From: an uncultured Dietzia sp.
GTDB taxonomy: Bacteria; Actinomycetota; Actinomycetes; Mycobacteriales; Mycobacteriaceae
Direction of reading: 5' to 3'
Assembly: GCF_937873725.1 (NCBI RefSeq)
Contig: NZ_CALMYY010000066.1
Coordinates: forward strand, 16,889 to 80,888
DNA: 64,000 nucleotides
A program made the translations under genes and the position numbers. Shown here in pieces: positions 1-64,000 of the stretch. The notes beneath the pieces were generated by a model. That model did no database searches. It saw nothing but the letters and a program-made list of their open reading frames with translations, and was not told where the DNA came from. Within the stretch, counting starts at the first letter, position 1; each line of letters begins with the position of its first letter.

Positions 1-2176
<2,176 letters not shown>

Positions 2177-2197
2177 CCCGGGGTCGGCGGCGGGGGG

Positions 2198-5100
2198 TCA
2201 GCGCATCCGCTGCGAGATGACCTTCGAGATGCCGTCGCCTTGCATGGAGACCCCGTACAGGACGTCGGAGACGTCCATCGTCGGCTTCTGGTGGGTGATC
2301 ACGATGAGCTGGCTCGTCTCCCGGAGCTGCTCGAACAGCCCGATGAGCCGCCGGAGGTTGGTGTCGTCCAGCGCGGCCTCGACCTCGTCCATGACGTAGA
2401 ACGGGCTGGGCCGGGCCTTGAAGATCGCCACCAGCATCGCCACCGCGGTCAAGGACTTCTCCCCACCGGACAGCAGCGACAGGCGCTTGACCCTCTTGCC
2501 GGGCGGGCGGGCCTCCACCTCGATCCCGGTGGCGAGCATGTCGTGGGGATCGGTGAGGATCAGCCGGCCCTCGCCGCCGGGGAACAGGGTGGAGAAGACG
2601 CCGCGGAACTCGCGTTCGACGTCGACCCACGCCTCGGTGAAGATCTGCTCGATCCGCTCGTCCACGTCGTCGATCACGCCCTCGAGGTCGGCGCGGGCCC
2701 TCCTCACGTCGTCGAGCTGGGTGGACAGGAACGCGTACCGCTCCTCGAGCGCGGAGAACTCCTCCAACGCGAGGGGGTTGACCTTGCCCAGGGTGGCCAG
2801 GTCCTTCCGGGCCAGCGCGAGTCGCCGCTCCTGCTCCGCGCGCACGAACGGCATGGGCGGGGGCGGGGTGACGTCCTCGCCCCGGTCGCGCGCCGCCTCG
2901 TACTCCTGCATCTCCAACGCCGACGGCGGCAGCTCGACCTCCGGCCCGTACTCGGCCACGAGCACCTCGGGCTCGATCCCGTGCCGCTCCACCACCGCGG
3001 CCTCCAGCTCGGACACCTTGACCTCGAGCTGCGCGCGGACGATCTCGTCGCGGTGGGCGGCGTCTGTCAACCGGGTGACCTCCGCGTCCGCCGCCGACAG
3101 CCCGCCGCGCAGGGAGGCCAGTCGGGTGGTGGCCTCCGACCGGGCGGCGGACAACCGCTCTCGCTCGGCCCCCGCCGGGCCGATCACCTCGTCGAGGCGG
3201 GGCAGCAGCCGCACGCTCAGCGCGTGCACCACGCCGGGGGGCTCCGCGCCGCGACGGCGGGCCGCGGCCGCCCGGGCGGCCCGGGCCCTCGACTCCCCCT
3301 CCGCCTGCGCGGCCCGGCGCAGCGACGCCGACCTGCCGCGGACCCCGCCCGCGCGTTCCTCCGCCGACCGGTGCGCGAGCCTGGCCTCGAGCTCGGCGGC
3401 CCGGGCCGCGACCACCGCCGCCTGCGCGGCGACCCGACCGTCGTCCGCGGGCAGCGTCGCCTCGTCGTCGTCACCCGCGCGGGCGAGCCGGTCGGTGAGC
3501 TCGGCGTGCTCGGCCCGGGAGACGTCGAGCTTGTCGACGGCGATCCGCCGCGACTGCTCGATGCGCCGCACCTCCGCCTCCGCGCGACGGCGCCGCTTGC
3601 CGATGCGCGCGAGCTCGGCGTAGATCTCCTCGATCGCCGCGTCCGACTCCGAGATCGCCGCCAGGGACTCGGAGAAGCGGTCCGCCCGCGCGACGTCCTC
3701 GGCCTCAGCCCCGGCCAGCTCGGCCCGGGTGGTCTCGATCTCCGCGCGCACGGCCTGCCGCTCGGCGACCGCGGCGTCGATCGCGGACTGGATCTCCAGG
3801 CCCGTCCGCCCGGCGGCCGACCCACCGACGGTCCAGCCCGCACCCGCGAGCTCGCCGCCCCGGGTCACGGCGCGGACACGCCGGTCGGCCTCGACCTGGG
3901 CGTGGGCGGCGGCGAGGTCGTCCACCACCACGACGTCCACCAGCAGGGCGGTGACCGCCGCGACGAGGTCGCCGGGAACCCTGACCACGTCCAGCGCCCA
4001 GCGCGCCCCCGTGAGCAGGTCCACGTCGAGGCGGTAGCCCCCGCCGGCGAGCCCGCTCCCCACCAGACCGGCACGTCCGGCATCGGCGTCCCGCAGGGCC
4101 TCCAGGACGGAGCGTCGGTCCACACCCGCGTCGACGACCACGGCGTCCACGGCCGGCCCGAGGGCCACGCCCACCGCGCGCTCCCAGCCGCGCTCGACGC
4201 CGACGAGCTCACCGACGGTCCCCGCCACGGAATCCGGACCGACGTGGCGGACCACCCAGTCGACACCGTCGCCGGCGCCCTTGTTCTGCTCGAGCGTCTC
4301 GATCCGGGCGGCGAGGCTGGCGATCCGGTGATCCGCCTCGCGCTCGATGCCCTGGAGCTCCGCCAGTCGGGCGCGCGCGGCGAGGTGCGCCCGCTCCGCA
4401 CGGCCCAGGTGCTCGTCGAGGCTCTGCTCGCCCTCCGCGTGCGCCCCGACCCGGGCGTGGACGGCGTCGAACTCGGCCTCCGCGTCCGCCACCGCTCCGC
4501 GGGCGTTCTCCGCCTCCGCGTCCAGGCGGGCGATCTCGGCCTGGGTCGACTCCACGCGGGCCGCGAGGGTCTCCACCTTGCCCGCCAGCCGGGCGACCCC
4601 CTCGCGGCGGTCGGCGATCGCGCGCACGGCCTTGAGGTGCTCCGCCTCGAGCCCGGCGAGCGTCTCCTCCGCTCTTCTCAGTGCCTCGGTGGCCCGGCGG
4701 GCCGCGTCCGCGGCGCTCTCGACCTCGGCGGCGAGCTCCTGTTCGTGCGCCGCGGCCCGCTCGGCCTGGCGGTCCAGCTCGTCGGGGTCGGTGCCGTGGT
4801 GGACGGCCGTCTCCGAGGCGAGGGTCCGCGCCCGATCCGCCGCGATCCGCGCGGTCGCGCGGGCCCGCTCGGCCAGGGTCGACAGCGCGAACCACCGCTG
4901 CTGGGCCGCGTCCGCCTCGGGCGTCAGCCGGTCGAGCCCGGCCTGGGTGTCGGCCACGGCCCGGGCCAGCTCGTCGCGGCGATCGACGGCCGCGGCCACC
5001 TCCCCGGCCAGCCTCGAGCGCACGCTCTCGGCGTCGGCGAGTTCGCCGCGCCGGGTCACCAGGTCGTCGGCGGCCAGCCGGAAGGTCGCATCCCGCAGGT

Positions 5101-5761
5101 CGGCCTGGATCGTCTGCGCGCGCCGCGCCACCTCGGCCTGCCGTCCCAGCGGCTTGAGCTGACGGCGCAGCTCCCCGGTGAGGTCGCTCAGCCGGTCGAG
5201 GTTGCCCTGCATCCCGGCGAGCTTGCGCTGCGCCTTCTCCTTACGACGGCGGTGCTTGAGGATGCCCGCGGCCTCCTCGATGAAGGCCCGGCGCTCCTCG
5301 GGCTTGGACTCGAGGATCTCCGCGAGCTTGCCCTGGCCCACGATCACGTGCATCTCCCGGCCGATACCGGAGTCCGAGAGGAGTTCCTGCACGTCCATCA
5401 GGCGGGCGCGGTCGCCGTTGATCTCGTATTCGGTCGCACCGTCGCGGAACATCCGCCGTGTCAGCGACACCTCGGCGTAGTCGATCGGCAGCGCGCCGTC
5501 GGAGTTGTCCAGGGTGAGCGTGACCTCCGCGCGGCCGAGCGGCGCCTTGCCGGTGGTGCCGGCAAAGATGACGTCCTGCATCTTGCCGCCGCGCAGCGTC
5601 TTGGCGCTGTGCTCGCCCATGACCCAGGTCAGAGCGTCCACGACGTTGGACTTGCCCGAGCCGTTCGGTCCGACCACGCAACAGATCCCGGGTTCGAACC
5701 TCAGGGTCGTGGGCGCCGCGAAGGACTTGAAGCCCTTGAGCGTCAGCGACTTGAGGTACAC
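2198..5761 (-). CDS. smc: Chromosome partition/condensation protein SMC
   Basis: 1187-aa SMC ATPase that organises and segregates the chromosome, normally with ScpA and ScpB. Domain order is canonical. The N-terminal Walker A GPNGSGKSN (about residue 32) is followed by a long charged coiled coil, a hinge rich in Gly/Val (about 490-640) and a second coiled coil. The C-terminal ABC signature LLSGGEKSLTA and Walker B FYVMDEVEAALD follow. The start is GTG in the context VYLKSLTLKGFKSFA, the universal SMC N-terminus. It lies 16 nt downstream of acyP on the same strand, the same order as in mycobacteria, so it is probably the last gene of the DUF177-rnc-mutM-osmC-acyP-smc transcript. The strongly biased GC3 creates a long antisense frame that is not a gene. 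Confidence 0.97.
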   Translation of the reverse strand: MYLKSLTLKGFKSFAAPTTLRFEPGICCVVGPNGSGKSNVVDALTWVMGEHSAKTLRGGKMQDVIFAGTTGKAPLGRAEVTLTLDNSDGALPIDYAEVSLTRRMFRDGATEYEINGDRARLMDVQELLSDSGIGREMHVIVGQGKLAEILESKPEERRAFIEEAAGILKHRRRKEKAQRKLAGMQGNLDRLSDLTGELRRQLKPLGRQAEVARRAQTIQADLRDATFRLAADDLVTRRGELADAESVRSRLAGEVAAAVDRRDELARAVADTQAGLDRLTPEADAAQQRWFALSTLAERARATARIAADRARTLASETAVHHGTDPDELDRQAERAAAHEQELAAEVESAADAARRATEALRRAEETLAGLEAEHLKAVRAIADRREGVARLAGKVETLAARVESTQAEIARLDAEAENARGAVADAEAEFDAVHARVGAHAEGEQSLDEHLGRAERAHLAARARLAELQGIEREADHRIASLAARIETLEQNKGAGDGVDWVVRHVGPDSVAGTVGELVGVERGWERAVGVALGPAVDAVVVDAGVDRRSVLEALRDADAGRAGLVGSGLAGGGYRLDVDLLTGARWALDVVRVPGDLVAAVTALLVDVVVVDDLAAAHAQVEADRRVRAVTRGGELAGAGWTVGGSAAGRTGLEIQSAIDAAVAERQAVRAEIETTRAELAGAEAEDVARADRFSESLAAISESDAAIEEIYAELARIGKRRRRAEAEVRRIEQSRRIAVDKLDVSRAEHAELTDRLARAGDDDEATLPADDGRVAAQAAVVAARAAELEARLAHRSAEERAGGVRGRSASLRRAAQAEGESRARAARAAAARRRGAEPPGVVHALSVRLLPRLDEVIGPAGAERERLSAARSEATTRLASLRGGLSAADAEVTRLTDAAHRDEIVRAQLEVKVSELEAAVVERHGIEPEVLVAEYGPEVELPPSALEMQEYEAARDRGEDVTPPPPMPFVRAEQERRLALARKDLATLGKVNPLALEEFSALEERYAFLSTQLDDVRRARADLEGVIDDVDERIEQIFTEAWVDVEREFRGVFSTLFPGGEGRLILTDPHDMLATGIEVEARPPGKRVKRLSLLSGGEKSLTAVAMLVAIFKARPSPFYVMDEVEAALDDTNLRRLIGLFEQLRETSQLIVITHQKPTMDVSDVLYGVSMQGDGISKVISQRMR

Positions 5762-5777
5762 GGGTGTCGATCCTAGG

Positions 5778-6068
5778 TCAGCGCTCCCCGAATCCGTCGA
5801 GGCCGCCCCGGGCGGGCTCCCAGGAGTCCACGACCAGATCCACCCGTCCCGGGGTGTCCCCGCCGCGGAGGAGGCCCACCAGGGCCCTGCACCCGTCCTC
5901 CGGCCCCTCGGCCACCACGTGGACGCGTCCGTCGGGCTTGTTGGTGGCGTGCCCGGTCAGTCCCAGTTCGAGCGCGCGGCTCCGGGTCCACCAGCGGAAG
6001 CCGACGCCCTGGACCCGGCCGTGCACCCAGGCCACCACCCGGACGGGACCCGGGCCCGGACCGCTCAC
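5778..6068 (-). CDS. acyP: Acylphosphatase
   Basis: 96-aa acylphosphatase, hydrolysing carboxyl-phosphate bonds in small metabolites. The [11 protein letters not shown] phosphate-binding loop with the catalytic Arg and the later [11 protein letters not shown] segment with the catalytic Asn are both present, and the length is typical. The start is GTG at 6068, whose bases overlap the osmC stop (GTGA), so translation is probably coupled. It sits directly upstream of smc as in mycobacteria (Rv2922A region, from memory). No unusual feature. Confidence 0.92.
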
Positions 6069-6562
6069 GCCGTGGTCCCCGTCGACCCGGTGTCGAACGC
6101 AAGATCGACCTCGGTGCCCGCCGTCAGTGTCCGGCCGACCGTGCACGCCTTGTCCACGGAGCGGCGGATCATGTCGAGCAGGCGATCCCGCATGGCGGGG
6201 TCGAGCCCGGAGAGGTCGAGCTGGTAGGTCTCCTCCAGCCGCGGATACCGCTCGGCCTCGCGGTCCGCGGCCCCGGCCACGTGGACGGTGGCGGAGTAGT
6301 CGTCGCCGAGCCTGCGGGAGACGGTGAAGTCCGAGGCCATCGCCGTGCACGCGGCGAGCGCGATCTTGAGCAGCTCACCCGGGGTGAACACGCCCTCGAC
6401 GTCGGCCGAGCCGATCTCCACCCGGGCGCCCCGGCTCGACAGGCCCTGGTAGCGACGGGTGCCCGTCCGGTCCACGCGCAGCTCCGTGGCGGCCGGGGGC
6501 GCCTGCCGGGTCGGGGTCGGGTTCGACGGGGGGTTCCGGATCGGCTCTGTCATGCCGGTCAT
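6065..6562 (-). CDS. OsmC/Ohr family peroxide-type protein
   Basis: 165-aa OsmC-family protein. Members reduce organic hydroperoxides through two redox cysteines. Here one is in the LAACTAMAS segment (about residue 70) and the second in KACTVGRTL (about 130), the spacing expected for the family. The N-terminus is Pro/Thr-rich and probably disordered. The first ATG was chosen because it overlaps the mutM stop (ATGA); a second ATG three codons on (MTEPI) is an alternative. The gene is sandwiched between mutM and acyP, which suggests co-expression with oxidative-damage repair. Whether it acts as OsmC or Ohr cannot be decided from sequence alone. Confidence 0.88.
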
Positions 6563-7467
6563 CGTACGACCGCCCGGCGCGCGGCCCGGGCCCGGCGGGG
6601 CGCCGGCTGACAGACCGGGCAGAAGTGGGACCCGCGGTTCATGAAGTCCTCCCGCACGACCGGCGACCCGCACCGCGCGCAGGGTCGCCCCGCACGTCCG
6701 TAGACGTCGAGCGAGCGGTCGAAATACCCGGACGCCCCGTTGACGTTGACGTACAGCGCGTCGAACGAGGTCCCCCCGGCGTCCAGGGCGTCCGCCATCA
6801 CCGCACGGGCGTGGTCGAGCAGCCCGGTGACGGCGCGGAGCGTCACCGTGCCGGAGCGACGCCGGCCGTGGATCGCCGACCGCCACAGGGCCTCGTCGGC
6901 GTAGATGTTGCCGATCCCCGAGACGACCGTCTGGTCCAGCAGGAGCCTCTTGACCTCGGTGTCGCGGCGCCGGATGGTCCGGGCGGTGGCGAGGGGGTCG
7001 AACCCGGGCTCGAACGGGTCCGCCCCGATGTGGGCGGCCGGCGCGGGCAGGAGCACCCCGGTGCCGTCGAGGGCCTCCGCCAGGGGCACGACGGTCCACC
7101 CGCCGAACGTCCGCTGGTCCACGAAGCGCAGCTCGCAGCCGTCGTCGAGCCCGGCCCTCGCGTGCAGGTGGCGCACCGGCGGCGCGCCGGCGTCGGTCAC
7201 CAGCATCTGGCCGCTCATCCCCAGGTGCACGAGGAGGCAGTCCGCGCCGACGGTGTGATCGCCGTCCAGGGTCAGCCACAGGTACTTGCCGCGCCGCCGG
7301 GCGCCGCTCACGGTGCGCCCGCCCAGCCGCGCGACGATCTCCGCCGGGCCGCCGGGTTGGCGGCGGGCCGTCCGTGCCCCTGACACCTCGACCCGGTCGA
7401 TCCTCCGGCCCACCACGTGGGTCTCGAGGCCGCGGCGCACCACCTCGACCTCGGGCAGCTCGGGCAT
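6559..7467 (-). CDS. mutM: Formamidopyrimidine-DNA glycosylase
   Basis: 302-aa base-excision repair glycosylase/AP lyase removing 8-oxoguanine and FapyG. The protein starts MPELPEVEVVRRG, giving the N-terminal Pro nucleophile (P2) and Glu3, so the ATG at 7467 is certain even though the frame stays open upstream. The C-terminal zinc finger C-X2-C-X16-C-X2-C (CARC...CPVC) is intact, with the DNA-binding Asn/Arg region before it. It starts 1 nt after the rnc stop and overlaps osmC by 4 nt, so it is inside a tight operon. Confidence 0.97.
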   Translation of the reverse strand: MPELPEVEVVRRGLETHVVGRRIDRVEVSGARTARRQPGGPAEIVARLGGRTVSGARRRGKYLWLTLDGDHTVGADCLLVHLGMSGQMLVTDAGAPPVRHLHARAGLDDGCELRFVDQRTFGGWTVVPLAEALDGTGVLLPAPAAHIGADPFEPGFDPLATARTIRRRDTEVKRLLLDQTVVSGIGNIYADEALWRSAIHGRRRSGTVTLRAVTGLLDHARAVMADALDAGGTSFDALYVNVNGASGYFDRSLDVYGRAGRPCARCGSPVVREDFMNRGSHFCPVCQPAPRRARAARRAVVR

Positions 7468-7468
7468 G

Positions 7469-8167
7469 TCAGCGAGCGGCCCGGTCCAGGGCGGCCCACG
7501 CCTGCTCGGCGGCGTTCTGTTCGGCCTCCTTCTTGGTCCGACCGACGCCGTCACCCAGCGGCTCGTCGCCGACGTGGGCGACCGCGGTGAACGTCTTGGC
7601 GTGATCCGGCCCCGAGGACGCGATCTCGTACCGCACCCTGGGCCGGCCGAGGGCCGAGCATTTCTCCTGCAGGCTGGTCTTCCAGTCCAGGGCCGCGCCG
7701 AGGGTCGGGATCACCCGCAGACGATCGCCGATGATCCCCTCGACGACCGTGCGCGCCACCTCCAACCCGTGGGTGAGGTAGACGGCGCCGAACACCGCCT
7801 CGAGGGTGTCGGCGAGGATCGACTGCTTGTCCCGCCCCGCCGTGAGCTCCTCCCCCCGTCCGAGCCTGAGGTGGGCGCCCAGCCCGTCGGGGCCCAGTTC
7901 CCGGGCGATGTCGGCGAGGACGTAGGTGTTGACCAGGCTCGCCCGGATCTTGGCGAGGTCGCCCTCCGGCCGGTCCGGGTACGCGAGGTAGAGGTACTCG
8001 GTCACGACCAGTTCGAGGACGGCGTCCCCGAGGAACTCCAGCCTCTCGTTGTCCGGGAGCCCCCCGTGTTCGTAGGCGTAGGACCGGTGGGTGAGCGCCT
8101 GGAGGGCCAGCTCCGCGGGAAGCTCCACGCCGAGCACCTCGCCGAGGGCGGAGGACGGGTCCGTCAC
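7469..8167 (-). CDS. rnc: Ribonuclease III
   Basis: 232-aa double-strand-specific endoribonuclease that processes rRNA precursors and structured mRNAs. The signature NERLEFLGDAVLELVV (about residues 42-57) carries the metal-binding acidic residues, a second catalytic region DTLEAVFGAVYL follows, and the C-terminal third is a double-stranded RNA-binding domain with GRTKKEAEQNAAEQAW. The start is GTG at 8167, overlapping the upstream DUF177 stop by 4 nt. In many bacteria rpmF lies between DUF177 and rnc; here the two genes touch, as in mycobacteria. Confidence 0.96.
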   Translation of the reverse strand: MTDPSSALGEVLGVELPAELALQALTHRSYAYEHGGLPDNERLEFLGDAVLELVVTEYLYLAYPDRPEGDLAKIRASLVNTYVLADIARELGPDGLGAHLRLGRGEELTAGRDKQSILADTLEAVFGAVYLTHGLEVARTVVEGIIGDRLRVIPTLGAALDWKTSLQEKCSALGRPRVRYEIASSGPDHAKTFTAVAHVGDEPLGDGVGRTKKEAEQNAAEQAWAALDRAAR

Positions 8168-8754
8168 TCGGCTCCCTCGCCGATCTCCGTGGTGCCGAAC
8201 TTCTCCGCCAGGCCGGCCCAGCGCGGGTCGATGCGCCCCTCCGTGCTGCCGGAGACCCCGTCGGGGGCGGGTGTGTCGGCGTTCACGCACTCGGTGCGCC
8301 CGTAGTCGGTACAGGTGGGCGACATCGGGAACTCGAGGCCGAACGCGTCGACGAGCGCGGGCTCCAGGTCCAGCAGGTCGCCGTCGAGGAGGCGAACCTC
8401 GTCCTCCTCGGCCGCGTGCGCGGTGTCGGTGCCGTGGCCGGCGTACATCTCCGTGAGCGTGACCCCCACCTCGGTGGTGAACCCGCCCAGGCACCGGGCG
8501 CACTCGACGGTGGCGGACCCGGTCACCGACCCGGTCACGAGGACCCCCTCGTCGACGAAGGTCAGGTCGAGGTCGAGCTCGACCTCCGAGCCCTCGGGGA
8601 TCCGGATCATCTCGACACCGATGTCCGACGGCAGTACGGCGGCGCGCCGCACCTGCGTCATGGCACCGGGGGTTCGGGCGATGCTGCGGGTGTCGAGGAC
8701 GAGGGAATCGGCGGCCGGGCGGCCTTGGCGGAGCGGGCGTGAGGTGGTGGACAC
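8164..8754 (-). CDS. DUF177 (YceD-like) protein, 23S rRNA-associated
   Basis: 196-aa DUF177/YceD protein. E. coli YceD and plant homologues are linked to 23S rRNA accumulation; a role in ribosome assembly here is inferred. The family core VECARCLGGFTTEV (a CxxC pair, about residues 86-98) is visible, and a second pair, CTDYGRTEC, follows near 150. The GTG at 8754 gives an N-terminus (VSTTSRP, then LVLDTRSIARTPGAM) like other actinobacterial members. Upstream is sepIVA (23-nt gap), downstream rnc (4-nt overlap). rpmF, the usual downstream partner, is absent. Confidence 0.88.
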   Translation of the reverse strand: MSTTSRPLRQGRPAADSLVLDTRSIARTPGAMTQVRRAAVLPSDIGVEMIRIPEGSEVELDLDLTFVDEGVLVTGSVTGSATVECARCLGGFTTEVGVTLTEMYAGHGTDTAHAAEEDEVRLLDGDLLDLEPALVDAFGLEFPMSPTCTDYGRTECVNADTPAPDGVSGSTEGRIDPRWAGLAEKFGTTEIGEGAE

Positions 8755-8777
8755 GCCCAGCAGACTACCCGTCGGGG

Positions 8778-9569
8778 TCAGTAGTTCCCGAAGCCGTCGC
8801 CGTAGTGCTCGTCCTCGCGGGTTCCGCGCCGACCGGGTGCGTCACGCCGCGCGGCCGGGGCGACCCCGTGGAGTTCCTCCCGGCCGCGGGCCACCGTCCG
8901 CATGGTCGCACCGAGGAACTCCTCGAATCGCGCCATCTTGTCGTCGATGTAGGCGTCGCACTCCTCCCGCCGGCGGTCGCTCTCGGCGTGCGCGGCGTCG
9001 CGGACCCGGCCCGCCTCCTCGTCGGCGATCCGGACCACCTCGGACTCCGAGAGCATCCGCTGCTGCTCCTGGCGCGCCTCGGTGATCGTGCGGTCGTAGA
9101 TGACGTTGGCCTGCTCGACCAGGCGGTCGGACTCGGCCCGGGCCCGGATCGTGGTGGACTCGGCCTCGCGGCGGGACCTGTCGAGCACCTCCGCGGCGTC
9201 CGCCCGTGCGTCTCCCACGAGGCCGTCCGCATGAGCGGTCGCCTCGGCGACCATCCGGTCGGCGCGCGCCTTCGCGTCCGCCAGCATCGCGTCGGCGTCC
9301 GCCCGCGCCTCGCGCAGCGTGTGATCCGCCTCCGCGTCGGCGGCGGCCACGGTGTCCCGGGCGGTCGCGTCCGCCTCCGCGAGCACCCTGTCCCGCTGGT
9401 CCAGGACGTCCTGGGCGTCGTCCAGCTCACCGGGGAACGAGTCCCGGATGTCGTCGAGCAACAGCAGGGACTCGTGCCTGGGCACCATGCAGTTGGCCGT
9501 CATCGGCAGACTGCGGGCGTCCTCGATCATCGCGTTCGGCTCGTCGAGGGCCTGGAACACTCTGTACAC
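8778..9569 (-). CDS. SepIVA-type DivIVA-domain septation/envelope protein
   Basis: 263-aa protein, mostly charged coiled coil (about residues 45-220) rich in Ala/Asp/Glu/Arg heptads. The N-terminal segment VYRVFQALDE, then PMTANCMVPR and LLLLDDIRDSFPGELDDAQDVLD, closely resembles mycobacterial SepIVA (Rv2927c), an essential cytoplasmic protein needed for septation and subpolar envelope growth. The C-terminal tail is Gly/Arg/Asp-rich and ends GDGFGNY. The start is GTG. It lies immediately upstream of DUF177-rnc, the same context as SepIVA in mycobacteria. Assignment is by remembered sequence and synteny. Confidence 0.88.
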   Translation of the reverse strand: MYRVFQALDEPNAMIEDARSLPMTANCMVPRHESLLLLDDIRDSFPGELDDAQDVLDQRDRVLAEADATARDTVAAADAEADHTLREARADADAMLADAKARADRMVAEATAHADGLVGDARADAAEVLDRSRREAESTTIRARAESDRLVEQANVIYDRTITEARQEQQRMLSESEVVRIADEEAGRVRDAAHAESDRRREECDAYIDDKMARFEEFLGATMRTVARGREELHGVAPAARRDAPGRRGTREDEHYGDGFGNY

Positions 9570-9687
9570 GCTCGTCCCTTCACCGGTTCGTCACTCTTGC
9601 CAGACCAGTGTGCCCGCAACCCGGTCCCGGCCGCCGGTGCGGCGGCGGTGTGTCCGCAGGTCGGGGTCGCGGCGGCCCCCGCGGGAC

Positions 9688-10161
9688 TCAGGCCAGACGG
9701 TCCTTCAGCGCGCGCGCGACGGTGTCCGGCAACAGGTGTGAGACGTCGCCGCCCAACCGCGTGACCTCACGGCACAGCGACGAGGAGACGAACGACAGGT
9801 CGGACCGGGTGGGCAGGAACACCGTGTCGATCCCGGCGATCGACCGGTTCATGTGGGCCATCGGCAACTCGTAGTCGTAGTCGGTGGAGTCCCGCAGGCC
9901 CTTGACCACCGCCGTGGCCCCCCGGTCGCGGCAGTAGTCCACGAGCAGGCCGTAGAAGCTGTCCACCCGCACGCCGGGGATGTCGGCGCACACTTCCCCG
10001 ATGAGGGCCTTGCGCTCGTCGATGGAGAACGTGCCCTGCTTGTTGGGGTTGGCCACCACGCACACGATCACGTCGTCGAACAGGTCGGCCGAGCGCCGGA
10101 TGATGTCCAGATGCCCGAGGGTCACCGGATCGAACGAGCCTGGGCACACGACTGTGGTCAT
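9688..10161 (-). CDS. coaD: Phosphopantetheine adenylyltransferase
   Basis: 157-aa enzyme for the fourth step of coenzyme A synthesis (4'-phosphopantetheine + ATP to dephospho-CoA). The nucleotidyltransferase signature GSFDPVTLGHLD (residues 8-19, HIGH-like T/GH) and the later FVSSSLCREV (ISSS-type motif) are present. Length is typical. The ATG overlaps the rsmD stop (ATGA), as in most actinobacteria. The short interval downstream, before sepIVA, is where mycobacteria carry the PDIM lipid gene cluster. Confidence 0.96.
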   Translation of the reverse strand: MTTVVCPGSFDPVTLGHLDIIRRSADLFDDVIVCVVANPNKQGTFSIDERKALIGEVCADIPGVRVDSFYGLLVDYCRDRGATAVVKGLRDSTDYDYELPMAHMNRSIAGIDTVFLPTRSDLSFVSSSLCREVTRLGGDVSHLLPDTVARALKDRLA

Positions 10162-10745
10162 GGGGCGACCGTATCAACCGGCCGGGCCATCTCGACGGCG
10201 GTCTCCCCGTAGGTCCGGTCGAACACCACCTCGTAGCCGTCGGGCCACCGCACCGCCGGGGACCGCCTGGACCTCTCCCACACCACGAGCGCGTCGCGGG
10301 AGAGCCACCCGCCCTCGAGAAGCGCCTCCAGCACCGGCCCGTCGAGATCGCCGGAGGCCTCGTACGGCGGATCCGCCAGGACGAGGTGGAAACCCCCCGC
10401 CACGGGGCAGGGACCGGCGACGGCGGTCGGCAGCGCCGCCCGCCTGATGATCGCCTCGACCGAGGGGAGGGACGACGACACGCCCGTCGTGTTGCCCTTG
10501 AGGACCGCGGCGGCACGCGGGTTCTCCTCGACGAACCAGGCCACGTCCGCACCCCGCGAGACCGCCTCGAGCCCGAGGGCCCCCGACCCGGCGAAGAGGT
10601 CCAGCACCGCGGCCCCCTCCAGGTCCACCCGGCTGACGATCGCACTGAAGAGGGCCTCGCGGACCCGGTCGGTCGTGGGCCGCGTCCCCGCGGGCGGGAC
10701 GGCGAGCTGCCGCCCACGCAGGCGTCCCGAGATGATTCGCGTCAT
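10158..10745 (-). CDS. rsmD: 16S rRNA (guanine966-N2)-methyltransferase
   Basis: 195-aa SAM-dependent methyltransferase modifying G966 of 16S rRNA. It starts MTRIISGRLRGRQL, has the SAM-binding VLDLFAGSGALGLEA (about residues 48-62) and the catalytic DPPY tetrapeptide (about 126). It is coupled to coaD by a 4-nt overlap and follows recG with a 30-nt gap. The recG-rsmD-coaD order is conserved in actinobacteria. Confidence 0.95.
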   Translation of the reverse strand: MTRIISGRLRGRQLAVPPAGTRPTTDRVREALFSAIVSRVDLEGAAVLDLFAGSGALGLEAVSRGADVAWFVEENPRAAAVLKGNTTGVSSSLPSVEAIIRRAALPTAVAGPCPVAGGFHLVLADPPYEASGDLDGPVLEALLEGGWLSRDALVVWERSRRSPAVRWPDGYEVVFDRTYGETAVEMARPVDTVAP

Positions 10746-10775
10746 GGTGCTCTCCAGCGTCGAGGGGTCGGGAGG

Positions 10776-13055
10776 TCAGTACTTGAACAGGTAGTCCGAC
10801 TCCTCCGAGCCGGACAGGCGGCGAACCCGTTCGGCCAACGCCGGGTGGGAATCGAGACCGGGATCGGCGTCGAGGATCTCCTCGGCGTGACGCCGGGCGA
10901 TCTCGATGACCTCCCCGTCGTCGACGATCGACAGCAACCGCAGCGCCGACAACGCGCCGGACTGGGCGTCGCCCAGGACGTCGCCCTCGCGCCGCTGGAC
11001 CAGATCCAGCTGGGCCAGCAGGAAGCCGTCCGTCGTGGCGGCGACCGCCCCGAGCCGTTCCATCGCCCGTCCCCCCGCCCGGGAGTTGGTGACGAGCAGG
11101 CAGAGCCCGGGGAGTCCGCCCCGGCCCACCCGGCCGCGCAGCTGGTGCAGCTGACTCACCCCGAACCGCTCCGCGTCCATCACCACCATCACGGTGGCCT
11201 CCGGGACGTCCACCCCGACCTCGATCACCGTCGTCGACACCAGGACGTCGAGTGCGCCCGAGGCGAACGCGGCCATGGTCGCGTCCTTCTCCTCCGGCGG
11301 GAGCCGGCCGTGCATGAGACCGATCCGCAGTCCGGCGAGAGGTCCGGTGGACAGGTGATCGTGCAGCTCCACGGCGGCGACCAACGGCGGCCTGTCGTCG
11401 CCCTTGTCGTCGTCGTCCTCGACCTTCGGGGAGCCGTCCGGGGCGTCGGCGGTCTCTCCGTCGATGCGGGCGCACACGACGTACGCGCGGTGCCCCGCCT
11501 CGACCTCTTCGCGCACCCGCTCCCAGGCCCGCTCGACCCACCTGGGCTTGTCGCGGGCCGGCACGACGGAGGTCGCGATGGGTCTGCGCCCGCCGGGCAG
11601 CTCGCCGAGCTCGGAGACCTCCAGGTCGCCGAACACGGTCATCGCGATGGTCCGCGGGATCGGGGTCGCCGTCATGACCAACAGGTGCGGGACCGTCCCG
11701 TCGCGGCCCTTGGCCCGCAACCGGTCCCGTTGGCGGACACCGAAGCGGTGCTGCTCGTCGACCACGACCAGCCCCAGGTCGAAGAAGTCCACCGAGTCCT
11801 GGATGAGCGCGTGGGTCCCCACGACGATCCCCGCCTCCCCGGTGACGATGTCCAGCAGCGCCGCCCGTCGCTGCGCGGTGGACATCGAGCCGGTGAGCAG
11901 GACCACGCGGGTGGCCTGGTCCGCCGCGCCGAACCTGCCCCGCTCCCCCAGATCCCCGAGCATCGCCGACAGCGACCGGTGGTGCTGGCCGGCCAGCACC
12001 TCGGTGGGGGCCAGCATCACGCACTGGCGCCCGGCGTCGACCACCTGGAGCATCGCCAACAGCGCGACGATCGTCTTGCCCGAACCGACCTCGCCCTGCA
12101 GCAGGCGGTTCATCGGCTCGTCGCGCGCCAGGTCCGCCGAGATTTCGGCCAGGACCGACTTCTGCCCCCCGGTGAGCTCGAACGGCAACCGCGCGTCCAT
12201 CGCCGCGCGCACGCCGTCCCCGCGCACGGGACTCGCCGGCGCCGGGTCGCGGGCGGCGAACCGCCGCCGGGCCCCCAGGAGCAGCTGCAGCGCGATGGCC
12301 TCGTCGAACCGGAGCCGGTAGCCTGCCCTGTCCGCGTCCAGGGTGGTCTCGGGCAGGTGCGCCTTGCGCAGGGCCTCGTCGAGATCCATGAGGCCCGCCG
12401 CCCCCCGGACCGTGTCGTCGAGGGGGTCCACCACCGGGACGAGGGCGCGGATCGCGGTGACCACGGCGCCGAGCAGGTCCCAGGAGGTCACTCCCTCCTT
12501 GGCCGCGTAGATGGGCAGGAGCGGGCGGTCGAACAGGCTCGGTCCCCCCTCGGCGTCGATCTGGGCCGACAGCCGGGCGAGCGCGGCGAGGTCTCCCGAG
12601 CCCCGGAGCTGGCCGCCGGGTCCGGAGACCGATCTCAGGACCAGGAACTCGGGATGCTTGAGGTCGAGCGAGTGGCGGAAACGCGACACGGTGCCGTCGA
12701 ACATCGCGACGGTCCCGACCGGCAGCAGGAACTTGATCTTCCGCGCGGCGAAGTAGACCACCCGGAAGGCGGTGTCCTCGTCCGTCACGGTGAGCGTGAG
12801 CATCTCCCGCGGCTGCCCCTGCTTGGTGCTGTAGGTGCGGGTCGCGGCGGCGGTGACCTTCCCGATGATCGTCACCCGCTCGCCGTCGACGAGCTCTCGC
12901 TTGTCGTAGCGCTGTCCGTGCTGGCGGTAGCGGCGGGGCAGGGTGTGGAGCAGGTCCCCGACGGTCCGGTGGCCGAACGCCGCGGTGATCCGCTCGGCCA
13001 GGTCCGCGTCGAGGACCTCGGCCAACGGGGTGTCCGTGGTGGCGAGCGGCGTCAT
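10776..13055 (-). CDS. recG: ATP-dependent DNA helicase RecG
   Basis: 759-aa superfamily 2 helicase that remodels stalled replication forks and Holliday junctions. The N-terminal wedge/OB-fold region (about residues 1-180) precedes Walker A GEVGSGKT (about 318), the DEQH box VVDEQHRFG (about 430), TATPIPRT, and the C-terminal helicase motifs including QLHQLRGRVGRGG (about 640). An acidic insert DDDDKGDD (about 545) is unusual but lies in a loop region. The ATG overlaps the upstream DAK-domain gene stop by 4 nt, implying coupling. Confidence 0.97.
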   Translation of the reverse strand: MTPLATTDTPLAEVLDADLAERITAAFGHRTVGDLLHTLPRRYRQHGQRYDKRELVDGERVTIIGKVTAAATRTYSTKQGQPREMLTLTVTDEDTAFRVVYFAARKIKFLLPVGTVAMFDGTVSRFRHSLDLKHPEFLVLRSVSGPGGQLRGSGDLAALARLSAQIDAEGGPSLFDRPLLPIYAAKEGVTSWDLLGAVVTAIRALVPVVDPLDDTVRGAAGLMDLDEALRKAHLPETTLDADRAGYRLRFDEAIALQLLLGARRRFAARDPAPASPVRGDGVRAAMDARLPFELTGGQKSVLAEISADLARDEPMNRLLQGEVGSGKTIVALLAMLQVVDAGRQCVMLAPTEVLAGQHHRSLSAMLGDLGERGRFGAADQATRVVLLTGSMSTAQRRAALLDIVTGEAGIVVGTHALIQDSVDFFDLGLVVVDEQHRFGVRQRDRLRAKGRDGTVPHLLVMTATPIPRTIAMTVFGDLEVSELGELPGGRRPIATSVVPARDKPRWVERAWERVREEVEAGHRAYVVCARIDGETADAPDGSPKVEDDDDKGDDRPPLVAAVELHDHLSTGPLAGLRIGLMHGRLPPEEKDATMAAFASGALDVLVSTTVIEVGVDVPEATVMVVMDAERFGVSQLHQLRGRVGRGGLPGLCLLVTNSRAGGRAMERLGAVAATTDGFLLAQLDLVQRREGDVLGDAQSGALSALRLLSIVDDGEVIEIARRHAEEILDADPGLDSHPALAERVRRLSGSEESDYLFKY

Positions 13056-14779
13056 TCGACCCCGACGTGTGCGAGAACCCGGCCCGTCCCGGCCGCGTAC
13101 CCGACGACCTCCACGTTCGGGTGGGCGCTCCGGAGCCGGGACAACGCCGCCTCCCTGGCCGCCTCGTCGTACTCGTCGCCGAGCAGGAGGGTGAGGAGTT
13201 CCCCGCCGGAGGAGAGCAACCGGTCCGCGAGGGCGCAGACGGCCTCGACCGGGTCCGTCTGGATGAGCGCGACGTCGTGACCGACCACTCCGAGCAGGTC
13301 CCCCGCGGAGCAGCGACCGACCAGGGTCAGGGCGTCCTGCTCCGCCCTGACGAGGTGGGCGTGCCTGGTGGCGGAGGCGGCATCCGCCATCCCGAATCCG
13401 TCCAGCGACAGCGTGGTCGAGGGGTCGTGGACGGCGAGCGCCGACAGCCCCTGCACCACCGATCCCGTCGGGAGGATCAGGGCGTGCCCGTCGCCGTCGC
13501 GCAGCGCCGCGTCCAGCGCGCCGATCTGGGCTCGGGAGAGCTCACCGTTGGGCAGCACCAGCATCTCGTCCGCGGGCACCGCCAGGACGGCGTCGATCAC
13601 CCCGCCGGCGTGCTCGCCGGGATCCACCGTCACGGCTCCGGCCTCGGTGAACAGGTCCGCCAGGGGCCCGTCGGCGACGATCGCCACGACCGTCCGCTCG
13701 AGGGCCCGGGGGGGATGGCCGGGATCGTCGGCGGGATCGTCCCGTTCCCGATGCCCGTGGCCCCCCGCCGACTGCTCGCCCACCGGGTCGAGCATGTCGG
13801 TCACGCGGATCTCGGTGATCCGGCCGAGCGGGAGCGCCACCTCGATCGCCGTCCCGATGTCGTCCGTGTGGACGTGCACGGCCCAGCGCGCGTTGTCCCC
13901 CGTGCCCCCGTCGCCCACCACCACCACGCTGTCACCGAGCGTCCGGAGCGCGGATCTGAGCTCGTCCGCGCGCACGTCGTCCGAGTGGGTCAGCGAGTAC
14001 ATGACCTCGTACCGGGTGCCCGCGGAGGCGTCCGTCGCGCCCCCGTCGGAGCCGTCGCACCGCGAGGGGGCGTCGGTGAAGGGGTCGTCGGGAATGAAGT
14101 AGTCGGGCCGCTCGGGCGCCTCGCCCACGAGGACCTCGACCATCGTGTCCAGCAACACCAGCAGGCCCCGCCCGCCGGCGTCGACCACCCCGGCGCGCGT
14201 CAGCGCGGGAAGCTGGGAGGTCGTGCGGTCGAGCGCCACCGCCCCGGCGTCCGCGGCCGCACGGGCCACCTCGACGAGGCTGGTGGCGGACGACCTGCCC
14301 GCCCCGGCCGCGGCCTCGCGCAGGACCGTCACGATGGTGCCCTCGACCGGATCGCTGAGCGCGTGGTCGACCAGGGTGACCGCGGTCCTCAGTGCGCGCC
14401 GGTACGTGGAGGCGTCCACGACCGTGAAGGTCGCCGCCTCCCCGACCGCCCGGAGGACCTGGGACAGGATCACGCCCGAGTTCCCCCGGGCACCGTGGAC
14501 GGCCCCGTGACCGAGCGCCACGGCGATCTCCCGGGCCCCGGCGCTCCCGCCGCCCTCGGAGATCCACGCCTCCTCGCCCTCGGCACGCTCGACCGCGGCG
14601 CGCATCGTGTAGAGCAGGTTGGTGCCCGTGTCGGAGTCCGGCACGGGGAAGACGTTGAGGGCGTTGATCTCCTCGCGGTGGGTCGCGAGTTGCTCCACAC
14701 AGCGTCGCGCCCAGCCCAGCACACCGTGGGCGTCGAGGGCTGTCGGCCGCTCCTCGACGCGCGTCGACTCCTGCGTCAT
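13052..14779 (-). CDS. DAK/DhaL-domain (FakA/YloV-like) kinase
   Basis: 575-aa protein with an N-terminal DhaL-type ATP-binding domain. The segment NVFPVPDSDTGTNLLYTM (about residues 41-58) carries the Mg-ATP-coordinating acidic residues, and HGARGNSGVILSQ follows. A middle domain and a C-terminal DegV-like/DAK1-2 region complete the FakA layout. In Firmicutes FakA phosphorylates fatty acids bound by FakB; the substrate in actinobacteria is not settled. It is coupled to recG (4-nt overlap), matching Rv2974c-Rv2975c next to recG in M. tuberculosis. The ATG at 14779 gives a start (MTQESTRVEER) just before the conserved domain. rpmB, often upstream, is not here. Confidence 0.85.
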   Translation of the reverse strand: MTQESTRVEERPTALDAHGVLGWARRCVEQLATHREEINALNVFPVPDSDTGTNLLYTMRAAVERAEGEEAWISEGGGSAGAREIAVALGHGAVHGARGNSGVILSQVLRAVGEAATFTVVDASTYRRALRTAVTLVDHALSDPVEGTIVTVLREAAAGAGRSSATSLVEVARAAADAGAVALDRTTSQLPALTRAGVVDAGGRGLLVLLDTMVEVLVGEAPERPDYFIPDDPFTDAPSRCDGSDGGATDASAGTRYEVMYSLTHSDDVRADELRSALRTLGDSVVVVGDGGTGDNARWAVHVHTDDIGTAIEVALPLGRITEIRVTDMLDPVGEQSAGGHGHRERDDPADDPGHPPRALERTVVAIVADGPLADLFTEAGAVTVDPGEHAGGVIDAVLAVPADEMLVLPNGELSRAQIGALDAALRDGDGHALILPTGSVVQGLSALAVHDPSTTLSLDGFGMADAASATRHAHLVRAEQDALTLVGRCSAGDLLGVVGHDVALIQTDPVEAVCALADRLLSSGGELLTLLLGDEYDEAAREAALSRLRSAHPNVEVVGYAAGTGRVLAHVGVE

Positions 14780-14906
14780 CGCCCCTCCTCGCCGCGCATT
14801 CACCCCTACGATCCGACTTCGCGGGTCGGCGCGGCCAAGCCTAGTACCCTCACCTGTCGACACGCGTCGAACAGGCCGAGACGGCTTGCGATCACCAGGA
14901 GCCCCG

Positions 14907-15701
14907 ATGACCTCTGACCCGACCACCACCCCCCTCGCCGCCGTGGAGGACGGGGTGCTCACGCTCCCCGTCTCCCTGGAGGGCAAGGGGAACTCGCTCG
15001 ACTCCGACGCCGTCGACCGGGCCGGCGCCGCCCTGGACGCACTCCTCGCGGGCGAGGTGGACGCCGGCGCGGTCCTGCTGGTGGGCCTGGGCAAGAACTT
15101 CTGCGCGGGCGGGAACGTCCCGGGCTTCGCCGCCGCCGAGGATCGGTCGGAGCACGTCCGGGAGCTGGCCGACCGGCTCCACGCGGTCATCCGTCAGCTC
15201 GACGAGGTGCCCGTGCCGGTGGTGGCGGCTGTCGCCGGCTGGGCCGCGGGAGCCGGGCTCTCCCTGGCCCTGGCGGCGGACTTCTCCGTCGGCGGCCCGG
15301 ACACCCGGCTCCTGGCCGCGTACCCCGGGATCGGGTTGTCGCCCGACGGCGGTATGTCGTGGCGCCTGCCCCGGGCGATCGGCCAGTCCGCGGCCCGCGC
15401 GTTCATCCTGGGCAACGAGCCCGTCGACGGCGAGCGGGCGTACCGGATGGGCATGATCACCACGTTCGTCGAGGGTGACGTCTCCACCGCGGCGCGTGAC
15501 CTCGCGGTCCGGCTGGCGGCGGGCCCGCGGGCCTCCCACGCCGCGACAAAGGACCTGCTGCGGCGGTCCGAGGGCGCGACGCTGGCGGAGCAGCTCGACG
15601 CCGAGCGCGACTCCATCGCCGCGCTCGCGGTGTCCCCGGACGGGATCGAGGGCGTGGACGCGTTCGTCGCCAAGCGCACCCCGCGGTTCGGGAGCGTCTG
15701 A
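14907..15701 (+). CDS. Enoyl-CoA hydratase/isomerase family protein, PaaG-like
   Basis: 264-aa crotonase-fold protein. The oxyanion-hole segments KNFCAGGNV (about 63-71) and AGWAAGAGLSLALAADF (about 110-126) are present. At the positions of the two catalytic glutamates of true enoyl-CoA hydratases it has Ser119 and a Gly; instead GIGLSPDGG (141-149) offers Asp147, as in PaaG and dienoyl-CoA isomerases. An isomerase role is therefore more likely than hydration. The start is ATG with AGGAG seven nt upstream. It is divergent from the DAK gene and sits alone inside a block otherwise conserved with mycobacteria, so it is probably a lineage-specific insertion. Substrate unknown. Confidence 0.85.
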   Translation: MTSDPTTTPLAAVEDGVLTLPVSLEGKGNSLDSDAVDRAGAALDALLAGEVDAGAVLLVGLGKNFCAGGNVPGFAAAEDRSEHVRELADRLHAVIRQLDEVPVPVVAAVAGWAAGAGLSLALAADFSVGGPDTRLLAAYPGIGLSPDGGMSWRLPRAIGQSAARAFILGNEPVDGERAYRMGMITTFVEGDVSTAARDLAVRLAAGPRASHAATKDLLRRSEGATLAEQLDAERDSIAALAVSPDGIEGVDAFVAKRTPRFGSV

Positions 15702-15721
15702 CCGGGAGGGGCCGGTCCGCG

Positions 15722-16417
15722 TCAGTCGGGGAGGCGCCAGTCCACCGGCGCGGCCCCGAGCCGCGCGAGCTCGTGGTCCGCCCGGCTGAACGGCCGGGAA
15801 CCGAAGAACCCCCGCGACGCCGAGAGCGGCGACGGGTGCGCGGAGGCGATGACGGGGGTCCGCCCGAGCGCGGGCGCGAGCGACTGTGCGTCGCGGCCCC
15901 AGAGGATCGCCACCAACGGCCCGTCCCGCTCCACCAGGGCCTCGATCGCGCGCAGCGTGACGGCCTCCCACCCCTTGCCCCGGTGGGAGCCTGACTCGCC
16001 GGGGGTCACCGTGAGCACCCGGTTGAGCAGGAGCACTCCGGCGCGCGTCCAGGCGGTGAGGTCGCCGTGCGGTGGCGTGGGAAGTCCGAGGTCGTCGGTG
16101 AACTCGCGGTGGATGTTGACCAGGCTGCGCGGCAGCGGGCGGACGTCCCGGTCGACCGAGAAGCTCAGCCCGACGGCGTGCCCCGGGGTCGGGTAGGGGT
16201 CCTGCCCCACGATCAACACCCGGACGTCGTCGAACGGTTGGGTGAACGCCCTGAGCACCCTGTCCGCCGCGGGCAGGTATCCGCGGCCCGCGGCGTCCTC
16301 CTCGCGCAGGAAGTCGCCCATCCGACGGATCCGGCCCTCGACCGGCGCCAGCGCGCGCGCCCACCCGGGATCGAGTACCTCGCCGGACGACCATGGGTCC
16401 GGCTGGTGCGCGTCCAC
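15722..16417 (-). CDS. ung: Uracil-DNA glycosylase
   Basis: 231-aa family 1 uracil-DNA glycosylase. Catalytic [17 protein letters not shown] (about residues 71-87, Asp in the water-activating loop) and the DNA-intercalation motif [13 protein letters not shown] (about 196-208) are intact. The GTG at 16417 lies 4 nt after the gamma-carbonic anhydrase stop and begins close to the conserved N-terminal WA-L region; no better start is visible. It is convergent with the PaaG-like gene (20-nt gap). Confidence 0.95.
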
Positions 16418-16421
16418 GGGT

Positions 16422-16943
16422 TCAGTCGAGCCGGCGGAGCTCGGACCGGTAGCGCATCGCGTTGTCGTGGTACATCCGCGTGTTGCCGGCGAGCATCGCC
16501 GGGTCCACCTCGTAGCCCTCCCGGATCCGCGCGGGCGCACCCAGGGCCATCCGCCGGGCGGGCAGCTCGAACCGTGGCGGGACGAGGCATCCCGCGGCGA
16601 CGATCGCCCCGGCGCCGATCACCGCGCCGTTGAGCACGACCGACCCGGAGGAGATCAACGCCCCGTCCCCGATGGTCGCGCCCTCGATGTGGGCGTTGTG
16701 CCCGACGATGCAGTGCTCGCCGAGGACCGTCGGCTCCGACTCGGTGCAGTGGATGATCGTGCCGTCCTGGATGTTGGACATCGCACCGACCTCGATCCGC
16801 CCGTAATCGCCGCGCAGGACCGCGGTGGGCCAGACCGAGACGCCCGCGCCGAGTCGCACCCTGCCGATCACCACGGCGTCGGGGTGCACCCACGCGTCGG
16901 GCGCGATGTCGGGTTCGAGGTCTCCGAGTGCGTAGACAGCCAT
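16422..16943 (-). CDS. Gamma-class carbonic anhydrase family protein
   Basis: 173-aa left-handed beta-helix protein built of hexapeptide repeats (G-A-x-V/I-x pattern throughout residues 15-130). The three metal-binding histidines are in IHCTESEP and VGHNAHIEG. The family includes Cam/YrdA-type zinc or iron carbonic anhydrases and inactive relatives, so CO2 hydration is probable but not proven. It is 34 nt downstream of thiL and 4 nt upstream of ung on the same strand, and probably shares their transcript. It is not part of the equivalent mycobacterial block as remembered. Confidence 0.85.
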
Positions 16944-16977
16944 GGGGTCACCCTAGTTGCCCGTCCCATCCGGTCTC

Positions 16978-17973
16978 TCAGCGCATCGCGCTCGCGCCGC
17001 GCGCGGAATCCCACCCGCCGGGGACCCGCGGCCTCCCGTCGAGCGTCACCTCGCCGGGCTCCCCGGCCCGGATCCTCCCGATCACGGTGAACCCCGGCGG
17101 GATGGTCGCGGACGGCGGGAACGTGCCGAGCAGCCCGTGGTCCTCCCCCCCGTCGAGGACCCACTCCAGGACCCGGGCCCCGGGGTCCGGGGCGCCCAGG
17201 ACCGCGGCCGCCTCGGCGAGGAGCGGATCCACGGGCAGGTCGCGGCGGACGAGGTCGGCCGCGACCCCCGACGCCCGCGCGACGCCCGCGAGGTCGCGCA
17301 GCAGTCCGTCGCTGACGTCGGTGAGGGCGGAGGCCCCGGCCAGGCGGGCCGCCCTGCCGGACCCGATCGGGGTCACCGGGACCCGGTAGGTCTGTTGCAG
17401 CACCCCGTCGGGGCGGCCCGACAGGATCAGCGCGAGGCCCGCCTCGGACCGGCCGGGCTCGCCGGTGAGCGCCACCCTGTCGCCCGGCGCGGCGCCGTCG
17501 ATGCGGAGGGGGCGCGCGCCGTCCGGGAGGGTGCCGATCGCCGTCACCCCCACGACGACGAGGTCGGCTCTGGTGAAGTCGCCTCCCACCACCACGGCAC
17601 CGGATCGGGCCGCCTCGCCGTGGATCCCCTCCGACAAGCGGGCGATCTGCTCCATGCTCGTCTCCCCCGGCACGGCGACCGCCACGAGCACCCGGGAGCA
17701 GTCGGCGCCCATCGCCAGGACGTCCGAGACGTTCTGGGCCACGGCCCGGCGACCGATGTCCCCCCACGTGGTGAGGTCTAGCCGGAAGTGGGTTCCCTCG
17801 ACCACCATGTCGGTCGTCACCACCGTGGCGGCGGACGGACCTAGGACGGCCGCGTCGTCGCCGTTGCCCACGGGGTCGTCGGTGTGCTGCTCCGCCGGGC
17901 CGCGCAGCACCTCGAGGACCTCGGCCTCCCCCACCTCCGAGACGGTGGCGGACCGATCCTTCGCACGGGTCAT
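16978..17973 (-). CDS. thiL: Thiamine-monophosphate kinase
   Basis: 331-aa kinase making thiamine diphosphate from thiamine monophosphate, the last step of cofactor synthesis. PurM/AIR-synthase-like fold with the GNGDDAAVL metal/ATP loop (about residues 36-44), DMVVEGTHF (about 55), AQNVSDVLAMGA (about 78-89) and ALTDVSDGL (about 212). All are diagnostic of ThiL. The product is used by IlvB elsewhere in this window. It is divergent from the DUF3515 gene across a 110-bp gap, as in M. tuberculosis (Rv2977c/Rv2980). No TPP riboswitch was seen upstream. Confidence 0.95.
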   Translation of the reverse strand: MTRAKDRSATVSEVGEAEVLEVLRGPAEQHTDDPVGNGDDAAVLGPSAATVVTTDMVVEGTHFRLDLTTWGDIGRRAVAQNVSDVLAMGADCSRVLVAVAVPGETSMEQIARLSEGIHGEAARSGAVVVGGDFTRADLVVVGVTAIGTLPDGARPLRIDGAAPGDRVALTGEPGRSEAGLALILSGRPDGVLQQTYRVPVTPIGSGRAARLAGASALTDVSDGLLRDLAGVARASGVAADLVRRDLPVDPLLAEAAAVLGAPDPGARVLEWVLDGGEDHGLLGTFPPSATIPPGFTVIGRIRAGEPGEVTLDGRPRVPGGWDSARGASAMR

Positions 17974-18083
17974 CGATGTCCTCGGTGGTCAGGCGCCGGG
18001 CGGGGCGACGCGGGTCTGTAGCGTTGCCGTCAGGCTAGCGGCCGCCGTCCCGGGCGACCGACCCGAGGAGAGGACGACCCGAC

Positions 18084-18665
18084 GTGGGCACCACCGACAC
18101 CGACACCGGGGACCGCTCGCCGCTCCCCGTCTCCACCTCCGTGGTCGTGGCCGCGGTGGTCATCCCCCTGGTGCTGCTGGTGGTCGTGCTGGTCCTGGTC
18201 CGGGATGTCCGCGAGGACGCCGCCGACGCCGCCGCGAGCGAACCCGTCACCGCGGTGACCCTGCCGTCGCCCGGGGCCGGGTCCGCGGAGTGCGCCGCCC
18301 TGGTCGGGGGACTGCCGGATTCCCTCGGGGAGGCGAGGAGGGTCGCGTTGACCGAGCCCGCCCCGCCGGGTGCGGCCGCCTATCGGATGCCGGATTCCGC
18401 GCCCGTCGTGGTCCGCTGCGGGCTCGACGCCCCGCCCGGCTTCACCGTCGGCACGACCCTGCAGGAGGTCAACGGGGTGCAGTGGTTCAACGAACCCGAC
18501 CCCGACCCCGCCGTGACCGCGTCGACGTGGGTGGCGGTCGACCGCCCGGAGTACGTGGCGGTCACCCTCCCGGACGGCAGCGGCACCGGCCCGATTCAGG
18601 ACCTGTCCGACGCGCTCACCGCCACCCTCGACCTGGTCGAACCGCGACCCGCGCCGATCGGATGA
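18084..18665 (+). CDS. DUF3515 membrane-anchored protein
   Basis: 193-aa protein with one N-terminal hydrophobic segment (about residues 18-40) that anchors or secretes it, followed by an extracytoplasmic domain holding two cysteines (CAALVGGLP and VVRCGLDAP) that could pair. It matches the actinobacterial DUF3515 family, which in M. tuberculosis (Rv2980) lies between thiL and ddlA exactly as here. Function unknown. The GTG start follows a GAGGAGAGG ribosome-binding site. It is convergent with ddl (13-nt gap). Confidence 0.85.
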   Translation: MGTTDTDTGDRSPLPVSTSVVVAAVVIPLVLLVVVLVLVRDVREDAADAAASEPVTAVTLPSPGAGSAECAALVGGLPDSLGEARRVALTEPAPPGAAAYRMPDSAPVVVRCGLDAPPGFTVGTTLQEVNGVQWFNEPDPDPAVTASTWVAVDRPEYVAVTLPDGSGTGPIQDLSDALTATLDLVEPRPAPIG

Positions 18666-18678
18666 CCCTCCGGGGTGG

Positions 18679-19785
18679 TCAGAGCCCGGCGAGCGCGCTC
18701 CGCACGAGCGTGTCGAGCAGGGTCGGGTAATCCACCCCGGTCGCCGCCCACATCTGCGGGTACATGGAGATCGGCGTGAAGCCCGGCATGGTGTTGACCT
18801 CGTTGATCACCGGACCGCGGTCGGTGACGAAGAAGTCCACCCGGCTCAGCCCGCGGGCGTCCAGGGCGTGGAACGCCTCCACGGCCAGCGCCCGGAGCCG
18901 CTCGGTCTCCCCCTCGGGGAGCTCGGCGGGCAGGTCGAAGGTGCACACGTCGTCGAGGTACTTGGTGTCGAAGTCGTAGAAGGCGTCGCCCTCCGTCCGG
19001 CCGGGCTCGCCGGTGGGCTCGCCCGGGATGTGGAGCTCGGCCGGCAGGCTCGCCTCCACCCGCCCGTCCGGGTACTGGAGGACCCCGCACTCGACCTCGC
19101 GGCCGACGATCGCGGCCTCGACGATCACCTTGGGATCGAAGCGGCGGGCCTCCGCGATCGCGGAGTCCAGATCCTCCGCGCGGGAGACCTTGGTGATGCC
19201 GATGGACGAGCCACCACGGGCGGGTTTGACGAACAGCGGAAGTCCCAACCGGTCGCGGTCGGCGTCCGACAGCGTGGCGGTGCCGGGTCGCAGGACGACC
19301 TGCCGACCGATCGGCAGACCGGCCGCGCCCAGGACGACCTTGGTGAACTCCTTGTCCATCCCGGCCGCGCTGGCGAACACCCCCGGACCCACGTACGGGA
19401 TCCCGGACAGCTCGAGCAGCCCCTGGATGGTCCCGTCCTCCGCGTGGGTGCCGTGCATGACGGGGAAGACCACGTCCACCCGGGCCACCTCGTCGCCCGC
19501 CCGGTCGCCGTCCGCGTACCGCAGGACGCCGCGATCGTCGGAGGACAGGCCGAGCGCGACCCGCGGTCGCCGCGGATCGACGACCGGCATCGCGCGGTCG
19601 ATGATCCGCAGGCCCGACACGTCGTCCGGGCCCAGGGTCCACATCCCCGACCCGGTGATCCCGACGGGGATGACCTCGTAGACGGCGGGGTCCAGATGGG
19701 ACATGACGGCGCCGGCGGACACGCAGCTCACCGAGTGCTCGGTGCTGCGACCGCCGTACAGGACGGCAACGGTGATGCGATTCAC
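18679..19785 (-). CDS. ddl: D-alanine--D-alanine ligase
   Basis: 368-aa ATP-grasp ligase making the D-Ala-D-Ala dipeptide of peptidoglycan precursors. The N-terminus VNRITVAVLYGGRSTEHSVS is characteristic, followed by MHGTHAEDGTIQG (about 115-127), the ATP-binding FVKPARGGSSIGITKV (about 187-202) and the C-terminal DFFVTDRGPVINEVNTMPGFTPISMYPQ metal-ligand region. The start is GTG. It is 10 nt downstream of gpsA and probably co-transcribed, as in mycobacteria. Confidence 0.97.
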   Translation of the reverse strand: MNRITVAVLYGGRSTEHSVSCVSAGAVMSHLDPAVYEVIPVGITGSGMWTLGPDDVSGLRIIDRAMPVVDPRRPRVALGLSSDDRGVLRYADGDRAGDEVARVDVVFPVMHGTHAEDGTIQGLLELSGIPYVGPGVFASAAGMDKEFTKVVLGAAGLPIGRQVVLRPGTATLSDADRDRLGLPLFVKPARGGSSIGITKVSRAEDLDSAIAEARRFDPKVIVEAAIVGREVECGVLQYPDGRVEASLPAELHIPGEPTGEPGRTEGDAFYDFDTKYLDDVCTFDLPAELPEGETERLRALAVEAFHALDARGLSRVDFFVTDRGPVINEVNTMPGFTPISMYPQMWAATGVDYPTLLDTLVRSALAGL

Positions 19786-19795
19786 CGGGACGAGG

Positions 19796-20794
19796 CTACT
19801 CGGGCTTGGTGCTCCGCCTCATGAGGCGCACCGCCACCTCCACGGCGTCACCCCCCTCGTGACAGATCTCGTGGACGGCCTCGGTGAGCGGCATCTCGAC
19901 CCCCGCCTGTCGGGACAGCTCACGGATCGACGTGCAGGACTTGACCCCCTCCGCCACCTGGCCGTTGGTCGCCTCCTGGGCCTGCTCGAGGCTCTCGCCC
20001 CTGCCGAGCCGCTCCCCGAAGGTCCGGTTCCGGGACAACGGCGAGGTGCACGTCGCCACGAGGTCGCCGAGCCCGGCCAGCCCCGCGAACGTCATCTGGC
20101 TGGCCCCCAGGGCCACGCCCAGCCTCGTCGACTCCGCCAGCCCCCGGGTGACGAGGGTGGCCATCGTGTTGTCCCCCAACCCCATCCCGGTGGCGATCCC
20201 GCACACCAGGGCGATGACGTTCTTGGTGGCGCCGCCGATCTCACACCCCACGACGTCCGTGTTGGTGTACGGGCGGAAGTACGGGGTGGAGAAGGCGTCC
20301 TGGAGTCGTTCGGCGCGCTCGACGTCCGTGCAGGCGATGACCGTCGCCGCGGGCTGTCCCTCCGCGACCTCCCGGGCGAGGTTCGGGCCCGACAGGGCCG
20401 CGATCTTGCCCTCCGGGAATCCGGCGACCTCGGCGACGACCTCGCTGATGCGCTTGAGGGTCCCGGTCTCGATGCCCTTCGCCAGGGAGATCACCCCGGC
20501 GTCCGGCTCGAACAGGTCGACCCAGGTCTCCAGGTTGCCGCGCAGGCTCTGGGAGGGGACCGCCAGGACGACCTCGTGGGAGCCCGCGAGCACCTCCGCC
20601 GGGTCGGTCGAGGCCGTCACGGTCGCGGGCAGGACGATGCCCGGCAGGTACTTGTCGTTGCAGTGCCCCTCGTTGATCCCGCGGGCCACCTCGTCCCTCC
20701 GGGCCCACATGATCACCTCGGACCCCGCGTCCGCGAGGACCTTGCCGACCGCGGTCCCCCATGACCCCGCACCCATCACCGCGACCCGCGCCAT
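19796..20794 (-). CDS. gpsA: NAD(P)-dependent glycerol-3-phosphate dehydrogenase
   Basis: 332-aa enzyme reducing dihydroxyacetone phosphate to sn-glycerol-3-phosphate for phospholipids. Rossmann motif [17 protein letters not shown] at residues 5-21, catalytic-site segment [11 protein letters not shown] (about 140-150), and [20 protein letters not shown] (about 185-204) with the conserved Lys. The frame is open far upstream, but the ATG at 20794 has GGGAGG five nt before it and gives the family N-terminus [10 protein letters not shown]. Divergent from cofC across about 110 bp. Confidence 0.96.
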
Positions 20795-20904
20795 TTCGCC
20801 TCCCGGCTCGTCGTCCACCACCGCCAGCCCACCCGACGTGGATCGTGAGCAAACGCTACCCGGCCGCGGGCGCCTCCGAGGCCGGGCTGGCAGGATGTCC
20901 TGCA

Positions 20905-21627
20905 ATGGGAACAGCGGCGGATCTCGAGACCCCGGGCGGCGGGTGGACACTGGTCGTCCCCGTCAAGGCCCTCGGCCGTGCCAAGAGCCGCCTGTCCCGC
21001 GCGCTGCCCCCCGCCGGTCGACGGGAGCTCGTCCTGGCCATGGCGACCGACGTCCTGCGGGCCTGCGCCGCCACGCCGGGAGTCTCGCGGGTCAGGGTGG
21101 TCACCTCCGACCCCGCCGTGGAGGCACTCGCGCGGCAGCTCGGCCTCGATTTCGTCGCCGAACCCCAGGCCCCCGCCGGGGGACCCGAACTCGACCCGCT
21201 CAACACCGCCCTGGCCTCGGCGATCCGCAACCTGCCGGGACCCGTGGGGGTGGTGACCGCCGACCTTCCCGAACTGCGCCCGGATCTCCTCGCGGGCATC
21301 CTCGCCGCCGCCGCCCGGCACCCCCACTCGGTGGTCCCCGACCGTCAGGGTGCCGGGACGACGATGGCGTTCTGGACCGGTCCGGCGCGGTTCCGGACCC
21401 CCCGCTTCGGTGCGGATTCCGCCGCCCGGCACCTCCGTGAGGGCGGGGCGGTCTCGCTGCGGCACGCCGACCCGACCGGAGCCGCAGGACGGGATGTCGA
21501 CACCCCCGAGGATCTCGTGGGGCTGACCGGCAGATCCGTGGGCGGGGCCACCGCCACGACTCTGCGGGCGGGGTCCGGGGCACACGATGCCCGCGTCACC
21601 GCGGTATCGGCCACAATGGTCCCGTGA
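20905..21627 (+). CDS. cofC: Phosphoenolpyruvate/2-phospho-L-lactate guanylyltransferase (F420 synthesis)
   Basis: 240-aa MobA-like nucleotidyltransferase of the CofC/FbiD family, which activates phosphoenolpyruvate or 2-phospholactate with GTP as the first committed step toward coenzyme F420. It has the N-terminal [15 protein letters not shown] loop (about 15-29, Lys for GTP), VVTADLPEL (about 113) and a C-terminal [10 protein letters not shown] motif (about 195). M. tuberculosis Rv2983 (FbiD) has the same neighbours. Its stop overlaps the ppk1 GTG by 4 nt. It implies the organism makes F420; the fbiA/fbiB genes are outside the window. Confidence 0.9.
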
Positions 21628-23720
21628 CCCCAGACGAGCCAGCCCACGAACAGCTCCCCCGGCCCCGTGACCGTTACCTCAACCGAGAACTCAGCTGGCT
21701 CGACTTCAACGCCCGCGTCCTGGCGCTGGCCGGCGAGAAGGACCTGCCGCTGCTCGAGCGCGCCAAATTCCTGGCGATCTTCGCCTCGAACCTCGACGAG
21801 TTCTACATGGTCCGCGTGGCCGGGCTCAAGCGCCGCGACAAGACGGGCCTGTCGGTCCGGTCGGCCGACGGGCAGACGCCCGCCGAGCAACTCGGCCGGA
21901 TCAGCGTCCGCACGCGGGAACTGTGCAACGAGCAGACCCGGTTGTTCCACGACGAGATCCGTCCCGAGCTCGAGCGGAACGGGATCCGGATCCTGCCCTG
22001 GAGCGACCTCACCGCGGACGAGCGGTTCTCCCTCGCGGAGTTGTTCCGCAACTCGATCTTCCCGGTGCTCACCCCCCTCGCGGTGGACCCGGCGCACCCG
22101 TTCCCCTACATCTCCGGCCTGAGCCTCAACCTGGCCGTCATCATCAGGGACATCGGATCGGGGCAGGAGCATTTCGCGCGGGTCAAGATCCCCCACAACG
22201 TCCCCCGGTTCGTGAGGGTGGACCGTGGCCACGAGGACGAGTACGCGTTCGTCCCGGCGGAGGAGATCATCGCGGCTCACCTCGGAGATCTCTTCCAGGG
22301 CATGGAGATCGTCGAGCACCACGTCTTCCGTGTGACCCGCAACGCGGACATGGAGGTCGAGGAGGATCGTGACGAGGATCTGCTCCAGGCCCTCGAACGT
22401 GAGCTCGCCCGGCGCCGCTTCGGTTCCGCGGTGCGCCTGGAGATCGCGGAGAACATGACCCCGCGGATGCTCCGCATCCTGCAGCACGAACTCGACGTCG
22501 AGCCGGAGGACGTGATCCGGTTCTCGGGGCTGCTGGACCTCACCGGGCTGTGGCAGGTCCACGGCCTGGACGTTCCCGACCTCAAGGATCCGCCGATGGT
22601 CCCGGCCACCCCGCCGGCCTTCGGCGAGCGGGAGACCGCCCGGAGCATCTTCGCCTCGCTGCAGGAGGGGGACGTCCTGGTCGAGCACCCCTATGACTCG
22701 TTCGCCACCACCGTGCAGAGGTTCATCGAGCAGGCCGCGGCGGACGAGAACGTGCTGGCCATCAAGCAGACCCTGTACCGGACCTCGGGCGACTCCCCCA
22801 TCGTCAACGCCCTGGTCGACGCCGCGGCGGCGGGCAAGCAGGTGGTCGCGCTGGTGGAGATCAAGGCCAGATTCGACGAGCAGAACAACATCAGGTGGGC
22901 CCGCGAGCTGGAGAAGGCGGGCGTCCACGTGGTGTACGGCCTGCTCGGTCTCAAGACCCACTGCAAGACCTGCCTGGTGGTGCGCAAGGAGGGCGACCGA
23001 CTCCAGCGGTACGCCCACATCGGCACCGGGAACTACAACCCCAAGACGGCCCGTCTGTACGAGGACGTGGGCCTGTTCACCGCGGACGAGGACGTGGTCT
23101 CGGACCTGACGGACCTCTTCAACCATCTCACCGGGTTCTCCAACGTGTCCAAGTACCGACGGCTCCTGGTCGCCCCGGAGGGCATCCGTTCGGGGATCAT
23201 CGAGCGGATCGACCGCGAGATCGCGTTCGCGGCCGAGGGCCGCCAGGCGGGGATCCGGCTCAAGGCCAACGCCCTGGTCGACGAGCAGATCATCGACGCC
23301 CTCTACCGCGCGTCCCAGTCCGGCGTCCCCGTGAACGTGGTGGTCCGCGGCATCTGCGCCCTCCGCGCCGGGGTCGCCGGGCTCAGCGAGAACATCCACG
23401 TCCGCTCGATCCTGGGACGGTTCCTCGAGCACTCCCGGATCCTGCATTTCCGTGGCGCCGACGAGGTGCTGATCGGCAGCGCCGACATGATGCACCGGAA
23501 CCTCGACCGCCGCGTCGAGGTGATGACCACGGTCACCGACCCCCGGCTCAAGGGGCAGGTCCACCGCATCTTCGACTCCGCCCTCGACCCGTCCACCCGG
23601 AGTTTCCACCTCCGGCCCGACGCATCGTGGGCGAGGATGCCCGCGGAGGAGTCCTGGGCCGAGTCGGTCGATCACCAGGAACGCATGGCGGCCGTCCACG
23701 CGGGGTTCCGGAACCGATGA
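21624..23720 (+). CDS. ppk1: Polyphosphate kinase 1
   Basis: 698-aa RNA-degradosome-type polyphosphate kinase that polymerises the gamma-phosphate of ATP into polyphosphate. N-terminal domain begins [20 protein letters not shown]; the autophosphorylated histidine is in [19 protein letters not shown] (His about 465), and the second active-site region near the end contains the conserved [11 protein letters not shown]. Length is normal. It overlaps cofC and mutT1 by 4 nt on each side, so cofC-ppk1-mutT1 is one translationally coupled operon, the mycobacterial arrangement. Confidence 0.97.
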
Positions 23721-24637
23721 GCAGGGCGGTGAACGGAGGCAGGCCCCGCGTCCGGGTGGTCCCCGCCGCGGGCGCCGTCCTCTATCGCATGGACGGCGAC
23801 GCCCCGCGGTGCGCGGTGGTCCACCGACCGCGGTACGACGACTGGTCTCTGCCCAAGGGCAAGGTCGACGCGGGCGAGTCGCTGGCCGTGACGGCCGTGC
23901 GGGAGATCGCCGAGGAGACCGGCTTCACGGCCGTCCTGCAGTCCAGGATCGGGACCACCGCGTACCCGCTCAAGGAGAACACCCGGAAGGAGGTGACCTA
24001 CTGGTCGGCGCTCGCCCGCGGCGGTGCGTTCGAGGCGAACTCCGAGGTGGACGAGATCCGCTGGCTGTCCGTCGAGGAGGCCAAGAGGACCGTGACGTAC
24101 GCGCTGGATCGGAAGGTCCTCACCCGCTTCGCCGAGGCCCCCCCGGCCCGCTCGGTCCTCCTGCTGGTCCGGCACGCCAAGGCGGGGAGCCGCTCCGAGT
24201 GGAGTGGCAACGACGCGCTCCGCCCCCTCGACAAGACGGGGCGGGCCCAGGCGGAGATGCTGGTGCCCATGCTCCGGGCGTTCGGCGCCCGCCGCGTGCA
24301 CAGCGCGCCCAGGGTGCGGTGCGAGCAGACGCTGGCACCGTTGGCGGAGGAACTCGGCGTGACGATCGCAGTCGAGCCCGCGCTCACCGACGAGGCGTAC
24401 CTCGACGATCCCGCCGCCGCCCGGGCCCGTCTCATCGACCTCGCCGCCGGAAAGGGCGTCGCGGCGGTGGGCTCGCAGGGGACCGCCATCCCCGGGATGG
24501 TCGGCGACCTGGCCGACCTGGCCGGCCTCGACGTGGGGGACACCTCCACCAAGAAGGCCGGCGCGTGGGGGCTGGGGTTCGACGGCGAGACGCTGGTCTA
24601 CGCCGACTACTACCCGAGCCCGCTACCGCTGCGCTGA
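23717..24637 (+). CDS. mutT1: NUDIX hydrolase-histidine phosphatase fusion, MutT1 type
   Basis: 306-aa two-domain protein. The N-terminal Nudix domain has a complete box [23 protein letters not shown] (about residues 49-71), and the C-terminal domain is a histidine phosphatase with LLVRHAKAG (about 148-156). Mycobacterial MutT1 converts 8-oxo-dGTP/GTP or diadenosine polyphosphates to the monophosphate by combining both activities. The ATG overlaps the ppk1 stop (ATGA). The last 15 nt overlap the convergent hupB gene. Co-transcription with ppk1 links nucleotide-pool hygiene to polyphosphate metabolism. Confidence 0.93.
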
Positions 24638-25033
24638 ACCCGCCACCGCAGAACCCACCACATTCTCGCGATGGTCGACGCCGTTGGCCCGCAGCCCGCC
24701 GAAGGCCTGGTGCGAGCTGGACCGCTTGGCCGCGAGACGCCCCTCCGGCAGAGTCTCCGTCCCCTGGACCACGGATTTGAAGTACTGCCCCGGCCGGAAC
24801 GCGGGAGAATACGTGGGCGGGACGGGGATGGACTCGCCGGTGTGCGGGTTCCGGGCGACCCGGGCCGCGCGGGCTCTCTTCTCGAAGATCCCGAAACCCA
24901 TGATGGTGATGGACTCCCCCGAGGCCACGGCCCGCACGATGATGTCGAGGGTGTTCTCCAAGGCCTCGGTGGCCAGCTGGTGGTCACCGCCCATCCGGTC
25001 CGCCAGTTCTGTGATCAGGTCCGCCTTGTTCAC
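24623..25033 (-). CDS. hupB: HU-family DNA-binding protein without the lysine-rich tail
   Basis: 136-aa nucleoid protein. Residues 1-90 are a normal HU fold: VNKADLITELA start, then ITIMGFGIFEKRARAARVARNPHTGE with the DNA-binding arm, PAFRPGQYFKSVV. Mycobacterial HupB continues with a roughly 100-aa PAKKA-repeat tail; here the chain after the LPEGRLAAKRSSS segment ends after about 30 more residues, with no PAKK repeats and few lysines. Other frames downstream show no lysine-rich continuation, so this is a true short form rather than a frameshift. The GTG has GGAAGGGG about seven nt upstream. The 3' end overlaps convergent mutT1 by 15 nt. Confidence 0.92.
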   Translation of the reverse strand: MNKADLITELADRMGGDHQLATEALENTLDIIVRAVASGESITIMGFGIFEKRARAARVARNPHTGESIPVPPTYSPAFRPGQYFKSVVQGTETLPEGRLAAKRSSSHQAFGGLRANGVDHRENVVGSAVAGSAQR

Positions 25034-25094
25034 GTGGGGTCCCCTTCCGGGTGGATACACGGACCGGGTCGACGTCCCGGCCACAACCAACATA

Positions 25095-25100
25095 AGTATA
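25095..25100 (-). promoter_or_regulatory. Probable -10 element of the hupB promoter
   Basis: Minus-strand TATACT stands 61 nt upstream of the hupB GTG in a locally AT-rich patch (cataagtata on the plus strand) within an otherwise very GC-rich region. It would place transcription start near 25088 with a leader of about 55 nt. No good TTGACA-like -35 element is visible at 16-18 nt, so it may be a -10-dependent promoter. Confidence 0.45.
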
Positions 25101-25165
25101 CTCCCACGTTGGCCGTATCCCTCGGCGACTGCGGACCATACTCCGCGAATTCACACGAGGACCCC

Positions 25166-25762
25166 TCAGCGGGGGGTGGTGACCGGCGCGAAGGCCGGTC
25201 GTCGCTCCTCGAAGTCCGAGATGGCGTCGGCCTTACGCAGAGTGAGCCCGATGTCGTCGAGCCCCTCCATGAGCCTCCACCGCGTGTAGTCGTCGATGTC
25301 GAACGGGACCGTGACGTCGCCGGCGGTCACCGTGCGCGTGCCCAGATCGACGGTCAACTCGATTCCAGGTCGCTCGTCCATGATCTTCCAGAGCAGTTCG
25401 ACGTCCTGCTGGTCGACCCGGGCGGCCACCAGTCCGGACTTGCCGGAGTTGCCGCGGAAGATGTCGGCGAAGCGGGAGGAGATCACCACGCGGAAGCCGA
25501 AGTCCATCAGCGCCCAGACCGCGTGCTCCCGGGACGACCCGGTTCCGAAGTCGGGGCCCGCGACGAGCACCGAGGCGTGGTCGTAGGGCGGGCGGTTGAG
25601 CACGAAGTCGGGCTCCTTGGCGCGCCAGGACGAGAACAGACCGTCCTCGAACCCGGTGCGCGTGACGCGCTTGAGGTACTCCGCCGGGATGATCTGGTCG
25701 GTGTCCACGTTGGACCGGTGGAGCGGGGCCCCGATGCCGGTGTGGGTGGTGATCGGCTCCAT
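25166..25762 (-). CDS. leuD: 3-isopropylmalate dehydratase small subunit
   Basis: 198-aa small subunit of isopropylmalate isomerase (leucine synthesis). Starts [32 protein letters not shown], with the swivelling-domain substrate loop, then [17 protein letters not shown] (about 73-89). It lies 5 nt after leuC and is coupled to it; the complex LeuCD isomerises 2- to 3-isopropylmalate. Followed by hupB after about 130 nt. Confidence 0.96.
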
Positions 25763-25767
25763 GGTGG

Positions 25768-27234
25768 TCAGGCCCCCTTCACGGGCTCGAGATCGGCCGG
25801 CGAGGCGAGGCGCCCGACGACGGCGGTGGCCGCGGCGACCGCCGGGCTCACGAGATGGGTGCGGGCACCCTTGCCCTGGCGGCCCTCGAAGTTCCTGTTG
25901 GAGGTCGAGGCGCAGCGCTGGCCCGGCAGCAGGGAGTCCGGGTTCATCCCGAGACACATGGAGCAGCCCGGCTGGCGCCACTCGGCCCCGAACGCGGTGA
26001 AGATCTCGCCCAGGCCCTCCTCCTCCGCCTGCTGCCGCACCCTCATGGATCCGGGCACGACGAGCATCCGGACGCCCTCGGCGACCTCGCGACCCTCGAT
26101 GACCCGGGCGACGGTCCGCAGGTCCTCGATCCGGCCGTTGGTGCAGGAGCCCACGAACACCACGTCGACGGGGACGTCCCGGAGCGGGGTGCCCGCCTCG
26201 AGGCCCATGTAGTCCAGCGCACCCTCGGCGGCGACGCGATCGCTCTCGTCCGTGAAGGAGTCGGGGTGCGGGACCGACGCACCGAGCGGCGCGCCCTGCC
26301 CGGGGTTGGTTCCCCAGGTGACGAACGGGGTGAGCGCGGAGCCGTCGATCACGACCTCGGTGTCGAACACCGCGTCGTCGTCGGTCCTCAGGCCGTCCCA
26401 GTACTCGACGGCGGCGTCCCACTCCGCGCCGGTCGGCGCGTGCGGACGGCCCTCGAGGTAGTCGTAGGTGGTCTGATCCGGGGCGATCATGCCGGCGCGG
26501 GCACCCGCCTCGATGCTCATGTTGCAGATGGTCATCCGGGCCTCCATCGAGAGCTTCTCGATGGCCTCGCCGCGGTACTCGATGATGTGACCCTGCCCGC
26601 CGCCCGTCCCGATCTGGGTGATGACCGCGAGGATGAGGTCCTTGGCGGAGACGCCGGGCTGCAGCTCCCCGGTGACCGTCACCGCCATGGTCTTGAACGG
26701 CCGGAGCGAGAGCGTCTGGGTGGCCATGACGTGCTCGACCTCGGAGGTGCCGATCCCCATGGCGATGGCGCCGAAGGCGCCGTGCGTGGACGTGTGCGAG
26801 TCCCCGCACACCACGGTCATGCCCGGCTGGGTGAGGCCGAGTTGGGGGCCGATGATGTGGACGATCCCCTGCTCCCGGTCGCCCATCGGGTAGAGCCGGA
26901 CGCCGAACTCCTCGCAGTTGCGCCGCAGGGTCTCGATCTGGGTCCGCGAGACCCGGTCGGCGATGAGGTCCACCGCGCCACCGACGATGTCGGTCGGCAC
27001 GTTGTGGTCCTCCGTGGCCAGCGTCAGATCGGGCCGGCGGAGGCCGCGGCCCGCCAGCCGGAGCCCGTCGAACGCCTGCGGGCTGGTCACCTCGTGGACC
27101 AGGTGGAGATCGATGTAGATGAGGTCCGGTTCGCGGGACTCGCCCTCGCCCTCACCCTTGGCCACCACGTGGTGGTCCCAGACCTTCTCGGCCAGGGTCC
27201 GGGGCCGGGCGCCGCCGGTCGCTGTCTCACTCAT
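25768..27234 (-). CDS. leuC: 3-isopropylmalate dehydratase large subunit
   Basis: 488-aa aconitase-family large subunit carrying the [4Fe-4S] cluster. Cysteine ligands are in VGSCTNGR (about residue 360) and CSMCLGM (about 420-423). [15 protein letters not shown] (about 143) is the substrate-binding region. The ATG at 27234 is preceded by GGAGG five nt upstream, favouring it over an ATG six codons earlier. Divergent from the IclR regulator across 69 bp, which presumably controls it. Confidence 0.97.
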
Positions 27235-27288
27235 CACGCCTCCAGTCCACATCCCGGGCCGGAACCGATAGATTCTCAGCATGTAGGA

Positions 27289-27319
27289 CGCTATAGTCGA
27301 ACTGTGAGACAGTATAGCG
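27289..27319. promoter_or_regulatory. leuC/iclR divergent promoter with nested inverted repeats
   Basis: Two perfect inverted repeats are nested here: outer arms CGCTATA and TATAGCG separated by 17 bp, and inner arms ACTGT-GAG-ACAGT centred on the regulator start codon. A plus-strand -10-like TATAGT (27292-27297) ends 6 nt before the iclR GTG, which would make that mRNA leaderless. A minus-strand TATACT (27316-27311) would give leuC a leader of about 70 nt. Both -10 elements lie inside the outer arms, so a protein bound to the repeat could control both genes. Binding by the adjacent IclR protein is inferred from position. Confidence 0.5.
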
Positions 27320-28005
27320 GGATCGGGGTCCTCGACAAAGCGATGACGGTGCTCCACGCCGTGGCCGAGCAACCGTGCGTCCTCTCCGAGCTCTGCGAAC
27401 GCACCGGACTCCCCCGCGCCACCGCCCACCGGCTGGCCGTGGGTCTGGAGATCCACCAGCTCCTCTCCCGTGACGACGCCGGCGTGTGGAGCCTCGGTCC
27501 GGGCCTGGCCTCGCTCGCCGCGCACGCGTCGGACTCGCTCGTCGACGCCGCCTCGTCGGTCCTGCCCCGGCTGCGGGAGGCCACCGAGGAGAGCGTTCAG
27601 GTCTACCGCCGCGACGGCGACCGGCGGATCTGCGTGGCGTCGGCGGAACCCCTCACGGGACTGCGGGACACCGTCCCCGTGGGCGCGGTCCTGCCCATGA
27701 CCCGGGGGTCCGGCGCCAAGGTGCTGGCCGCATGGGCCGATGCGGCCACCCAGCGCGCGCTGCTCGTGGACGCCGCGTACACCGAGCGCCAGCTCGCCGA
27801 GGTGCGCCGCCGCGGGTGGGCCCAGTCGGTCGCCGAGCGCGAGGCCGGCGTCGCCTCGATCTCGGCACCCATCAGGGATGCGGGAGGCACCGTCGTGGCC
27901 GCGATCTCGGTCTCGGGTCCGGTGGACCGGATCGGTCGCCGCCCCGGTGTCCGCTGGGCCGCCGACCTGCTCGCCGCCGCGGAGGCGATCCACAAGCGGT
28001 TGTGA
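27304..28005 (+). CDS. IclR-family transcriptional regulator, LtbR-like
   Basis: 233-aa regulator with an N-terminal winged helix ([17 protein letters not shown]...[14 protein letters not shown], about residues 1-55) and a C-terminal IclR effector domain (about 75-230) ending AAEAIHKRL. The N-terminus SGIGVLDKA and the position divergent from leuCD match corynebacterial LtbR and mycobacterial Rv2989, regulators of leucine (and tryptophan) synthesis genes. The GTG start has no ribosome-binding site but lies 6 nt from a -10-like hexamer, suggesting leaderless translation. Likely autoregulated. Confidence 0.88.
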
Positions 28006-28021
28006 CGCCCGGTCGCGGATC

Positions 28022-28924
28022 TCAGGCCGGCCGCCGCCCCTCCACCAGTCGCCCGAGGGCCCACGGCAGGCTGCTCACGCTGGGCTGGCGGACCGCCGCC
28101 ACGAGGTCCCCGTCGCGCGGATCCACCCGCACCACCTGGACCCCGGAGCGCCGCAGGTCGCGGTACGGCCTCGGGTCGGGGTAGGACACCACGTCGAGTC
28201 CCAGCCCGCGGATCTCGCGTCCGAACGGGGACCGTCCGTCGAGCGTGGCCACCGGGGTGTCGGGGAGCGCGCCCGTACCCACGACGACGACGAGGGCCTC
28301 CACCCCCAACCTGCGCTGTCCCCGGGTCCACGCGTCGAGCGCCTCCTCGGCGGCCTCCGCCGCCGGGTCCGGATCGCGCCCCACCGCGTCGGCCACCAGA
28401 TCGAGGTGACGGCGCCATCCCGGCCGGCCGGCGGGGTCCACCATCACGGCCGCGAGCTGTTCGAACCCGCGGAGCTGGGCCTCGGTGGGGTCGGCGGCGG
28501 CGAGGGCGAACCCGTCGACCCCGAACGGCAGCAGCGAGCGCAGGCTCGGCAGGCCCGGACCACCCCAGTCGGGTGCGGGCGGTGCGGCGTGGTCCCGCCA
28601 GGGCCTGCGCCCCGTCCCGTCCGCCGCCCAGGCGGCCACCGGTTCCCGCCCGAGGGCGAGCAGGACGTCGAGGTCGGCGGACGAGAGCGTGATCACGCGC
28701 CGGACCGGCGAGTCGGGGGTGGGGGTACGGATCGGACTGGGGGGCGCGAGCGGGTCGCTCGTCGAGACCGTCGGGCTCGTCGTCGTGGGGTCCCCGCCCG
28801 TCCCGCACGCGGTGAGCCCCACGAGACCGAGACCGACCCCGACCGCGGCACGCAGCAGCGTACGGCGGTCAGGGCCGGCGGCGGGGCGGGACGGCCCCGG
28901 GGAGGACAGGGGTGACCGCGGCAC
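28022..28924 (-). CDS. Secreted periplasmic-binding-protein-like lipoprotein
   Basis: 300-aa protein with a Tat-like signal ([13 protein letters not shown], about residues 19-31) and a perfect lipobox LTAC (Cys40), then a Thr/Ser/Pro-rich linker and a domain resembling iron-siderophore/cobalamin-type (FecB/TroA fold) binding proteins: [23 protein letters not shown] (about 76-98). No ABC permease or ATPase gene is adjacent, so ligand and transporter are unknown. It is convergent with the IclR gene (16-nt gap) and 51 nt downstream of the aldehyde dehydrogenase gene on the same strand. It could be the last gene of that operon or separate. The GTG at 28924 is the likely start. Confidence 0.7.
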
Positions 28925-28975
28925 GGTGTGAGTCTAATCGCGGCCACTCCGGGCCGCGGCCACCCGCCCGGGGGG

Positions 28976-30346
28976 TCAGACCCGGTGGACCAGCTTCTTG
29001 TTGGAGAACTCGTCCAGGCCGAACCGTCCCAACTCCCGCCCGACGCCCGAGGTCTTGACCCCGCCGAAGGGCATGTCGGGAGCGCTCTTGATGGTGGTGT
29101 TGATGCCGACCATCCCGGATTCCAGACGCTCCGCCACGTCCTGGACGCGGGCGGGGTCGCCCCCGAACACCGCGGCACCGAGCCCGAACGGGCTGTCGTT
29201 GGCGATCTCCACCGCCTCGTCGGCCGAGGCGACGCGGTGCACGACCGCCACCGGGCCGAACAGCTCCTCGCGGTAGGCCCTCATGTCCGGGGTGACGTCG
29301 GTGAGGACCGTCGCCGGGTAGTAGGCGCCCTCGCCCTCGGGGACCTCTCCGCCGAGATGGACGGTGGCACCCTTCGCCACCGCGTCCGCCACCTGCTCGG
29401 CCAGCTCGGAGCGTGCCTCGGCCGACGACATGGGTCCCATCCGCGTGGCCGGGTCCGCCGGGTCGCCCAGCGTCCACTGCCGGGCCTTGTCGAGGAAGGC
29501 CGCCAGGAACTCGTCCCACACGGGGTCCTCGACGAGGATCCGCTTGGACGAGGTGCAGGCCTGGCCGGCGTTGGCGAAGCGCCCGGTGGCGGCCGCGGAC
29601 GCCGTCGCGGTGACATCCGCGTCCCCGAGCACGATGAGGGGATCCGACCCTCCCAGCTCCAGGACGCACTTCTTGAGGTTCTCCCCCGCCTGCCTGCCCA
29701 CGGCCTCCCCGGCCTTCTCCGACCCGGTCAGCGAGACGCCCCGGATCGCGGGGTGCGCGATGACCCGGCCCAGCTGCCCGCTGGTGGCGAAGAGGTTCTG
29801 GTAGACCCCTACCGGCGCGCCGGCGGCGAGGAGGATCTCCTCCATCACCAGCGCCTCCTGCGGGCAATTGCGGGCGTGCTTGAGCAGGATGGTGTTCCCC
29901 AACAACAGGTTCGGGGCGACGAACCGGGCGACCTGGTAGTACGGGAAGTTCCACGGCATGATCCCGAGCAGGGCGCCGATGGCCTCGGTCCGCACCACCG
30001 CCCGCCCCGGTCCGGAGATGTCGAGCACCTCCTCCTCGAGGAACCCCCGGGCCGTCGTGGCGTAGTACTCGTAGATCCGTGCGGCCAGGTCGACCTCGCC
30101 GAGGGCCTGGGTCACCGGCTTGCCCATCTCGAGGGTCATCAGCTCGGCGAGCTCCTGCTTCCGCTCGCGGTAGAGGTCCGCGACGCGTTGCAGGACCGCC
30201 GCGCGCTCGGACACCTCCGTCCGGCGCCAGTCGCGGTAGGCCTCGTCGGCCCGACCGACGGCGGCGTCGACCTCGGCGTCGCTGACCGCGTCGTAGCGGG
30301 CGACGATCTCCCCGGTGCGGGGGTCGGTGGTGGCGTATCTGCTCAT
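28976..30346 (-). CDS. NAD(P)-dependent aldehyde dehydrogenase (succinate-semialdehyde/6-oxohexanoate type)
   Basis: 456-aa aldehyde dehydrogenase. Cofactor-site PWNFP (131-135), general base Glu230 in LELGGSDP and catalytic Cys264 in NAGQACTSSKR are all present. The short N-terminus and sequence resemble succinate-semialdehyde dehydrogenases, which act on omega-oxo-acids. Within this operon the fitting step is 6-oxohexanoate to adipate, as ChnE does in cyclohexanol degradation; that substrate is inference from context. The ATG overlaps the stop of the upstream alcohol dehydrogenase gene by 4 nt, so the two successive oxidation steps are translationally coupled. Confidence 0.88.
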   Translation of the reverse strand: MSRYATTDPRTGEIVARYDAVSDAEVDAAVGRADEAYRDWRRTEVSERAAVLQRVADLYRERKQELAELMTLEMGKPVTQALGEVDLAARIYEYYATTARGFLEEEVLDISGPGRAVVRTEAIGALLGIMPWNFPYYQVARFVAPNLLLGNTILLKHARNCPQEALVMEEILLAAGAPVGVYQNLFATSGQLGRVIAHPAIRGVSLTGSEKAGEAVGRQAGENLKKCVLELGGSDPLIVLGDADVTATASAAATGRFANAGQACTSSKRILVEDPVWDEFLAAFLDKARQWTLGDPADPATRMGPMSSAEARSELAEQVADAVAKGATVHLGGEVPEGEGAYYPATVLTDVTPDMRAYREELFGPVAVVHRVASADEAVEIANDSPFGLGAAVFGGDPARVQDVAERLESGMVGINTTIKSAPDMPFGGVKTSGVGRELGRFGLDEFSNKKLVHRV

Positions 30347-31413
30347 GTGTCCTGTCCTTTCAGCACGATGCGGCCGGTGACCCCGCCGCGGACCAGTCTG
30401 TCGAGGGAGTCGACCACGCCCGCCAGGTCCAGGGCGGCCTCCGTCACCGGGATCCCGGGGATCGCTCCCCGCCGCGCCAGATCGACGGCCTCACGCATCT
30501 CGTCGAGGGTTCCCACGAAGCTTCCCTCGATCGTGAGCATCTTCAGGGCCAGCAGCGCCGTGGGGATCGTGATCTCCCCGCCGAACAGACCCACCTGGAC
30601 CATGTGGCCGCCCTTGGCCAGCACGTCGAAGGCCAGCGAGGCCGTCGGTCCGTTGTTGACGAAGTCGACCACCGCCCCGACCGGTCCGCCGGTGGCCTCG
30701 AGGAGCAGGTCGCGGGTGCCGTCACCGTCCGAGCGGACCGTCCCGGTCGCCCCCAGCTCACGCGCGGCGGCGAGGTTCGCGTCCGACACGTCCACCGCCA
30801 CGATCGCGCGATGCCCCAGGGCGTGGAGCGTGGCCACCGCGGTGAGCCCCACACCGCCGACCCCGATCACCACGACGGGCTCGTCGGCCGGCCGCGGGAG
30901 GACCTTCTTCGCCGCGCTGTACGCGGTCAGGCCCGAACACGCGATGGTCGCGGCCCAGCTCGGGTCCAGCCCCTCGACGTCCACCAGGTAGCGCGGATGC
31001 GGAACCACGACCTGCTCGGCGTACCCCCCGGAACGGGCGACCCCGATGTTGCGTCCCCGCGGGCAGGCGTTCTCCCGGCCGGCCTCGCAGACCGCGCACT
31101 CACCGCACCCCGTCCACGGATAGACCAGCCGTGTCCGCCCGACCTCGGCGCCGCTCGCGTCGGGGCCGACCGCCTCCACCACGCCCACGATCTCGTGACC
31201 CATCACGAGCGGGTACGGCACGCCCCTGTCGGTGAGGTGCATCCTCCCCCGGCCACCCAGGTCGTAGTAGCCCTCGCGGAGATGGGTATCGGTGTGGCAG
31301 ACCCCCGAGCGCAGGACCCGCAACCGGACCTCGGTGCCGGTCGGATCGGGGGTGGGGAGCTCGATGTCCGACAGGGTCGGGTCGCCGGGCTCGGTGATGG
31401 CGAACGCTCGCAT
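30343..31413 (-). CDS. Zinc-dependent alcohol dehydrogenase
   Basis: 356-aa medium-chain dehydrogenase. Catalytic-zinc ligands are Cys39 (GVCHTD), His73/Glu74 (MGHE) and Cys160 (IACSG). The structural zinc is held by Cys103, 106, 109 and 117 (CGECAVCEAGRENAC). The Rossmann loop is GVGGVG (184-189). Placed between a Baeyer-Villiger monooxygenase and an aldehyde dehydrogenase, it most likely oxidises the hydroxyacid released from the lactone (6-hydroxyhexanoate, ChnD role), though secondary alcohol to ketone is an alternative. It overlaps the downstream gene by 4 nt and is 40 nt after the monooxygenase gene. Confidence 0.88.
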   Translation of the reverse strand: MRAFAITEPGDPTLSDIELPTPDPTGTEVRLRVLRSGVCHTDTHLREGYYDLGGRGRMHLTDRGVPYPLVMGHEIVGVVEAVGPDASGAEVGRTRLVYPWTGCGECAVCEAGRENACPRGRNIGVARSGGYAEQVVVPHPRYLVDVEGLDPSWAATIACSGLTAYSAAKKVLPRPADEPVVVIGVGGVGLTAVATLHALGHRAIVAVDVSDANLAAARELGATGTVRSDGDGTRDLLLEATGGPVGAVVDFVNNGPTASLAFDVLAKGGHMVQVGLFGGEITIPTALLALKMLTIEGSFVGTLDEMREAVDLARRGAIPGIPVTEAALDLAGVVDSLDRLVRGGVTGRIVLKGQDT

Positions 31414-31453
31414 GGTTCCTCGCTTCTCGGTGGGGGTGGTCGGGGTCGGCGCG

Positions 31454-33109
31454 TCAGGCGACGGCGGCTCGGGCCGGCTCGGTGATCCGCAGGCCCCGGT
31501 AGCCGTTCTCGCGGACGTCCGCCAGGATCTGCCGGTACATGCCGAGGCCGCCCAGGAAGAACATGACGGTCCGCTTCTTGCCCGGGATGTTGGCGCCGAA
31601 GATCCACGAGGCCGTCTTGGGGAAGAGCGTCATGTGCGCGATCTCCTCGCAGGTGGCGGTCCACCCCGTCTCCGCCTCGCTCGTCGCCTCGACCACCGCC
31701 CGGCCGCGCGCGACGGCGCTCTCGATCAGCTCGGCGACGTACTCCACCTGCGTCTCGATGCTGGGCAGGAGGTTGGTGAAGGGCCCGTTCGGGCCGAGGA
31801 TCATGAACATGTTCGGGAAGTTCGCGGTCGTGATCCCGAGGTAGCTGGTCGGGGCGTCGGCCCAGTGCTCGTTGATGTGCAGGCCACCGCGGCCCCGCAG
31901 GTCCATGGCGCGGTAGTTGCCGTCCACCGCGTCGAAGCCGGTCGCGAACACCAGGATGTCGACCTCGTGCTCGACGCCGTCCGCCGTCCGCACACCCCTC
32001 GGGGTGATCCGGACGATCGGGTTCTCCTTCACCGGGACGAGCGAGACGTTGTCCCGGTTGAACGTCTCGTAGTAGCCCTCGTTGCACAGGGGCCGCTTGG
32101 CGTAGGGCTCCGTCGGGGTGAGGGCGCGCGCCGTCTCCGGATCCTCGACGATCTCCGCGATCTTCGACCGGATGAACGTCGCCGCCGCCTCGTTCGCCTC
32201 GGGGTTCGTGGCGATGTCGCTGAACGTGCCGAACATGAAGTGGAATCCGTTGCCCCGGTCCCACGCCTGCTGGAACACCTGCCGGCGCTGCTCTTCCGTC
32301 ACGCTTCCGGCCTCGATCGCGCTCTCCTCGAACCCGAACGCGACCGACGAGCCGCGCACCTGGGTCCAGATCGCGTCGAAGTTCTTCTTGGTCTCGGCCA
32401 CCTCCGCCGGGTCGACGGGGCCGTTGCCCGACGGGACACAGTACTGCGGCGACCGCTGGAACACCGTGAGGTTCTCGGCCGTCTTCGCGGCCGCGATGAT
32501 GAACTGGGTGCCGGTGGAGCCGGTCCCGATCACACCGACCCTCTTCCCGGCGACGTCCAGGTCCTCGGGCCAGGCGTTGGTGTGGACCAGCCTGCCCTCG
32601 AAGTGGTCCATCCCGGGGATGTCCGGCATGTTGGTCTTGGCGAGCAGCCCCAGGCCGTTGACGAGGTACGTGCAGGTGAACTCCTCGCCGGCGGCGGTGC
32701 GCACGGTCCAGCGGTCGCGCGACTCGTCCCACGCCGCCCCGGTCACCTCGGTGTCGAGCCGGATGTCCTTCATGAGGTCGTAGCGCTCGACCACATGGTG
32801 GATGTACGCGAGGATGTCCTCCTGCTCGAGGTACCGCGTGGTCCAGTCGTACTCGCGCAGCAGGTCGTCGTCGAACGAGTACCGGTAGACAAAGCTCTCG
32901 GTGTCGGACTTCGCGCCCGGGTAGCGGTTGAAGAACCAGGTCCCGCCCACCCCGGAGCCCTTCTCCAGGACGCGGACCCGCAGGCCCTGCTCGTTGCGGA
33001 GCTTGTGGAGCGAGTAGAGGCCGGCGAAGCCCGCGCCCACCACGACGGCGTCGAAGTCGGTGTCGGTCGGGTCGGCGGTGGGCGCAGCGGCGCGGATCGG
33101 GGTGGTCAT
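31454..33109 (-). CDS. Baeyer-Villiger monooxygenase, cyclohexanone monooxygenase type
   Basis: 551-aa class B flavoprotein monooxygenase inserting oxygen next to a ketone carbonyl with NADPH and O2. FAD motif GAGFAG (25-30), the Baeyer-Villiger fingerprint FEGRLVHTNAWP (170-181) and NADPH motif GTGSTG (195-200) are exact. Segments such as YAKRPLCNEGYYETFNRDNV, ATGFDAVDGNY, LGPNGPFTNL and WIFGANIPGKK match remembered Acinetobacter cyclohexanone monooxygenase closely, so a cyclic-ketone substrate is likely. AGGAGG precedes the ATG at 33109 by seven nt. It lies in an operon with a hydrolase upstream and two dehydrogenases downstream. Other cyclic or methyl ketones remain possible. Confidence 0.93.
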   Translation of the reverse strand: MTTPIRAAAPTADPTDTDFDAVVVGAGFAGLYSLHKLRNEQGLRVRVLEKGSGVGGTWFFNRYPGAKSDTESFVYRYSFDDDLLREYDWTTRYLEQEDILAYIHHVVERYDLMKDIRLDTEVTGAAWDESRDRWTVRTAAGEEFTCTYLVNGLGLLAKTNMPDIPGMDHFEGRLVHTNAWPEDLDVAGKRVGVIGTGSTGTQFIIAAAKTAENLTVFQRSPQYCVPSGNGPVDPAEVAETKKNFDAIWTQVRGSSVAFGFEESAIEAGSVTEEQRRQVFQQAWDRGNGFHFMFGTFSDIATNPEANEAAATFIRSKIAEIVEDPETARALTPTEPYAKRPLCNEGYYETFNRDNVSLVPVKENPIVRITPRGVRTADGVEHEVDILVFATGFDAVDGNYRAMDLRGRGGLHINEHWADAPTSYLGITTANFPNMFMILGPNGPFTNLLPSIETQVEYVAELIESAVARGRAVVEATSEAETGWTATCEEIAHMTLFPKTASWIFGANIPGKKRTVMFFLGGLGMYRQILADVRENGYRGLRITEPARAAVA

Positions 33110-33156
33110 GGTGTCCTCCTGGGTGGGTCTGGTCTGTGGTGGTCGGTGGTGGGTGG

Positions 33157-34110
33157 TCAGCGGGCGTACCAGGCGGCGACGGCGGCGATCTCGTCGTCGG
33201 CGGCCCGGGTCCTGCCCGCGTTGAAGGGGTAGACGTGCTGCTGGCCCTCGCCGATGGAGAGCGTGGAGTCGACCCTGGCCGCCGTGGCCAGGTCGTGCAG
33301 TCGGGTCGCGTTGTCCAGCAGCGACTCGACCGAACCGGCGGTGATGTACAGGCGGGGGAAGCCGGTGAAGTCCGCGTAGAGCGGGTTGGCCAGCGGCGTG
33401 GTGGGGTCGACCGAGTCGCCCAGGACGCCGGCGATCATGCCCTCGAGGAGCCCGCGGGTGATGAGCGCGTCGGTGGCGTCGTTGGTCTCCAGGGTCACGC
33501 CCTTGTTCTCCATGTCGAGCCACGGGGAGAACGCGATCACCGCGCCGGGCAGCGGGCCACCCCGCTCCTTCAGCGCGAGGGCGGTGGCCACGGCGAGGTT
33601 GCCGCCGGCGGAGTCACCGATGGTGGTGATGGCCTGCGGGGAGATGCCGGAGTCGACCAGGCCGTGGAAGACCGAGACTGCGTCCTCGAGCCCGGCGGGA
33701 TGCGGGTGCTCGGGAGCGAGACGGTAGTCGAGCACGAAGGACTGGACCCCGAGGGCCTTGGCGACGTGGGCCGCGAGCTTGCGGTGGCTCGACGCCGATC
33801 CCACGGAGAAGCCACCACCGTGGGTGTACAGCAGGACCTGTCCGGCATCGGAACCGACGGGGCGGCACCAGATGCCGGGGACCCCGCCGACGACGCCCTC
33901 CTCGTAGGTGACGTCCGTCGGCTCGGCCGTGGGCTGGTGCCACTCGTCGAAGATGCTGCGGAACAGACGGACGGTGAGGCCCTCGGTGGTGGCGAGGATC
34001 TCGGACCAGTCGGTGTAGAGGTCCTTCAGCGGATCGTTCTCGGTGGCGGCCTGTGTGGTGGTGGCCTGCTCGGTGGTTGCCTGCTCGGTGGTTGCCTGCT
34101 CGGTGGTCAT
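33157..34110 (-). CDS. Alpha/beta hydrolase, HSL-type esterase/lactonase
   Basis: 317-aa hormone-sensitive-lipase family hydrolase. Oxyanion motif HGGG (97-100), nucleophile elbow GDSAG (Ser167) and C-terminal His292 (QQHVYPF) are present. Where relatives have Asp of the triad (AGSDE-type), this protein reads AGSVESLLDN, so Glu262 or Asp266 may take the role. First gene of the operon with the monooxygenase, it would hydrolyse the lactone or ester product (caprolactone hydrolase ChnC, or AcmB-like esterase). The first 20 residues are pentapeptide repeats (TTEQA) not seen in the family. The ATG at 34110 has GGAAGGA upstream. Confidence 0.88.
   Translation of the reverse strand: MTTEQATTEQATTEQATTTQAATENDPLKDLYTDWSEILATTEGLTVRLFRSIFDEWHQPTAEPTDVTYEEGVVGGVPGIWCRPVGSDAGQVLLYTHGGGFSVGSASSHRKLAAHVAKALGVQSFVLDYRLAPEHPHPAGLEDAVSVFHGLVDSGISPQAITTIGDSAGGNLAVATALALKERGGPLPGAVIAFSPWLDMENKGVTLETNDATDALITRGLLEGMIAGVLGDSVDPTTPLANPLYADFTGFPRLYITAGSVESLLDNATRLHDLATAARVDSTLSIGEGQQHVYPFNAGRTRAADDEIAAVAAWYAR
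34064..34108. repeat. 15-bp tandem repeat, three copies, in the hydrolase 5' coding end
   Basis: Three head-to-tail copies of a 15-bp unit (plus-strand gcctgctcggtggtt), the last with one mismatch, preceded by a degenerate fourth copy at 34049-34063. Because the unit is a multiple of three, copy changes keep the frame and add or remove the pentapeptide TTEQA at the N-terminus of the hydrolase. Confidence 0.9.
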
Positions 34111-34181
34111 GGCGGCGTCCTTCCTTCCGGTCCCGGGCACCTCCCGGGGGTGTGATGCAGAACACTAGGATCGGCCGCCGG

Positions 34182-34203
34182 TCCGAAAGTGTGCCGTTTC
34201 GGA
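34182..34203. promoter_or_regulatory. Perfect inverted repeat, candidate operator of the ketone operon
   Basis: TCCGAAA and TTTCGGA form a perfect 7-bp inverted repeat with an 8-bp spacer. A second pair, GTGT...ACAC, overlaps its right half (34189-34207). It lies 72-93 bp upstream of the hydrolase-monooxygenase operon and about 190 bp upstream of the divergent GAF/Fis regulator, where an activator site would be expected. No known consensus is claimed. Confidence 0.45.
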
Positions 34204-34326
34204 ACACCGGCCCCGGCTCTGACAACGGGACCGGCCGAAAGCGACGACGTGAGCCACCCCACATGCGGTGATGCCGCGGCCGCAACAATGCCTCCCGATC
34301 CGGCAACGGCGGCCTCCCGACACCGG

Positions 34327-34356
34327 GTGACACCGGTGTGACGGGTGGCACATAAT
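34327..34356 (+). promoter_or_regulatory. Probable promoter of the GAF/Fis regulator, with a CRP-like site in the spacer
   Basis: GTGACA (34327-34332) and CATAAT (34351-34356) are separated by 18 bp, a good -35/-10 pair. The predicted start, about 7 nt later, falls on an ATG (34363). TGTGACGGGTGGCACA (34337-34352) resembles the CRP/GlxR consensus TGTGA-N6-TCACA with one mismatch and occupies the spacer, so a bound CRP-like protein would probably repress. Confidence 0.45.
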
Positions 34357-34362
34357 GGCGTC

Positions 34363-34395
34363 ATGGCGAGAACATCAGGGCTGGTCGCGCCATGA
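34363..34395 (+). CDS. Candidate 10-codon upstream ORF overlapping the regulator start
   Basis: ATG to TGA, encoding MARTSGLVAP. Its ATG coincides with the predicted transcription start, so it would be read from a leaderless mRNA. Its stop overlaps the regulator ATG by 4 nt (ATGA), the geometry of translational coupling. Evidence is purely positional; such short leaderless ORFs are common in actinobacteria. Confidence 0.35.
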   Translation: MARTSGLVAP

Positions 34396-36133
34396 CGGTC
34401 GATCGTCCGGGCGTCAGTGTGGAGGAGATCCGGTCAGCCAAGGAGGCGCTCATCCGCGCCGGGTCCCTCAGCGATGCGGGTCCGGCCCCGGAGTGGCTGC
34501 TCGCCGAGATCGACCGCAGCTGGCGCCGGTCGATCAGCGCGGGTGCGGCCCGGGGATCCGGCGAGTTCCTCTACCGCGACGAGGTCGACCCGGACAGTGA
34601 GCTCAGACGCGCTGCGCGCCCGATCCTCGACCGACTCGCGTCGACGGTCCAGGATCTGGGAACCGCGATATTCCTGGCGGACGCCGGCGGCCAGGTCGTG
34701 GACCGCCGGATCGCCGACCCCGGAGATCGTGGACGCTTCGACCGGGCGTGCGCCGCCGAGGGGTTCCTCTTCTTCGAGACGACCATCGGTACCAACGGGC
34801 TGGGTACCCCGATCGAGGAGAACACCTCGGTCTTCGTGCGGGGCCCCGAGCACTTCAACGAGGCACTGGAGGGATTGGCCTGCGCGGGGGTACCGATCCC
34901 CCACCCGATCACCGGACGGGCGATGGGCTCACTGTCGCTCGCGGCGCCCGCCGACAGCGCCGAACGGATGATGCTCCCCTGACCCGCGAGGGGGCCCGGG
35001 CGATCTCGGAGCAACTGTCCTCGGGCGAGCTCCTGCGGGACTCGGCGCTGGTCGGGGCGTATCGGCGAGCACGCGGCCGTGGCCCCGTCGTGGTGCTCGA
35101 CGCCGAGACGGTGATCGCCAGCGTCTCGGGGGCGTCCCTCCTCAGCACCGAGGCGCATGCGCAGTTGTGGGAGGCGCTGGTCACCGGTGCCCCCGGCCAC
35201 GGCCGACGGCTTCTGGAGCTCGAACTCGACGGCTCCCCGATGCGCCTCATCACGCACCCCCTGGGCGACCACGATCGGCCGGCGTTCGCCGTGGAGATCC
35301 TCGACCGTGGCGCGCCGCGCCTTCGCGGCCGCCCGGCCTCGCACGGCGCGACCGCCACCGTGTCGCCCGCCGGCCACACGACCGGCCCGGTTCTCGTCAC
35401 CGGACCCGCCGGGTCGGGGCGGTATCACGCGGCGCGGCAGCTTCTCCGGCACAACGGACACCCCGAGCCCGTGGTGGTGTCCGCCGCGCGGCTCCGAACG
35501 GACGGCCCCGAGCTGGGTGCCGCGTTGAGCGGTCTCGACTCCGGTGGTGCCGTGATCGTCAGACGGTTGGAGGAACTGCCGACCGCCGAGCGAGCAGTGC
35601 CCGGGCTCCTCCGGGACGCCGCGGAACGTACGCCCGGTGCACGCCTGGTGGCGACCGTCGACCCCGAACGCTCTCCCGACGACCTCGGCGAGGAACTGGG
35701 CCGATGGGGCACCCCGCTCGCCGTTCCGGCCCTCTCGTCCCGGCAGGGAGAGCTTCCGCGGCTGGCCGAGGCGATCCTGGGCGAACTCGACGCCCCCCTG
35801 AGGCCGGTCCTGTCCGCGGCCACCCACCAGGCGCTACTGCGGTGGCACTGGCCGGGAAACGTCGCGGAGTTCCGCCGCGTGCTCCTCGACCTCGCCGACG
35901 AGTTCCCGGGACGGACGGTCGAGCCGTTCCACCTTCCCGAGAGGATGTGGGAGGCCGCAGAACGTCGGCGACTGAGCCGCATCGAGTCCGTGCAACGCAC
36001 GGAGATCGTCGCGGCCCTGCGCGAGAGCGGCGGCAACCGATCGGCGGCGGCGGCGCTCCTCGGCATCGGCCGCACCACCCTCTATCGCAAGTTGCGCGAA
36101 CTCCGGATCGACCAGGACAGCCTGTCCGCGTGA
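34392..36133 (+). pseudogene. GAF/AAA+-like/Fis transcriptional regulator, frameshifted
   Basis: An AcoR/MimR-like activator split between two frames. Codons from 34392 encode an N-terminal GAF-type sensor (EIDRSWRRSI, FFETTIGTNGLGTPIEE, PHPITGRAMGSLSLA) and stop at 34980-34982. The following sequence, LTREGARAISEQL onward, continues in the next frame through a degenerate AAA+ core (TGPAGSGRYHAARQLL, RWHWPGNVAEFRR) to a Fis-type helix-turn-helix (NRSAAAALLGIGRTTLYRKLREL). One missing C in the run 34976-34979 explains everything: one extra C gives an unbroken protein of about 580 aa. It lacks the sigma-54 contact motif GAFTGA, as usual in actinobacteria. Divergent from the ketone operon it probably activated. 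Real lesion or sequencing error cannot be told apart here. Confidence 0.8.
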
Positions 36134-36170
36134 GGACTCCCGACCGGTCCCCGGGTCCTGTCGAGCAGGC

Positions 36171-37076
36171 CTAGCACTCCCCCGTGAGCTCGGAGAGCAG
36201 GTCGAGGACGGTCTTCACCGCCGGGTTCGCCTCGCGGCCTCTCCAGGCGGCCCGGAGGTGGACATCGGGCATGACCGCCACCTCGTCCTCCACTGGGGGT
36301 ACGTAGCGGATGTGGGGATCGACGACCCTGCGCGCCACGGACCCCAGGGTGAGGTGGGCGCCCACCTCGGCGCTCACGAGGGCGAGCGCGGTCTGCGTGT
36401 CCGGGGCGACCTGCGCGAAATCCGGGACGACCCGCGCCGCCTGCGCCAACCGGCGCGCCCGATCCACGAGAACGGACCCCTGGTGTTCGGGCAGGGAGAT
36501 CAACCTCAGGTCCGCCAGCTCGGCAGCGGGCACCTCCGCGTCGCCCGCCAGTCGATGGGTCGCCGGCAGCGCCCAGATGAGCCCGTCGCGCTCCACCACC
36601 CGACTGTCCAGGCCTGCCGGGATCACGTCCCAGCGACCCAGGGCCACGTCGACGTCCCCGGACATCAGCAGGCGGAGCGCGGGCTGGGCGTAGGTCTGAC
36701 TCGCCAGCGCCAGTTCGATCCCGGGCCTGTCCGACCGCACCCGCCGCGCGAGTTCGGCGACCAGCTCGTAGCTCGACACCCCCGCGAACGCGAGTCGAAC
36801 CCGCCCGGTCTCCCCGCGCGCCGCGGAGCGAGTCGCCTCCTCGGCGCGCCGCAGCGCGCGGAGGACCTCGCGGGCCGGGCCGATCAGGGCGGCTCCGGAG
36901 GGGGTGAGCTCCACCGCTCGCGTGCTCCGGTCGAACAGGGTCGTCCCGAGTTCCCTCTCCAGCGCCTGGATCGTCCGGGTGAGCGGTGGTTGGGACATGT
37001 GGAGCCGCTCGGCCGCACGCCGGAAGTGCAGCTCCTCGGCCACGGCCAGAAAGGCGCGGATCTGCGCGACGTCCAT
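36171..37076 (-). CDS. LysR-family transcriptional regulator
   Basis: 301-aa LysR-type regulator. The N-terminal helix-turn-helix AFLAVAEELHFRRAAERLHMSQPPLTRTIQALERELG (about residues 8-44; key residues AxRLHMSQPPLT) is typical, and the remainder is a periplasmic-binding-protein-like effector domain. Divergent from the acyl-CoA dehydrogenase operon across 112 bp containing a T-N11-A site, so it most likely controls that operon in response to a pathway acid or CoA ester. Convergent with the GAF/Fis regulator (37-nt gap). Confidence 0.9.
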   Translation of the reverse strand: MDVAQIRAFLAVAEELHFRRAAERLHMSQPPLTRTIQALERELGTTLFDRSTRAVELTPSGAALIGPAREVLRALRRAEEATRSAARGETGRVRLAFAGVSSYELVAELARRVRSDRPGIELALASQTYAQPALRLLMSGDVDVALGRWDVIPAGLDSRVVERDGLIWALPATHRLAGDAEVPAAELADLRLISLPEHQGSVLVDRARRLAQAARVVPDFAQVAPDTQTALALVSAEVGAHLTLGSVARRVVDPHIRYVPPVEDEVAVMPDVHLRAAWRGREANPAVKTVLDLLSELTGEC

Positions 37077-37150
37077 GGTCGCCTTCCCCTCTCGCTGGCG
37101 CAGCCCGCCAGCGGTGATGCCCCCAAGGTATCATCGTCGCGGCAAAAAGT

Positions 37151-37167
37151 ATTGGACTCGTATCAAT
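37151..37167. promoter_or_regulatory. LysR-type T-N11-A operator candidate
   Basis: ATTG and CAAT arms enclose 9 bp (ATTGGACTCGTATCAAT), containing the LysR box T-N11-A. It sits 22-38 bp before the acyl-CoA dehydrogenase ATG and 75-91 bp from the lysR start, in a rare AT-rich patch, as expected for the binding site of the divergent regulator. Confidence 0.5.
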
Positions 37168-37188
37168 CCGGTGTGGAGAGTGTCACAC

Positions 37189-38364
37189 ATGTACACCGGA
37201 AACCCAGCGGTCCCCGACGACGTCTTCGCCGAGGTCCTCAGTCAGATCAGCAACTTCGTCCGCACCCGCGTGGTCCCGCGCGAGTCCGAGATCATGGCGA
37301 CAGACTCCATCCCCGAGGACCTGCGCGAGCAGGCCGCGGACATGGGTCTGTTCGGCTTCGCGATCCCGGACGAGTGGGGAGGGCTCGGGCTCGACCTCGT
37401 CCAGGACGTCGAGCTCGCGATGGAGCTGGGGTACACCAGCCTGTCGTTCCGCTCGATGTTCGGCACCAACAACGGCATCGCCGGCCAGGTTCTGGTGGGA
37501 TTCGGGACCACCGGGCAGCAGGAGCGGTGGCTCCCGGGGATCGCCTCCGGGGACGTCGTGGCCTCCTTCGCCCTCACCGAGCCGGGTGCGGGCTCCAACC
37601 CCGCGGGCCTGCGCACGAGCGCGCGTCCCGACGGCGAGGACTTCGTGATCGACGGCGCGAAGCAGTTCATCACCAACGCCACCATCGCCGACCTCTTCGT
37701 CGTCTTCGCCAGGATCCCCGCCACCGACGGGGGCGACGGCACGATCGCGGTCTTCCTCGTTCCCGCCGACGCGCCGGGCGTCGAGGTGGGCCCCAAGGAC
37801 GCGAAGATGGGCCAGGAGGGCTCCCGGACGGCGACCGTGACCTTCTCGGGTGTGCGGGTCGGCCCGGAGTCCCTCGTGGGCGGCGATGCGGCATCCGGGT
37901 ACCGGGCCGCGATGACCTCGCTCGCCCGGGGCCGGATCCACGTCGCGGCCCTCGCCGTCGGATGCGCCCAGCGGGCCCTCGACGAGGCCGTCGCCCACGC
38001 GGTCACCGCCACCCAGGGCGGAACCGTCGTCGGCGACTTCCAGCTCGTCCAGGCGATGATCGCCGACATCCAGACCGGCGTCATGGCCGGCCGGGCGATG
38101 GTGCGGGAGGCGGCCCGGCTGTGGGTCACCGACCAGGACCGGCGCATCGCCCCCTCTGCGGCGAAGCTGTTCTGCACGGAGATGGCCGGCAAGGCCGCCG
38201 ACCTCGCGGTCCAGGTCCATGGTGGCACCGGCTACATGCGAGATGTGCCCGTCGAGAGGCTCTACCGCGACGTCCGCCTGCTCCGCCTCTACGAGGGGAC
38301 GAGCGAGATCCAGCGCCTCATCGTGGGCGGCGGGCTGGTCCGGGCCGCGAAGAGGGCGTTGTGA
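37189..38364 (+). CDS. Acyl-CoA dehydrogenase
   Basis: 391-aa FAD-dependent acyl-CoA dehydrogenase forming the trans-2-enoyl-CoA. FAD/substrate segments FALTEPGAGSNP (about 124-135) and FITNATIAD (about 160), HGGTGYMRDVPVERLYRD (about 344-361), and catalytic base candidate Glu369 in LYEGTSEIQ are present. GGAGAG eight nt upstream supports the ATG at 37189 over a GTG three codons earlier. First gene of a four-gene operon with 1- to 4-nt overlaps. With a CaiB-type transferase, hydratase and hydroxyacyl dehydrogenase it makes a near-complete beta-oxidation spiral lacking only thiolase. Adipyl-CoA is a plausible substrate by context. Confidence 0.92.
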   Translation: MYTGNPAVPDDVFAEVLSQISNFVRTRVVPRESEIMATDSIPEDLREQAADMGLFGFAIPDEWGGLGLDLVQDVELAMELGYTSLSFRSMFGTNNGIAGQVLVGFGTTGQQERWLPGIASGDVVASFALTEPGAGSNPAGLRTSARPDGEDFVIDGAKQFITNATIADLFVVFARIPATDGGDGTIAVFLVPADAPGVEVGPKDAKMGQEGSRTATVTFSGVRVGPESLVGGDAASGYRAAMTSLARGRIHVAALAVGCAQRALDEAVAHAVTATQGGTVVGDFQLVQAMIADIQTGVMAGRAMVREAARLWVTDQDRRIAPSAAKLFCTEMAGKAADLAVQVHGGTGYMRDVPVERLYRDVRLLRLYEGTSEIQRLIVGGGLVRAAKRAL

Positions 38365-39578
38365 TGCTGCCGCTGGAGGGAATCACGGTCGTCGCCTTCG
38401 AGCAGGCCGTGGCGGCGCCACTGGCCACCCGGAACCTCGCCGACCTCGGCGCCCGGGTCATCAAGGTGGAGCGGGTCGACGGGGGCGACCTCGCCCGGGG
38501 CTACGACCACGTGGTCAACGGGACCGGGGCGCACTTCGTCTGGCTCAACCGGGGCAAGGAGTCCCTGGCCGTCGACCTGAAGAGCGAGGAGGGACGGGAC
38601 GCGGCCACCCGCCTGGTGGCCGGCGCCGACGTGGTGGTCGAGAACCTCGCACCGGGCGCCGCCACCCGCCTCGGCGTGGACGCCCCGACCCTGAGGGCGG
38701 AGCGCCCCGGGTTGATCGTGGCCTCGCTCTCCGGGTACGGATCCGGCGGGCCCCTGGGCTCGCGGAAGGCCTACGACATGCTGATCCAGGCCGATTCGGG
38801 CCTCATCTCGCTCACCGGCACCCCCGAGCACCCGGCCAAGACCGGCATCCCCACCGCGGACATCGCCTCCGGGATGTACCTCGCGCAGTCGATTCTCGCA
38901 GCCCTGCTGCGCCGGGCGCACACCGGAGAGGGGGCCACCATCGAGGTCTCGATGCTGGAGGCCACGGTCGAGTGGATGGGCCACGCCCTCTACACCCAGC
39001 TGGCGACCGGCCGGCAGCCGGAACGACGGGGCGTGGGACACAGCGCGATCGCCCCCTACGACCGCTACCCCACCGCCGACGGCGAGATCCTCATCGGGGT
39101 CCAGACCGACTCCGGGTGGCGCTCGCTGGTCACCGAGGTCCTCGGCGCCCCCGGGCTCGCCGTGGACCCACGGTTCCTCACCAACGTCGACCGGGTCGCC
39201 CACCGGGCCGAGTGCGACACCGAGGTCGCCCGCCTGACACGACGGTGGTCGACGGCCGACCTGGAGCACCGGCTCTCCGCGGCCGGGGTCCCGGCGGCCA
39301 GGCTCCGGGACCTCGCGCACGTCGTGGACCACGAGCAGCTCCGCGCGCGCGACCGCTGGCGGGAGATCCAGATCGAGAACGGAACCGTGCGGGCGCTGCT
39401 GCCCCCCGGGACCTTCTCCGACGTCGAGGCCCCGATGGGCGCGGTTCCCGCGCACGGTGAACACACCCGCCGTCTGCTGGCGGAATCCGGCCTGGACGCG
39501 GCGGCCGTCGAGTCCGCCCTGGCGAACGGCGTGGCCTTCCAGGCCCACGTCGACGTCCGCCGGGGGGCACGGTCATGA
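38364..39578 (+). CDS. CaiB/BaiF family (type III) CoA transferase
   Basis: 404-aa formyl-CoA-transferase-like enzyme. The N-terminal MLPLEGITVVAFEQAVAAPLATRNLADLGARVIKVE is the family start, and the catalytic Asp lies in GSRKAYDMLIQA (about residue 139). These enzymes move CoA between carboxylic acids without ATP, and several members use dicarboxylates (e.g. the glutarate/HMG-succinate transferase). Here it would activate the acid substrate of the operon. The ATG shares one base with the upstream stop; the 3' end overlaps the hydratase gene by 4 nt. Confidence 0.9.
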   Translation: MLPLEGITVVAFEQAVAAPLATRNLADLGARVIKVERVDGGDLARGYDHVVNGTGAHFVWLNRGKESLAVDLKSEEGRDAATRLVAGADVVVENLAPGAATRLGVDAPTLRAERPGLIVASLSGYGSGGPLGSRKAYDMLIQADSGLISLTGTPEHPAKTGIPTADIASGMYLAQSILAALLRRAHTGEGATIEVSMLEATVEWMGHALYTQLATGRQPERRGVGHSAIAPYDRYPTADGEILIGVQTDSGWRSLVTEVLGAPGLAVDPRFLTNVDRVAHRAECDTEVARLTRRWSTADLEHRLSAAGVPAARLRDLAHVVDHEQLRARDRWREIQIENGTVRALLPPGTFSDVEAPMGAVPAHGEHTRRLLAESGLDAAAVESALANGVAFQAHVDVRRGARS

Positions 39579-40321
39579 CCGGGGGGTTCACCGTCCTCGA
39601 CGTCGACCTGCTCCCCGACCGGGTGGTGGTCCTACTCGACCGCCCGGAGGCGCGCAACGCCATCGACCAGGCGATGGTCGACGAGCTGCACCGGGTGTGC
39701 GACATGCTCGAACGTGACCCTCGCATCCTGCTGCTCGGAGGCAAGGGCGGGGTGTTCGCCGCCGGTGCGGACATCGCCCAGCTTCGCCACCGGCGCCGGG
39801 AGGACGCCCTCCGCGGCATCAACTCGGGGTTGTTCGACCGCATCCGGCGGCTGCCGATGCCGGTCATCGGGCTCCTGGACGGCCACGCCCTCGGCGGTGG
39901 GGCCGAGCTCGCCTACGCCTGCGACCTCCGGATCGGGACACCCCGGCTGCGGATGGGCAACCCGGAGCCCGGGCTGGGCATCCTCGCGGCCGCGGGGGCG
40001 ACCTGGCGCCTGGGCGAGCTGGTCGGCGAGCCCCTGGCCAAGGAGATCCTGCTGGCGGGACGCGTCCTCAGCGGCGACGAGGCGTTGGCGATGCGGCTGG
40101 TCAGCGAACTCGTGGAACCCGAGGAGCTCCTCGCCGCCGGAGGGCGCTGGGCGGATCGCATCTCCCGGCAGTCCGCGCTGGCGGTGCGGTTGACCAAGGC
40201 GGCGTTCCACGCCCCGCGGGAGGCCCACCCCTACATCGACGACCTGACCCAGGCCGTGCTGTTCGAGACCGAGGAGAAGGAGGAGCGGATGACCGCCTTC
40301 CTGGAGAAGAGGAAGAAATGA
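39575..40321 (+). CDS. Enoyl-CoA hydratase
   Basis: 248-aa crotonase. Unlike the PaaG-like protein near 15 kb it keeps both catalytic glutamates, Glu111 (GGGAELAYACD) and Glu131 (GNPEPGLG), with the oxyanion segment GGVFAAGADI (59-68). It hydrates the trans-2-enoyl-CoA from the acyl-CoA dehydrogenase. The chain ends in a lysine-rich tail EKRKK. Overlaps its neighbours by 4 nt on both sides. Confidence 0.92.
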   Translation: MTGGFTVLDVDLLPDRVVVLLDRPEARNAIDQAMVDELHRVCDMLERDPRILLLGGKGGVFAAGADIAQLRHRRREDALRGINSGLFDRIRRLPMPVIGLLDGHALGGGAELAYACDLRIGTPRLRMGNPEPGLGILAAAGATWRLGELVGEPLAKEILLAGRVLSGDEALAMRLVSELVEPEELLAAGGRWADRISRQSALAVRLTKAAFHAPREAHPYIDDLTQAVLFETEEKEERMTAFLEKRKK

Positions 40322-41160
40322 CCGTGCCAGAACGCGTCGGCGTCTACGGCGGAGGACGCATGGGAGCAGGTATCGCCTACGCCTTCCTCGCCGCCGGATC
40401 CAGGGTGACCGTCATCGAGGCGACGGGAGAGGCCGCCTCGGCCGCACGGGCCCGACTCGCCGCCTCGGTGACCACGGCCTCCGAGCGCGGGCACCTCGAC
40501 CGCGATCCGGCCGAGCTCCTGGCCCGCGTGGAGGTGTCCGATGACCCCTCGGCGCTGGAAGGATGCGAGCTCGTGGTGGAGGCGGTACCCGAGAGCCCGG
40601 CCCTCAAGGCGGGGGTCCTCGCCGCCATCGAGGCCGCCGCGCCCGACGCGTGGATCGGCACCAACACCTCCAGCCTGTCGATCGACGACCTCGCCGGGTC
40701 GCTGGCCAGGCCGGAGCGTCTCGTCGGCCTCCACTTCTTCAACCCGGTGCCCGCCAGCGCGCTGGTGGAGATCGTGGTGGGCGGGAAGACCGATCCCGCG
40801 CTCGTCGAGCGCGCCCGGACCTGGGTGGGTGGCCTCGGCAAGACGGCCGTCTCGGTGACCGACTCCCCCGGGTTCGCCTCGTCCCGTCTCGGGGTCATGC
40901 TGGCGCTGGAGGCCATGCGCATGGTCGAGGAGGGTGTGGCCTCGGCCGGGGACGTCGACACCGCCATGGAGCTGGGTTACCGGCACCCGATGGGCCCGCT
41001 GCGCACCACCGACCTCGTCGGACTGGACGTGCGGCTGGCCATCGCGGAGTACCTGGAAGAGCGCCTCGGCCCACGGTTCGCCCCGCCCCGGATCCTGCGG
41101 GACAAGGTGGCCGCCGGCGATCTCGGTAAGAAGACCGGCCGGGGATTCTTCTCCTGGTGA
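40318..41160 (+). CDS. 3-hydroxyacyl-CoA dehydrogenase (PaaH/Hbd type)
   Basis: 280-aa single-function dehydrogenase of the 3-hydroxybutyryl-CoA family. NAD motif GGGRMGAGIA (11-20), substrate segment NTSSLSI (116-122), catalytic His139 in LHFFNPVP, and C-terminal KKTGRGFFSW end. It oxidises the 3-hydroxyacyl-CoA to the 3-oxoacyl-CoA; a thiolase is not encoded nearby. PaaH/DcaH members act on 3-hydroxyadipyl-CoA, which would fit the neighbouring ketone operon. Last gene of the operon, followed by a strong hairpin. Confidence 0.92.
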   Translation: MTVPERVGVYGGGRMGAGIAYAFLAAGSRVTVIEATGEAASAARARLAASVTTASERGHLDRDPAELLARVEVSDDPSALEGCELVVEAVPESPALKAGVLAAIEAAAPDAWIGTNTSSLSIDDLAGSLARPERLVGLHFFNPVPASALVEIVVGGKTDPALVERARTWVGGLGKTAVSVTDSPGFASSRLGVMLALEAMRMVEEGVASAGDVDTAMELGYRHPMGPLRTTDLVGLDVRLAIAEYLEERLGPRFAPPRILRDKVAAGDLGKKTGRGFFSW

Positions 41161-41179
41161 CCCCGCACCCCGGAGACGA

Positions 41180-41217
41180 CGAGACCCCCCGACTTCGATC
41201 GAAGTCGGGGGGTCTCG
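41180..41217. terminator. Bidirectional terminator hairpin
   Basis: A perfect 38-bp palindrome (two 19-nt arms, centre at TCGA), arms rich in C and G, lies 20 nt after the 3-hydroxyacyl-CoA dehydrogenase stop and 9 nt beyond the 3' end of the minus-strand tRNA-Glu. It can terminate transcription from both sides. No U-tract follows, as is common in high-GC actinobacteria. Confidence 0.8.
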
Positions 41218-41225
41218 GTCTGTGG

Positions 41226-41298
41226 TACCCCCGATGGGATTCGAACCCACGCTACCGCCGTGAGAGGGCGGCGTCCTAGGCCGCTAGACGACGGGGGC
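41226..41298 (-). tRNA. tRNA-Glu (anticodon CTC), CCA encoded
   Basis: 73-nt cloverleaf read on the minus strand: acceptor GCCCCCG paired with CGGGGGT, anticodon stem CCGCC/GGCGG with loop CTCTCAC (anticodon CTC, reading GAG), T-arm GTGGGTTCGAATCCCAT, discriminator A. CCA follows directly in the DNA. Identical over all 73 nt to the copy 160 nt upstream. Confidence 0.97.
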
Positions 41299-41419
41299 CT
41301 GTTCGCTCACCCGTGACACGAGAGCCGATCGGGCTCCGCGTTCCGGGCTTCATCACACTAGCCGGTCGTTCCCCAACCCCCAAATCGCGGGTCGGCCGTC
41401 GCGCCGGGGCGGAACACGG

Positions 41420-41453
41420 GAGAAGGCCCGGAGCGGATGCTCCGGGCCTTCTC
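41420..41453 (-). terminator. Hairpin terminator after the second tRNA-Glu
   Basis: 15-bp perfect stem (arms GAGAAGGCCCGGAGC and its complement) with a 4-nt loop, starting 5 nt past the 3' end of the upstream tRNA-Glu on the minus strand. It separates the two tRNA-Glu genes into distinct transcription or processing units. No U-tract. Confidence 0.75.
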
Positions 41454-41458
41454 TGTCG

Positions 41459-41531
41459 TACCCCCGATGGGATTCGAACCCACGCTACCGCCGTGAGAGG
41501 GCGGCGTCCTAGGCCGCTAGACGACGGGGGC
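41459..41531 (-). tRNA. tRNA-Glu (anticodon CTC), second identical copy, CCA not encoded
   Basis: Same 73-nt sequence as the downstream copy, including anticodon loop CTCTCAC. The bases after the discriminator read CGA rather than CCA, so CCA must be added by tRNA nucleotidyltransferase. It lies between tRNA-Gln and a strong hairpin. Confidence 0.97.
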
Positions 41532-41589
41532 CCGAGGACGCGGATCCCCCCGGGGGGATCCACTGTGCGAACGTTCCATGAACGCTCAG

Positions 41590-41661
41590 CTGGCCTACCA
41601 GGACTCGAACCTAGAACGACGGTACCAGAAACCGCTGTGTTGCCAATTACACCATAGGCCA
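41590..41661 (-). tRNA. tRNA-Gln (anticodon CTG)
   Basis: 72-nt cloverleaf on the minus strand: acceptor TGGCCTA/TAGGCCA, D-arm with GGTGTAATTGGCAACAC, anticodon stem GCGGT/ACCGT with loop TTCTGGT (anticodon CTG, reading CAG), T-arm with GGTTCGAGTCC, discriminator G. CCA is not encoded. It is the first of three tRNA genes downstream of gltX. In actinobacteria this tRNA is usually charged with Glu and then transamidated. Confidence 0.96.
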
Positions 41662-41700
41662 CTGTATTCACTTTTCCGCCCCTCGCGGGGCGCCTCGAAG

Positions 41701-41731
41701 AGACTATCAAATCACCGAGGGTGAATAGCAA
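41701..41731 (-). promoter_or_regulatory. Candidate promoter of the tRNA-Gln/tRNA-Glu cluster
   Basis: Minus-strand TTGCTA (41731-41726) and TAGTCT (41706-41701) are separated by 19 bp. The predicted start leaves a roughly 30-nt precursor leader holding a small hairpin (41677-41692) before the tRNA-Gln 5' end. The patch is AT-rich relative to its surroundings. The long spacer lowers confidence. Confidence 0.35.
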
Positions 41732-41740
41732 ATCGCCCTG

Positions 41741-43225
41741 TCACTCGGCGATCGGAGCGGACCGCAGACGAGCGATCGTGGCCTCGCGGCCAAGCAGTTC
41801 GATCGACTCGAACAGCGGCGGGGAAATGTGCGATCCGGTCACCGCGACGCGGACCGGGCCATAGGCCTTCCGCGGCTTGATCCCCAGAGTGTCCACGAGC
41901 GCCCCCGACAGCGCCGACTCGATCGCGGGCGTCGTCCACTCCTCCAGCGGCTCCAGTGCCGCGACGGCGGCGTCGACCACCTGGCGGGCCTCCGCCTTGA
42001 GGTTCTTGGCCGCCGACTGCGGGTCGACGGAGAACGTGGCCTCGTCGACCACGAGGAAGCGGATGAGGTCCCACGCGTCGGACAGGACCACGATGCGGGT
42101 CTGCAGCAACTCCGCCACCACCGCCCAGCGGTCACCGTCCAGGTCCGCCGGGAGCGTCAGCCCGTCCTCGGACGGGTGCTCCACGAGGAACTCCCGAAGG
42201 CGCCGCGCGAACTCCTCCGGAGGGAGCTGCCGGATGTGCTCGGCGTTGATCGCGTCGGCCTTCTTCTGGTCGAAACGCGCCGGGTTGGCGTTGACCTTCC
42301 GGATGTCGAACGCGGCCACCATCTCCCGGAGGGAGAACACGTCACGGTCGTCGGACAGTCCCCAGCCCAGCAGGGCCAGGTAGTTGAGCAGCCCCTCGGG
42401 GAGCATGCCGCGGTCGCGGTGCAGGAAGAGGTCCGACTCGGGGTCCCGCTTGGAGAGCTTCTTGTTGCCGTCTCCCATGACGAACGGCAGGTGGCCGAAC
42501 TCGGGCACCCTGTCGGCCACGCCGATCCGCATGAGCGCGCGATACAGGGCGATCTGCCGCGGCGTGGAGCTGAGGAGATCCTCGCCACGAAGGACGTGGG
42601 TGATCTTCATCAGCGCGTCGTCCACGGGATTGACCAGGGTGTACAGCGGGATCCCGTTGCCGCGGGTGAGCGCGAAGTCCGGGACCGTGCCCGCCTTGAA
42701 CACCGTCTCCCCGCGGACGAGGTCGTCCCACGCCAGGTCCTCGTCCGGCATCCGCAGGCGGACGACGGCGCCGCGCCCCTCGTCCCGGTAGGCCTGCTTC
42801 TGCTCCTCGGTGAGGTCGCGGTCGTAGCCGTCGTACCCGAGCTTGGGATCCCGCCCGGCCGCGCGGTGCCTGGCCTCGACCTCCTCGGCGGTGGAGAAGG
42901 ACTCGTAGGCCTCCCCCGCCTCCACGAGCTGGCGCACCACCTCGAGGTGTTGGTCGCGGCGCTGCGACTGGCGGTACGGCGCGTAGGGTCCGCCCACCTC
43001 GGGCCCCTCGTCCCAGTCCAGCCCCAACCACCGCAGCGCGTCGAGCAGGGCACGGTACGACTCCTCCGAGTCACGGGCCGCGTCGGTGTCCTCGATGCGG
43101 AAGACGAACGTCCCTCCCGTGTGCCGGGCGTGGGCCCAGTTGAACAGCGCCGTCCGGACGAGCCCGACGTGGGGCGTGCCGGTGGGAGACGGGCAGAAGC
43201 GGACGCGGACGTCTGAGGCGGTCAT
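41741..43225 (-). CDS. gltX: Glutamyl-tRNA synthetase
   Basis: 494-aa class I aminoacyl-tRNA synthetase. HIGH-equivalent [22 protein letters not shown] begins at residue 13 (signature residues PHVGL) and the KMSKS-equivalent is KKLSKRD (about 252). An ATG three codons upstream exists, but AGGA lies eight nt before the ATG at 43225. It is next to tRNA-Glu and tRNA-Gln, its substrates, since GluRS in organisms lacking GlnRS charges both. Divergent from the isochorismate synthase gene. Confidence 0.96.
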
Positions 43226-43348
43226 GGCGACCATCCTAGTGACGGTCCCGCCTCGCACCCCCCACGAGGACCGGCCTAGGATCGGGCGGGTACCCGTGGC
43301 CGCGATGCGAGCGCGAGCCACCCCCGTCCGAGCCGAGGGAGGCGAGCC

Positions 43349-44479
43349 GTGGCGTCAGGGCCCCACCCCGACGCCGCCAGGCCTGTCACCGCACCGGACT
43401 TCCTCCTGTCCCGCCACACCGGATCCCTCCGCACGCAGGGCGCCCTCCGGGAGTTCACCGACCCCGCGGACGCCGCCCTGGCGCTGCGGTCCGGGGCCTG
43501 CGGACTGGTCGTGGGCGCGATCGGCTTCGAGCCGGACGCGCCCGCCGCCCTGGTCGAGCCGGACATCGTGGTCCGCACGGACGGGCCCCTCGAGCCGCCC
43601 GCCTACTTCCGGTCCATCCGTACGCGGGCCCGGGTGGCGGAGGAGATCCCCCCGACCGCCGTCCACCGGGACCGGGTGGCCACCGCCGTCGCCGGGATCC
43701 GGGCCGGCGGCCTGGACAAGGTGGTGCTCGCGCGCGCCGTGAGACTGGTCGCCGAGGAGTCGATCGATCCTCACGCGGTCTGCGCGGCGCTCATCGACTC
43801 GAGCCCGTCCGCCGACGGCTTCCTGGTCGACCTCTCCCCGGCCGGCGGGGACCACGCCGGCAGGGTCCTGGTGGGGTCGAGCCCCGAACTGCTCGTCCGC
43901 CGCCGCGGCGACATCGTGGAATGCCATCCCCTCGCCGGATCCGCACCCCGCGCCGCCGACCCCTCCGCGGACCAGGCGGCCGGTCGCGCCCTGCGGGAGT
44001 CGGGCAAGGACGCCTCGGAACACGCCTTCGTGGTGGACGCGCTCGCCGCGGCCCTGGCCCCCCTGTGCCGCGACCTGGAGATTCCCGACCACCCGTCCCT
44101 CACGTCCACCCGCGAACTGTGGCACCTGGGAACCCGGATCCGGGGCCGGATCGCCGACCCCCGCACCACCGCGCTCGACCTCGCGCTGGCCGTGCACCCC
44201 ACTCCCGCCGTCTGCGGCACCCCGACCGACGAGGCCCGGCGGGTGATCGCCGGCCTCGAGGGCGAGCGTGGGTTCTATGCGGGAGCCGTGGGATGGGCGG
44301 ACTCCCTGGGCGACGGCGACTGGATGGTCACCATCCGCTGCGCCGAGATCGACGCGGACCGCTCCGGTGCGGTGGCGTGGGCGGGCGGAGGGCTGGTCGC
44401 CGACTCGGACCCCGACGACGAGGTGGCCGAGACCGCGGCCAAACTCCGCACGGTGCTCCGGGCGTTCAACGCCTCCTGA
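43349..44479 (+). CDS. Isochorismate synthase
   Basis: 376-aa chorismate-binding enzyme converting chorismate to isochorismate. Conserved segments include [10 protein letters not shown] (about 129), [23 protein letters not shown] (about 171-193, with the SPE and active-site Glu), [10 protein letters not shown] (about 284) and [11 protein letters not shown] (about 307). The GTG has GGGAGG about seven nt upstream. No menaquinone (menD) or siderophore (entA/entB) partner is adjacent, so EntC versus MenF cannot be decided from this window. Convergent with the FAH-family gene after 8 nt. Confidence 0.88.
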
Positions 44480-44487
44480 CCGGCCGA

Positions 44488-45282
44488 CTACCTGTCGACG
44501 ACCGGATTGCTCAGGGCCCCGATCCCCTCGATCTCCACGGTCACGCGGTCGCCGGGGAGCATCGGCCCGACCCCGGCGGGGGTGCCCGTGAGGATCACGT
44601 CGCCCGGGAGCAGGGTCATGACCCTGGTGACATACTCGACGATCTCGCCCACGGTGTGCATGAACTGGGAGGTGTTGCCGTCCTGGCGCACCTCCGAGGT
44701 GCCGTCCGCGTGGTGGAGCGTGGTGCGCACGTCGAGGCCGTTGGGGTCGAGGTCGGTGACGATCCACGGGCCCAGGGGGCAGAACGTGTCGTACCCCTTG
44801 CCGCGGGTCCACTGGCCGTCAGAGAGTTGCTGGTCGCGCGCGGTCACGTCGTTCGCACACGTGTATCCCAGGATCACCTCGTGCGCCCGGGCGGCGGAGA
44901 CGTCGCGACACGGTTGGCCGATCACCACGGCGAGTTCGCCCTCGTGGTCGACCCTCTCCGAGCTGGGCGGGTACGCGATCGCCGCCTCGGGTCCGACGAC
45001 CGAGGTGTTGGGCTTGAGGAAGATCAGGGGCTCGGCCGGGGCCTCGGACCCCATCTCCTCGGCGTGGTCGGCATAGTTCTTGCCGACGCACACCACCTTG
45101 GAGGCGAGGATCGGGGCGAGCAGCCGGACGTCCGCGAGCGGCCACTCGCGGCCGGTGAACTCCGGTGTCCCGAAGGGATGCTCGGAGATCTCGGCGCAGG
45201 TGAGCGCGGAGGGGTCGGAGATGTCCCCGCGGACCTCGACGAAGGCGAATCCCTGGGGGTGGGCGATACGGGCGAGACGCAT
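44488..45282 (-). CDS. Fumarylacetoacetate hydrolase family protein
   Basis: 264-aa FAH-superfamily protein. Metal-binding HEGELAVVIG (about 117), upstream KVVCVGKNYADHAEEMG (about 62-78) and LLPGDVILTGTPAGVGPM (about 226) are typical. Members cleave acylpyruvates or decarboxylate oxaloacetate, or act in aromatic meta-cleavage; the reaction here is unknown. M. tuberculosis Rv2993c has the same place near gltX. AGGA eight nt before the ATG at 45282 supports the start. It may be co-transcribed with the exonuclease gene 10 nt upstream. Confidence 0.87.
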   Translation of the reverse strand: MRLARIAHPQGFAFVEVRGDISDPSALTCAEISEHPFGTPEFTGREWPLADVRLLAPILASKVVCVGKNYADHAEEMGSEAPAEPLIFLKPNTSVVGPEAAIAYPPSSERVDHEGELAVVIGQPCRDVSAARAHEVILGYTCANDVTARDQQLSDGQWTRGKGYDTFCPLGPWIVTDLDPNGLDVRTTLHHADGTSEVRQDGNTSQFMHTVGEIVEYVTRVMTLLPGDVILTGTPAGVGPMLPGDRVTVEIEGIGALSNPVVDR

Positions 45283-45292
45283 GACCGCGATC

Positions 45293-46006
45293 CTAGGCCG
45301 TCCGCAGATCCCGGAGCGTCGCCACCCCACGGTCCCGCAACTCGGCCGTCTGGGCCAGGTACAACTCCGCACAGGCGAGTGCATCGACCAGCGCGTCGTG
45401 CGCGCGGTAGCGGGGCAGGCCGTACCGCTGTCTCGCCCCCCACAGCCGCAGCTCCCGCGGCGAGGGATCCGGGGCGAAGCCGCGGTCGATTCCCCCGCCG
45501 AGCACCCGTCGGTGGAGTTCGAGGGTGTCGACGGCCACGAGCGGCGGGCGCACGCCGTACGCCTCGACGCACAACGCCCCGAGGAAATCCAGCTCTATAC
45601 GGGTGTAGTGTGCGACGAGGACCCTGCCGGTCAGCGCGTCGAAGATCCCGTCCAGGAACACCTCGACCCCCACCCCCGCCGCCACGGTGTCGTCCGTGAG
45701 GCCGTGCAGCGTGGCGCTCTGGCCCACCCCGTCGTCGTCACGGGTCCCGTCCGGCCGCAGAAGCATGGACTCCGCGCCGGCCAGCACGATCCGGTCCCCG
45801 TCGATCGGCACCAGCCCCACGGAGAGGACGCGGTCGCGGCGCGGGTCGAGTCCGGTGGTCTCCACGTCCATCGCCAGGAGGGGCAGATCCCCGAGGGGGG
45901 TCGCCGGCTCCGGCTGCGGCGTCTCCAGGTAGCGCCGGAGCGGACCGTCGGGAACGCGACGGGCGCTGCGCCGCCGGCGCCCCGCCACGGTGAGTCCGCC
46001 GAACAT
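45293..46006 (-). CDS. DnaQ-like 3'-5' exonuclease domain protein
   Basis: 237-aa DEDD-family exonuclease. Motif I AMDVETTGLD (about residues 48-57), motif II near LVAHYTRIELDFL (about 128-140) and motif III RAHDALVDALACAEL (about 200-214, HD followed by D) are visible. Such proteins are regularly paired with DUF294/CBS proteins, as here, where the upstream stop overlaps its start. The pairing suggests a nucleotide- or RNA-processing partner rather than the replicative proofreading subunit. A GTG one codon upstream of the ATG is an alternative start. Confidence 0.82.
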   Translation of the reverse strand: MFGGLTVAGRRRRSARRVPDGPLRRYLETPQPEPATPLGDLPLLAMDVETTGLDPRRDRVLSVGLVPIDGDRIVLAGAESMLLRPDGTRDDDGVGQSATLHGLTDDTVAAGVGVEVFLDGIFDALTGRVLVAHYTRIELDFLGALCVEAYGVRPPLVAVDTLELHRRVLGGGIDRGFAPDPSPRELRLWGARQRYGLPRYRAHDALVDALACAELYLAQTAELRDRGVATLRDLRTA

Positions 46007-47868
46007 CACATCTGCCCGACGCGGTACTTCAGGGCCACCGAGCCCTGGGCCCCGGCGATGATCCGGAACGCCGCCCGCAGGCGGTTCCGGTCGGCCGAAC
46101 TCAACATCGACGGGTCGACGTGGTTGTCCTGGGGATCGTCGTCCGCGATCTGGCGCGCGTGGTGTCGGTAGGCCAGGCCGCGGAGGTAGCGGAAGGCCTC
46201 CCCCAGGTTCTCGGCGTCGGACCGGCCGATCACGCCCGCTCCCGCCGCGGCGTCCAGTCGGCCGATCGTCGACACCTCCGAGAGCCCGGCGGACAGGGCG
46301 TGGAGCCTCGCGAGCTGCACCACCGGCGCGATCCCACCGGCCTTGATGTCCAGGGTGTTGCGGTACTCGCCGCGTCGGGCCACCACGAGCCCCCGGAAGA
46401 ACCCCAGCGGGGGCTGCCAGTCGCACGCGATCCGCGCGAGGTGGGCGAGGAACCTCGGGCTGCCCACCGACCGCTCGAGCATCTGCGACCGGACGCGGAG
46501 GTACAGCGAGGTGTCCCCCACGACGGCGCGGTTGTCGAAGAAGACCTGGGCGTGCAGGACGGCGTCCGCATCCGGGGCCTGCACCCAGTCGCCCACCTGC
46601 CTCTCCCATGCCGAACACGTCCGCCTCCATCGCGGATTGGAGGCCATCACGTCGCCGGGGCACAGCGGGAACCCCGCTCCGTCCAGCCCGGCACACACCC
46701 GCTCGGCGAGCGCCGCGAAGTACTCGTCCGCTCCCGGGGTGGTGTCCGCGGCGTCGTCGAGGATCAGGGCGTTGTCCTGGTCACTGGCCACCCCGAGTTC
46801 GCCGCGGGCCTGGGAACCCAGGCCGACCCAGCAGTAGGGCACGGGCGCGGGCCCCAGGTCGGCCTCGGCCAACTCGATCAGCCGTCGGGTGGCGGCGTCC
46901 GCCGTCGCGGTGATCACGCGGCCGATGTCCTGCGGGGCGGTTCCCCGACGGACGAACTCCCCCACCAGCGGCAGCAGCCGGGCGGCACGCTCGGCCACCC
47001 CGGACGCGTCCGGGGCGCGGGAGATCCGGGCGGCCAGGTAGACGGGGTCGGTCTGCGCGAGCCGGAGCAGGTCACCGGTCGTCACCATGCCCACGGGAGC
47101 CCCGTCCTCGACCACCGGCAGGTGGTGGACCCCGCGCTCGATCTGCAGGAGGGTCGCGTCGAACGTCCGCGTCCGGGACTCGACCGTCACCGGGTCCGGG
47201 GTCATGATGGTCGAGACCGCCGCGCTCGTGTCCCCGCCGGTGGCGACCACCTTGGACCGGATGTCCCGGTCGGTGAGGATGCCCACGACCCGGCCGGACT
47301 CCACCACGAGCAGCGCCGAGACGCGGTGGTCGGTCATGATCCCGGCGGCCTCACGTACGGAGGTGTCCGGCGTGGCCGTCACCGCGTCCCGCGACAGCAG
47401 CTCGCCCACCGGGGGGCCGAGCGCGTCCCCGCCGGCCGCGGCGAGCCGGGCCGACGCGAGGTCCTCGCGGATCCGGTCGCTGCGTTCTCCGAAGAAGTCC
47501 CGGAAGCCCGGGTGCGCCGCGGCGATCTCGTCGAAGACCCCCTTGGACATCTCCAGCAGCAGGGTGTCGGCGACCGCCACCATCCGGTAACGGGAGGGCC
47601 CGGTGTAGGCCAGGGTCGAGTAGCCGAAGCAGTCGCCCTCGTCCCGCGCCTCGAGCAACGTACCGTCCGGGTCGCACACCTCCACGGCACCGGTGCGGAT
47701 CACGTGCAGGGTGTCGTTCGGCGCCCCCGCCTCGATGATCACCGTCCCGCGGCGGTGGTACCGCTGGGTGAGCCGCGCCGGGATCCGGTCGAGCTGCTCG
47801 ACGGGCAGCTGGTCGAAGGGAGCGCAGCGGGCGAGGAAGTCCCTCACCTCGGCAAGTTCGACGTCCAT
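46006..47868 (-). CDS. cNMP-binding/CBS/DUF294 nucleotidyltransferase signalling protein
   Basis: 620-aa multidomain protein: N-terminal cyclic-nucleotide-binding domain (about 10-125, with ARDEGDCFG), two CBS domains (about 160-285), then a DUF294 putative nucleotidyltransferase domain (YCWVGLGSQARGELGVASDQDNALI, about 352-376; residues GS and DxD-like DQD) and a DUF294 C-terminal helical domain. It looks like a ligand-sensing nucleotidyltransferase; the modified target is unknown. The ATG at 47868 (MDVELAEVRDFLA) is preferred over more distal starts because the conserved domain begins there. A CRP-like site lies upstream and a coupled exonuclease gene follows. Confidence 0.82.
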   Translation of the reverse strand: MDVELAEVRDFLARCAPFDQLPVEQLDRIPARLTQRYHRRGTVIIEAGAPNDTLHVIRTGAVEVCDPDGTLLEARDEGDCFGYSTLAYTGPSRYRMVAVADTLLLEMSKGVFDEIAAAHPGFRDFFGERSDRIREDLASARLAAAGGDALGPPVGELLSRDAVTATPDTSVREAAGIMTDHRVSALLVVESGRVVGILTDRDIRSKVVATGGDTSAAVSTIMTPDPVTVESRTRTFDATLLQIERGVHHLPVVEDGAPVGMVTTGDLLRLAQTDPVYLAARISRAPDASGVAERAARLLPLVGEFVRRGTAPQDIGRVITATADAATRRLIELAEADLGPAPVPYCWVGLGSQARGELGVASDQDNALILDDAADTTPGADEYFAALAERVCAGLDGAGFPLCPGDVMASNPRWRRTCSAWERQVGDWVQAPDADAVLHAQVFFDNRAVVGDTSLYLRVRSQMLERSVGSPRFLAHLARIACDWQPPLGFFRGLVVARRGEYRNTLDIKAGGIAPVVQLARLHALSAGLSEVSTIGRLDAAAGAGVIGRSDAENLGEAFRYLRGLAYRHHARQIADDDPQDNHVDPSMLSSADRNRLRAAFRIIAGAQGSVALKYRVGQM

Positions 47869-47884
47869 GCCCCCACTCTGGACG

Positions 47885-47938
47885 CCCGCGGCCCGCGGTG
47901 TGATCCGCTTCACGCGATTCACACCCGCGGGCCGCGGG
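47885..47938 (-). terminator. Long hairpin between leuB and the DUF294 gene
   Basis: Arms of 19 and 20 nt (left CCCGCGGCCCGCGGTGTGA; right its complement with one extra base) flank a 15-nt loop, 30 nt after the leuB stop on the minus strand. It should end serA-leuB transcripts. The inner part of the stem and loop also contain the CRP-like site noted separately, so its DNA role may be operator rather than terminator. Confidence 0.65.
47899..47914. promoter_or_regulatory. CRP/GlxR-like binding site upstream of the cNMP-binding protein gene
   Basis: TGTGATCCGCTTCACG fits TGTGA-N6-TCACA with a single mismatch. It is centred 38 bp upstream of the DUF294 start codon. The encoded protein itself has a cyclic-nucleotide-binding domain, which makes cAMP-dependent control plausible. 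Consensus is from E. coli CRP and corynebacterial GlxR; binding is inferred. Confidence 0.45.
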
Positions 47939-47967
47939 TCGCCGGGGCGACCGGGGTGCCGCCGGGC

Positions 47968-48987
47968 CTAGCCGCTCACCGCTGCGACGATCCTGTCGCC
48001 CACGTCGGACGTGACCACCGGGGCGTCACCCCGCGTTCCCAGGTCGGCCTCGACGGCCGCCTCGACCCGCTCGGCCTCGGTCACCCTGCCCACGTGGCGC
48101 AGCAGCAGCGCCACCGAGAGGATGGCGGCGGTCGGATCGGCCTTGCCCTGGCCGGCGATATCCGGCGCCGACCCGTGGACCGGCTCGAACATCGACGGGG
48201 TGGTGCCGGAGGCGTCGATGTTGCCCGACGCCGCGGTCCCGATCCCGCCGGTGACGGCGGCCGCGAGGTCGGTGATGATGTCGCCGAAGAGGTTGTCGGT
48301 GACGATCACGTCGAAGCGCGACGGGTCGGTGACCATGTAGATGGTCGCGGCGTCGATGTGGCAGTAGTCCACCGCGACGTCGGGGAACTCGGTGGCCACC
48401 TCGTCCACGGTGCGCTGCCACAGCCCGCCGGCGTTGACCAGGACGTTGGTTTTGTGGACCAGCGTGAGCTTGCCGCGGCGAGCCGTGGCGCGGGCGAACG
48501 CGTCGCGGACCACGCGCTCCACTCCGAAGCGGGTGTTGACCGAGGTCTCGGTGCCGATCTCGTGCGGGGTGCCCACCCGGATCGCGCCGCCGTTACCGGT
48601 GTAGAGGCCCTCGGTCCCCTCGCGGACCACCACGAAGTCGATCTCCCCGGGGTTCTTCAGCGGGGTGGCCGAGCCCGGGAAGAGCCGCGACGGGCGCAGG
48701 TTGACGTGGTGGTCGAGCGCGAACCGCAGCGGGAGCAGCATGCCCCGCTCGAGGATTCCTGCCGGCACGCTCCGCGGGTCGCCGATCGCGCCCAGCAGAA
48801 TCGCGTCGTGGCCCTTGAGGCTCTCGATGTCCGCGTCGGTGAGGGTCTCACCGTTGCGGAGGTAGCGCCGCGCGCCGAGGTCGTACTCGGTCTTCTCCAC
48901 CCCGGGCACCAGGGCGTCGAGCACCCTGAGGGCCTGGTCCGTGACCTCGACGCCGATGCCGTCGCCGGGGATGACTGCGAGTTTCAT
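47968..48987 (-). CDS. leuB: 3-isopropylmalate dehydrogenase
   Basis: 339-aa decarboxylating dehydrogenase of leucine synthesis. Begins [15 protein letters not shown]; substrate/metal segments are [12 protein letters not shown] (about 120), [14 protein letters not shown] (about 177), [13 protein letters not shown] (about 230) and [20 protein letters not shown] (about 266; residues [12 protein letters not shown]). It follows serA by 21 nt, the Rv2995c-Rv2996c arrangement, so it is probably co-transcribed with it, separate from leuCD. Confidence 0.96.
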
Positions 48988-49008
48988 GATCTGTCGCGTC
49001 CTCTTCGG

Positions 49009-50601
49009 TCAGGCCAGTGAGATCTGGGTGGCGGTGGCGTCGAGCTCGGAGATGATCCGGTCGACGGTCGGCTCGGCCACCGCGCGGTCCACGCGCAGGA
49101 TCAGCGACGCGCCCTCGCCGTGGGCGTCCTGGCTCAGGGCCGCGGCCTGGATGTCGATGCCCTCGCCCCCGAGGATGGATCCCACCTTGCCGAGCACGCC
49201 CGGCCGGTCGGCGTAGTGGACGAAGAGGTTGTGCCCCTCCGCGCGCATGTCGAACCCGCGCTCGTTGATCCGGACGATCTTCTGGACCTGGTCCAGCCCG
49301 GAGAGCGTCCCCGTGACGGTGGCGGAGGCGCCGTCGGCCGCCACGGCCGTCACCGAGACCGTGCTCCGGTAGGACTTGGACTCGCTCCGGGTCTCCACGG
49401 TGTGCGAGACGCCGCGCTGCTCGGCCATCTGACCCACGTTGACGAAGGTCGCCGGCTCGTCGGTGATCGCGGAGAACATCCCGCGGAGGGCCGCCAGGCC
49501 CAGGACGTCGACCTGCTCGGCGGCGAGCTCGCCGGCGACCTCGACCCGCACCGCGGTGGGCACGCCCGGGCACAGGTGGCCGGCCATGAGACCGACCTTG
49601 CGGACCAGGTCGAGCCAGGGCGCGACCTCGTCGCCCACGGGGCCCCCGGAGACGTTGACGGCGTCCGGCACGAACTCGCCGCGCAGGGCGAGCAGGACGC
49701 TGCGCGCGACGTCGGTCCCGGCCCGGTCCTGGGCCTCGCTGGTGGAGGCACCCAGGTGCGGGGTGACCACGGTGTTCTCGAGGTCGAAGAGCGGCGAGTC
49801 GGTGCAGGGCTCGGTGTCGAACACGTCGAGCGCCGCCGACCGGACCTTGCCGGACCTCAGGGCGTCGACGAGCGCCGACTCCACGATCAGTCCACCGCGC
49901 GCGGCGTTGACGATCACGACGCCGTCCTTGGCGCGGGCCAGGCGCTCGGCGTCGAACAGGCCGGCGGTCTCCTTGGTCTTGGGCAGGTGCATCGTGATGA
50001 TGTCGGCCCGCGAGACCAGCTCGTCGATGTCCACCAGCTCGATGCCCAGCTGCGCGGCGCGCGCGGCGGGGAGGTAGGGGTCGTAGGCGACGAGGTGGGT
50101 GTCGAATGCCGCGAGCCGCTGGGCCACGAGCTGTCCGATGCGTCCCAGGCCCACCACGCCGACGGTCTTGCCGAGCAGCTCGACACCGTTGAAGGAGCTG
50201 CGCTTCCAGGTGTGCTCGCGCAGCGTGCGGTCGGCCGCCGGGATCTGACGGCAGGCGGACAGGAGCAGCGCGACGGCGTGCTCGGCGGCCGAGTGGATGT
50301 TGGAGGTGGGGGCGTTGACCACCATGACGCCGCGCGCGGTGGCGGCGGGGATCTCCACGTTGTCGAGTCCGACGCCCGCGCGGCCGATGATCTTGAGCCT
50401 GGGGGCTGCGGCGAGCACCTCGGCGTCGACCGTCGTGGCCGACCGGACGAGGATCGCGTCGGCCTCGGCCACCGCCTCGAGGAGCTTGGGGCGATCCGGG
50501 CCGTCGACCCAGCGGACCTCCACGGCGTCGCCGAGCGCGTCGACGGTCGACTGGGCGAGCTTGTCGGCGATGAGGACGACGGGACGTCCGGATGCTGTCA
50601 C
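49009..50601 (-). CDS. serA: D-3-phosphoglycerate dehydrogenase
   Basis: 530-aa long-form (type I) enzyme starting serine synthesis. NAD motif GLGRIG (about 152), catalytic residues in NAARGGLIVE (Arg, about 234) and PHLGASTSEAQ (His, about 281), then the intervening ASB domain and a C-terminal ACT domain (about 455-530) for serine feedback inhibition, the mycobacterial architecture. The GTG has GAGGAG eight nt upstream. A -10-like TAGACT stands on the minus strand about 50 nt before it. Followed by leuB. Confidence 0.96.
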   Translation of the reverse strand: MTASGRPVVLIADKLAQSTVDALGDAVEVRWVDGPDRPKLLEAVAEADAILVRSATTVDAEVLAAAPRLKIIGRAGVGLDNVEIPAATARGVMVVNAPTSNIHSAAEHAVALLLSACRQIPAADRTLREHTWKRSSFNGVELLGKTVGVVGLGRIGQLVAQRLAAFDTHLVAYDPYLPAARAAQLGIELVDIDELVSRADIITMHLPKTKETAGLFDAERLARAKDGVVIVNAARGGLIVESALVDALRSGKVRSAALDVFDTEPCTDSPLFDLENTVVTPHLGASTSEAQDRAGTDVARSVLLALRGEFVPDAVNVSGGPVGDEVAPWLDLVRKVGLMAGHLCPGVPTAVRVEVAGELAAEQVDVLGLAALRGMFSAITDEPATFVNVGQMAEQRGVSHTVETRSESKSYRSTVSVTAVAADGASATVTGTLSGLDQVQKIVRINERGFDMRAEGHNLFVHYADRPGVLGKVGSILGGEGIDIQAAALSQDAHGEGASLILRVDRAVAEPTVDRIISELDATATQISLA

Positions 50602-50702
50602 AGTGGGATCTCCTCGGTGTCAAAATAGGCACCGCCAGTCTAGGCCACCGCGCGGGGCCCACGACCAGTGGCCGGGGGGTCGTCGGAGGCCTACCGTGGC
50701 GG

Positions 50703-51326
50703 ATGTCACCGCTGGACCCATCGACGCCGACGAACGGACCACGTATGCCGCGCCCCTCCCTGCCGACCGGGTTCCCCGGCCGTCTGCCCAGCCCCTGGCT
50801 GCCCGTTCTCGCGCCCGCGCGGGGACCGACGGCGGTGGCCACCTACCTGCGGGCCCACCTGTACGGAGCGGCGGTCGGCCGCAGCATCCTCGACCGGTGC
50901 ATCAGCGCGGTGGACGAGCGGGACCGGGCCCGTCTGGCCCCGCTTCGTGCGCAGTTCGATCAGGAGATCGCCACCGCCATCCGGCTGCTGTCCCGGCTGT
51001 CGCCGATCGGCACCCCGGGCCGACGCCTGGTCCGGCTCTCCTCGGCCATCACCCTGTCGGCCCTCCCCGTGGGTCCGGTGCTCTCCGATCCCCTGGCCCG
51101 GCTCGGGATCCTCGAGACCCTGCGGACGCTGGTGGTGGCCAAGCGGAGCATGTGGGAACTCCTCGCCGAGTCGTGGGTCGCGGACGGGCCGCCCGTGGGG
51201 GACGACGACGAGGTGGGCGGCACCCCCACCGGCCACCTCCTGCGGGGCCTGGCCGACCAGGCCGCGGGTCAGGAGCGGCTGCTGGAGGACCTGCGCCGGA
51301 CCTACGGCCTGGCGGTCTTCGAGTGA
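50703..51326 (+). CDS. Conserved-looking protein of unknown function
   Basis: About 207 aa, unrecognised. The N-terminal ~45 residues are Pro/Gly/Ser-rich. The rest is predicted helical with alternating charged and Leu/Ala-rich stretches (RSILDRCISAVDERDRARL; LLEDLRRTYG near the end), plus a hydrophobic segment ITLSALPVGPVL that is too weak for a sure membrane span. Its stop overlaps the GTG of the FAD oxidoreductase gene by 4 nt, so the two are coupled and probably act together. An ATG 14 codons further (50745) is an equally possible start. Confidence 0.6.
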   Translation: MSPLDPSTPTNGPRMPRPSLPTGFPGRLPSPWLPVLAPARGPTAVATYLRAHLYGAAVGRSILDRCISAVDERDRARLAPLRAQFDQEIATAIRLLSRLSPIGTPGRRLVRLSSAITLSALPVGPVLSDPLARLGILETLRTLVVAKRSMWELLAESWVADGPPVGDDDEVGGTPTGHLLRGLADQAAGQERLLEDLRRTYGLAVFE

Positions 51327-52810
51327 GCCCGTCCGCGCCGGTGCGCGCCGATGTGGTGGTGGTGGGGTCCGGCCCGAACGGTCTCGCGGCCGCTCTGCTC
51401 TGCGCCCGGGCCGGCCGGAGCGTGGTGGTCCTCGAGGCCGAGGACACCGTCGGCGGCGGCTGCCGCACGCTCCCCATGGACGGGATGCCCGGCGACCTCG
51501 GCACCGAGCTCATGGTGGACCCCTGTTCCGCCGTCCACCCCATGGCGGGCGCCTCGCCGTTCTTCCTGGGGTTCGACCTGTCCGCGCACGGCGTCGAGCT
51601 GGTCACGCCCCCGGTCCAGCTCGCCCACGCGCTCCCGGGCAGGGACGCGATCGTGGTGCCGTCGGCGCCCGGGCCGGGGTCCCTCGCCGACGGCCTGGGG
51701 TCGGACGCCGAGGCCCGCGCCTGGTCGCGGCTCATGGGTCCGCTCGCCACCCGGACGCACGACGTGGTGGCCGCCGCGCTGTCCGATCAGCGGTCGGTCC
51801 CCCCCGTCGCCGCGACCGCCGCGCTCGGGGTGGCCTTCGCGCGCGCGCATCCGCGGGGGGCGCTCGGGGACCCGCTGGGCCCGGACGGCCGCACCCTGCT
51901 GTCCGGGATCTCGGCGCACGCGATCACACCGCTGTCGTCCCCCGCCGCGACCGGCGTCGGACTCGTGCTGGGGTCCCTGCTGCACTCCCCGCGCGGATGG
52001 GCCCTGCCGGTCGGGGGCAGCGGAGCGCTCACCGCGGCGCTGTCCGACGCCCTGCGCGAGGCGGGCGGCGAGATCCGGACCGGCTTCCGGGTGGGTTCGC
52101 TCGCGCAGGTCGACGCCCGCGACGTGGTCTTCAACACCTCCTCCCGGATCCTCGGCCGGATCCTCCTGGAGTCCTCGCCCTCGCCGGCGGTCGCCCGGCG
52201 CGCGCGGGCGCTCACCGACGCGCCGGTCGGCGGCGCGGCCGCCAAGGTCGATCTGGTGCTCTCCGGCCCGGTGCCGTGGCGCGATGCGCGCCTGGCCGGA
52301 GCCGGCACCGTGCACCTCGGTGGGGATTCCGCGCAGATCGCGGCGGCGGAGCGGGAGGTCGCGGCGGGTCGTCACGCGGACCGGCCGGTGGTGCTCGTAT
52401 CGCAACCGTGGGTGACCGATCCGGCTCGCGTCGCCCCCGACGGACGACGCCCCCTGTGGACCTACGCGCACGTGCCCGCGTTCTCCGAGGTCGACCAGAC
52501 GGAACGGGTGCTCGCCGCCATGGAGGAGGTCGCCCCCGGCGTCCGCGACGTCGTGGTGGCGGCCCGGTGCACCCCCGCGGCGAGGATGGGAGACCACAAC
52601 GCCAACTACGCCGGCGGGGACATCGCGGCGGGCCGGGTCGATCTCCGGGGACTGGTGGCCCGCCCGGTCCCCCGCACGGACCCCTTCGCCACGGGCGTGC
52701 CGGGGCTCTGGCACGCCTCCGGCTCGACGCCGCCCGGTCCGGGCGTCCACGGGATGGCCGGGCAGCACGTGGCCCGGCGGATCCTCGGAGGGCTACCGGC
52801 TCACTGGTAG
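51323..52810 (+). CDS. Phytoene-desaturase-like FAD-dependent oxidoreductase
   Basis: 495-aa flavoprotein of the CrtI/amine-oxidase type. N-terminal ADVVVVGSGPNGLAAALLCARAG (about residues 9-31; dinucleotide motif GSGPNG), VGGGCRTL nearby, and a C-terminal flavin-closing segment GLWHASGSTPPGPGVHGMAGQHVARRI (about 460-486; residues GVHGMAG). M. tuberculosis Rv2997, beside serA, appears to be the counterpart. No carotenoid genes are nearby, so the substrate is unknown. It is coupled to the upstream unknown gene (GTGA overlap) and overlaps the convergent lipoprotein gene by 10 nt. Confidence 0.85.
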   Translation: MSPSAPVRADVVVVGSGPNGLAAALLCARAGRSVVVLEAEDTVGGGCRTLPMDGMPGDLGTELMVDPCSAVHPMAGASPFFLGFDLSAHGVELVTPPVQLAHALPGRDAIVVPSAPGPGSLADGLGSDAEARAWSRLMGPLATRTHDVVAAALSDQRSVPPVAATAALGVAFARAHPRGALGDPLGPDGRTLLSGISAHAITPLSSPAATGVGLVLGSLLHSPRGWALPVGGSGALTAALSDALREAGGEIRTGFRVGSLAQVDARDVVFNTSSRILGRILLESSPSPAVARRARALTDAPVGGAAAKVDLVLSGPVPWRDARLAGAGTVHLGGDSAQIAAAEREVAAGRHADRPVVLVSQPWVTDPARVAPDGRRPLWTYAHVPAFSEVDQTERVLAAMEEVAPGVRDVVVAARCTPAARMGDHNANYAGGDIAAGRVDLRGLVARPVPRTDPFATGVPGLWHASGSTPPGPGVHGMAGQHVARRILGGLPAHW

Positions 52811-54417
52811 GACACGAACCACGGCCGCGGCTCGACGGCCATCGTCTGCTCGGCGGTGAAGGTCGGCGTGTCCTCGTCGTAGAAGTTCTTCCACGCCATC
52901 CGGATGTCGGGCGACAGCCCCTGGCGCAGGACGCCCCACGTCTCCATCTTGAGACCCGGGGTTCCGTGGCCGTCCGCGTGCAACGCGATCGCGAGTTCGG
53001 GACGGGACGTGTCGATCCGGTCGCGGTTGCTGATCATCTCCGTGCTGAACTGGTGGAGGATGAGGAGCTTCTGCGGGCCGCCGGAGTCCCGGGTGAGGTC
53101 GGCCAACCAGTGGATGACCCGGTTGATCTCCTCGGCGTCGGCCGTGCCGATCTGCGCGCCCGGCTGCTGACCGGGCCTGAGCTTCCACTCCGGATCCAGG
53201 GCCAGTCCGACCCCGGGACGCCTGAGCAGGTCCTCGAAGATCGTCGCCTGGTCCAGCAGGTCCGCCATCCCGGGCTGGAGGTCGATCACCGCGTATCCGC
53301 CCGCAGCGGTGATCGCGTCGACGAGCGGGACGAACACCTGCGGGTCCCACTCGTTGGTGAAGTTCCCGTCGGCTCCGGGACCTCCGGCGGCGACGGTGCC
53401 GATGATCTCGAAGGCCGGGATCACCGGTTCCGGGGAGAACGGCTGGTACTCCTCCACGAGCTGCCGCACCCGCGCCACGCTCTCCTCGGGCCCCTGCTCG
53501 CCGAGGATCCCGAGGACCGGTGTGATGGGCGAGCCGTAGGCCGCCACGAACCGCCGACCGGGGAACAGCAGCTGGCCCCCGCCCGGGAGCTCGGGGACGG
53601 TCCGCGCCTGCTCGATCCGGTCGGCCAGGTCCAGCTCGGTCCCCCAGCCGGGTCCGAGCGCGTACACCGCGTCGGCGTCCCTCACCGCCTCGACCGCACC
53701 GCCGTCCACCCGCGGGTCCGGGGCCCGGAGGTGGGAGACCGCGGCGCCGGAGGCGACGGCGGTGGCGATCGCCGCCACGGGTGTGCCGTCATGGACGAGG
53801 ACCCTCGGGGCGTCGTCACCGTCCCACGCCGGATCGGCGGCCGCGAACGGTTCGGAGGCGGCACCGGCGTCGCCGCCGGCGGTGAACTCCCCCACCACCA
53901 TCAGCGACGGCCTCCCGGGGACCTGGTGCACCGCGACCTCGTCCACGCGGTCCGCCGGTAGCGGCAGTTCGGAGTCGAAGGTGATGCCCGTGAGTTCCTC
54001 GAGTTCCGCCCGTCCCGCCGGGGCGTCGACCACCTCGCCGTCGTCAGGGGTGAAGGTCACCGTGCCGACCCGGAGCACCCGCTCGGCACCGAGCCGCCCC
54101 ACCTCGTCGGTCAGCGCGGCCTCGCCTCCGGGCACCGCGGTGAGCATCGGGGCGCGCAGCCCCACCGCGACCGAGGCGGCACGCGCCTGGGCGGCCGGGT
54201 CCGGCGCCGACACCACGACCACCGGTGCCGACTCCACCAGCAGGCCCGTGGTCTCCACGCCGGAGCCGTCGGCGTCGACCGCCACCTTCGCCCCCTCCGC
54301 CCGGTACGCCTCGATCCCCGGGCCGCCGTCCCCGGAGCCCGAGGAACACGCGACGGTGGTGGCGGTCAGGGAAATGGCGAGGACCGCCGCACCCACACCT
54401 CTGTTGAAGTGGCGCAC
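52801..54417 (-). CDS. Predicted lipoprotein with cell-wall-binding-repeat-2-like N-terminal domain
   Basis: 538-aa secreted protein with a signal peptide ending TTVAC-SSGSG (Cys24, imperfect lipobox). The N-terminal half contains segments like VVVVSAPDPAAQARAASVA and LGAERVLRVGTVTF that resemble cell-wall-binding repeat 2 domains (alternating small residues and VLVVG-type strands). The C-terminal half (about 290-538) looks like an alpha/beta barrel-type domain with several acidic and aromatic motifs (VIDLQPGM, LALDPEWKL, LILHQFSTEM). Function unknown; a surface role is likely. GTG start. It lies 74 nt upstream of the end of ilvC's neighbour region and is convergent with the FAD oxidoreductase gene. 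Confidence 0.7.
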   Translation of the reverse strand: MRHFNRGVGAAVLAISLTATTVACSSGSGDGGPGIEAYRAEGAKVAVDADGSGVETTGLLVESAPVVVVSAPDPAAQARAASVAVGLRAPMLTAVPGGEAALTDEVGRLGAERVLRVGTVTFTPDDGEVVDAPAGRAELEELTGITFDSELPLPADRVDEVAVHQVPGRPSLMVVGEFTAGGDAGAASEPFAAADPAWDGDDAPRVLVHDGTPVAAIATAVASGAAVSHLRAPDPRVDGGAVEAVRDADAVYALGPGWGTELDLADRIEQARTVPELPGGGQLLFPGRRFVAAYGSPITPVLGILGEQGPEESVARVRQLVEEYQPFSPEPVIPAFEIIGTVAAGGPGADGNFTNEWDPQVFVPLVDAITAAGGYAVIDLQPGMADLLDQATIFEDLLRRPGVGLALDPEWKLRPGQQPGAQIGTADAEEINRVIHWLADLTRDSGGPQKLLILHQFSTEMISNRDRIDTSRPELAIALHADGHGTPGLKMETWGVLRQGLSPDIRMAWKNFYDEDTPTFTAEQTMAVEPRPWFVSYQ

Positions 54418-54490
54418 GGCGGTCCTCCTGGCGGTCGGGGAACGATCCCGGTGGACCCTACAGGGTCACCCGGGGCTCATCCCGGGACAC

Positions 54491-55540
<1,050 letters not shown>

Positions 55541-56047
55541 CTATCGAGTGGTGTTGATGGACTTGGGACCGCGTCCCAGCGCGACCATCCCGGACTGCAC
55601 GATCTCGCGGATCCCGTAGCCGTCGAGCATGCGCAGGAGCGCGTCGAGCTTGTCCGGGGTGCCGGTGGCCTCGAGCGTGACCGATTCGGGCGAGACGTCC
55701 ACGACGTGCGCTCGGAACAGGCTCGCGATCTCGACGATCTGGCCGCGGTTGGTGGCGTCGGCGCGGACCTTGACCAGGGTGAGTTCGCGCGAGACCGAGC
55801 CCGCCGGGTCCTGCTCGACGATCTTGATGACGTTGACCAGCTTGTTGAGCTGCTTGGTCACCTGTTCGAGCGGGAAGTCCTCGACGTTCACGACGATCGT
55901 CATGCGAGACAACCCGTCGGTCTCCGTGGGTCCCACGGCCAGCGACTCGATGTTGAACCCGCGTCGGGAGAACAGGGACGCCACGCGCGCGAGCACGCCC
56001 GGCTTGTCCTCCACCAGGACGCTCAGGGTGTGGGAGCGAGCGGTCAC
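55541..56047 (-). CDS. ilvN: Acetolactate synthase small (regulatory) subunit
   Basis: 168-aa regulatory subunit with an N-terminal ACT domain ([33 protein letters not shown], about residues 5-37; key ED-PGVL and RGFNI) that binds valine, and a C-terminal domain ending [12 protein letters not shown]. The GTG overlaps the ilvB stop by 4 nt, coupling subunit synthesis. Length matches corynebacterial/mycobacterial IlvN. Confidence 0.96.
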
Positions 56048-57939
56048 TTGTCCTCCTCCTGCTGGGCGAGCACCGCGGCGTCGATCCGCTCGGTCGCCTC
56101 GTGGATCTCCGCCGGGTCGTCCGCGGCGGATTCCGAGTCGTCGAACAGCGGTCGGATGTCCCGGGCCGCCATGATCTCGTCGTTGGACGTGCCGGCGGCG
56201 ACCATCGGCCACACCTGCGCGTCCTTGCCCACGATGAAGTCGATGAGCACCGGGCGGTCGTTGATCTCGCGGGCCTTGGCGATCACCTCGTCGACGTCCT
56301 CCGCGCGCTCACAGCGGAACGCCACACAGCCGAGGGCCTCGCCGAGCTTGACGAAGTCGGGGATGTGCATGGAGTGGGTCGACAGGTCCGTCTGCGAGTA
56401 CCGCTTGTCGTAGAAGAGCGTCTGCCACTGGCGGACCATGCCGAGGTTGCCGTTGTTGATCAGGGCCACCTTGATGGGCGCGCCCTCGATCGCACAGGTG
56501 GCGAGCTCCTGATTGGTCATCTGGAAGCACCCGTCGCCGTCGATGGACCACACCTCGGCGTCCGGTCGGCCGAACTTCGCGCCCATGGCCGCGGGCACCG
56601 AGTACCCCATGGTCCCGAGGCCGCCCGAGTTCAACCAGGTCCGCGGCTTCTCGTAATGGACGAACTGCGCGGCCCACATCTGGTGCTGACCCACGCCGGC
56701 GCAGTAGATGGCGTCCGGGCCGGCCGCCGCACTCAGGCGCTCGATGACGTACTCGGGCGAGAGCGACCCGTCCGACTGCGGGCCGTACCCGAGCGGGTAC
56801 TCGGCCCGGATCTCGTCCAGGTGCCCCACCCACGCGGCGGGTTCCGTGAGGACGCCGGAGTCGCGGTCGCCGCGCATCGTCTCGACGAGCTCGACCAGCA
56901 CCTCCTTGATGTCCCCGACGATCGGCACGTCGACGGTGCGGTTCTTCCCGATCTCCGCCGGGTCGATGTCCGCGTGGATCACCTTGGCGTCCGGGGCGAA
57001 CGTGTCGAGCCGGCCGGTCACCCGGTCGTCGAAGCGGGCACCCAGGGTGATGAGCAGATCCGAACGCTGGAGCGCCGCCACCGCGGCGACCGTGCCGTGC
57101 ATCCCCGGCATGCCGTAGTGCAGGCGGTGCGAATCGGGGAACGCCCCACGCGCCATGAGCGTGGTGACCACGGGGATGCCCGACAGCTCGGCGAGCGCCA
57201 GCAGCTCCTGCGAGGCATCGGCCTTGATCACGCCGCCGCCCACGTACAGCACGGGCTGCTTGGCCTTGGCGATGAGCCGGGCCGCCTCGCGGATCTGCTT
57301 GCCGTGCGGTTTGGTCACCGGACGGTATCCGGGGAGCTTCATCTCCGGCGGCCACGAGAAGGTCATCTCGGCCTGGAGGACGTCCTTCGGGATGTCCACC
57401 AGGACCGCACCCGGTCGGCCGGTCTGGGCGATGTGGAACGCCTCGGCGATCATCCGCGGGATGTCCTCCCCGTGGGAGACCAGGAAGTTGTGCTTGGTGA
57501 TCGGCATCGTGATGCCGGAGATGTCGGCCTCCTGGAAACCGTCCGTCCCGATGAGCGCGGTACCCACCTGGCCGGTGATGGCCACGATGGGGACCGAGTC
57601 CATCTGCGCGTCCGCGAGCGGGGTCACCAGGTTGGTGGCCCCGGGACCCGACGTGGCCATGCAGACACCGACCTTGCCGGTGGCCTGGGCGTACCCGGTG
57701 GCGGCGTGTCCCGCGCCCTGCTCGTGCCGGACCAGCACGTGGCGGACCTTGACCGAGTCGTAGAGCGGATCGTAGACGGGCAGGATCGCCCCGCCGGGGA
57801 TGCCGAAGACGACCTCGACGCCGATCTCCTCCAACGATCTCACGACCGCCTGGGCGCCCGTCATCCTCTCGGGGGCCGCGGGTCGGGCCTTCTGCTCTGC
57901 ACCCGGACGCGGTCCGGGCTGTGCCGTTGGTGCGCTCAC
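56044..57939 (-). CDS. ilvB: Acetolactate synthase large (catalytic) subunit
   Basis: 631-aa thiamine-diphosphate enzyme for the first common step of valine/leucine/isoleucine synthesis. Catalytic Glu is in [15 protein letters not shown] (about residue 72), FAD-binding regions follow, and the TPP-Mg motif is [18 protein letters not shown] (about 476-493) with later NN. An N-terminal Pro/Ala-rich extension (about 25 aa) is typical of actinobacteria. The GTG has AAGGA about eight nt upstream. Expression is probably controlled by the leader peptide and attenuator located 80-230 nt upstream. Confidence 0.97.
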
Positions 57940-58019
57940 TTCAACTGTCCTTCATGCTGGTCGTGGAGCTGTCAATCGTCGCCTTCAGGGGCCCGGTGGG
58001 ACCGCTGGAACCCGGCAAC

Positions 58020-58044
58020 AAAAAACCCCCGACGGCCACGGGGG
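58020..58044 (-). terminator. Intrinsic terminator of the ilvB attenuator
   Basis: On the minus strand CCCCCG and CGGGGG pair around a 7-nt loop and are followed at once by six T (58025-58020), the only clean U-tract terminator in the window. It lies inside the ilvB leader, about 80 nt before the ilvB start and 40 nt after the leader-peptide stop, so it must be read through for ilvBNC expression. Confidence 0.85.
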
Positions 58045-58083
58045 CCGGCGAGGGTGCGCGTCGACGGAAAGCCAGGTGACGGC

Positions 58084-58131
58084 TCAGGCGTCGACGCGCC
58101 GGCCGAGTACTAGACCGTTCCAGGTGTTCAC
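58084..58131 (-). CDS. ilvBNC leader peptide (15 aa, Leu-Val-Leu)
   Basis: GTG-initiated 15-codon ORF encoding VNTWNGLVLGRRVDA, ending TGA 40 nt before the attenuator terminator. The control codons are CTA-GTA-CTC; CTA and GTA are rare in this GC-rich genome, which should heighten sensitivity to charged Leu- and Val-tRNA. Codons just after them (GGC-CGG-CGC-GTC-GAC-G) form an arm complementary to downstream CGTCGACGCG and CGCCGGCC, so ribosome position decides the RNA fold. The GTG coincides with the predicted transcription start, implying a leaderless mRNA. Branched-chain leader peptides before ilvB are known in corynebacteria. Confidence 0.8.
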   Translation of the reverse strand: MNTWNGLVLGRRVDA

Positions 58132-58137
58132 GGGGCC

Positions 58138-58167
58138 AGCGTAGGTCGCGCCCGGTGGGATCGTCAA
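58138..58167 (-). promoter_or_regulatory. ilvBNC promoter
   Basis: Minus-strand TTGACG (58167-58162) and TACGCT (58143-58138) separated by 18 bp. This is one of the best sigma-A-like promoters in the window. The expected start, 6-7 nt downstream, is the GTG of the leader peptide. Confidence 0.7.
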
Positions 58168-58217
58168 CTCGTGGAACGTCCATCCCACATAGTGGACCGT
58201 GAGACACTGGGACGACC

Positions 58218-58637
58218 ATGAGCGCCCCATTCACAGCCCCCCTCCCGGAGTCGACGCCCAAGGACCGCGCACTCTTCCGGGTCAATCCCATGTCCTATCT
58301 CGTGATCGGGATCGTCGTGATGGCGATCCTCTGGCCCGTCACCGCCTATCCCGCCACCCTCGGATGGCTCGTCCTGCTGCCGATCGGTTTCGGGTGGTGG
58401 GTCGCCCGGACCAACACGCGACTCGACGAGGACGGCGTCCACCTGACCACGTGGCGGACCCGGAGGTCCGTGCCGTGGGCGGAGGTGAAGGGCGTGATGT
58501 TCCCCAAGAACGGGTTCGCCCGGCTGATCACCACCTCGGAGGACTCATACCCGATGGGCGGGGTCTCCTTCCACGACCTCCCCCGGCTCTCCGAGGCCAG
58601 CCGCGGGCGCATCCGCGACCCCTACGACGCCTCCTGA
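58218..58637 (+). CDS. PH-domain membrane protein, Cfp6-like
   Basis: 139-aa small protein with two adjacent hydrophobic segments (about residues 26-44 and 46-65) followed by a bacterial PH-like domain (TRLDEDGVHLTTWRTRRSVPWAEVKGVMF; key W-x-EV). It matches actinobacterial low-molecular-weight PH-domain proteins; M. tuberculosis cfp6 (Rv3004) has the same position divergent from ilvB. Function unknown, probably envelope-associated. Its last 93 nt overlap the convergent YhgE-like gene. Confidence 0.85.
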   Translation: MSAPFTAPLPESTPKDRALFRVNPMSYLVIGIVVMAILWPVTAYPATLGWLVLLPIGFGWWVARTNTRLDEDGVHLTTWRTRRSVPWAEVKGVMFPKNGFARLITTSEDSYPMGGVSFHDLPRLSEASRGRIRDPYDAS

Positions 58638-60005
58638 CCGACCGCCACCCGACCTCCGGCCGGCCGGCACCCGCTCGGCGACCGCCTGGCGGCGCATCCC
58701 CATCCGCTCGTAGGCCAGGGTGACCGCGATACCCAGCACGATCCCGGCCACCGCCCAGCCGGACAGGACCCAGACCGCGTGCCCGAGCCCCGCCTCCCAG
58801 CTCGAGTCGAAGAACATGATCGAGCGCAGCCCGAGGTACGCCTGGTGCATCGGCTGGAAGGACCCGATCGTCACGAACACCGGGGGAAGCATCTGGGTCG
58901 GGGTGGCGCCTCCCGAGGTGGGGATCCCCAGCACGACGAACAGGACGAGGTTCACCAGGAGTCCGGCGTTCCCGATGGCCGCGATGATCGTGTGCGCGCA
59001 CACCCCGACCGCGACGATCACCAGGTTCGAGAACCAGAACATGTCCCACGGGTCGTAGCCCGTGAGCCCGACGATGTCGGCGACGAGAAGGGTCAGCCCG
59101 GACACCAGCGGAGCGGTCACCGCGGTCACCACCCACTTGCGCACCAGCGTCTGGAGCCGCCCGAACGGCGCCACGTGCACGTTGAGGGCGAGGGGTCCGA
59201 TCTCCAGGGGGATGAACCCGAGCCGGGCGTCCAGGAGCGCGGAGATGATCATCGCCCCGGTGAAGCCGGCGAGCACGACGATCAGCGCGTAGAACATCGG
59301 GAGTGAGGCGTTGGACACCCCGTCCGGGAGCGGGTTCCACGCCACGACGTCGACCCGCACGGGATCCCCGAGCGCCAGGGCCGCCGCCGCACCGACCGTC
59401 CTGCCCTCGGCCTCGGCGAGCAGCCGTGAGTCGGACAGGATCGTGCTCCCCATCCGATCGTGGAACGAGGTCCGTATCGCCTCGGCCATGGTCTGCATGA
59501 CCTGACCCGAGACGATCGACACCCGCGGCGAGTACTCGAGGGTGATCCGGGCAGGGGCCGGAGGTTCCCCGCGGTCCCCCGCCTCGGTGGCTGCGGCCTC
59601 CACGAGCTCGACCACCCGCTGGCTGAGGTCGGGGGGCATCCGCACCGCGCCGAAGTAGGACCCGTCGCGGAGTCCCTCCTCGGCCGCGGCGGCGTCCACC
59701 ACGTGCAGTCGGATCCGCGTCCAGTCGTTGTTCTGGAGCAGCCCCGCCGTGATCTGCGTGCCCACGTCGAGCTGCCGTGGGCCGATCGGCGTCTCGAGTG
59801 ACGCGCCCCGGTCCTCGTCCACCACGGCGACCGGGATGTGGCGGGCATGGGACTGGGGATCCGCGGTCCCGCCCAGGTACATGAACGCCAGGAGGAAGAA
59901 CAGGCCGCACACGAGGACGACCGCCCCGGCCGAGTGCGAGGCGAACTCCCGGAAGCCTCCCGTGTGTCCGGAATCGACCGGTCGCCGCGATGCCGGGTCT
60001 GTCAT
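58545..60005 (-). CDS. YhgE/Pip-like ABC-2-type membrane protein
   Basis: 486-aa membrane protein with one N-terminal membrane segment (about residues 26-46), a large extracytoplasmic domain (about 50-240, [13 protein letters not shown] start), and five or six C-terminal membrane segments (from [21 protein letters not shown] to [19 protein letters not shown]). This layout fits the YhgE/Pip and ABC-2 permease group, used in export or phage-infection-type proteins; no ATPase is adjacent. The Gly/Val-rich 40-residue tail is encoded by DNA antisense to the PH-domain gene, and the real end might be less conserved. ATG at 60005 precedes the first membrane helix. Confidence 0.75.
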
Positions 60006-60138
60006 GTGCAACCTCGCTCCACTGGGCCGGGCGGCCCACCGTGACGAGGGTAGCGCCACGGCGGGGCGTATCGTGGGGAGGTCACGGCGTCGTCGACCCC
60101 GGTCCGCCGCCATCCCCGCCACGTCGGATCGAGGTCCC

Positions 60139-61977
60139 ATGCCGCCCCTGAGGTCACGCACCAGCACCGCCGGACGCAACGCCGCGGGGGCCCGCGCCCT
60201 CTGGCGTGCGACCGGCATGACCGACTCGGACTTCGGCAAGCCGATCATCGCGATCGCCAACTCGTACACCCAGTTCGTCCCCGGTCACGTGCACCTCAAG
60301 AACGTCGGCGAGATCGTCGCCGAGCAGATCGCCGCGGCCGGCGGCGTGGCCCGCGAGTTCCACACCATCGCGGTGGACGACGGGATCGCGATGGGCCATG
60401 CCGGCATGCTCTACTCGCTGCCGAGCCGCGAGATCATCGCCGACTCGGTCGAGTACATGGTCAACGCCCACACCGCGGACGCGCTGGTGTGCATCTCCAA
60501 CTGCGACAAGATCACCCCGGGCATGCTCAACGCCGCCATGCGCCTGAACATCCCGACCGTGTTCGTCTCCGGCGGCCCCATGGAGTCCGGCTTCTCCGTG
60601 GTGGTCGACGGCGTGGTCAAGGCGGGGTCCGACCTCATCACCGCGATCTCCGCCTCTGCCAACTCCGCGATCGACGACAAGGGATTGGACGAGATCGAGC
60701 GGTCCGCCTGCCCGACCTGCGGCTCCTGCTCCGGCATGTTCACGGCCAACTCCATGAACTGCCTCACCGAGGCCCTGGGCCTGTCGCTGCCGGGCAACGG
60801 CTCGACCCTGGCCACCCACAGCGCCCGCCGCGAGCTGTTCGCCGAGGCCGGCCGCGTGATCGTGGACCTGTGCACCCGCTACTACCGGGACGGGGACGAG
60901 TCGATCCTGCCCCGGTCGGTGGCCGGCAAGGAGGCCTTCACCAACGCCATGACCCTCGACGTGGCGATGGGCGGCTCCACCAACACCGTGCTGCACATCC
61001 TCGCCGCCGCCCGGGAGGGCGAGGTGGACTTCGATCTCCACGACATCGAGCGGATCTCCCGCCGCGTGCCGTGCCTGGCCAAGGTCGCGCCGAACTCGGA
61101 CTACTACATGGAGCACGTCCACCGGGCCGGCGGGATCCCGGCGATCCTGGGCGAGCTGTACCGCGGCGGCCTGCTGGAGACGGACGTCCGCTCGGTCCAC
61201 TCGCCGTCGCTCGAGCAGTACATCGCCGACTGGGACATCCGCAGCGGCACGGCCACGGAGAAGGCGATCGAGCTGTTCCACGCGGCCCCGGGCGGGGTGC
61301 GCACGATCGAGCCGTTCTCCACGGACAACCGGTGGGAGTCGCTCGACACCGACGCAGTGAACGGCTGCATCCACTCCGTCGAGCATCCGGCGACCGCCGA
61401 GGGCGGGCTCGCGGTGCTCCGCGGCAACATCGCCCCCGACGGATCGGTGTTCAAGACCGCCGGCGTCTCGGAGGAGAACTTCCACTTCTCCGGCCCGGCC
61501 CGCGTGGTCGAGTCCCAGGAGGAGGCCGTGTCGGTGATCCTCGACAAGACCCTGCAGGCGGGCGAGGTCCTGGTGGTGCTCTACGAGGGCCCCGCCGGCG
61601 GTCCGGGCATGCAGGAGATGCTGCACCCCACCGCGTTCATCAAGGGCGCGGGCCTCGGCGCCAAGTGCGCGCTCATCACCGACGGCCGCTTCTCCGGCGG
61701 CTCCTCGGGCCTGTCCATCGGCCACATCGCGCCCGAGGCCGCCGCCGGCGGCCCCATCGGTCTGATCCGGGACGGCGACGTGGTGACGATCGACGTCACC
61801 ACGCGGTCCATCTCGGTGGATGTCGACGACGACGAGTTGGCGCGTCGCCGGGCCGAGAAGGGCGCCCTCCCGTGGCGCCCCGAGCACAGGGACCGGAAGG
61901 TCTCGGCCGCCCTGCGGGCCTACGCCTCGATGGCGTCCTCGGCGGACAAGGGCGCCGTCCGCATCCTGCCCGACTGA
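60139..61977 (+). CDS. ilvD: Dihydroxy-acid dehydratase
   Basis: 612-aa Fe-S dehydratase of branched-chain amino acid synthesis. Cluster cysteines are in [13 protein letters not shown] (about residues 116-128) and [19 protein letters not shown] (about 193-211); the C-terminal domain has [21 protein letters not shown] (about 515; key GRFSGG). The ATG has GAGG five nt upstream. It acts after ilvC in the pathway but is transcribed separately, on the opposite strand to ilvBNC, and is convergent with the DoxX gene. Confidence 0.97.
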
Positions 61978-61993
61978 GACCCTGCCCGGGCCC

Positions 61994-62803
61994 TCAGCCC
62001 GCGCTGACCGGGGCGCTGTCGGCGGTCGACACCAACGGGTTGGTCCCGTTGAAGAAGTACCAGACCAGTCCGGCGGCGACCGCGGCGATCACCAGCCAGA
62101 CGACCCCGCTGAAACGGGGTCGGTGGGACCAGCGCCACCGGCGGTCGGCGGACCAACGACCCGGCCCCGCGAAGAGCAGCGCCGCGAGGGCGGCGGCGTA
62201 CAGGATCGACGTCTCGAGGCCGCGCGTGGTGTCCCCGAGCAGCGGTACGGCCTCGGCACCGGTCAACCGGATCGCGATGCCCACACCCACCAGCGCGAGC
62301 AGTCCGGCCGCGGCGACGGGCGTGGCCAGCCCCACGACGAGCATCACCCCCGCGACCAGTTCGACGGCGCCGCCGGTGATCGCGAGGATCCGGGCCTGCT
62401 CGAAGCCCGACGCGGTGAGGATCTCGGTGAGACCGTCGATCCCGGGGCCGCCGAACAGCCCGAAGAGCTTCTGGAGTCCGCGCATCGCCAGCAGGACGCC
62501 GACGGCGACCCGCAGCAGGAGGAGGCCGAGGTCGGTCGTGCCGCGTCGGGAGATCTCGTCCCCGGGTGCGGGTGCGACGGTGGTCGAGGTGTCGCCGAAC
62601 GGGAGCGGGGTGGACGCGTCGTAGCCTCCGGACTCGACGAACGGCGTGTAGTCCGCGCGACCGGCGGAGGGGAACGCCGTGGTGGCGGAGTCCGTCTTCC
62701 CCGCGCCCGCCCCGGAGCCCGTCGCCTCGGGGACGTCGAGCGGGTAGTCCACGTCGTGGATGATCTCGGTTCGGGCGTCGTCTCCGGGCGTTGAGGAAGT
62801 CAC
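61994..62803 (-). CDS. DoxX-family membrane protein
   Basis: 269-aa protein. The first ~75 residues are polar, Gly/Ala/Thr-rich and probably disordered. Then comes a DoxX domain with four membrane segments (LGLLLLRVAVGVLLAMRGLQKLFGLF; ILAITGGAVELVAGVMLVVGL; VAAAGLLALVGVGIAI; SILYAAALAALLFAG) and a final C-terminal segment (VVWLVIAAVAAGLVWYFF). It corresponds in place to Rv3005c of M. tuberculosis, where the family takes part in membrane oxidoreductase/thiol-redox complexes. The GTG at 62803 is inferred; the ribosome-binding site is weak. Confidence 0.85.
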   Translation of the reverse strand: MTSSTPGDDARTEIIHDVDYPLDVPEATGSGAGAGKTDSATTAFPSAGRADYTPFVESGGYDASTPLPFGDTSTTVAPAPGDEISRRGTTDLGLLLLRVAVGVLLAMRGLQKLFGLFGGPGIDGLTEILTASGFEQARILAITGGAVELVAGVMLVVGLATPVAAAGLLALVGVGIAIRLTGAEAVPLLGDTTRGLETSILYAAALAALLFAGPGRWSADRRWRWSHRPRFSGVVWLVIAAVAAGLVWYFFNGTNPLVSTADSAPVSAG

Positions 62804-62869
62804 GCACCGACCATAGGCCGATCTGCGGGTGTCCGCATCGAGGACACGGCGCACCGTACTCTGGTCGGC

Positions 62870-63895
62870 ATGAGATCGCTCGCACTCCTGCTGGTCATGG
62901 CCCTCGCCGCGACCGGCTGCGCGAGGTTCGACGATCGCCTCTACGACCCCTTCACCCCAGCACCGGGCCCGGGCATGGGCGCCGCCCCGCCGTCCACCCC
63001 ACCCGGCAGCCCTCCGCCGTCCCCGACGCCGCGCTCCGGTCAGCCGGAGCCCACCCCGGAGTCCGGGCCGTGCGTCGACCCGGACCCGGCCGTCATCGCG
63101 ACCTGCCTCGACCCCGCCGTCGCGGTCGCGGGGGTGGGACAGCGCGCGCTGGTCGCGCAGTCCTCGGGTCGGGTCACGATCGTCTCGGTCGACGCGCAGC
63201 CCGAGGAGTTCGGGCGCGTCGACGTCCGGGGTGGCCGGGTGGCCGCCGTCGCGCCGTCCCCCGACTTCGCCCAGGACCGGCTGGTGTACCTCCTCGTCGT
63301 CGGAGACGGCCCCTCCAGGGTCGACCGCCTCGCGCGCGGGGACGCCCCGCGGACCGTGACCGAGCTCGCGCCCGCGGACAGCGGCGGAATGGCGTTCGTC
63401 GACGGGGTCCTCACCGTGGGGGTCGGACCCGAGCTGGTGAGGTTCCCCGGGTTCACCGGGATCGGGCGCGCGACGGAGCCCGAGGTGGTGGCCAAGAACC
63501 TGGGCGGGATCCGGGCCCTGTGCACGCACGAACGGGACCTCTACCTCTCGGCCGTCACCGACCGGGGCGCGGTGGTCCGGACAGCGGATCGGGTCGTCTG
63601 GACCTGGCCCGACCAGCGCGACGCCGGCGGGGGGTTGGGCCCCGCGGATTCCCTCCCCCCCGCCCCCCCCGTCCCCGGACGCCCCCCCGTCCTGCCTCTC
63701 GTCGGGCGGGGCGCGCGGTGGCACCCGACGCAGCTCGCGCAGGGCCGTTACGGACGACTCACCGGGCTCGCGGTGATCGGGGAGGGACTGCTGCTCGCCG
63801 GCACCACCAACAAGCTGGGCGGTTCGCCCGTGCCGACCGACGACCGCGCGGTCCTGCTTCCCGAGTCCGGCGGCGGCGCAGACGCCCGCGTCTGA
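62870..63895 (+). CDS. lppZ: LppZ-like beta-propeller lipoprotein
   Basis: 341-aa exported lipoprotein: signal peptide ending AATGC-ARFDD (Cys17), a Pro/Ser/Gly-rich linker (about 25-65), then a sorbosone-dehydrogenase-like beta-propeller domain (SPDFAQDRLVYLLVV, DLYLSAVTDRG, VVWTWPDQRD, GLAVIGEGLLLAGTTNKLGG). CARF after the lipobox and VWTWPD are shared with M. tuberculosis LppZ (Rv3006), which has the same DoxX neighbour. Substrate unknown. The 3' third contains three poly-C tracts of 7-8 nt in 35 nt, a possible slippage site. Confidence 0.85.
   Translation: MRSLALLLVMALAATGCARFDDRLYDPFTPAPGPGMGAAPPSTPPGSPPPSPTPRSGQPEPTPESGPCVDPDPAVIATCLDPAVAVAGVGQRALVAQSSGRVTIVSVDAQPEEFGRVDVRGGRVAAVAPSPDFAQDRLVYLLVVGDGPSRVDRLARGDAPRTVTELAPADSGGMAFVDGVLTVGVGPELVRFPGFTGIGRATEPEVVAKNLGGIRALCTHERDLYLSAVTDRGAVVRTADRVVWTWPDQRDAGGGLGPADSLPPAPPVPGRPPVLPLVGRGARWHPTQLAQGRYGRLTGLAVIGEGLLLAGTTNKLGGSPVPTDDRAVLLPESGGGADARV
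63655..63688 (+). repeat. Three clustered poly-C tracts inside lppZ
   Basis: Runs of 7 C (63655-63661), 8 C (63663-63670) and 7 C (63682-63688) encode part of a Pro-rich loop (PPAPPVPGRPPV). Homopolymers this long are prone to slippage in vivo and to indel errors in sequencing; loss or gain of one base would truncate the protein. Confidence 0.85.
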
Positions 63896-63933
63896 CCGGT
63901 CGCGCTCCCCGCACTTTCTCGCTATTCGAACTC

Positions 63934-63962
63934 TTGCGCTACCGCCGGGGTGGCGGTAGACT
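63934..63962 (+). promoter_or_regulatory. Promoter with embedded palindrome for a gene beyond the window
   Basis: TTGCGC (63934-63939) and TAGACT (63957-63962) are 17 bp apart. The spacer is filled by a perfect 8-bp inverted repeat CTACCGCC-N5-GGCGGTAG (63939-63959), an ideal repressor position. A GGGAGGGGG ribosome-binding-site-like run ends the window, so the controlled gene starts just past base 64000. Confidence 0.55.
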
Positions 63963-64000
63963 CGTACACACATTCGAGACAGGTGACGCGCGGGAGGGGG

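Follow-up and report, generated by a model that had tools for sequence, protein, structure and literature searches.

Gene clusters for cyclohexanol and cyclohexanone of the type found in Acinetobacter and Rhodococcus comprise ChnA-E together with ChnR, an AraC-type regulator. These chn clusters usually stop at adipate, the further use of which is left to unnamed beta-oxidation genes of the host. Cyclohexanone is a solvent and adipate a building block of nylon. Baeyer-Villiger monooxygenases (BVMOs) are expected to carry family motifs such as the fingerprint FxGxxxHxxxWP, and DcaIJ is a two-subunit CoA-transferase. The following systems are given as described in the available parts of the respective papers. 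The adipate genes of Acinetobacter baylyi are dcaAKIJP (PMC12543098). In Pseudomonas jessenii GO3, ORF4277-4282 have been assigned to adipate and include a type III CoA-transferase, a 3-hydroxyacyl-CoA dehydrogenase, a hydratase and an acyl-CoA dehydrogenase (ACAD); the four proteins with published sizes are caprolactam-induced (PMC6061476). The glutarate cluster of P. putida is gcdR-gcdH-gcoT (PMC6667623). TmCHMO is reported to convert cyclohexanone and cyclobutanone, but not cyclopentadecanone or progesterone, and the 2016 paper on this enzyme, in its available part, refers to three genes upstream of it and to none on the downstream side (PMC5213842).

The window analysed here is a 64-kb stretch of the chromosome of a Dietzia that is conspecific with MAG UBA5065. 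About 12 kb of it (28976..41160) consist of two adjacent catabolic operons. The minus-strand operon encodes a hydrolase, a cyclohexanone monooxygenase (CHMO), a Zn-alcohol dehydrogenase (Zn-ADH) and an aldehyde dehydrogenase (ALDH), spaced by 47 nt (hydrolase/BVMO), 40 nt (BVMO/Zn-ADH) and -4 nt (Zn-ADH/ALDH). The plus-strand operon encodes an ACAD, a type III CoA-transferase (CaiB), a hydratase and a 3-hydroxyacyl-CoA dehydrogenase, with successive genes overlapping by 1, 4 and 4 nt and a divergent LysR gene. All the genes that the initial annotation had listed for both operons, and the LysR gene, were recovered as ORFs with profile matches:

28976..30346, minus strand: aldehyde dehydrogenase, predicted 6-oxohexanoate dehydrogenase (ChnE role); Pfam Aldedh, 476 bits
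30343..31413, minus strand: Zn-alcohol dehydrogenase, predicted 6-hydroxyhexanoate dehydrogenase (ChnD role); ADH_N, ADH_zinc_N
31454..33109, minus strand: cyclohexanone-type Baeyer-Villiger monooxygenase; 73% identity to TmCHMO
33157..34140, minus strand: HSL-family hydrolase, predicted lactone hydrolase (ChnC role); Abhydrolase_3, motifs GDSAG and HGGG
34190..34206, no strand: inverted repeat TGTGCC-N5-GGAACA resembling an operator, in the gap between hydrolase and regulator
34392..34982, plus strand: AcoR-type regulator, N-terminal part with GAF domain (Pfam GAF); frame stops at TGA
34982..36133, plus strand: AcoR-type regulator, C-terminal part in another frame (start approximate); Pfam HTH_8, AAA_lid_14
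36171..37076, minus strand: LysR-family regulator, presumably of the second operon; Pfam HTH_1, LysR_substrate
37128..37157, plus strand: conserved box GTATCA-N15-GTATTGGAC, between LysR and ACAD
37189..38364, plus strand: ACAD, predicted adipyl-CoA dehydrogenase; Arg88 is the carboxylate arginine of glutaryl-CoA dehydrogenase (GCDH) type
38364..39578, plus strand: type III (CaiB/BaiF) CoA-transferase, predicted adipate activation; Pfam CoA_transf_3, 366 bits
39575..40321, plus strand: enoyl-CoA hydratase, predicted 2,3-dehydroadipyl-CoA hydratase; Pfam ECH_1, 144 bits
40318..41160, plus strand: 3-hydroxyacyl-CoA dehydrogenase, predicted to form 3-oxoadipyl-CoA; NCBIfam models, below cut-off
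41181..41216, no strand: perfect 36-nt palindrome 3' of the last gene, possible terminator (from sequence)
41223..41298, minus strand: tRNA-Glu (CTC), island boundary; ARAGORN

Taken together, the genes suggest that the first operon quite probably converts cyclohexanone, or a close cyclic ketone, to adipate, and the second adipate to 3-oxoadipyl-CoA. CHMO would oxidise cyclohexanone to epsilon-caprolactone, the HSL-type hydrolase would open this to 6-hydroxyhexanoate, and the Zn-ADH and ALDH would carry the latter to adipate. The type III transferase would then load CoA onto adipate, with succinyl-CoA, for example, as the donor, the ACAD would form 2,3-dehydroadipyl-CoA from adipyl-CoA with Arg88 holding the distal carboxylate, and the hydratase and dehydrogenase would produce 3-oxoadipyl-CoA, to be cleaved to acetyl-CoA and succinyl-CoA by a thiolase encoded elsewhere. 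The proposal of a route from cyclic ketone through lactone, hydroxy acid, adipate and adipyl-CoA to 3-oxoadipyl-CoA is supported by the CHMO type, the TmCHMO locus with its thiolase, recurrence in Proteobacteria and two conserved sites.

By its sequence the monooxygenase is of the CHMO type. It is 73% identical over 525 residues to TmCHMO, the crystallised enzyme of Thermocrispum municipale, scores 919 bits against PDB 5m0z (TmCHMO), and carries the BVMO fingerprint as FEGRLVHTNAWP. A BVMO of the linear-ketone or phenylacetone type was rejected, phenylacetone and steroid monooxygenases scoring 454-486 bits vs 919 for TmCHMO. The ring is predicted to be that of cyclohexanone or a close cyclic ketone. 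A substituted ring (such as that of methylcyclohexanone or a terpenoid) would lead to a branched dicarboxylate and would agree with the broad range of CHMOs (PMC5213842, available part), and no feature of the island fixes ring substitution. Such a natural substrate is nonetheless very improbable, as TmCHMO favours small ketones (PMC5213842, available part), the models matched by the linked thiolases of relatives are for unbranched 3-oxoadipyl-CoA, and no island gene indicates terpenes.

A relative of the hydrolase adjoins CHMO in 11 of 12 other order-level (Mycobacteriales) loci. Relatives of the ALDH (57-61%) lie near CHMO in 5 of the 12, and the same five carry relatives of the Zn-ADH (60-65%), of which a 46% relative also occurs in a Burkholderiales CHMO cluster. 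The Zn-ADH has the motifs CHTD, EGYYDLGG, GHE and GCGEC, and the best NCBIfam models for the ALDH are semialdehyde dehydrogenases, all below cut-off among the matches listed. At family level, therefore, the lactone hydrolase, Zn-ADH and ALDH of a chn-type pathway are found in one operon. No SDR that could represent the cyclohexanol dehydrogenase ChnA is present among the island genes, nor is a 3-oxoadipyl-CoA thiolase; the absence of both had already been remarked upon and was borne out. An AraC-type ChnR is not among the island regulators, which are of the GAF/HTH_8 and LysR types.

In the second operon, the assignment of a type III transferase to acid activation held at family level (CoA_transf_3, 366 bits), its role with adipate being predicted. 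Glutarate, derived from cyclopentanone, has to be considered as an alternative acid, in which case the operon would be gcdR-gcdH-gcoT-like and yield crotonyl-CoA and acetoacetyl-CoA. The LysR and ACAD-CaiB genes make up the gene set of that P. putida cluster (PMC6667623, available part), the best NCBIfam model for CaiB is succinate--glutarate CoA-transferase (SucGlutTfsCaiB, 247 bits, below the cut-off of 750), and a hydratase with a 3-hydroxybutyryl-CoA-type dehydrogenase would fit. The ACAD also shares the carboxylate arginine of GCDH: Arg88 shares an alignment column with the Arg of two proteins bearing the GCDH signature, and in GCDH the aligned residue contacts the substrate carboxylate (PMC3169403, available part). 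Arg88 occurs in all 53 rows of the ACAD subfamily and is absent from 16 of 18 other ACAD rows, and through it the enzyme is predicted to be able to hold a distal carboxylate. However, on phylogeny, motif and structure matches the ACAD is not a glutaryl-CoA dehydrogenase. Its subfamily forms a clade set apart from GCDH with support of 100/100, it has EGTSEIQ where GCDHs have EGTHDI/V, and it scores 239 bits to the best ACAD structure vs 138-156 bits to GCDH structures. In relatives, moreover, 3-oxoadipyl-CoA thiolase models give the best matches to both of the linked thiolases that were scanned, and the glutarate reading therefore ranks second and is considered unlikely. CaiB itself is no nearer to the transferases of proteobacterial clusters (36%) than to a GCDH-linked transferase (37%).

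For the favoured reading, in which the acid is adipate, the hydratase and 3-hydroxyacyl-CoA dehydrogenase of a beta-oxidation module are present at family level, the dehydrogenase matching NCBIfam 3-hydroxybutyryl-CoA/3-hydroxyacyl-CoA dehydrogenase models, all below cut-off. A search of the whole genome with the pcaF model gave 11 matches, none over cut-off (best 366 of 597). This search is uninformative, because the cut-off was passed in none of 14 control genomes and was also failed by the T. municipale thiolase.

The closest counterpart of the island lies in genome G403 (locus L146; probably Thermocrispum municipale), the CHMO of which equals TmCHMO over 531 residues. Its gene order is ADH, ALDH, regulator, hydrolase, CHMO, LysR, ACAD, CaiB, thiolase, and identities to the Dietzia proteins are 61% (LysR), 81% (ACAD) and 70% (CaiB), the LysR gene occupying the same divergent position beside the ACAD. 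The best models for the thiolase are 3-oxoadipyl-CoA thiolase, at 528 bits against a cut-off of 605. The hydratase and hydroxyacyl-CoA dehydrogenase were not found in the 19.9 kb of this locus.

Comparison of the DNA between the genes supports two regulators with separate conserved putative sites, each beside its own operon. The GAF/Fis regulator described in the initial annotation has the domains ascribed to it, but in this assembly a frame break splits it and no single open frame covers it; in a MAG of the same species (L009) it is a single frame of 580 aa. The pattern TGTNCC-N5-GGNACA matches once only in the 64 kb (0.05 expected), and 5' of the hydrolase gene in the 12 order-level loci it is found in strict form in 7, in relaxed form in 2 and not at all in 3. 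It also lies in the ADH/ALDH gap of four relatives, in all of which ADH and ALDH are divergent, and this places the two genes with the CHMO operon. The box GTATCA-N15-GTATTGGAC likewise occurs once in the window (never in 100 shuffled versions). Across the 209 loci compared it was matched in 14, which come from five species, and every match lies in a LysR-ACAD gap. Both motifs, the GAF/Fis-type repeat and the LysR-type box, are common to the TmCHMO locus and the Dietzia island. The GAF/Fis regulator would control the ketone operon from the TGTGCC-N5-GGAACA site, and the LysR protein the adipate operon from the GTATCA-GTATTGGAC box, probably in response to a dicarboxylate or the corresponding CoA ester. 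A scan for promoters and terminators picked out a single candidate of each kind, neither of them clearly better than what shuffled sequence gives.

The initial annotation had described the block as interrupting a region otherwise collinear with mycobacteria. The interruption is evident within Dietzia, to which the comparison was confined: in 10 relatives, taken from the 20 further Dietzia genomes that gave a gltX match, leuC-IclR is followed by tRNA-Glu, tRNA-Glu, tRNA-Gln and gltX without the island genes, the span between the tRNA-Glu genes being 1.5 to 3.7 kb. In the window a second, near-identical tRNA-Glu copy lies at 41458. No integrase is present among the island genes. The far end of the island showed no repeat derived from a tRNA, the only repeat of more than 42 nt being the tRNA-Glu pair. 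An origin as foreign DNA is unsupported by composition (G+C 0.716 vs 0.725 in the flanks).

The variable length of this tRNA-Glu interval would also suit a chance meeting, at a tRNA hotspot, of a ketone operon and an unrelated operon for dicarboxylates in general or for another acid. An ACAD-CaiB paralogue pair (73%/61%) exists elsewhere in the same genome, and the two halves can exist apart, several Mycobacteriales having a LysR-ACAD module but no CHMO. Within the order, 11 of 12 other CHMO loci have no ACAD of the subfamily within about 10 kb, and the ACAD is not significantly commoner in sampled genomes with CHMO (4/13) than without (71/384; p 0.22). Against this, CHMO and the ACAD are paired again in the TmCHMO genome and several Proteobacteria, with a thiolase of 3-oxoadipyl-CoA type where scanned, and a genome-level association holds in Pseudomonas, where 4 of 5 sampled genomes with CHMO have the ACAD vs 14 of 144 without (Fisher, 7e-4; 5e-3 without the centre genome). 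Chance neighbourhood is thus judged improbable. The expectation that both operons would be found together elsewhere held, for most of the genes, in the TmCHMO genome. Of 14 CHMO-bearing genomes of Proteobacteria, 6 have the same ACAD subfamily <=20 kb away on the CHMO contig, whereas the expectation failed for those 11 order-level loci. The six proteobacterial loci have relatives of CaiB and the hydroxyacyl-CoA dehydrogenase (6/6), the hydratase (5/6) and a thiolase (4/6), although the hydratase, dehydrogenase and CaiB of the window are only 30-38% identical to their counterparts there. At one Pseudomonas locus, L217, the linked thiolase exceeds the 3-oxoadipyl-CoA thiolase cut-off (737 vs 622), and the run ACAD, IclR, hydratase, dehydrogenase, thiolase, CaiB matches the order of P. 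jessenii ORF4277-4282, with agreement in length for the four sizes given in the available part of that paper (PMC6061476).

A wider reading is that CHMO upper operons have repeatedly been joined, in Actinobacteria and Proteobacteria, to an adipate module of an ACAD with GCDH-like arginine and a type III transferase, that the actinobacterial form is two regulons in series (GAF/Fis site TGTTCC-N5-GGAACA, LysR box GTATCA-N15/16-GTATTGGAC), and that in Dietzia it entered the tRNA-Glu hotspot as one transferable cassette; we give this about even chances. Among the literature matches listed, no paper describes an adipate module with a type III transferase attached to a CHMO cluster, a weak negative given the thin coverage of subscription literature. 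If this reading is true, it would reveal the route by which the TmCHMO host naturally uses adipate and the protein with which it senses it. Both the Dietzia island and the surroundings of the gene for TmCHMO, a much-used biocatalyst, supply such downstream genes. Candidates among them are an adipyl-CoA dehydrogenase subfamily marked by Arg88 and a type III adipate CoA-transferase, and the LysR protein, with its clear DNA box, could be used to sense adipate when nylon monomers are recycled or produced.

Among known systems, the TmCHMO locus shares the ADH, ALDH, GAF/Fis regulator, hydrolase, CHMO, LysR, ACAD and CaiB genes with the island, and differs in having a thiolase and another arrangement of ADH and ALDH. 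Like the chn cluster, the island groups CHMO, an HSL-type hydrolase, Zn-ADH and ALDH; unlike it, the island has no ChnA, has a GAF/Fis-type regulator in place of ChnR, and has a lower pathway attached. With the A. baylyi dca genes it would have dicarboxylyl-CoA beta-oxidation in common (PMC12543098, available part), the island using a type III transferase instead of DcaIJ. A LysR gene adjoins ACAD and transferase genes in the island as in gcdR-gcdH-gcoT (PMC6667623, available part), whereas the island's ACAD is not a GCDH. The P. jessenii GO3 adipate cluster has the same type III CoA-transferase, 3-hydroxyacyl-CoA dehydrogenase, hydratase and ACAD; in the available part of its description (PMC6061476) it differs by a thiolase, an IclR gene and caprolactam genes as neighbours. 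At L217 the link is to CHMO, and the four enzymes in common have, in their L217 form, only 32-45% identity to the window proteins.

The island consists of two operons and two regulator genes, bounded by a gene for a substrate-binding protein (nt 28022–28924) and a tRNA-Glu gene (nt 41223), and family searches of its gene content bore out the initial annotation, which had described a two-operon gene island. The minus-strand (upper) operon encodes a hydrolase, a cyclohexanone-type Baeyer-Villiger monooxygenase (BVMO; hereafter CHMO), a zinc-dependent alcohol dehydrogenase (ADH) and an aldehyde dehydrogenase (ALDH), and the plus-strand (lower) operon an acyl-CoA dehydrogenase (ACAD), a type III CoA-transferase (CaiB), a hydratase and a 3-hydroxyacyl-CoA dehydrogenase. 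Intergenic distances inside both are tight, from 47 nt apart to an overlap of 4 nt, and the base composition is native to the genome (3.1 Mb). The host belongs to Dietzia, and a second genome of its species (G014) also carries the island, at locus L009. The island is followed by the feature:

nt 41181–41216: perfect palindrome of 36 nt, between the final island gene and tRNA-Glu

There is no integrase among the island genes, and no repeat marks their mode of entry. The site looks like a tRNA-Glu hotspot. Ten other Dietzia genomes (fetched from 20 with a gltX hit, the two same-species genomes not included; L106–L115) have an IclR gene, then two tRNA-Glu genes with 1.5–3.7 kb of other sequence between them, and after these tRNA-Gln and gltX. 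The tRNA-Glu pair of the window (nt 41223–41661) is 99% alike over 81 nt, with the copies 159 bp apart; the filler is missing from between them, and the island sits beyond the first tRNA-Glu, outside the pair.

Among PDB chains, the window BVMO scored 919 bits with 5m0z, the crystallised Thermocrispum municipale enzyme (TmCHMO; 73% identity over 525 residues), compared with 720–731 bits for chains named cyclohexanone monooxygenase from other sources and 454–486 bits for steroid or phenylacetone monooxygenases. TmCHMO is reported to convert cyclohexanone and cyclobutanone efficiently and to be inactive on cyclopentadecanone and progesterone (PMC5213842). CHMO (E ≤ 1e-195) occurs in 13 of the 397 genomes sampled from the order, the window genome counted, and among 23 Dietzia genomes only in the two same-species ones; the top BVMO of the remaining 21 reaches at most 45% identity to it. 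At the 12 other order-level loci, the GAF/Fis regulator has a relative near CHMO in every case, a hydrolase relative adjoins CHMO in 11, and ADH (60–65%) and ALDH (57–61%) relatives are near it in five. The CHMO of the sister MAG UBA5065 (L009, nt 10001–11605) is missing, in frame, 16 residues that are present in both the window CHMO and TmCHMO. Three more BVMO-like genes lie inside 11 kb on another contig of the window genome (G000:C127, L122).

Family membership of the four lower-operon enzymes is clear, yet all fall below every NCBIfam cut-off shown, so that family naming alone gives no substrate. Three comparisons (synteny, Proteobacteria and one ACAD residue) are better indicators, and on these the proposed pathway from a ketone into an adipate module is well supported.

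The order-level genome G403 encodes a CHMO identical to TmCHMO across 531 residues, so that its source is almost certainly T. municipale or a species close to it. Its CHMO locus reads:

L146, in order: ADH (minus), ALDH (plus), regulator (minus), hydrolase (plus), CHMO (plus), LysR (minus), ACAD (plus), CaiB (plus), thiolase (plus)

Here the GAF/Fis regulator is one frame of 584 aa, and LysR, ACAD and CaiB are 61%, 81% and 70% identical to those of the window. The top models for the thiolase are 3-oxoadipyl-CoA thiolase, at 528.5 and 527.5 bits, both below their cut-offs (605 and 597), and hydratase or dehydrogenase relatives were not found within the 19.9 kb fetched. Genome G383 (CHMO 59%) has a CaiB-ACAD pair (61%, 71%) some 23–24 kb away from CHMO. 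A second, partial CHMO-like stretch (L209, nt 12953–14308) adjoins that pair, the full CHMO being about 23 kb off. The other 10 order-level loci showed no window-type ACAD up to about 10 kb from CHMO. Counting against the pathway, an ACAD at E ≤ 1e-170 is found in 75 of 397 order genomes, 71 of these without CHMO; its frequency does not differ significantly between genomes with CHMO (4/13) and without (71/384; p 0.22).

A CHMO scan of genome contigs gave 52 loci, and the 14 non-Dietzia loci with at least 58% identity were taken further. An ACAD scoring 349–371 bits to that of the window is present in 12 of these 14 genomes, where the next tier is at most 248 bits, and absent from two (L010, L041). 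In six (L011, L012, L015, L018, L019, L022) it shares a contig with CHMO and is less than 20 kb away; it is on a separate contig in six (L013, L014, L016, L017, L020, L021). All six linked loci carry relatives of CaiB and the hydroxyacyl-CoA dehydrogenase, five of the hydratase (absent from L011) and four a thiolase relative (absent from L015 and L018). Among 149 Pseudomonas genomes sampled, CHMO occurs in five, the ACAD in 18 and both in four (Fisher p = 7e-4; 5e-3 without the centre genome). A Burkholderiales MAG has the order hydrolase, CHMO, ADH, ALDH, CaiB, ACAD, hydratase, dehydrogenase, thiolase. Other genes separate CHMO from ADH, and a second ACAD-CaiB-dehydrogenase-thiolase set follows farther along. 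Pseudomonas locus L217 reads ACAD, IclR, hydratase, dehydrogenase, thiolase, CaiB, two ETF subunits, sigma-54-type activator, SDR, CHMO, ALDH, and includes:

L217, nt 11604–16335: ETF subunits, sigma-54-type activator and SDR, in the CHMO cluster

The SDR is a possible candidate for ChnA, the first alcohol dehydrogenase of the chn route, and the thiolase is above the 3-oxoadipyl-CoA thiolase cut-off (737 vs 622). Gene order in L217 is the same as in ORF4277–4282 of P. jessenii GO3, and the sizes are close: CaiB 1239 against 1238 bp, thiolase 1203 against 1202, dehydrogenase 1533 against 1541 and ACAD 1155 against 1154. In the GO3 study (PMC6061476), the four proteins are reported as caprolactam-induced and assigned to adipate by its authors, while the hydratase and IclR genes between them are missing from the induced list.

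The third comparison concerns Arg88 of the window ACAD (context SFRSMFGTN). In the loci alignment, restricted to rows running from query position 60 or earlier through at least 350 (identical rows dropped, near-copies kept), Arg occupies this position in 53/53 subfamily rows; 16 of the 18 other ACAD rows are without it, and two have Arg at a gapped spot. Within the window genome (25 loci, 3 unaligned at that column), only the window ACAD, a paralogue on contig C99 and a poorly aligned fragment carry this Arg. In two proteobacterial genomes, where the comparison covered 30 of 35 matched places and 17 of these 30 had a residue at the position, it was confined to three CHMO-linked subfamily ACADs and two others (L255, L256), which carry EGTHDI/EGTHDV, the signature of glutaryl-CoA dehydrogenase (GCDH). 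The equivalent Arg of GCDH interacts with the terminal carboxylate of the substrate (PMC3169403). That the window ACAD is itself a GCDH was ruled out: in a 28-row tree its subfamily is a single clade (100/100), apart from GCDH (100/100), the long branches of which the tool warned lying outside both clades.

Several observations count against the pathway. The window hydratase, dehydrogenase and CaiB share only 30–38% identity with their proteobacterial counterparts, and CaiB is 37% identical to a GCDH-linked transferase vs 36% to a CHMO-linked one. There is also the paralogous ACAD-CaiB pair (G000:C99:41223–43555, L117), 73% and 61% identical to the window genes; relatives of its CaiB, at 58–63% to the window CaiB, occur in 14 of 23 Dietzia genomes, the window genome counted. 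No thiolase of the window genome passed the PcaF cut-off, and none did in 14 control genomes. The divided GAF/Fis regulator of the window assembly and the 16-residue loss in the sister CHMO count on this side too.

The GAF/Fis and LysR regulators of the initial annotation are both present, but the former is not one frame in the window assembly. It occupies two frames (nt 34392–36133) and a single 580-aa frame in UBA5065 (L009, nt 6976–8718), the break being either a strain difference or a sequencing error. TGTNCC-N5-GGNACA has one match in the window, at nt 34190 in the hydrolase-regulator gap (0.05 expected). Upstream of the hydrolase-CHMO operon, the strict motif recurs in 7 of 12 order-level loci (L144, L145, L146, L149, L150, L151, L153) and a relaxed match in two (L152, L154); it was not found there in three (L147, L148, L155). 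ADH and ALDH are divergent neighbours in four of the loci, and the gap between them holds a second strict copy in each (L144, 5221; L145, 15108; L146, 4502; L150, 4725), which ties both genes to the same putative regulon as the hydrolase-CHMO operon. The LysR-ACAD gap contains GTATCA-N15-GTATTGGAC at nt 37128 (0 in 100 shuffles). This box occurs in 14 (overlapping) of 209 loci, every time in a LysR-ACAD gap, and in five species: that of the window, G403, G249, G367 and G082. Since CHMO was not found in the fetched stretches of the last three, the LysR-ACAD unit is, by this distribution, a module of its own.

For the island pathway a C6 acid is favoured over a C5 one. The chemistry is known and the arrangement new: a chn-type upper pathway, as in the known cyclohexanone cluster, is joined to an adipate module with a type III transferase, under two regulators.
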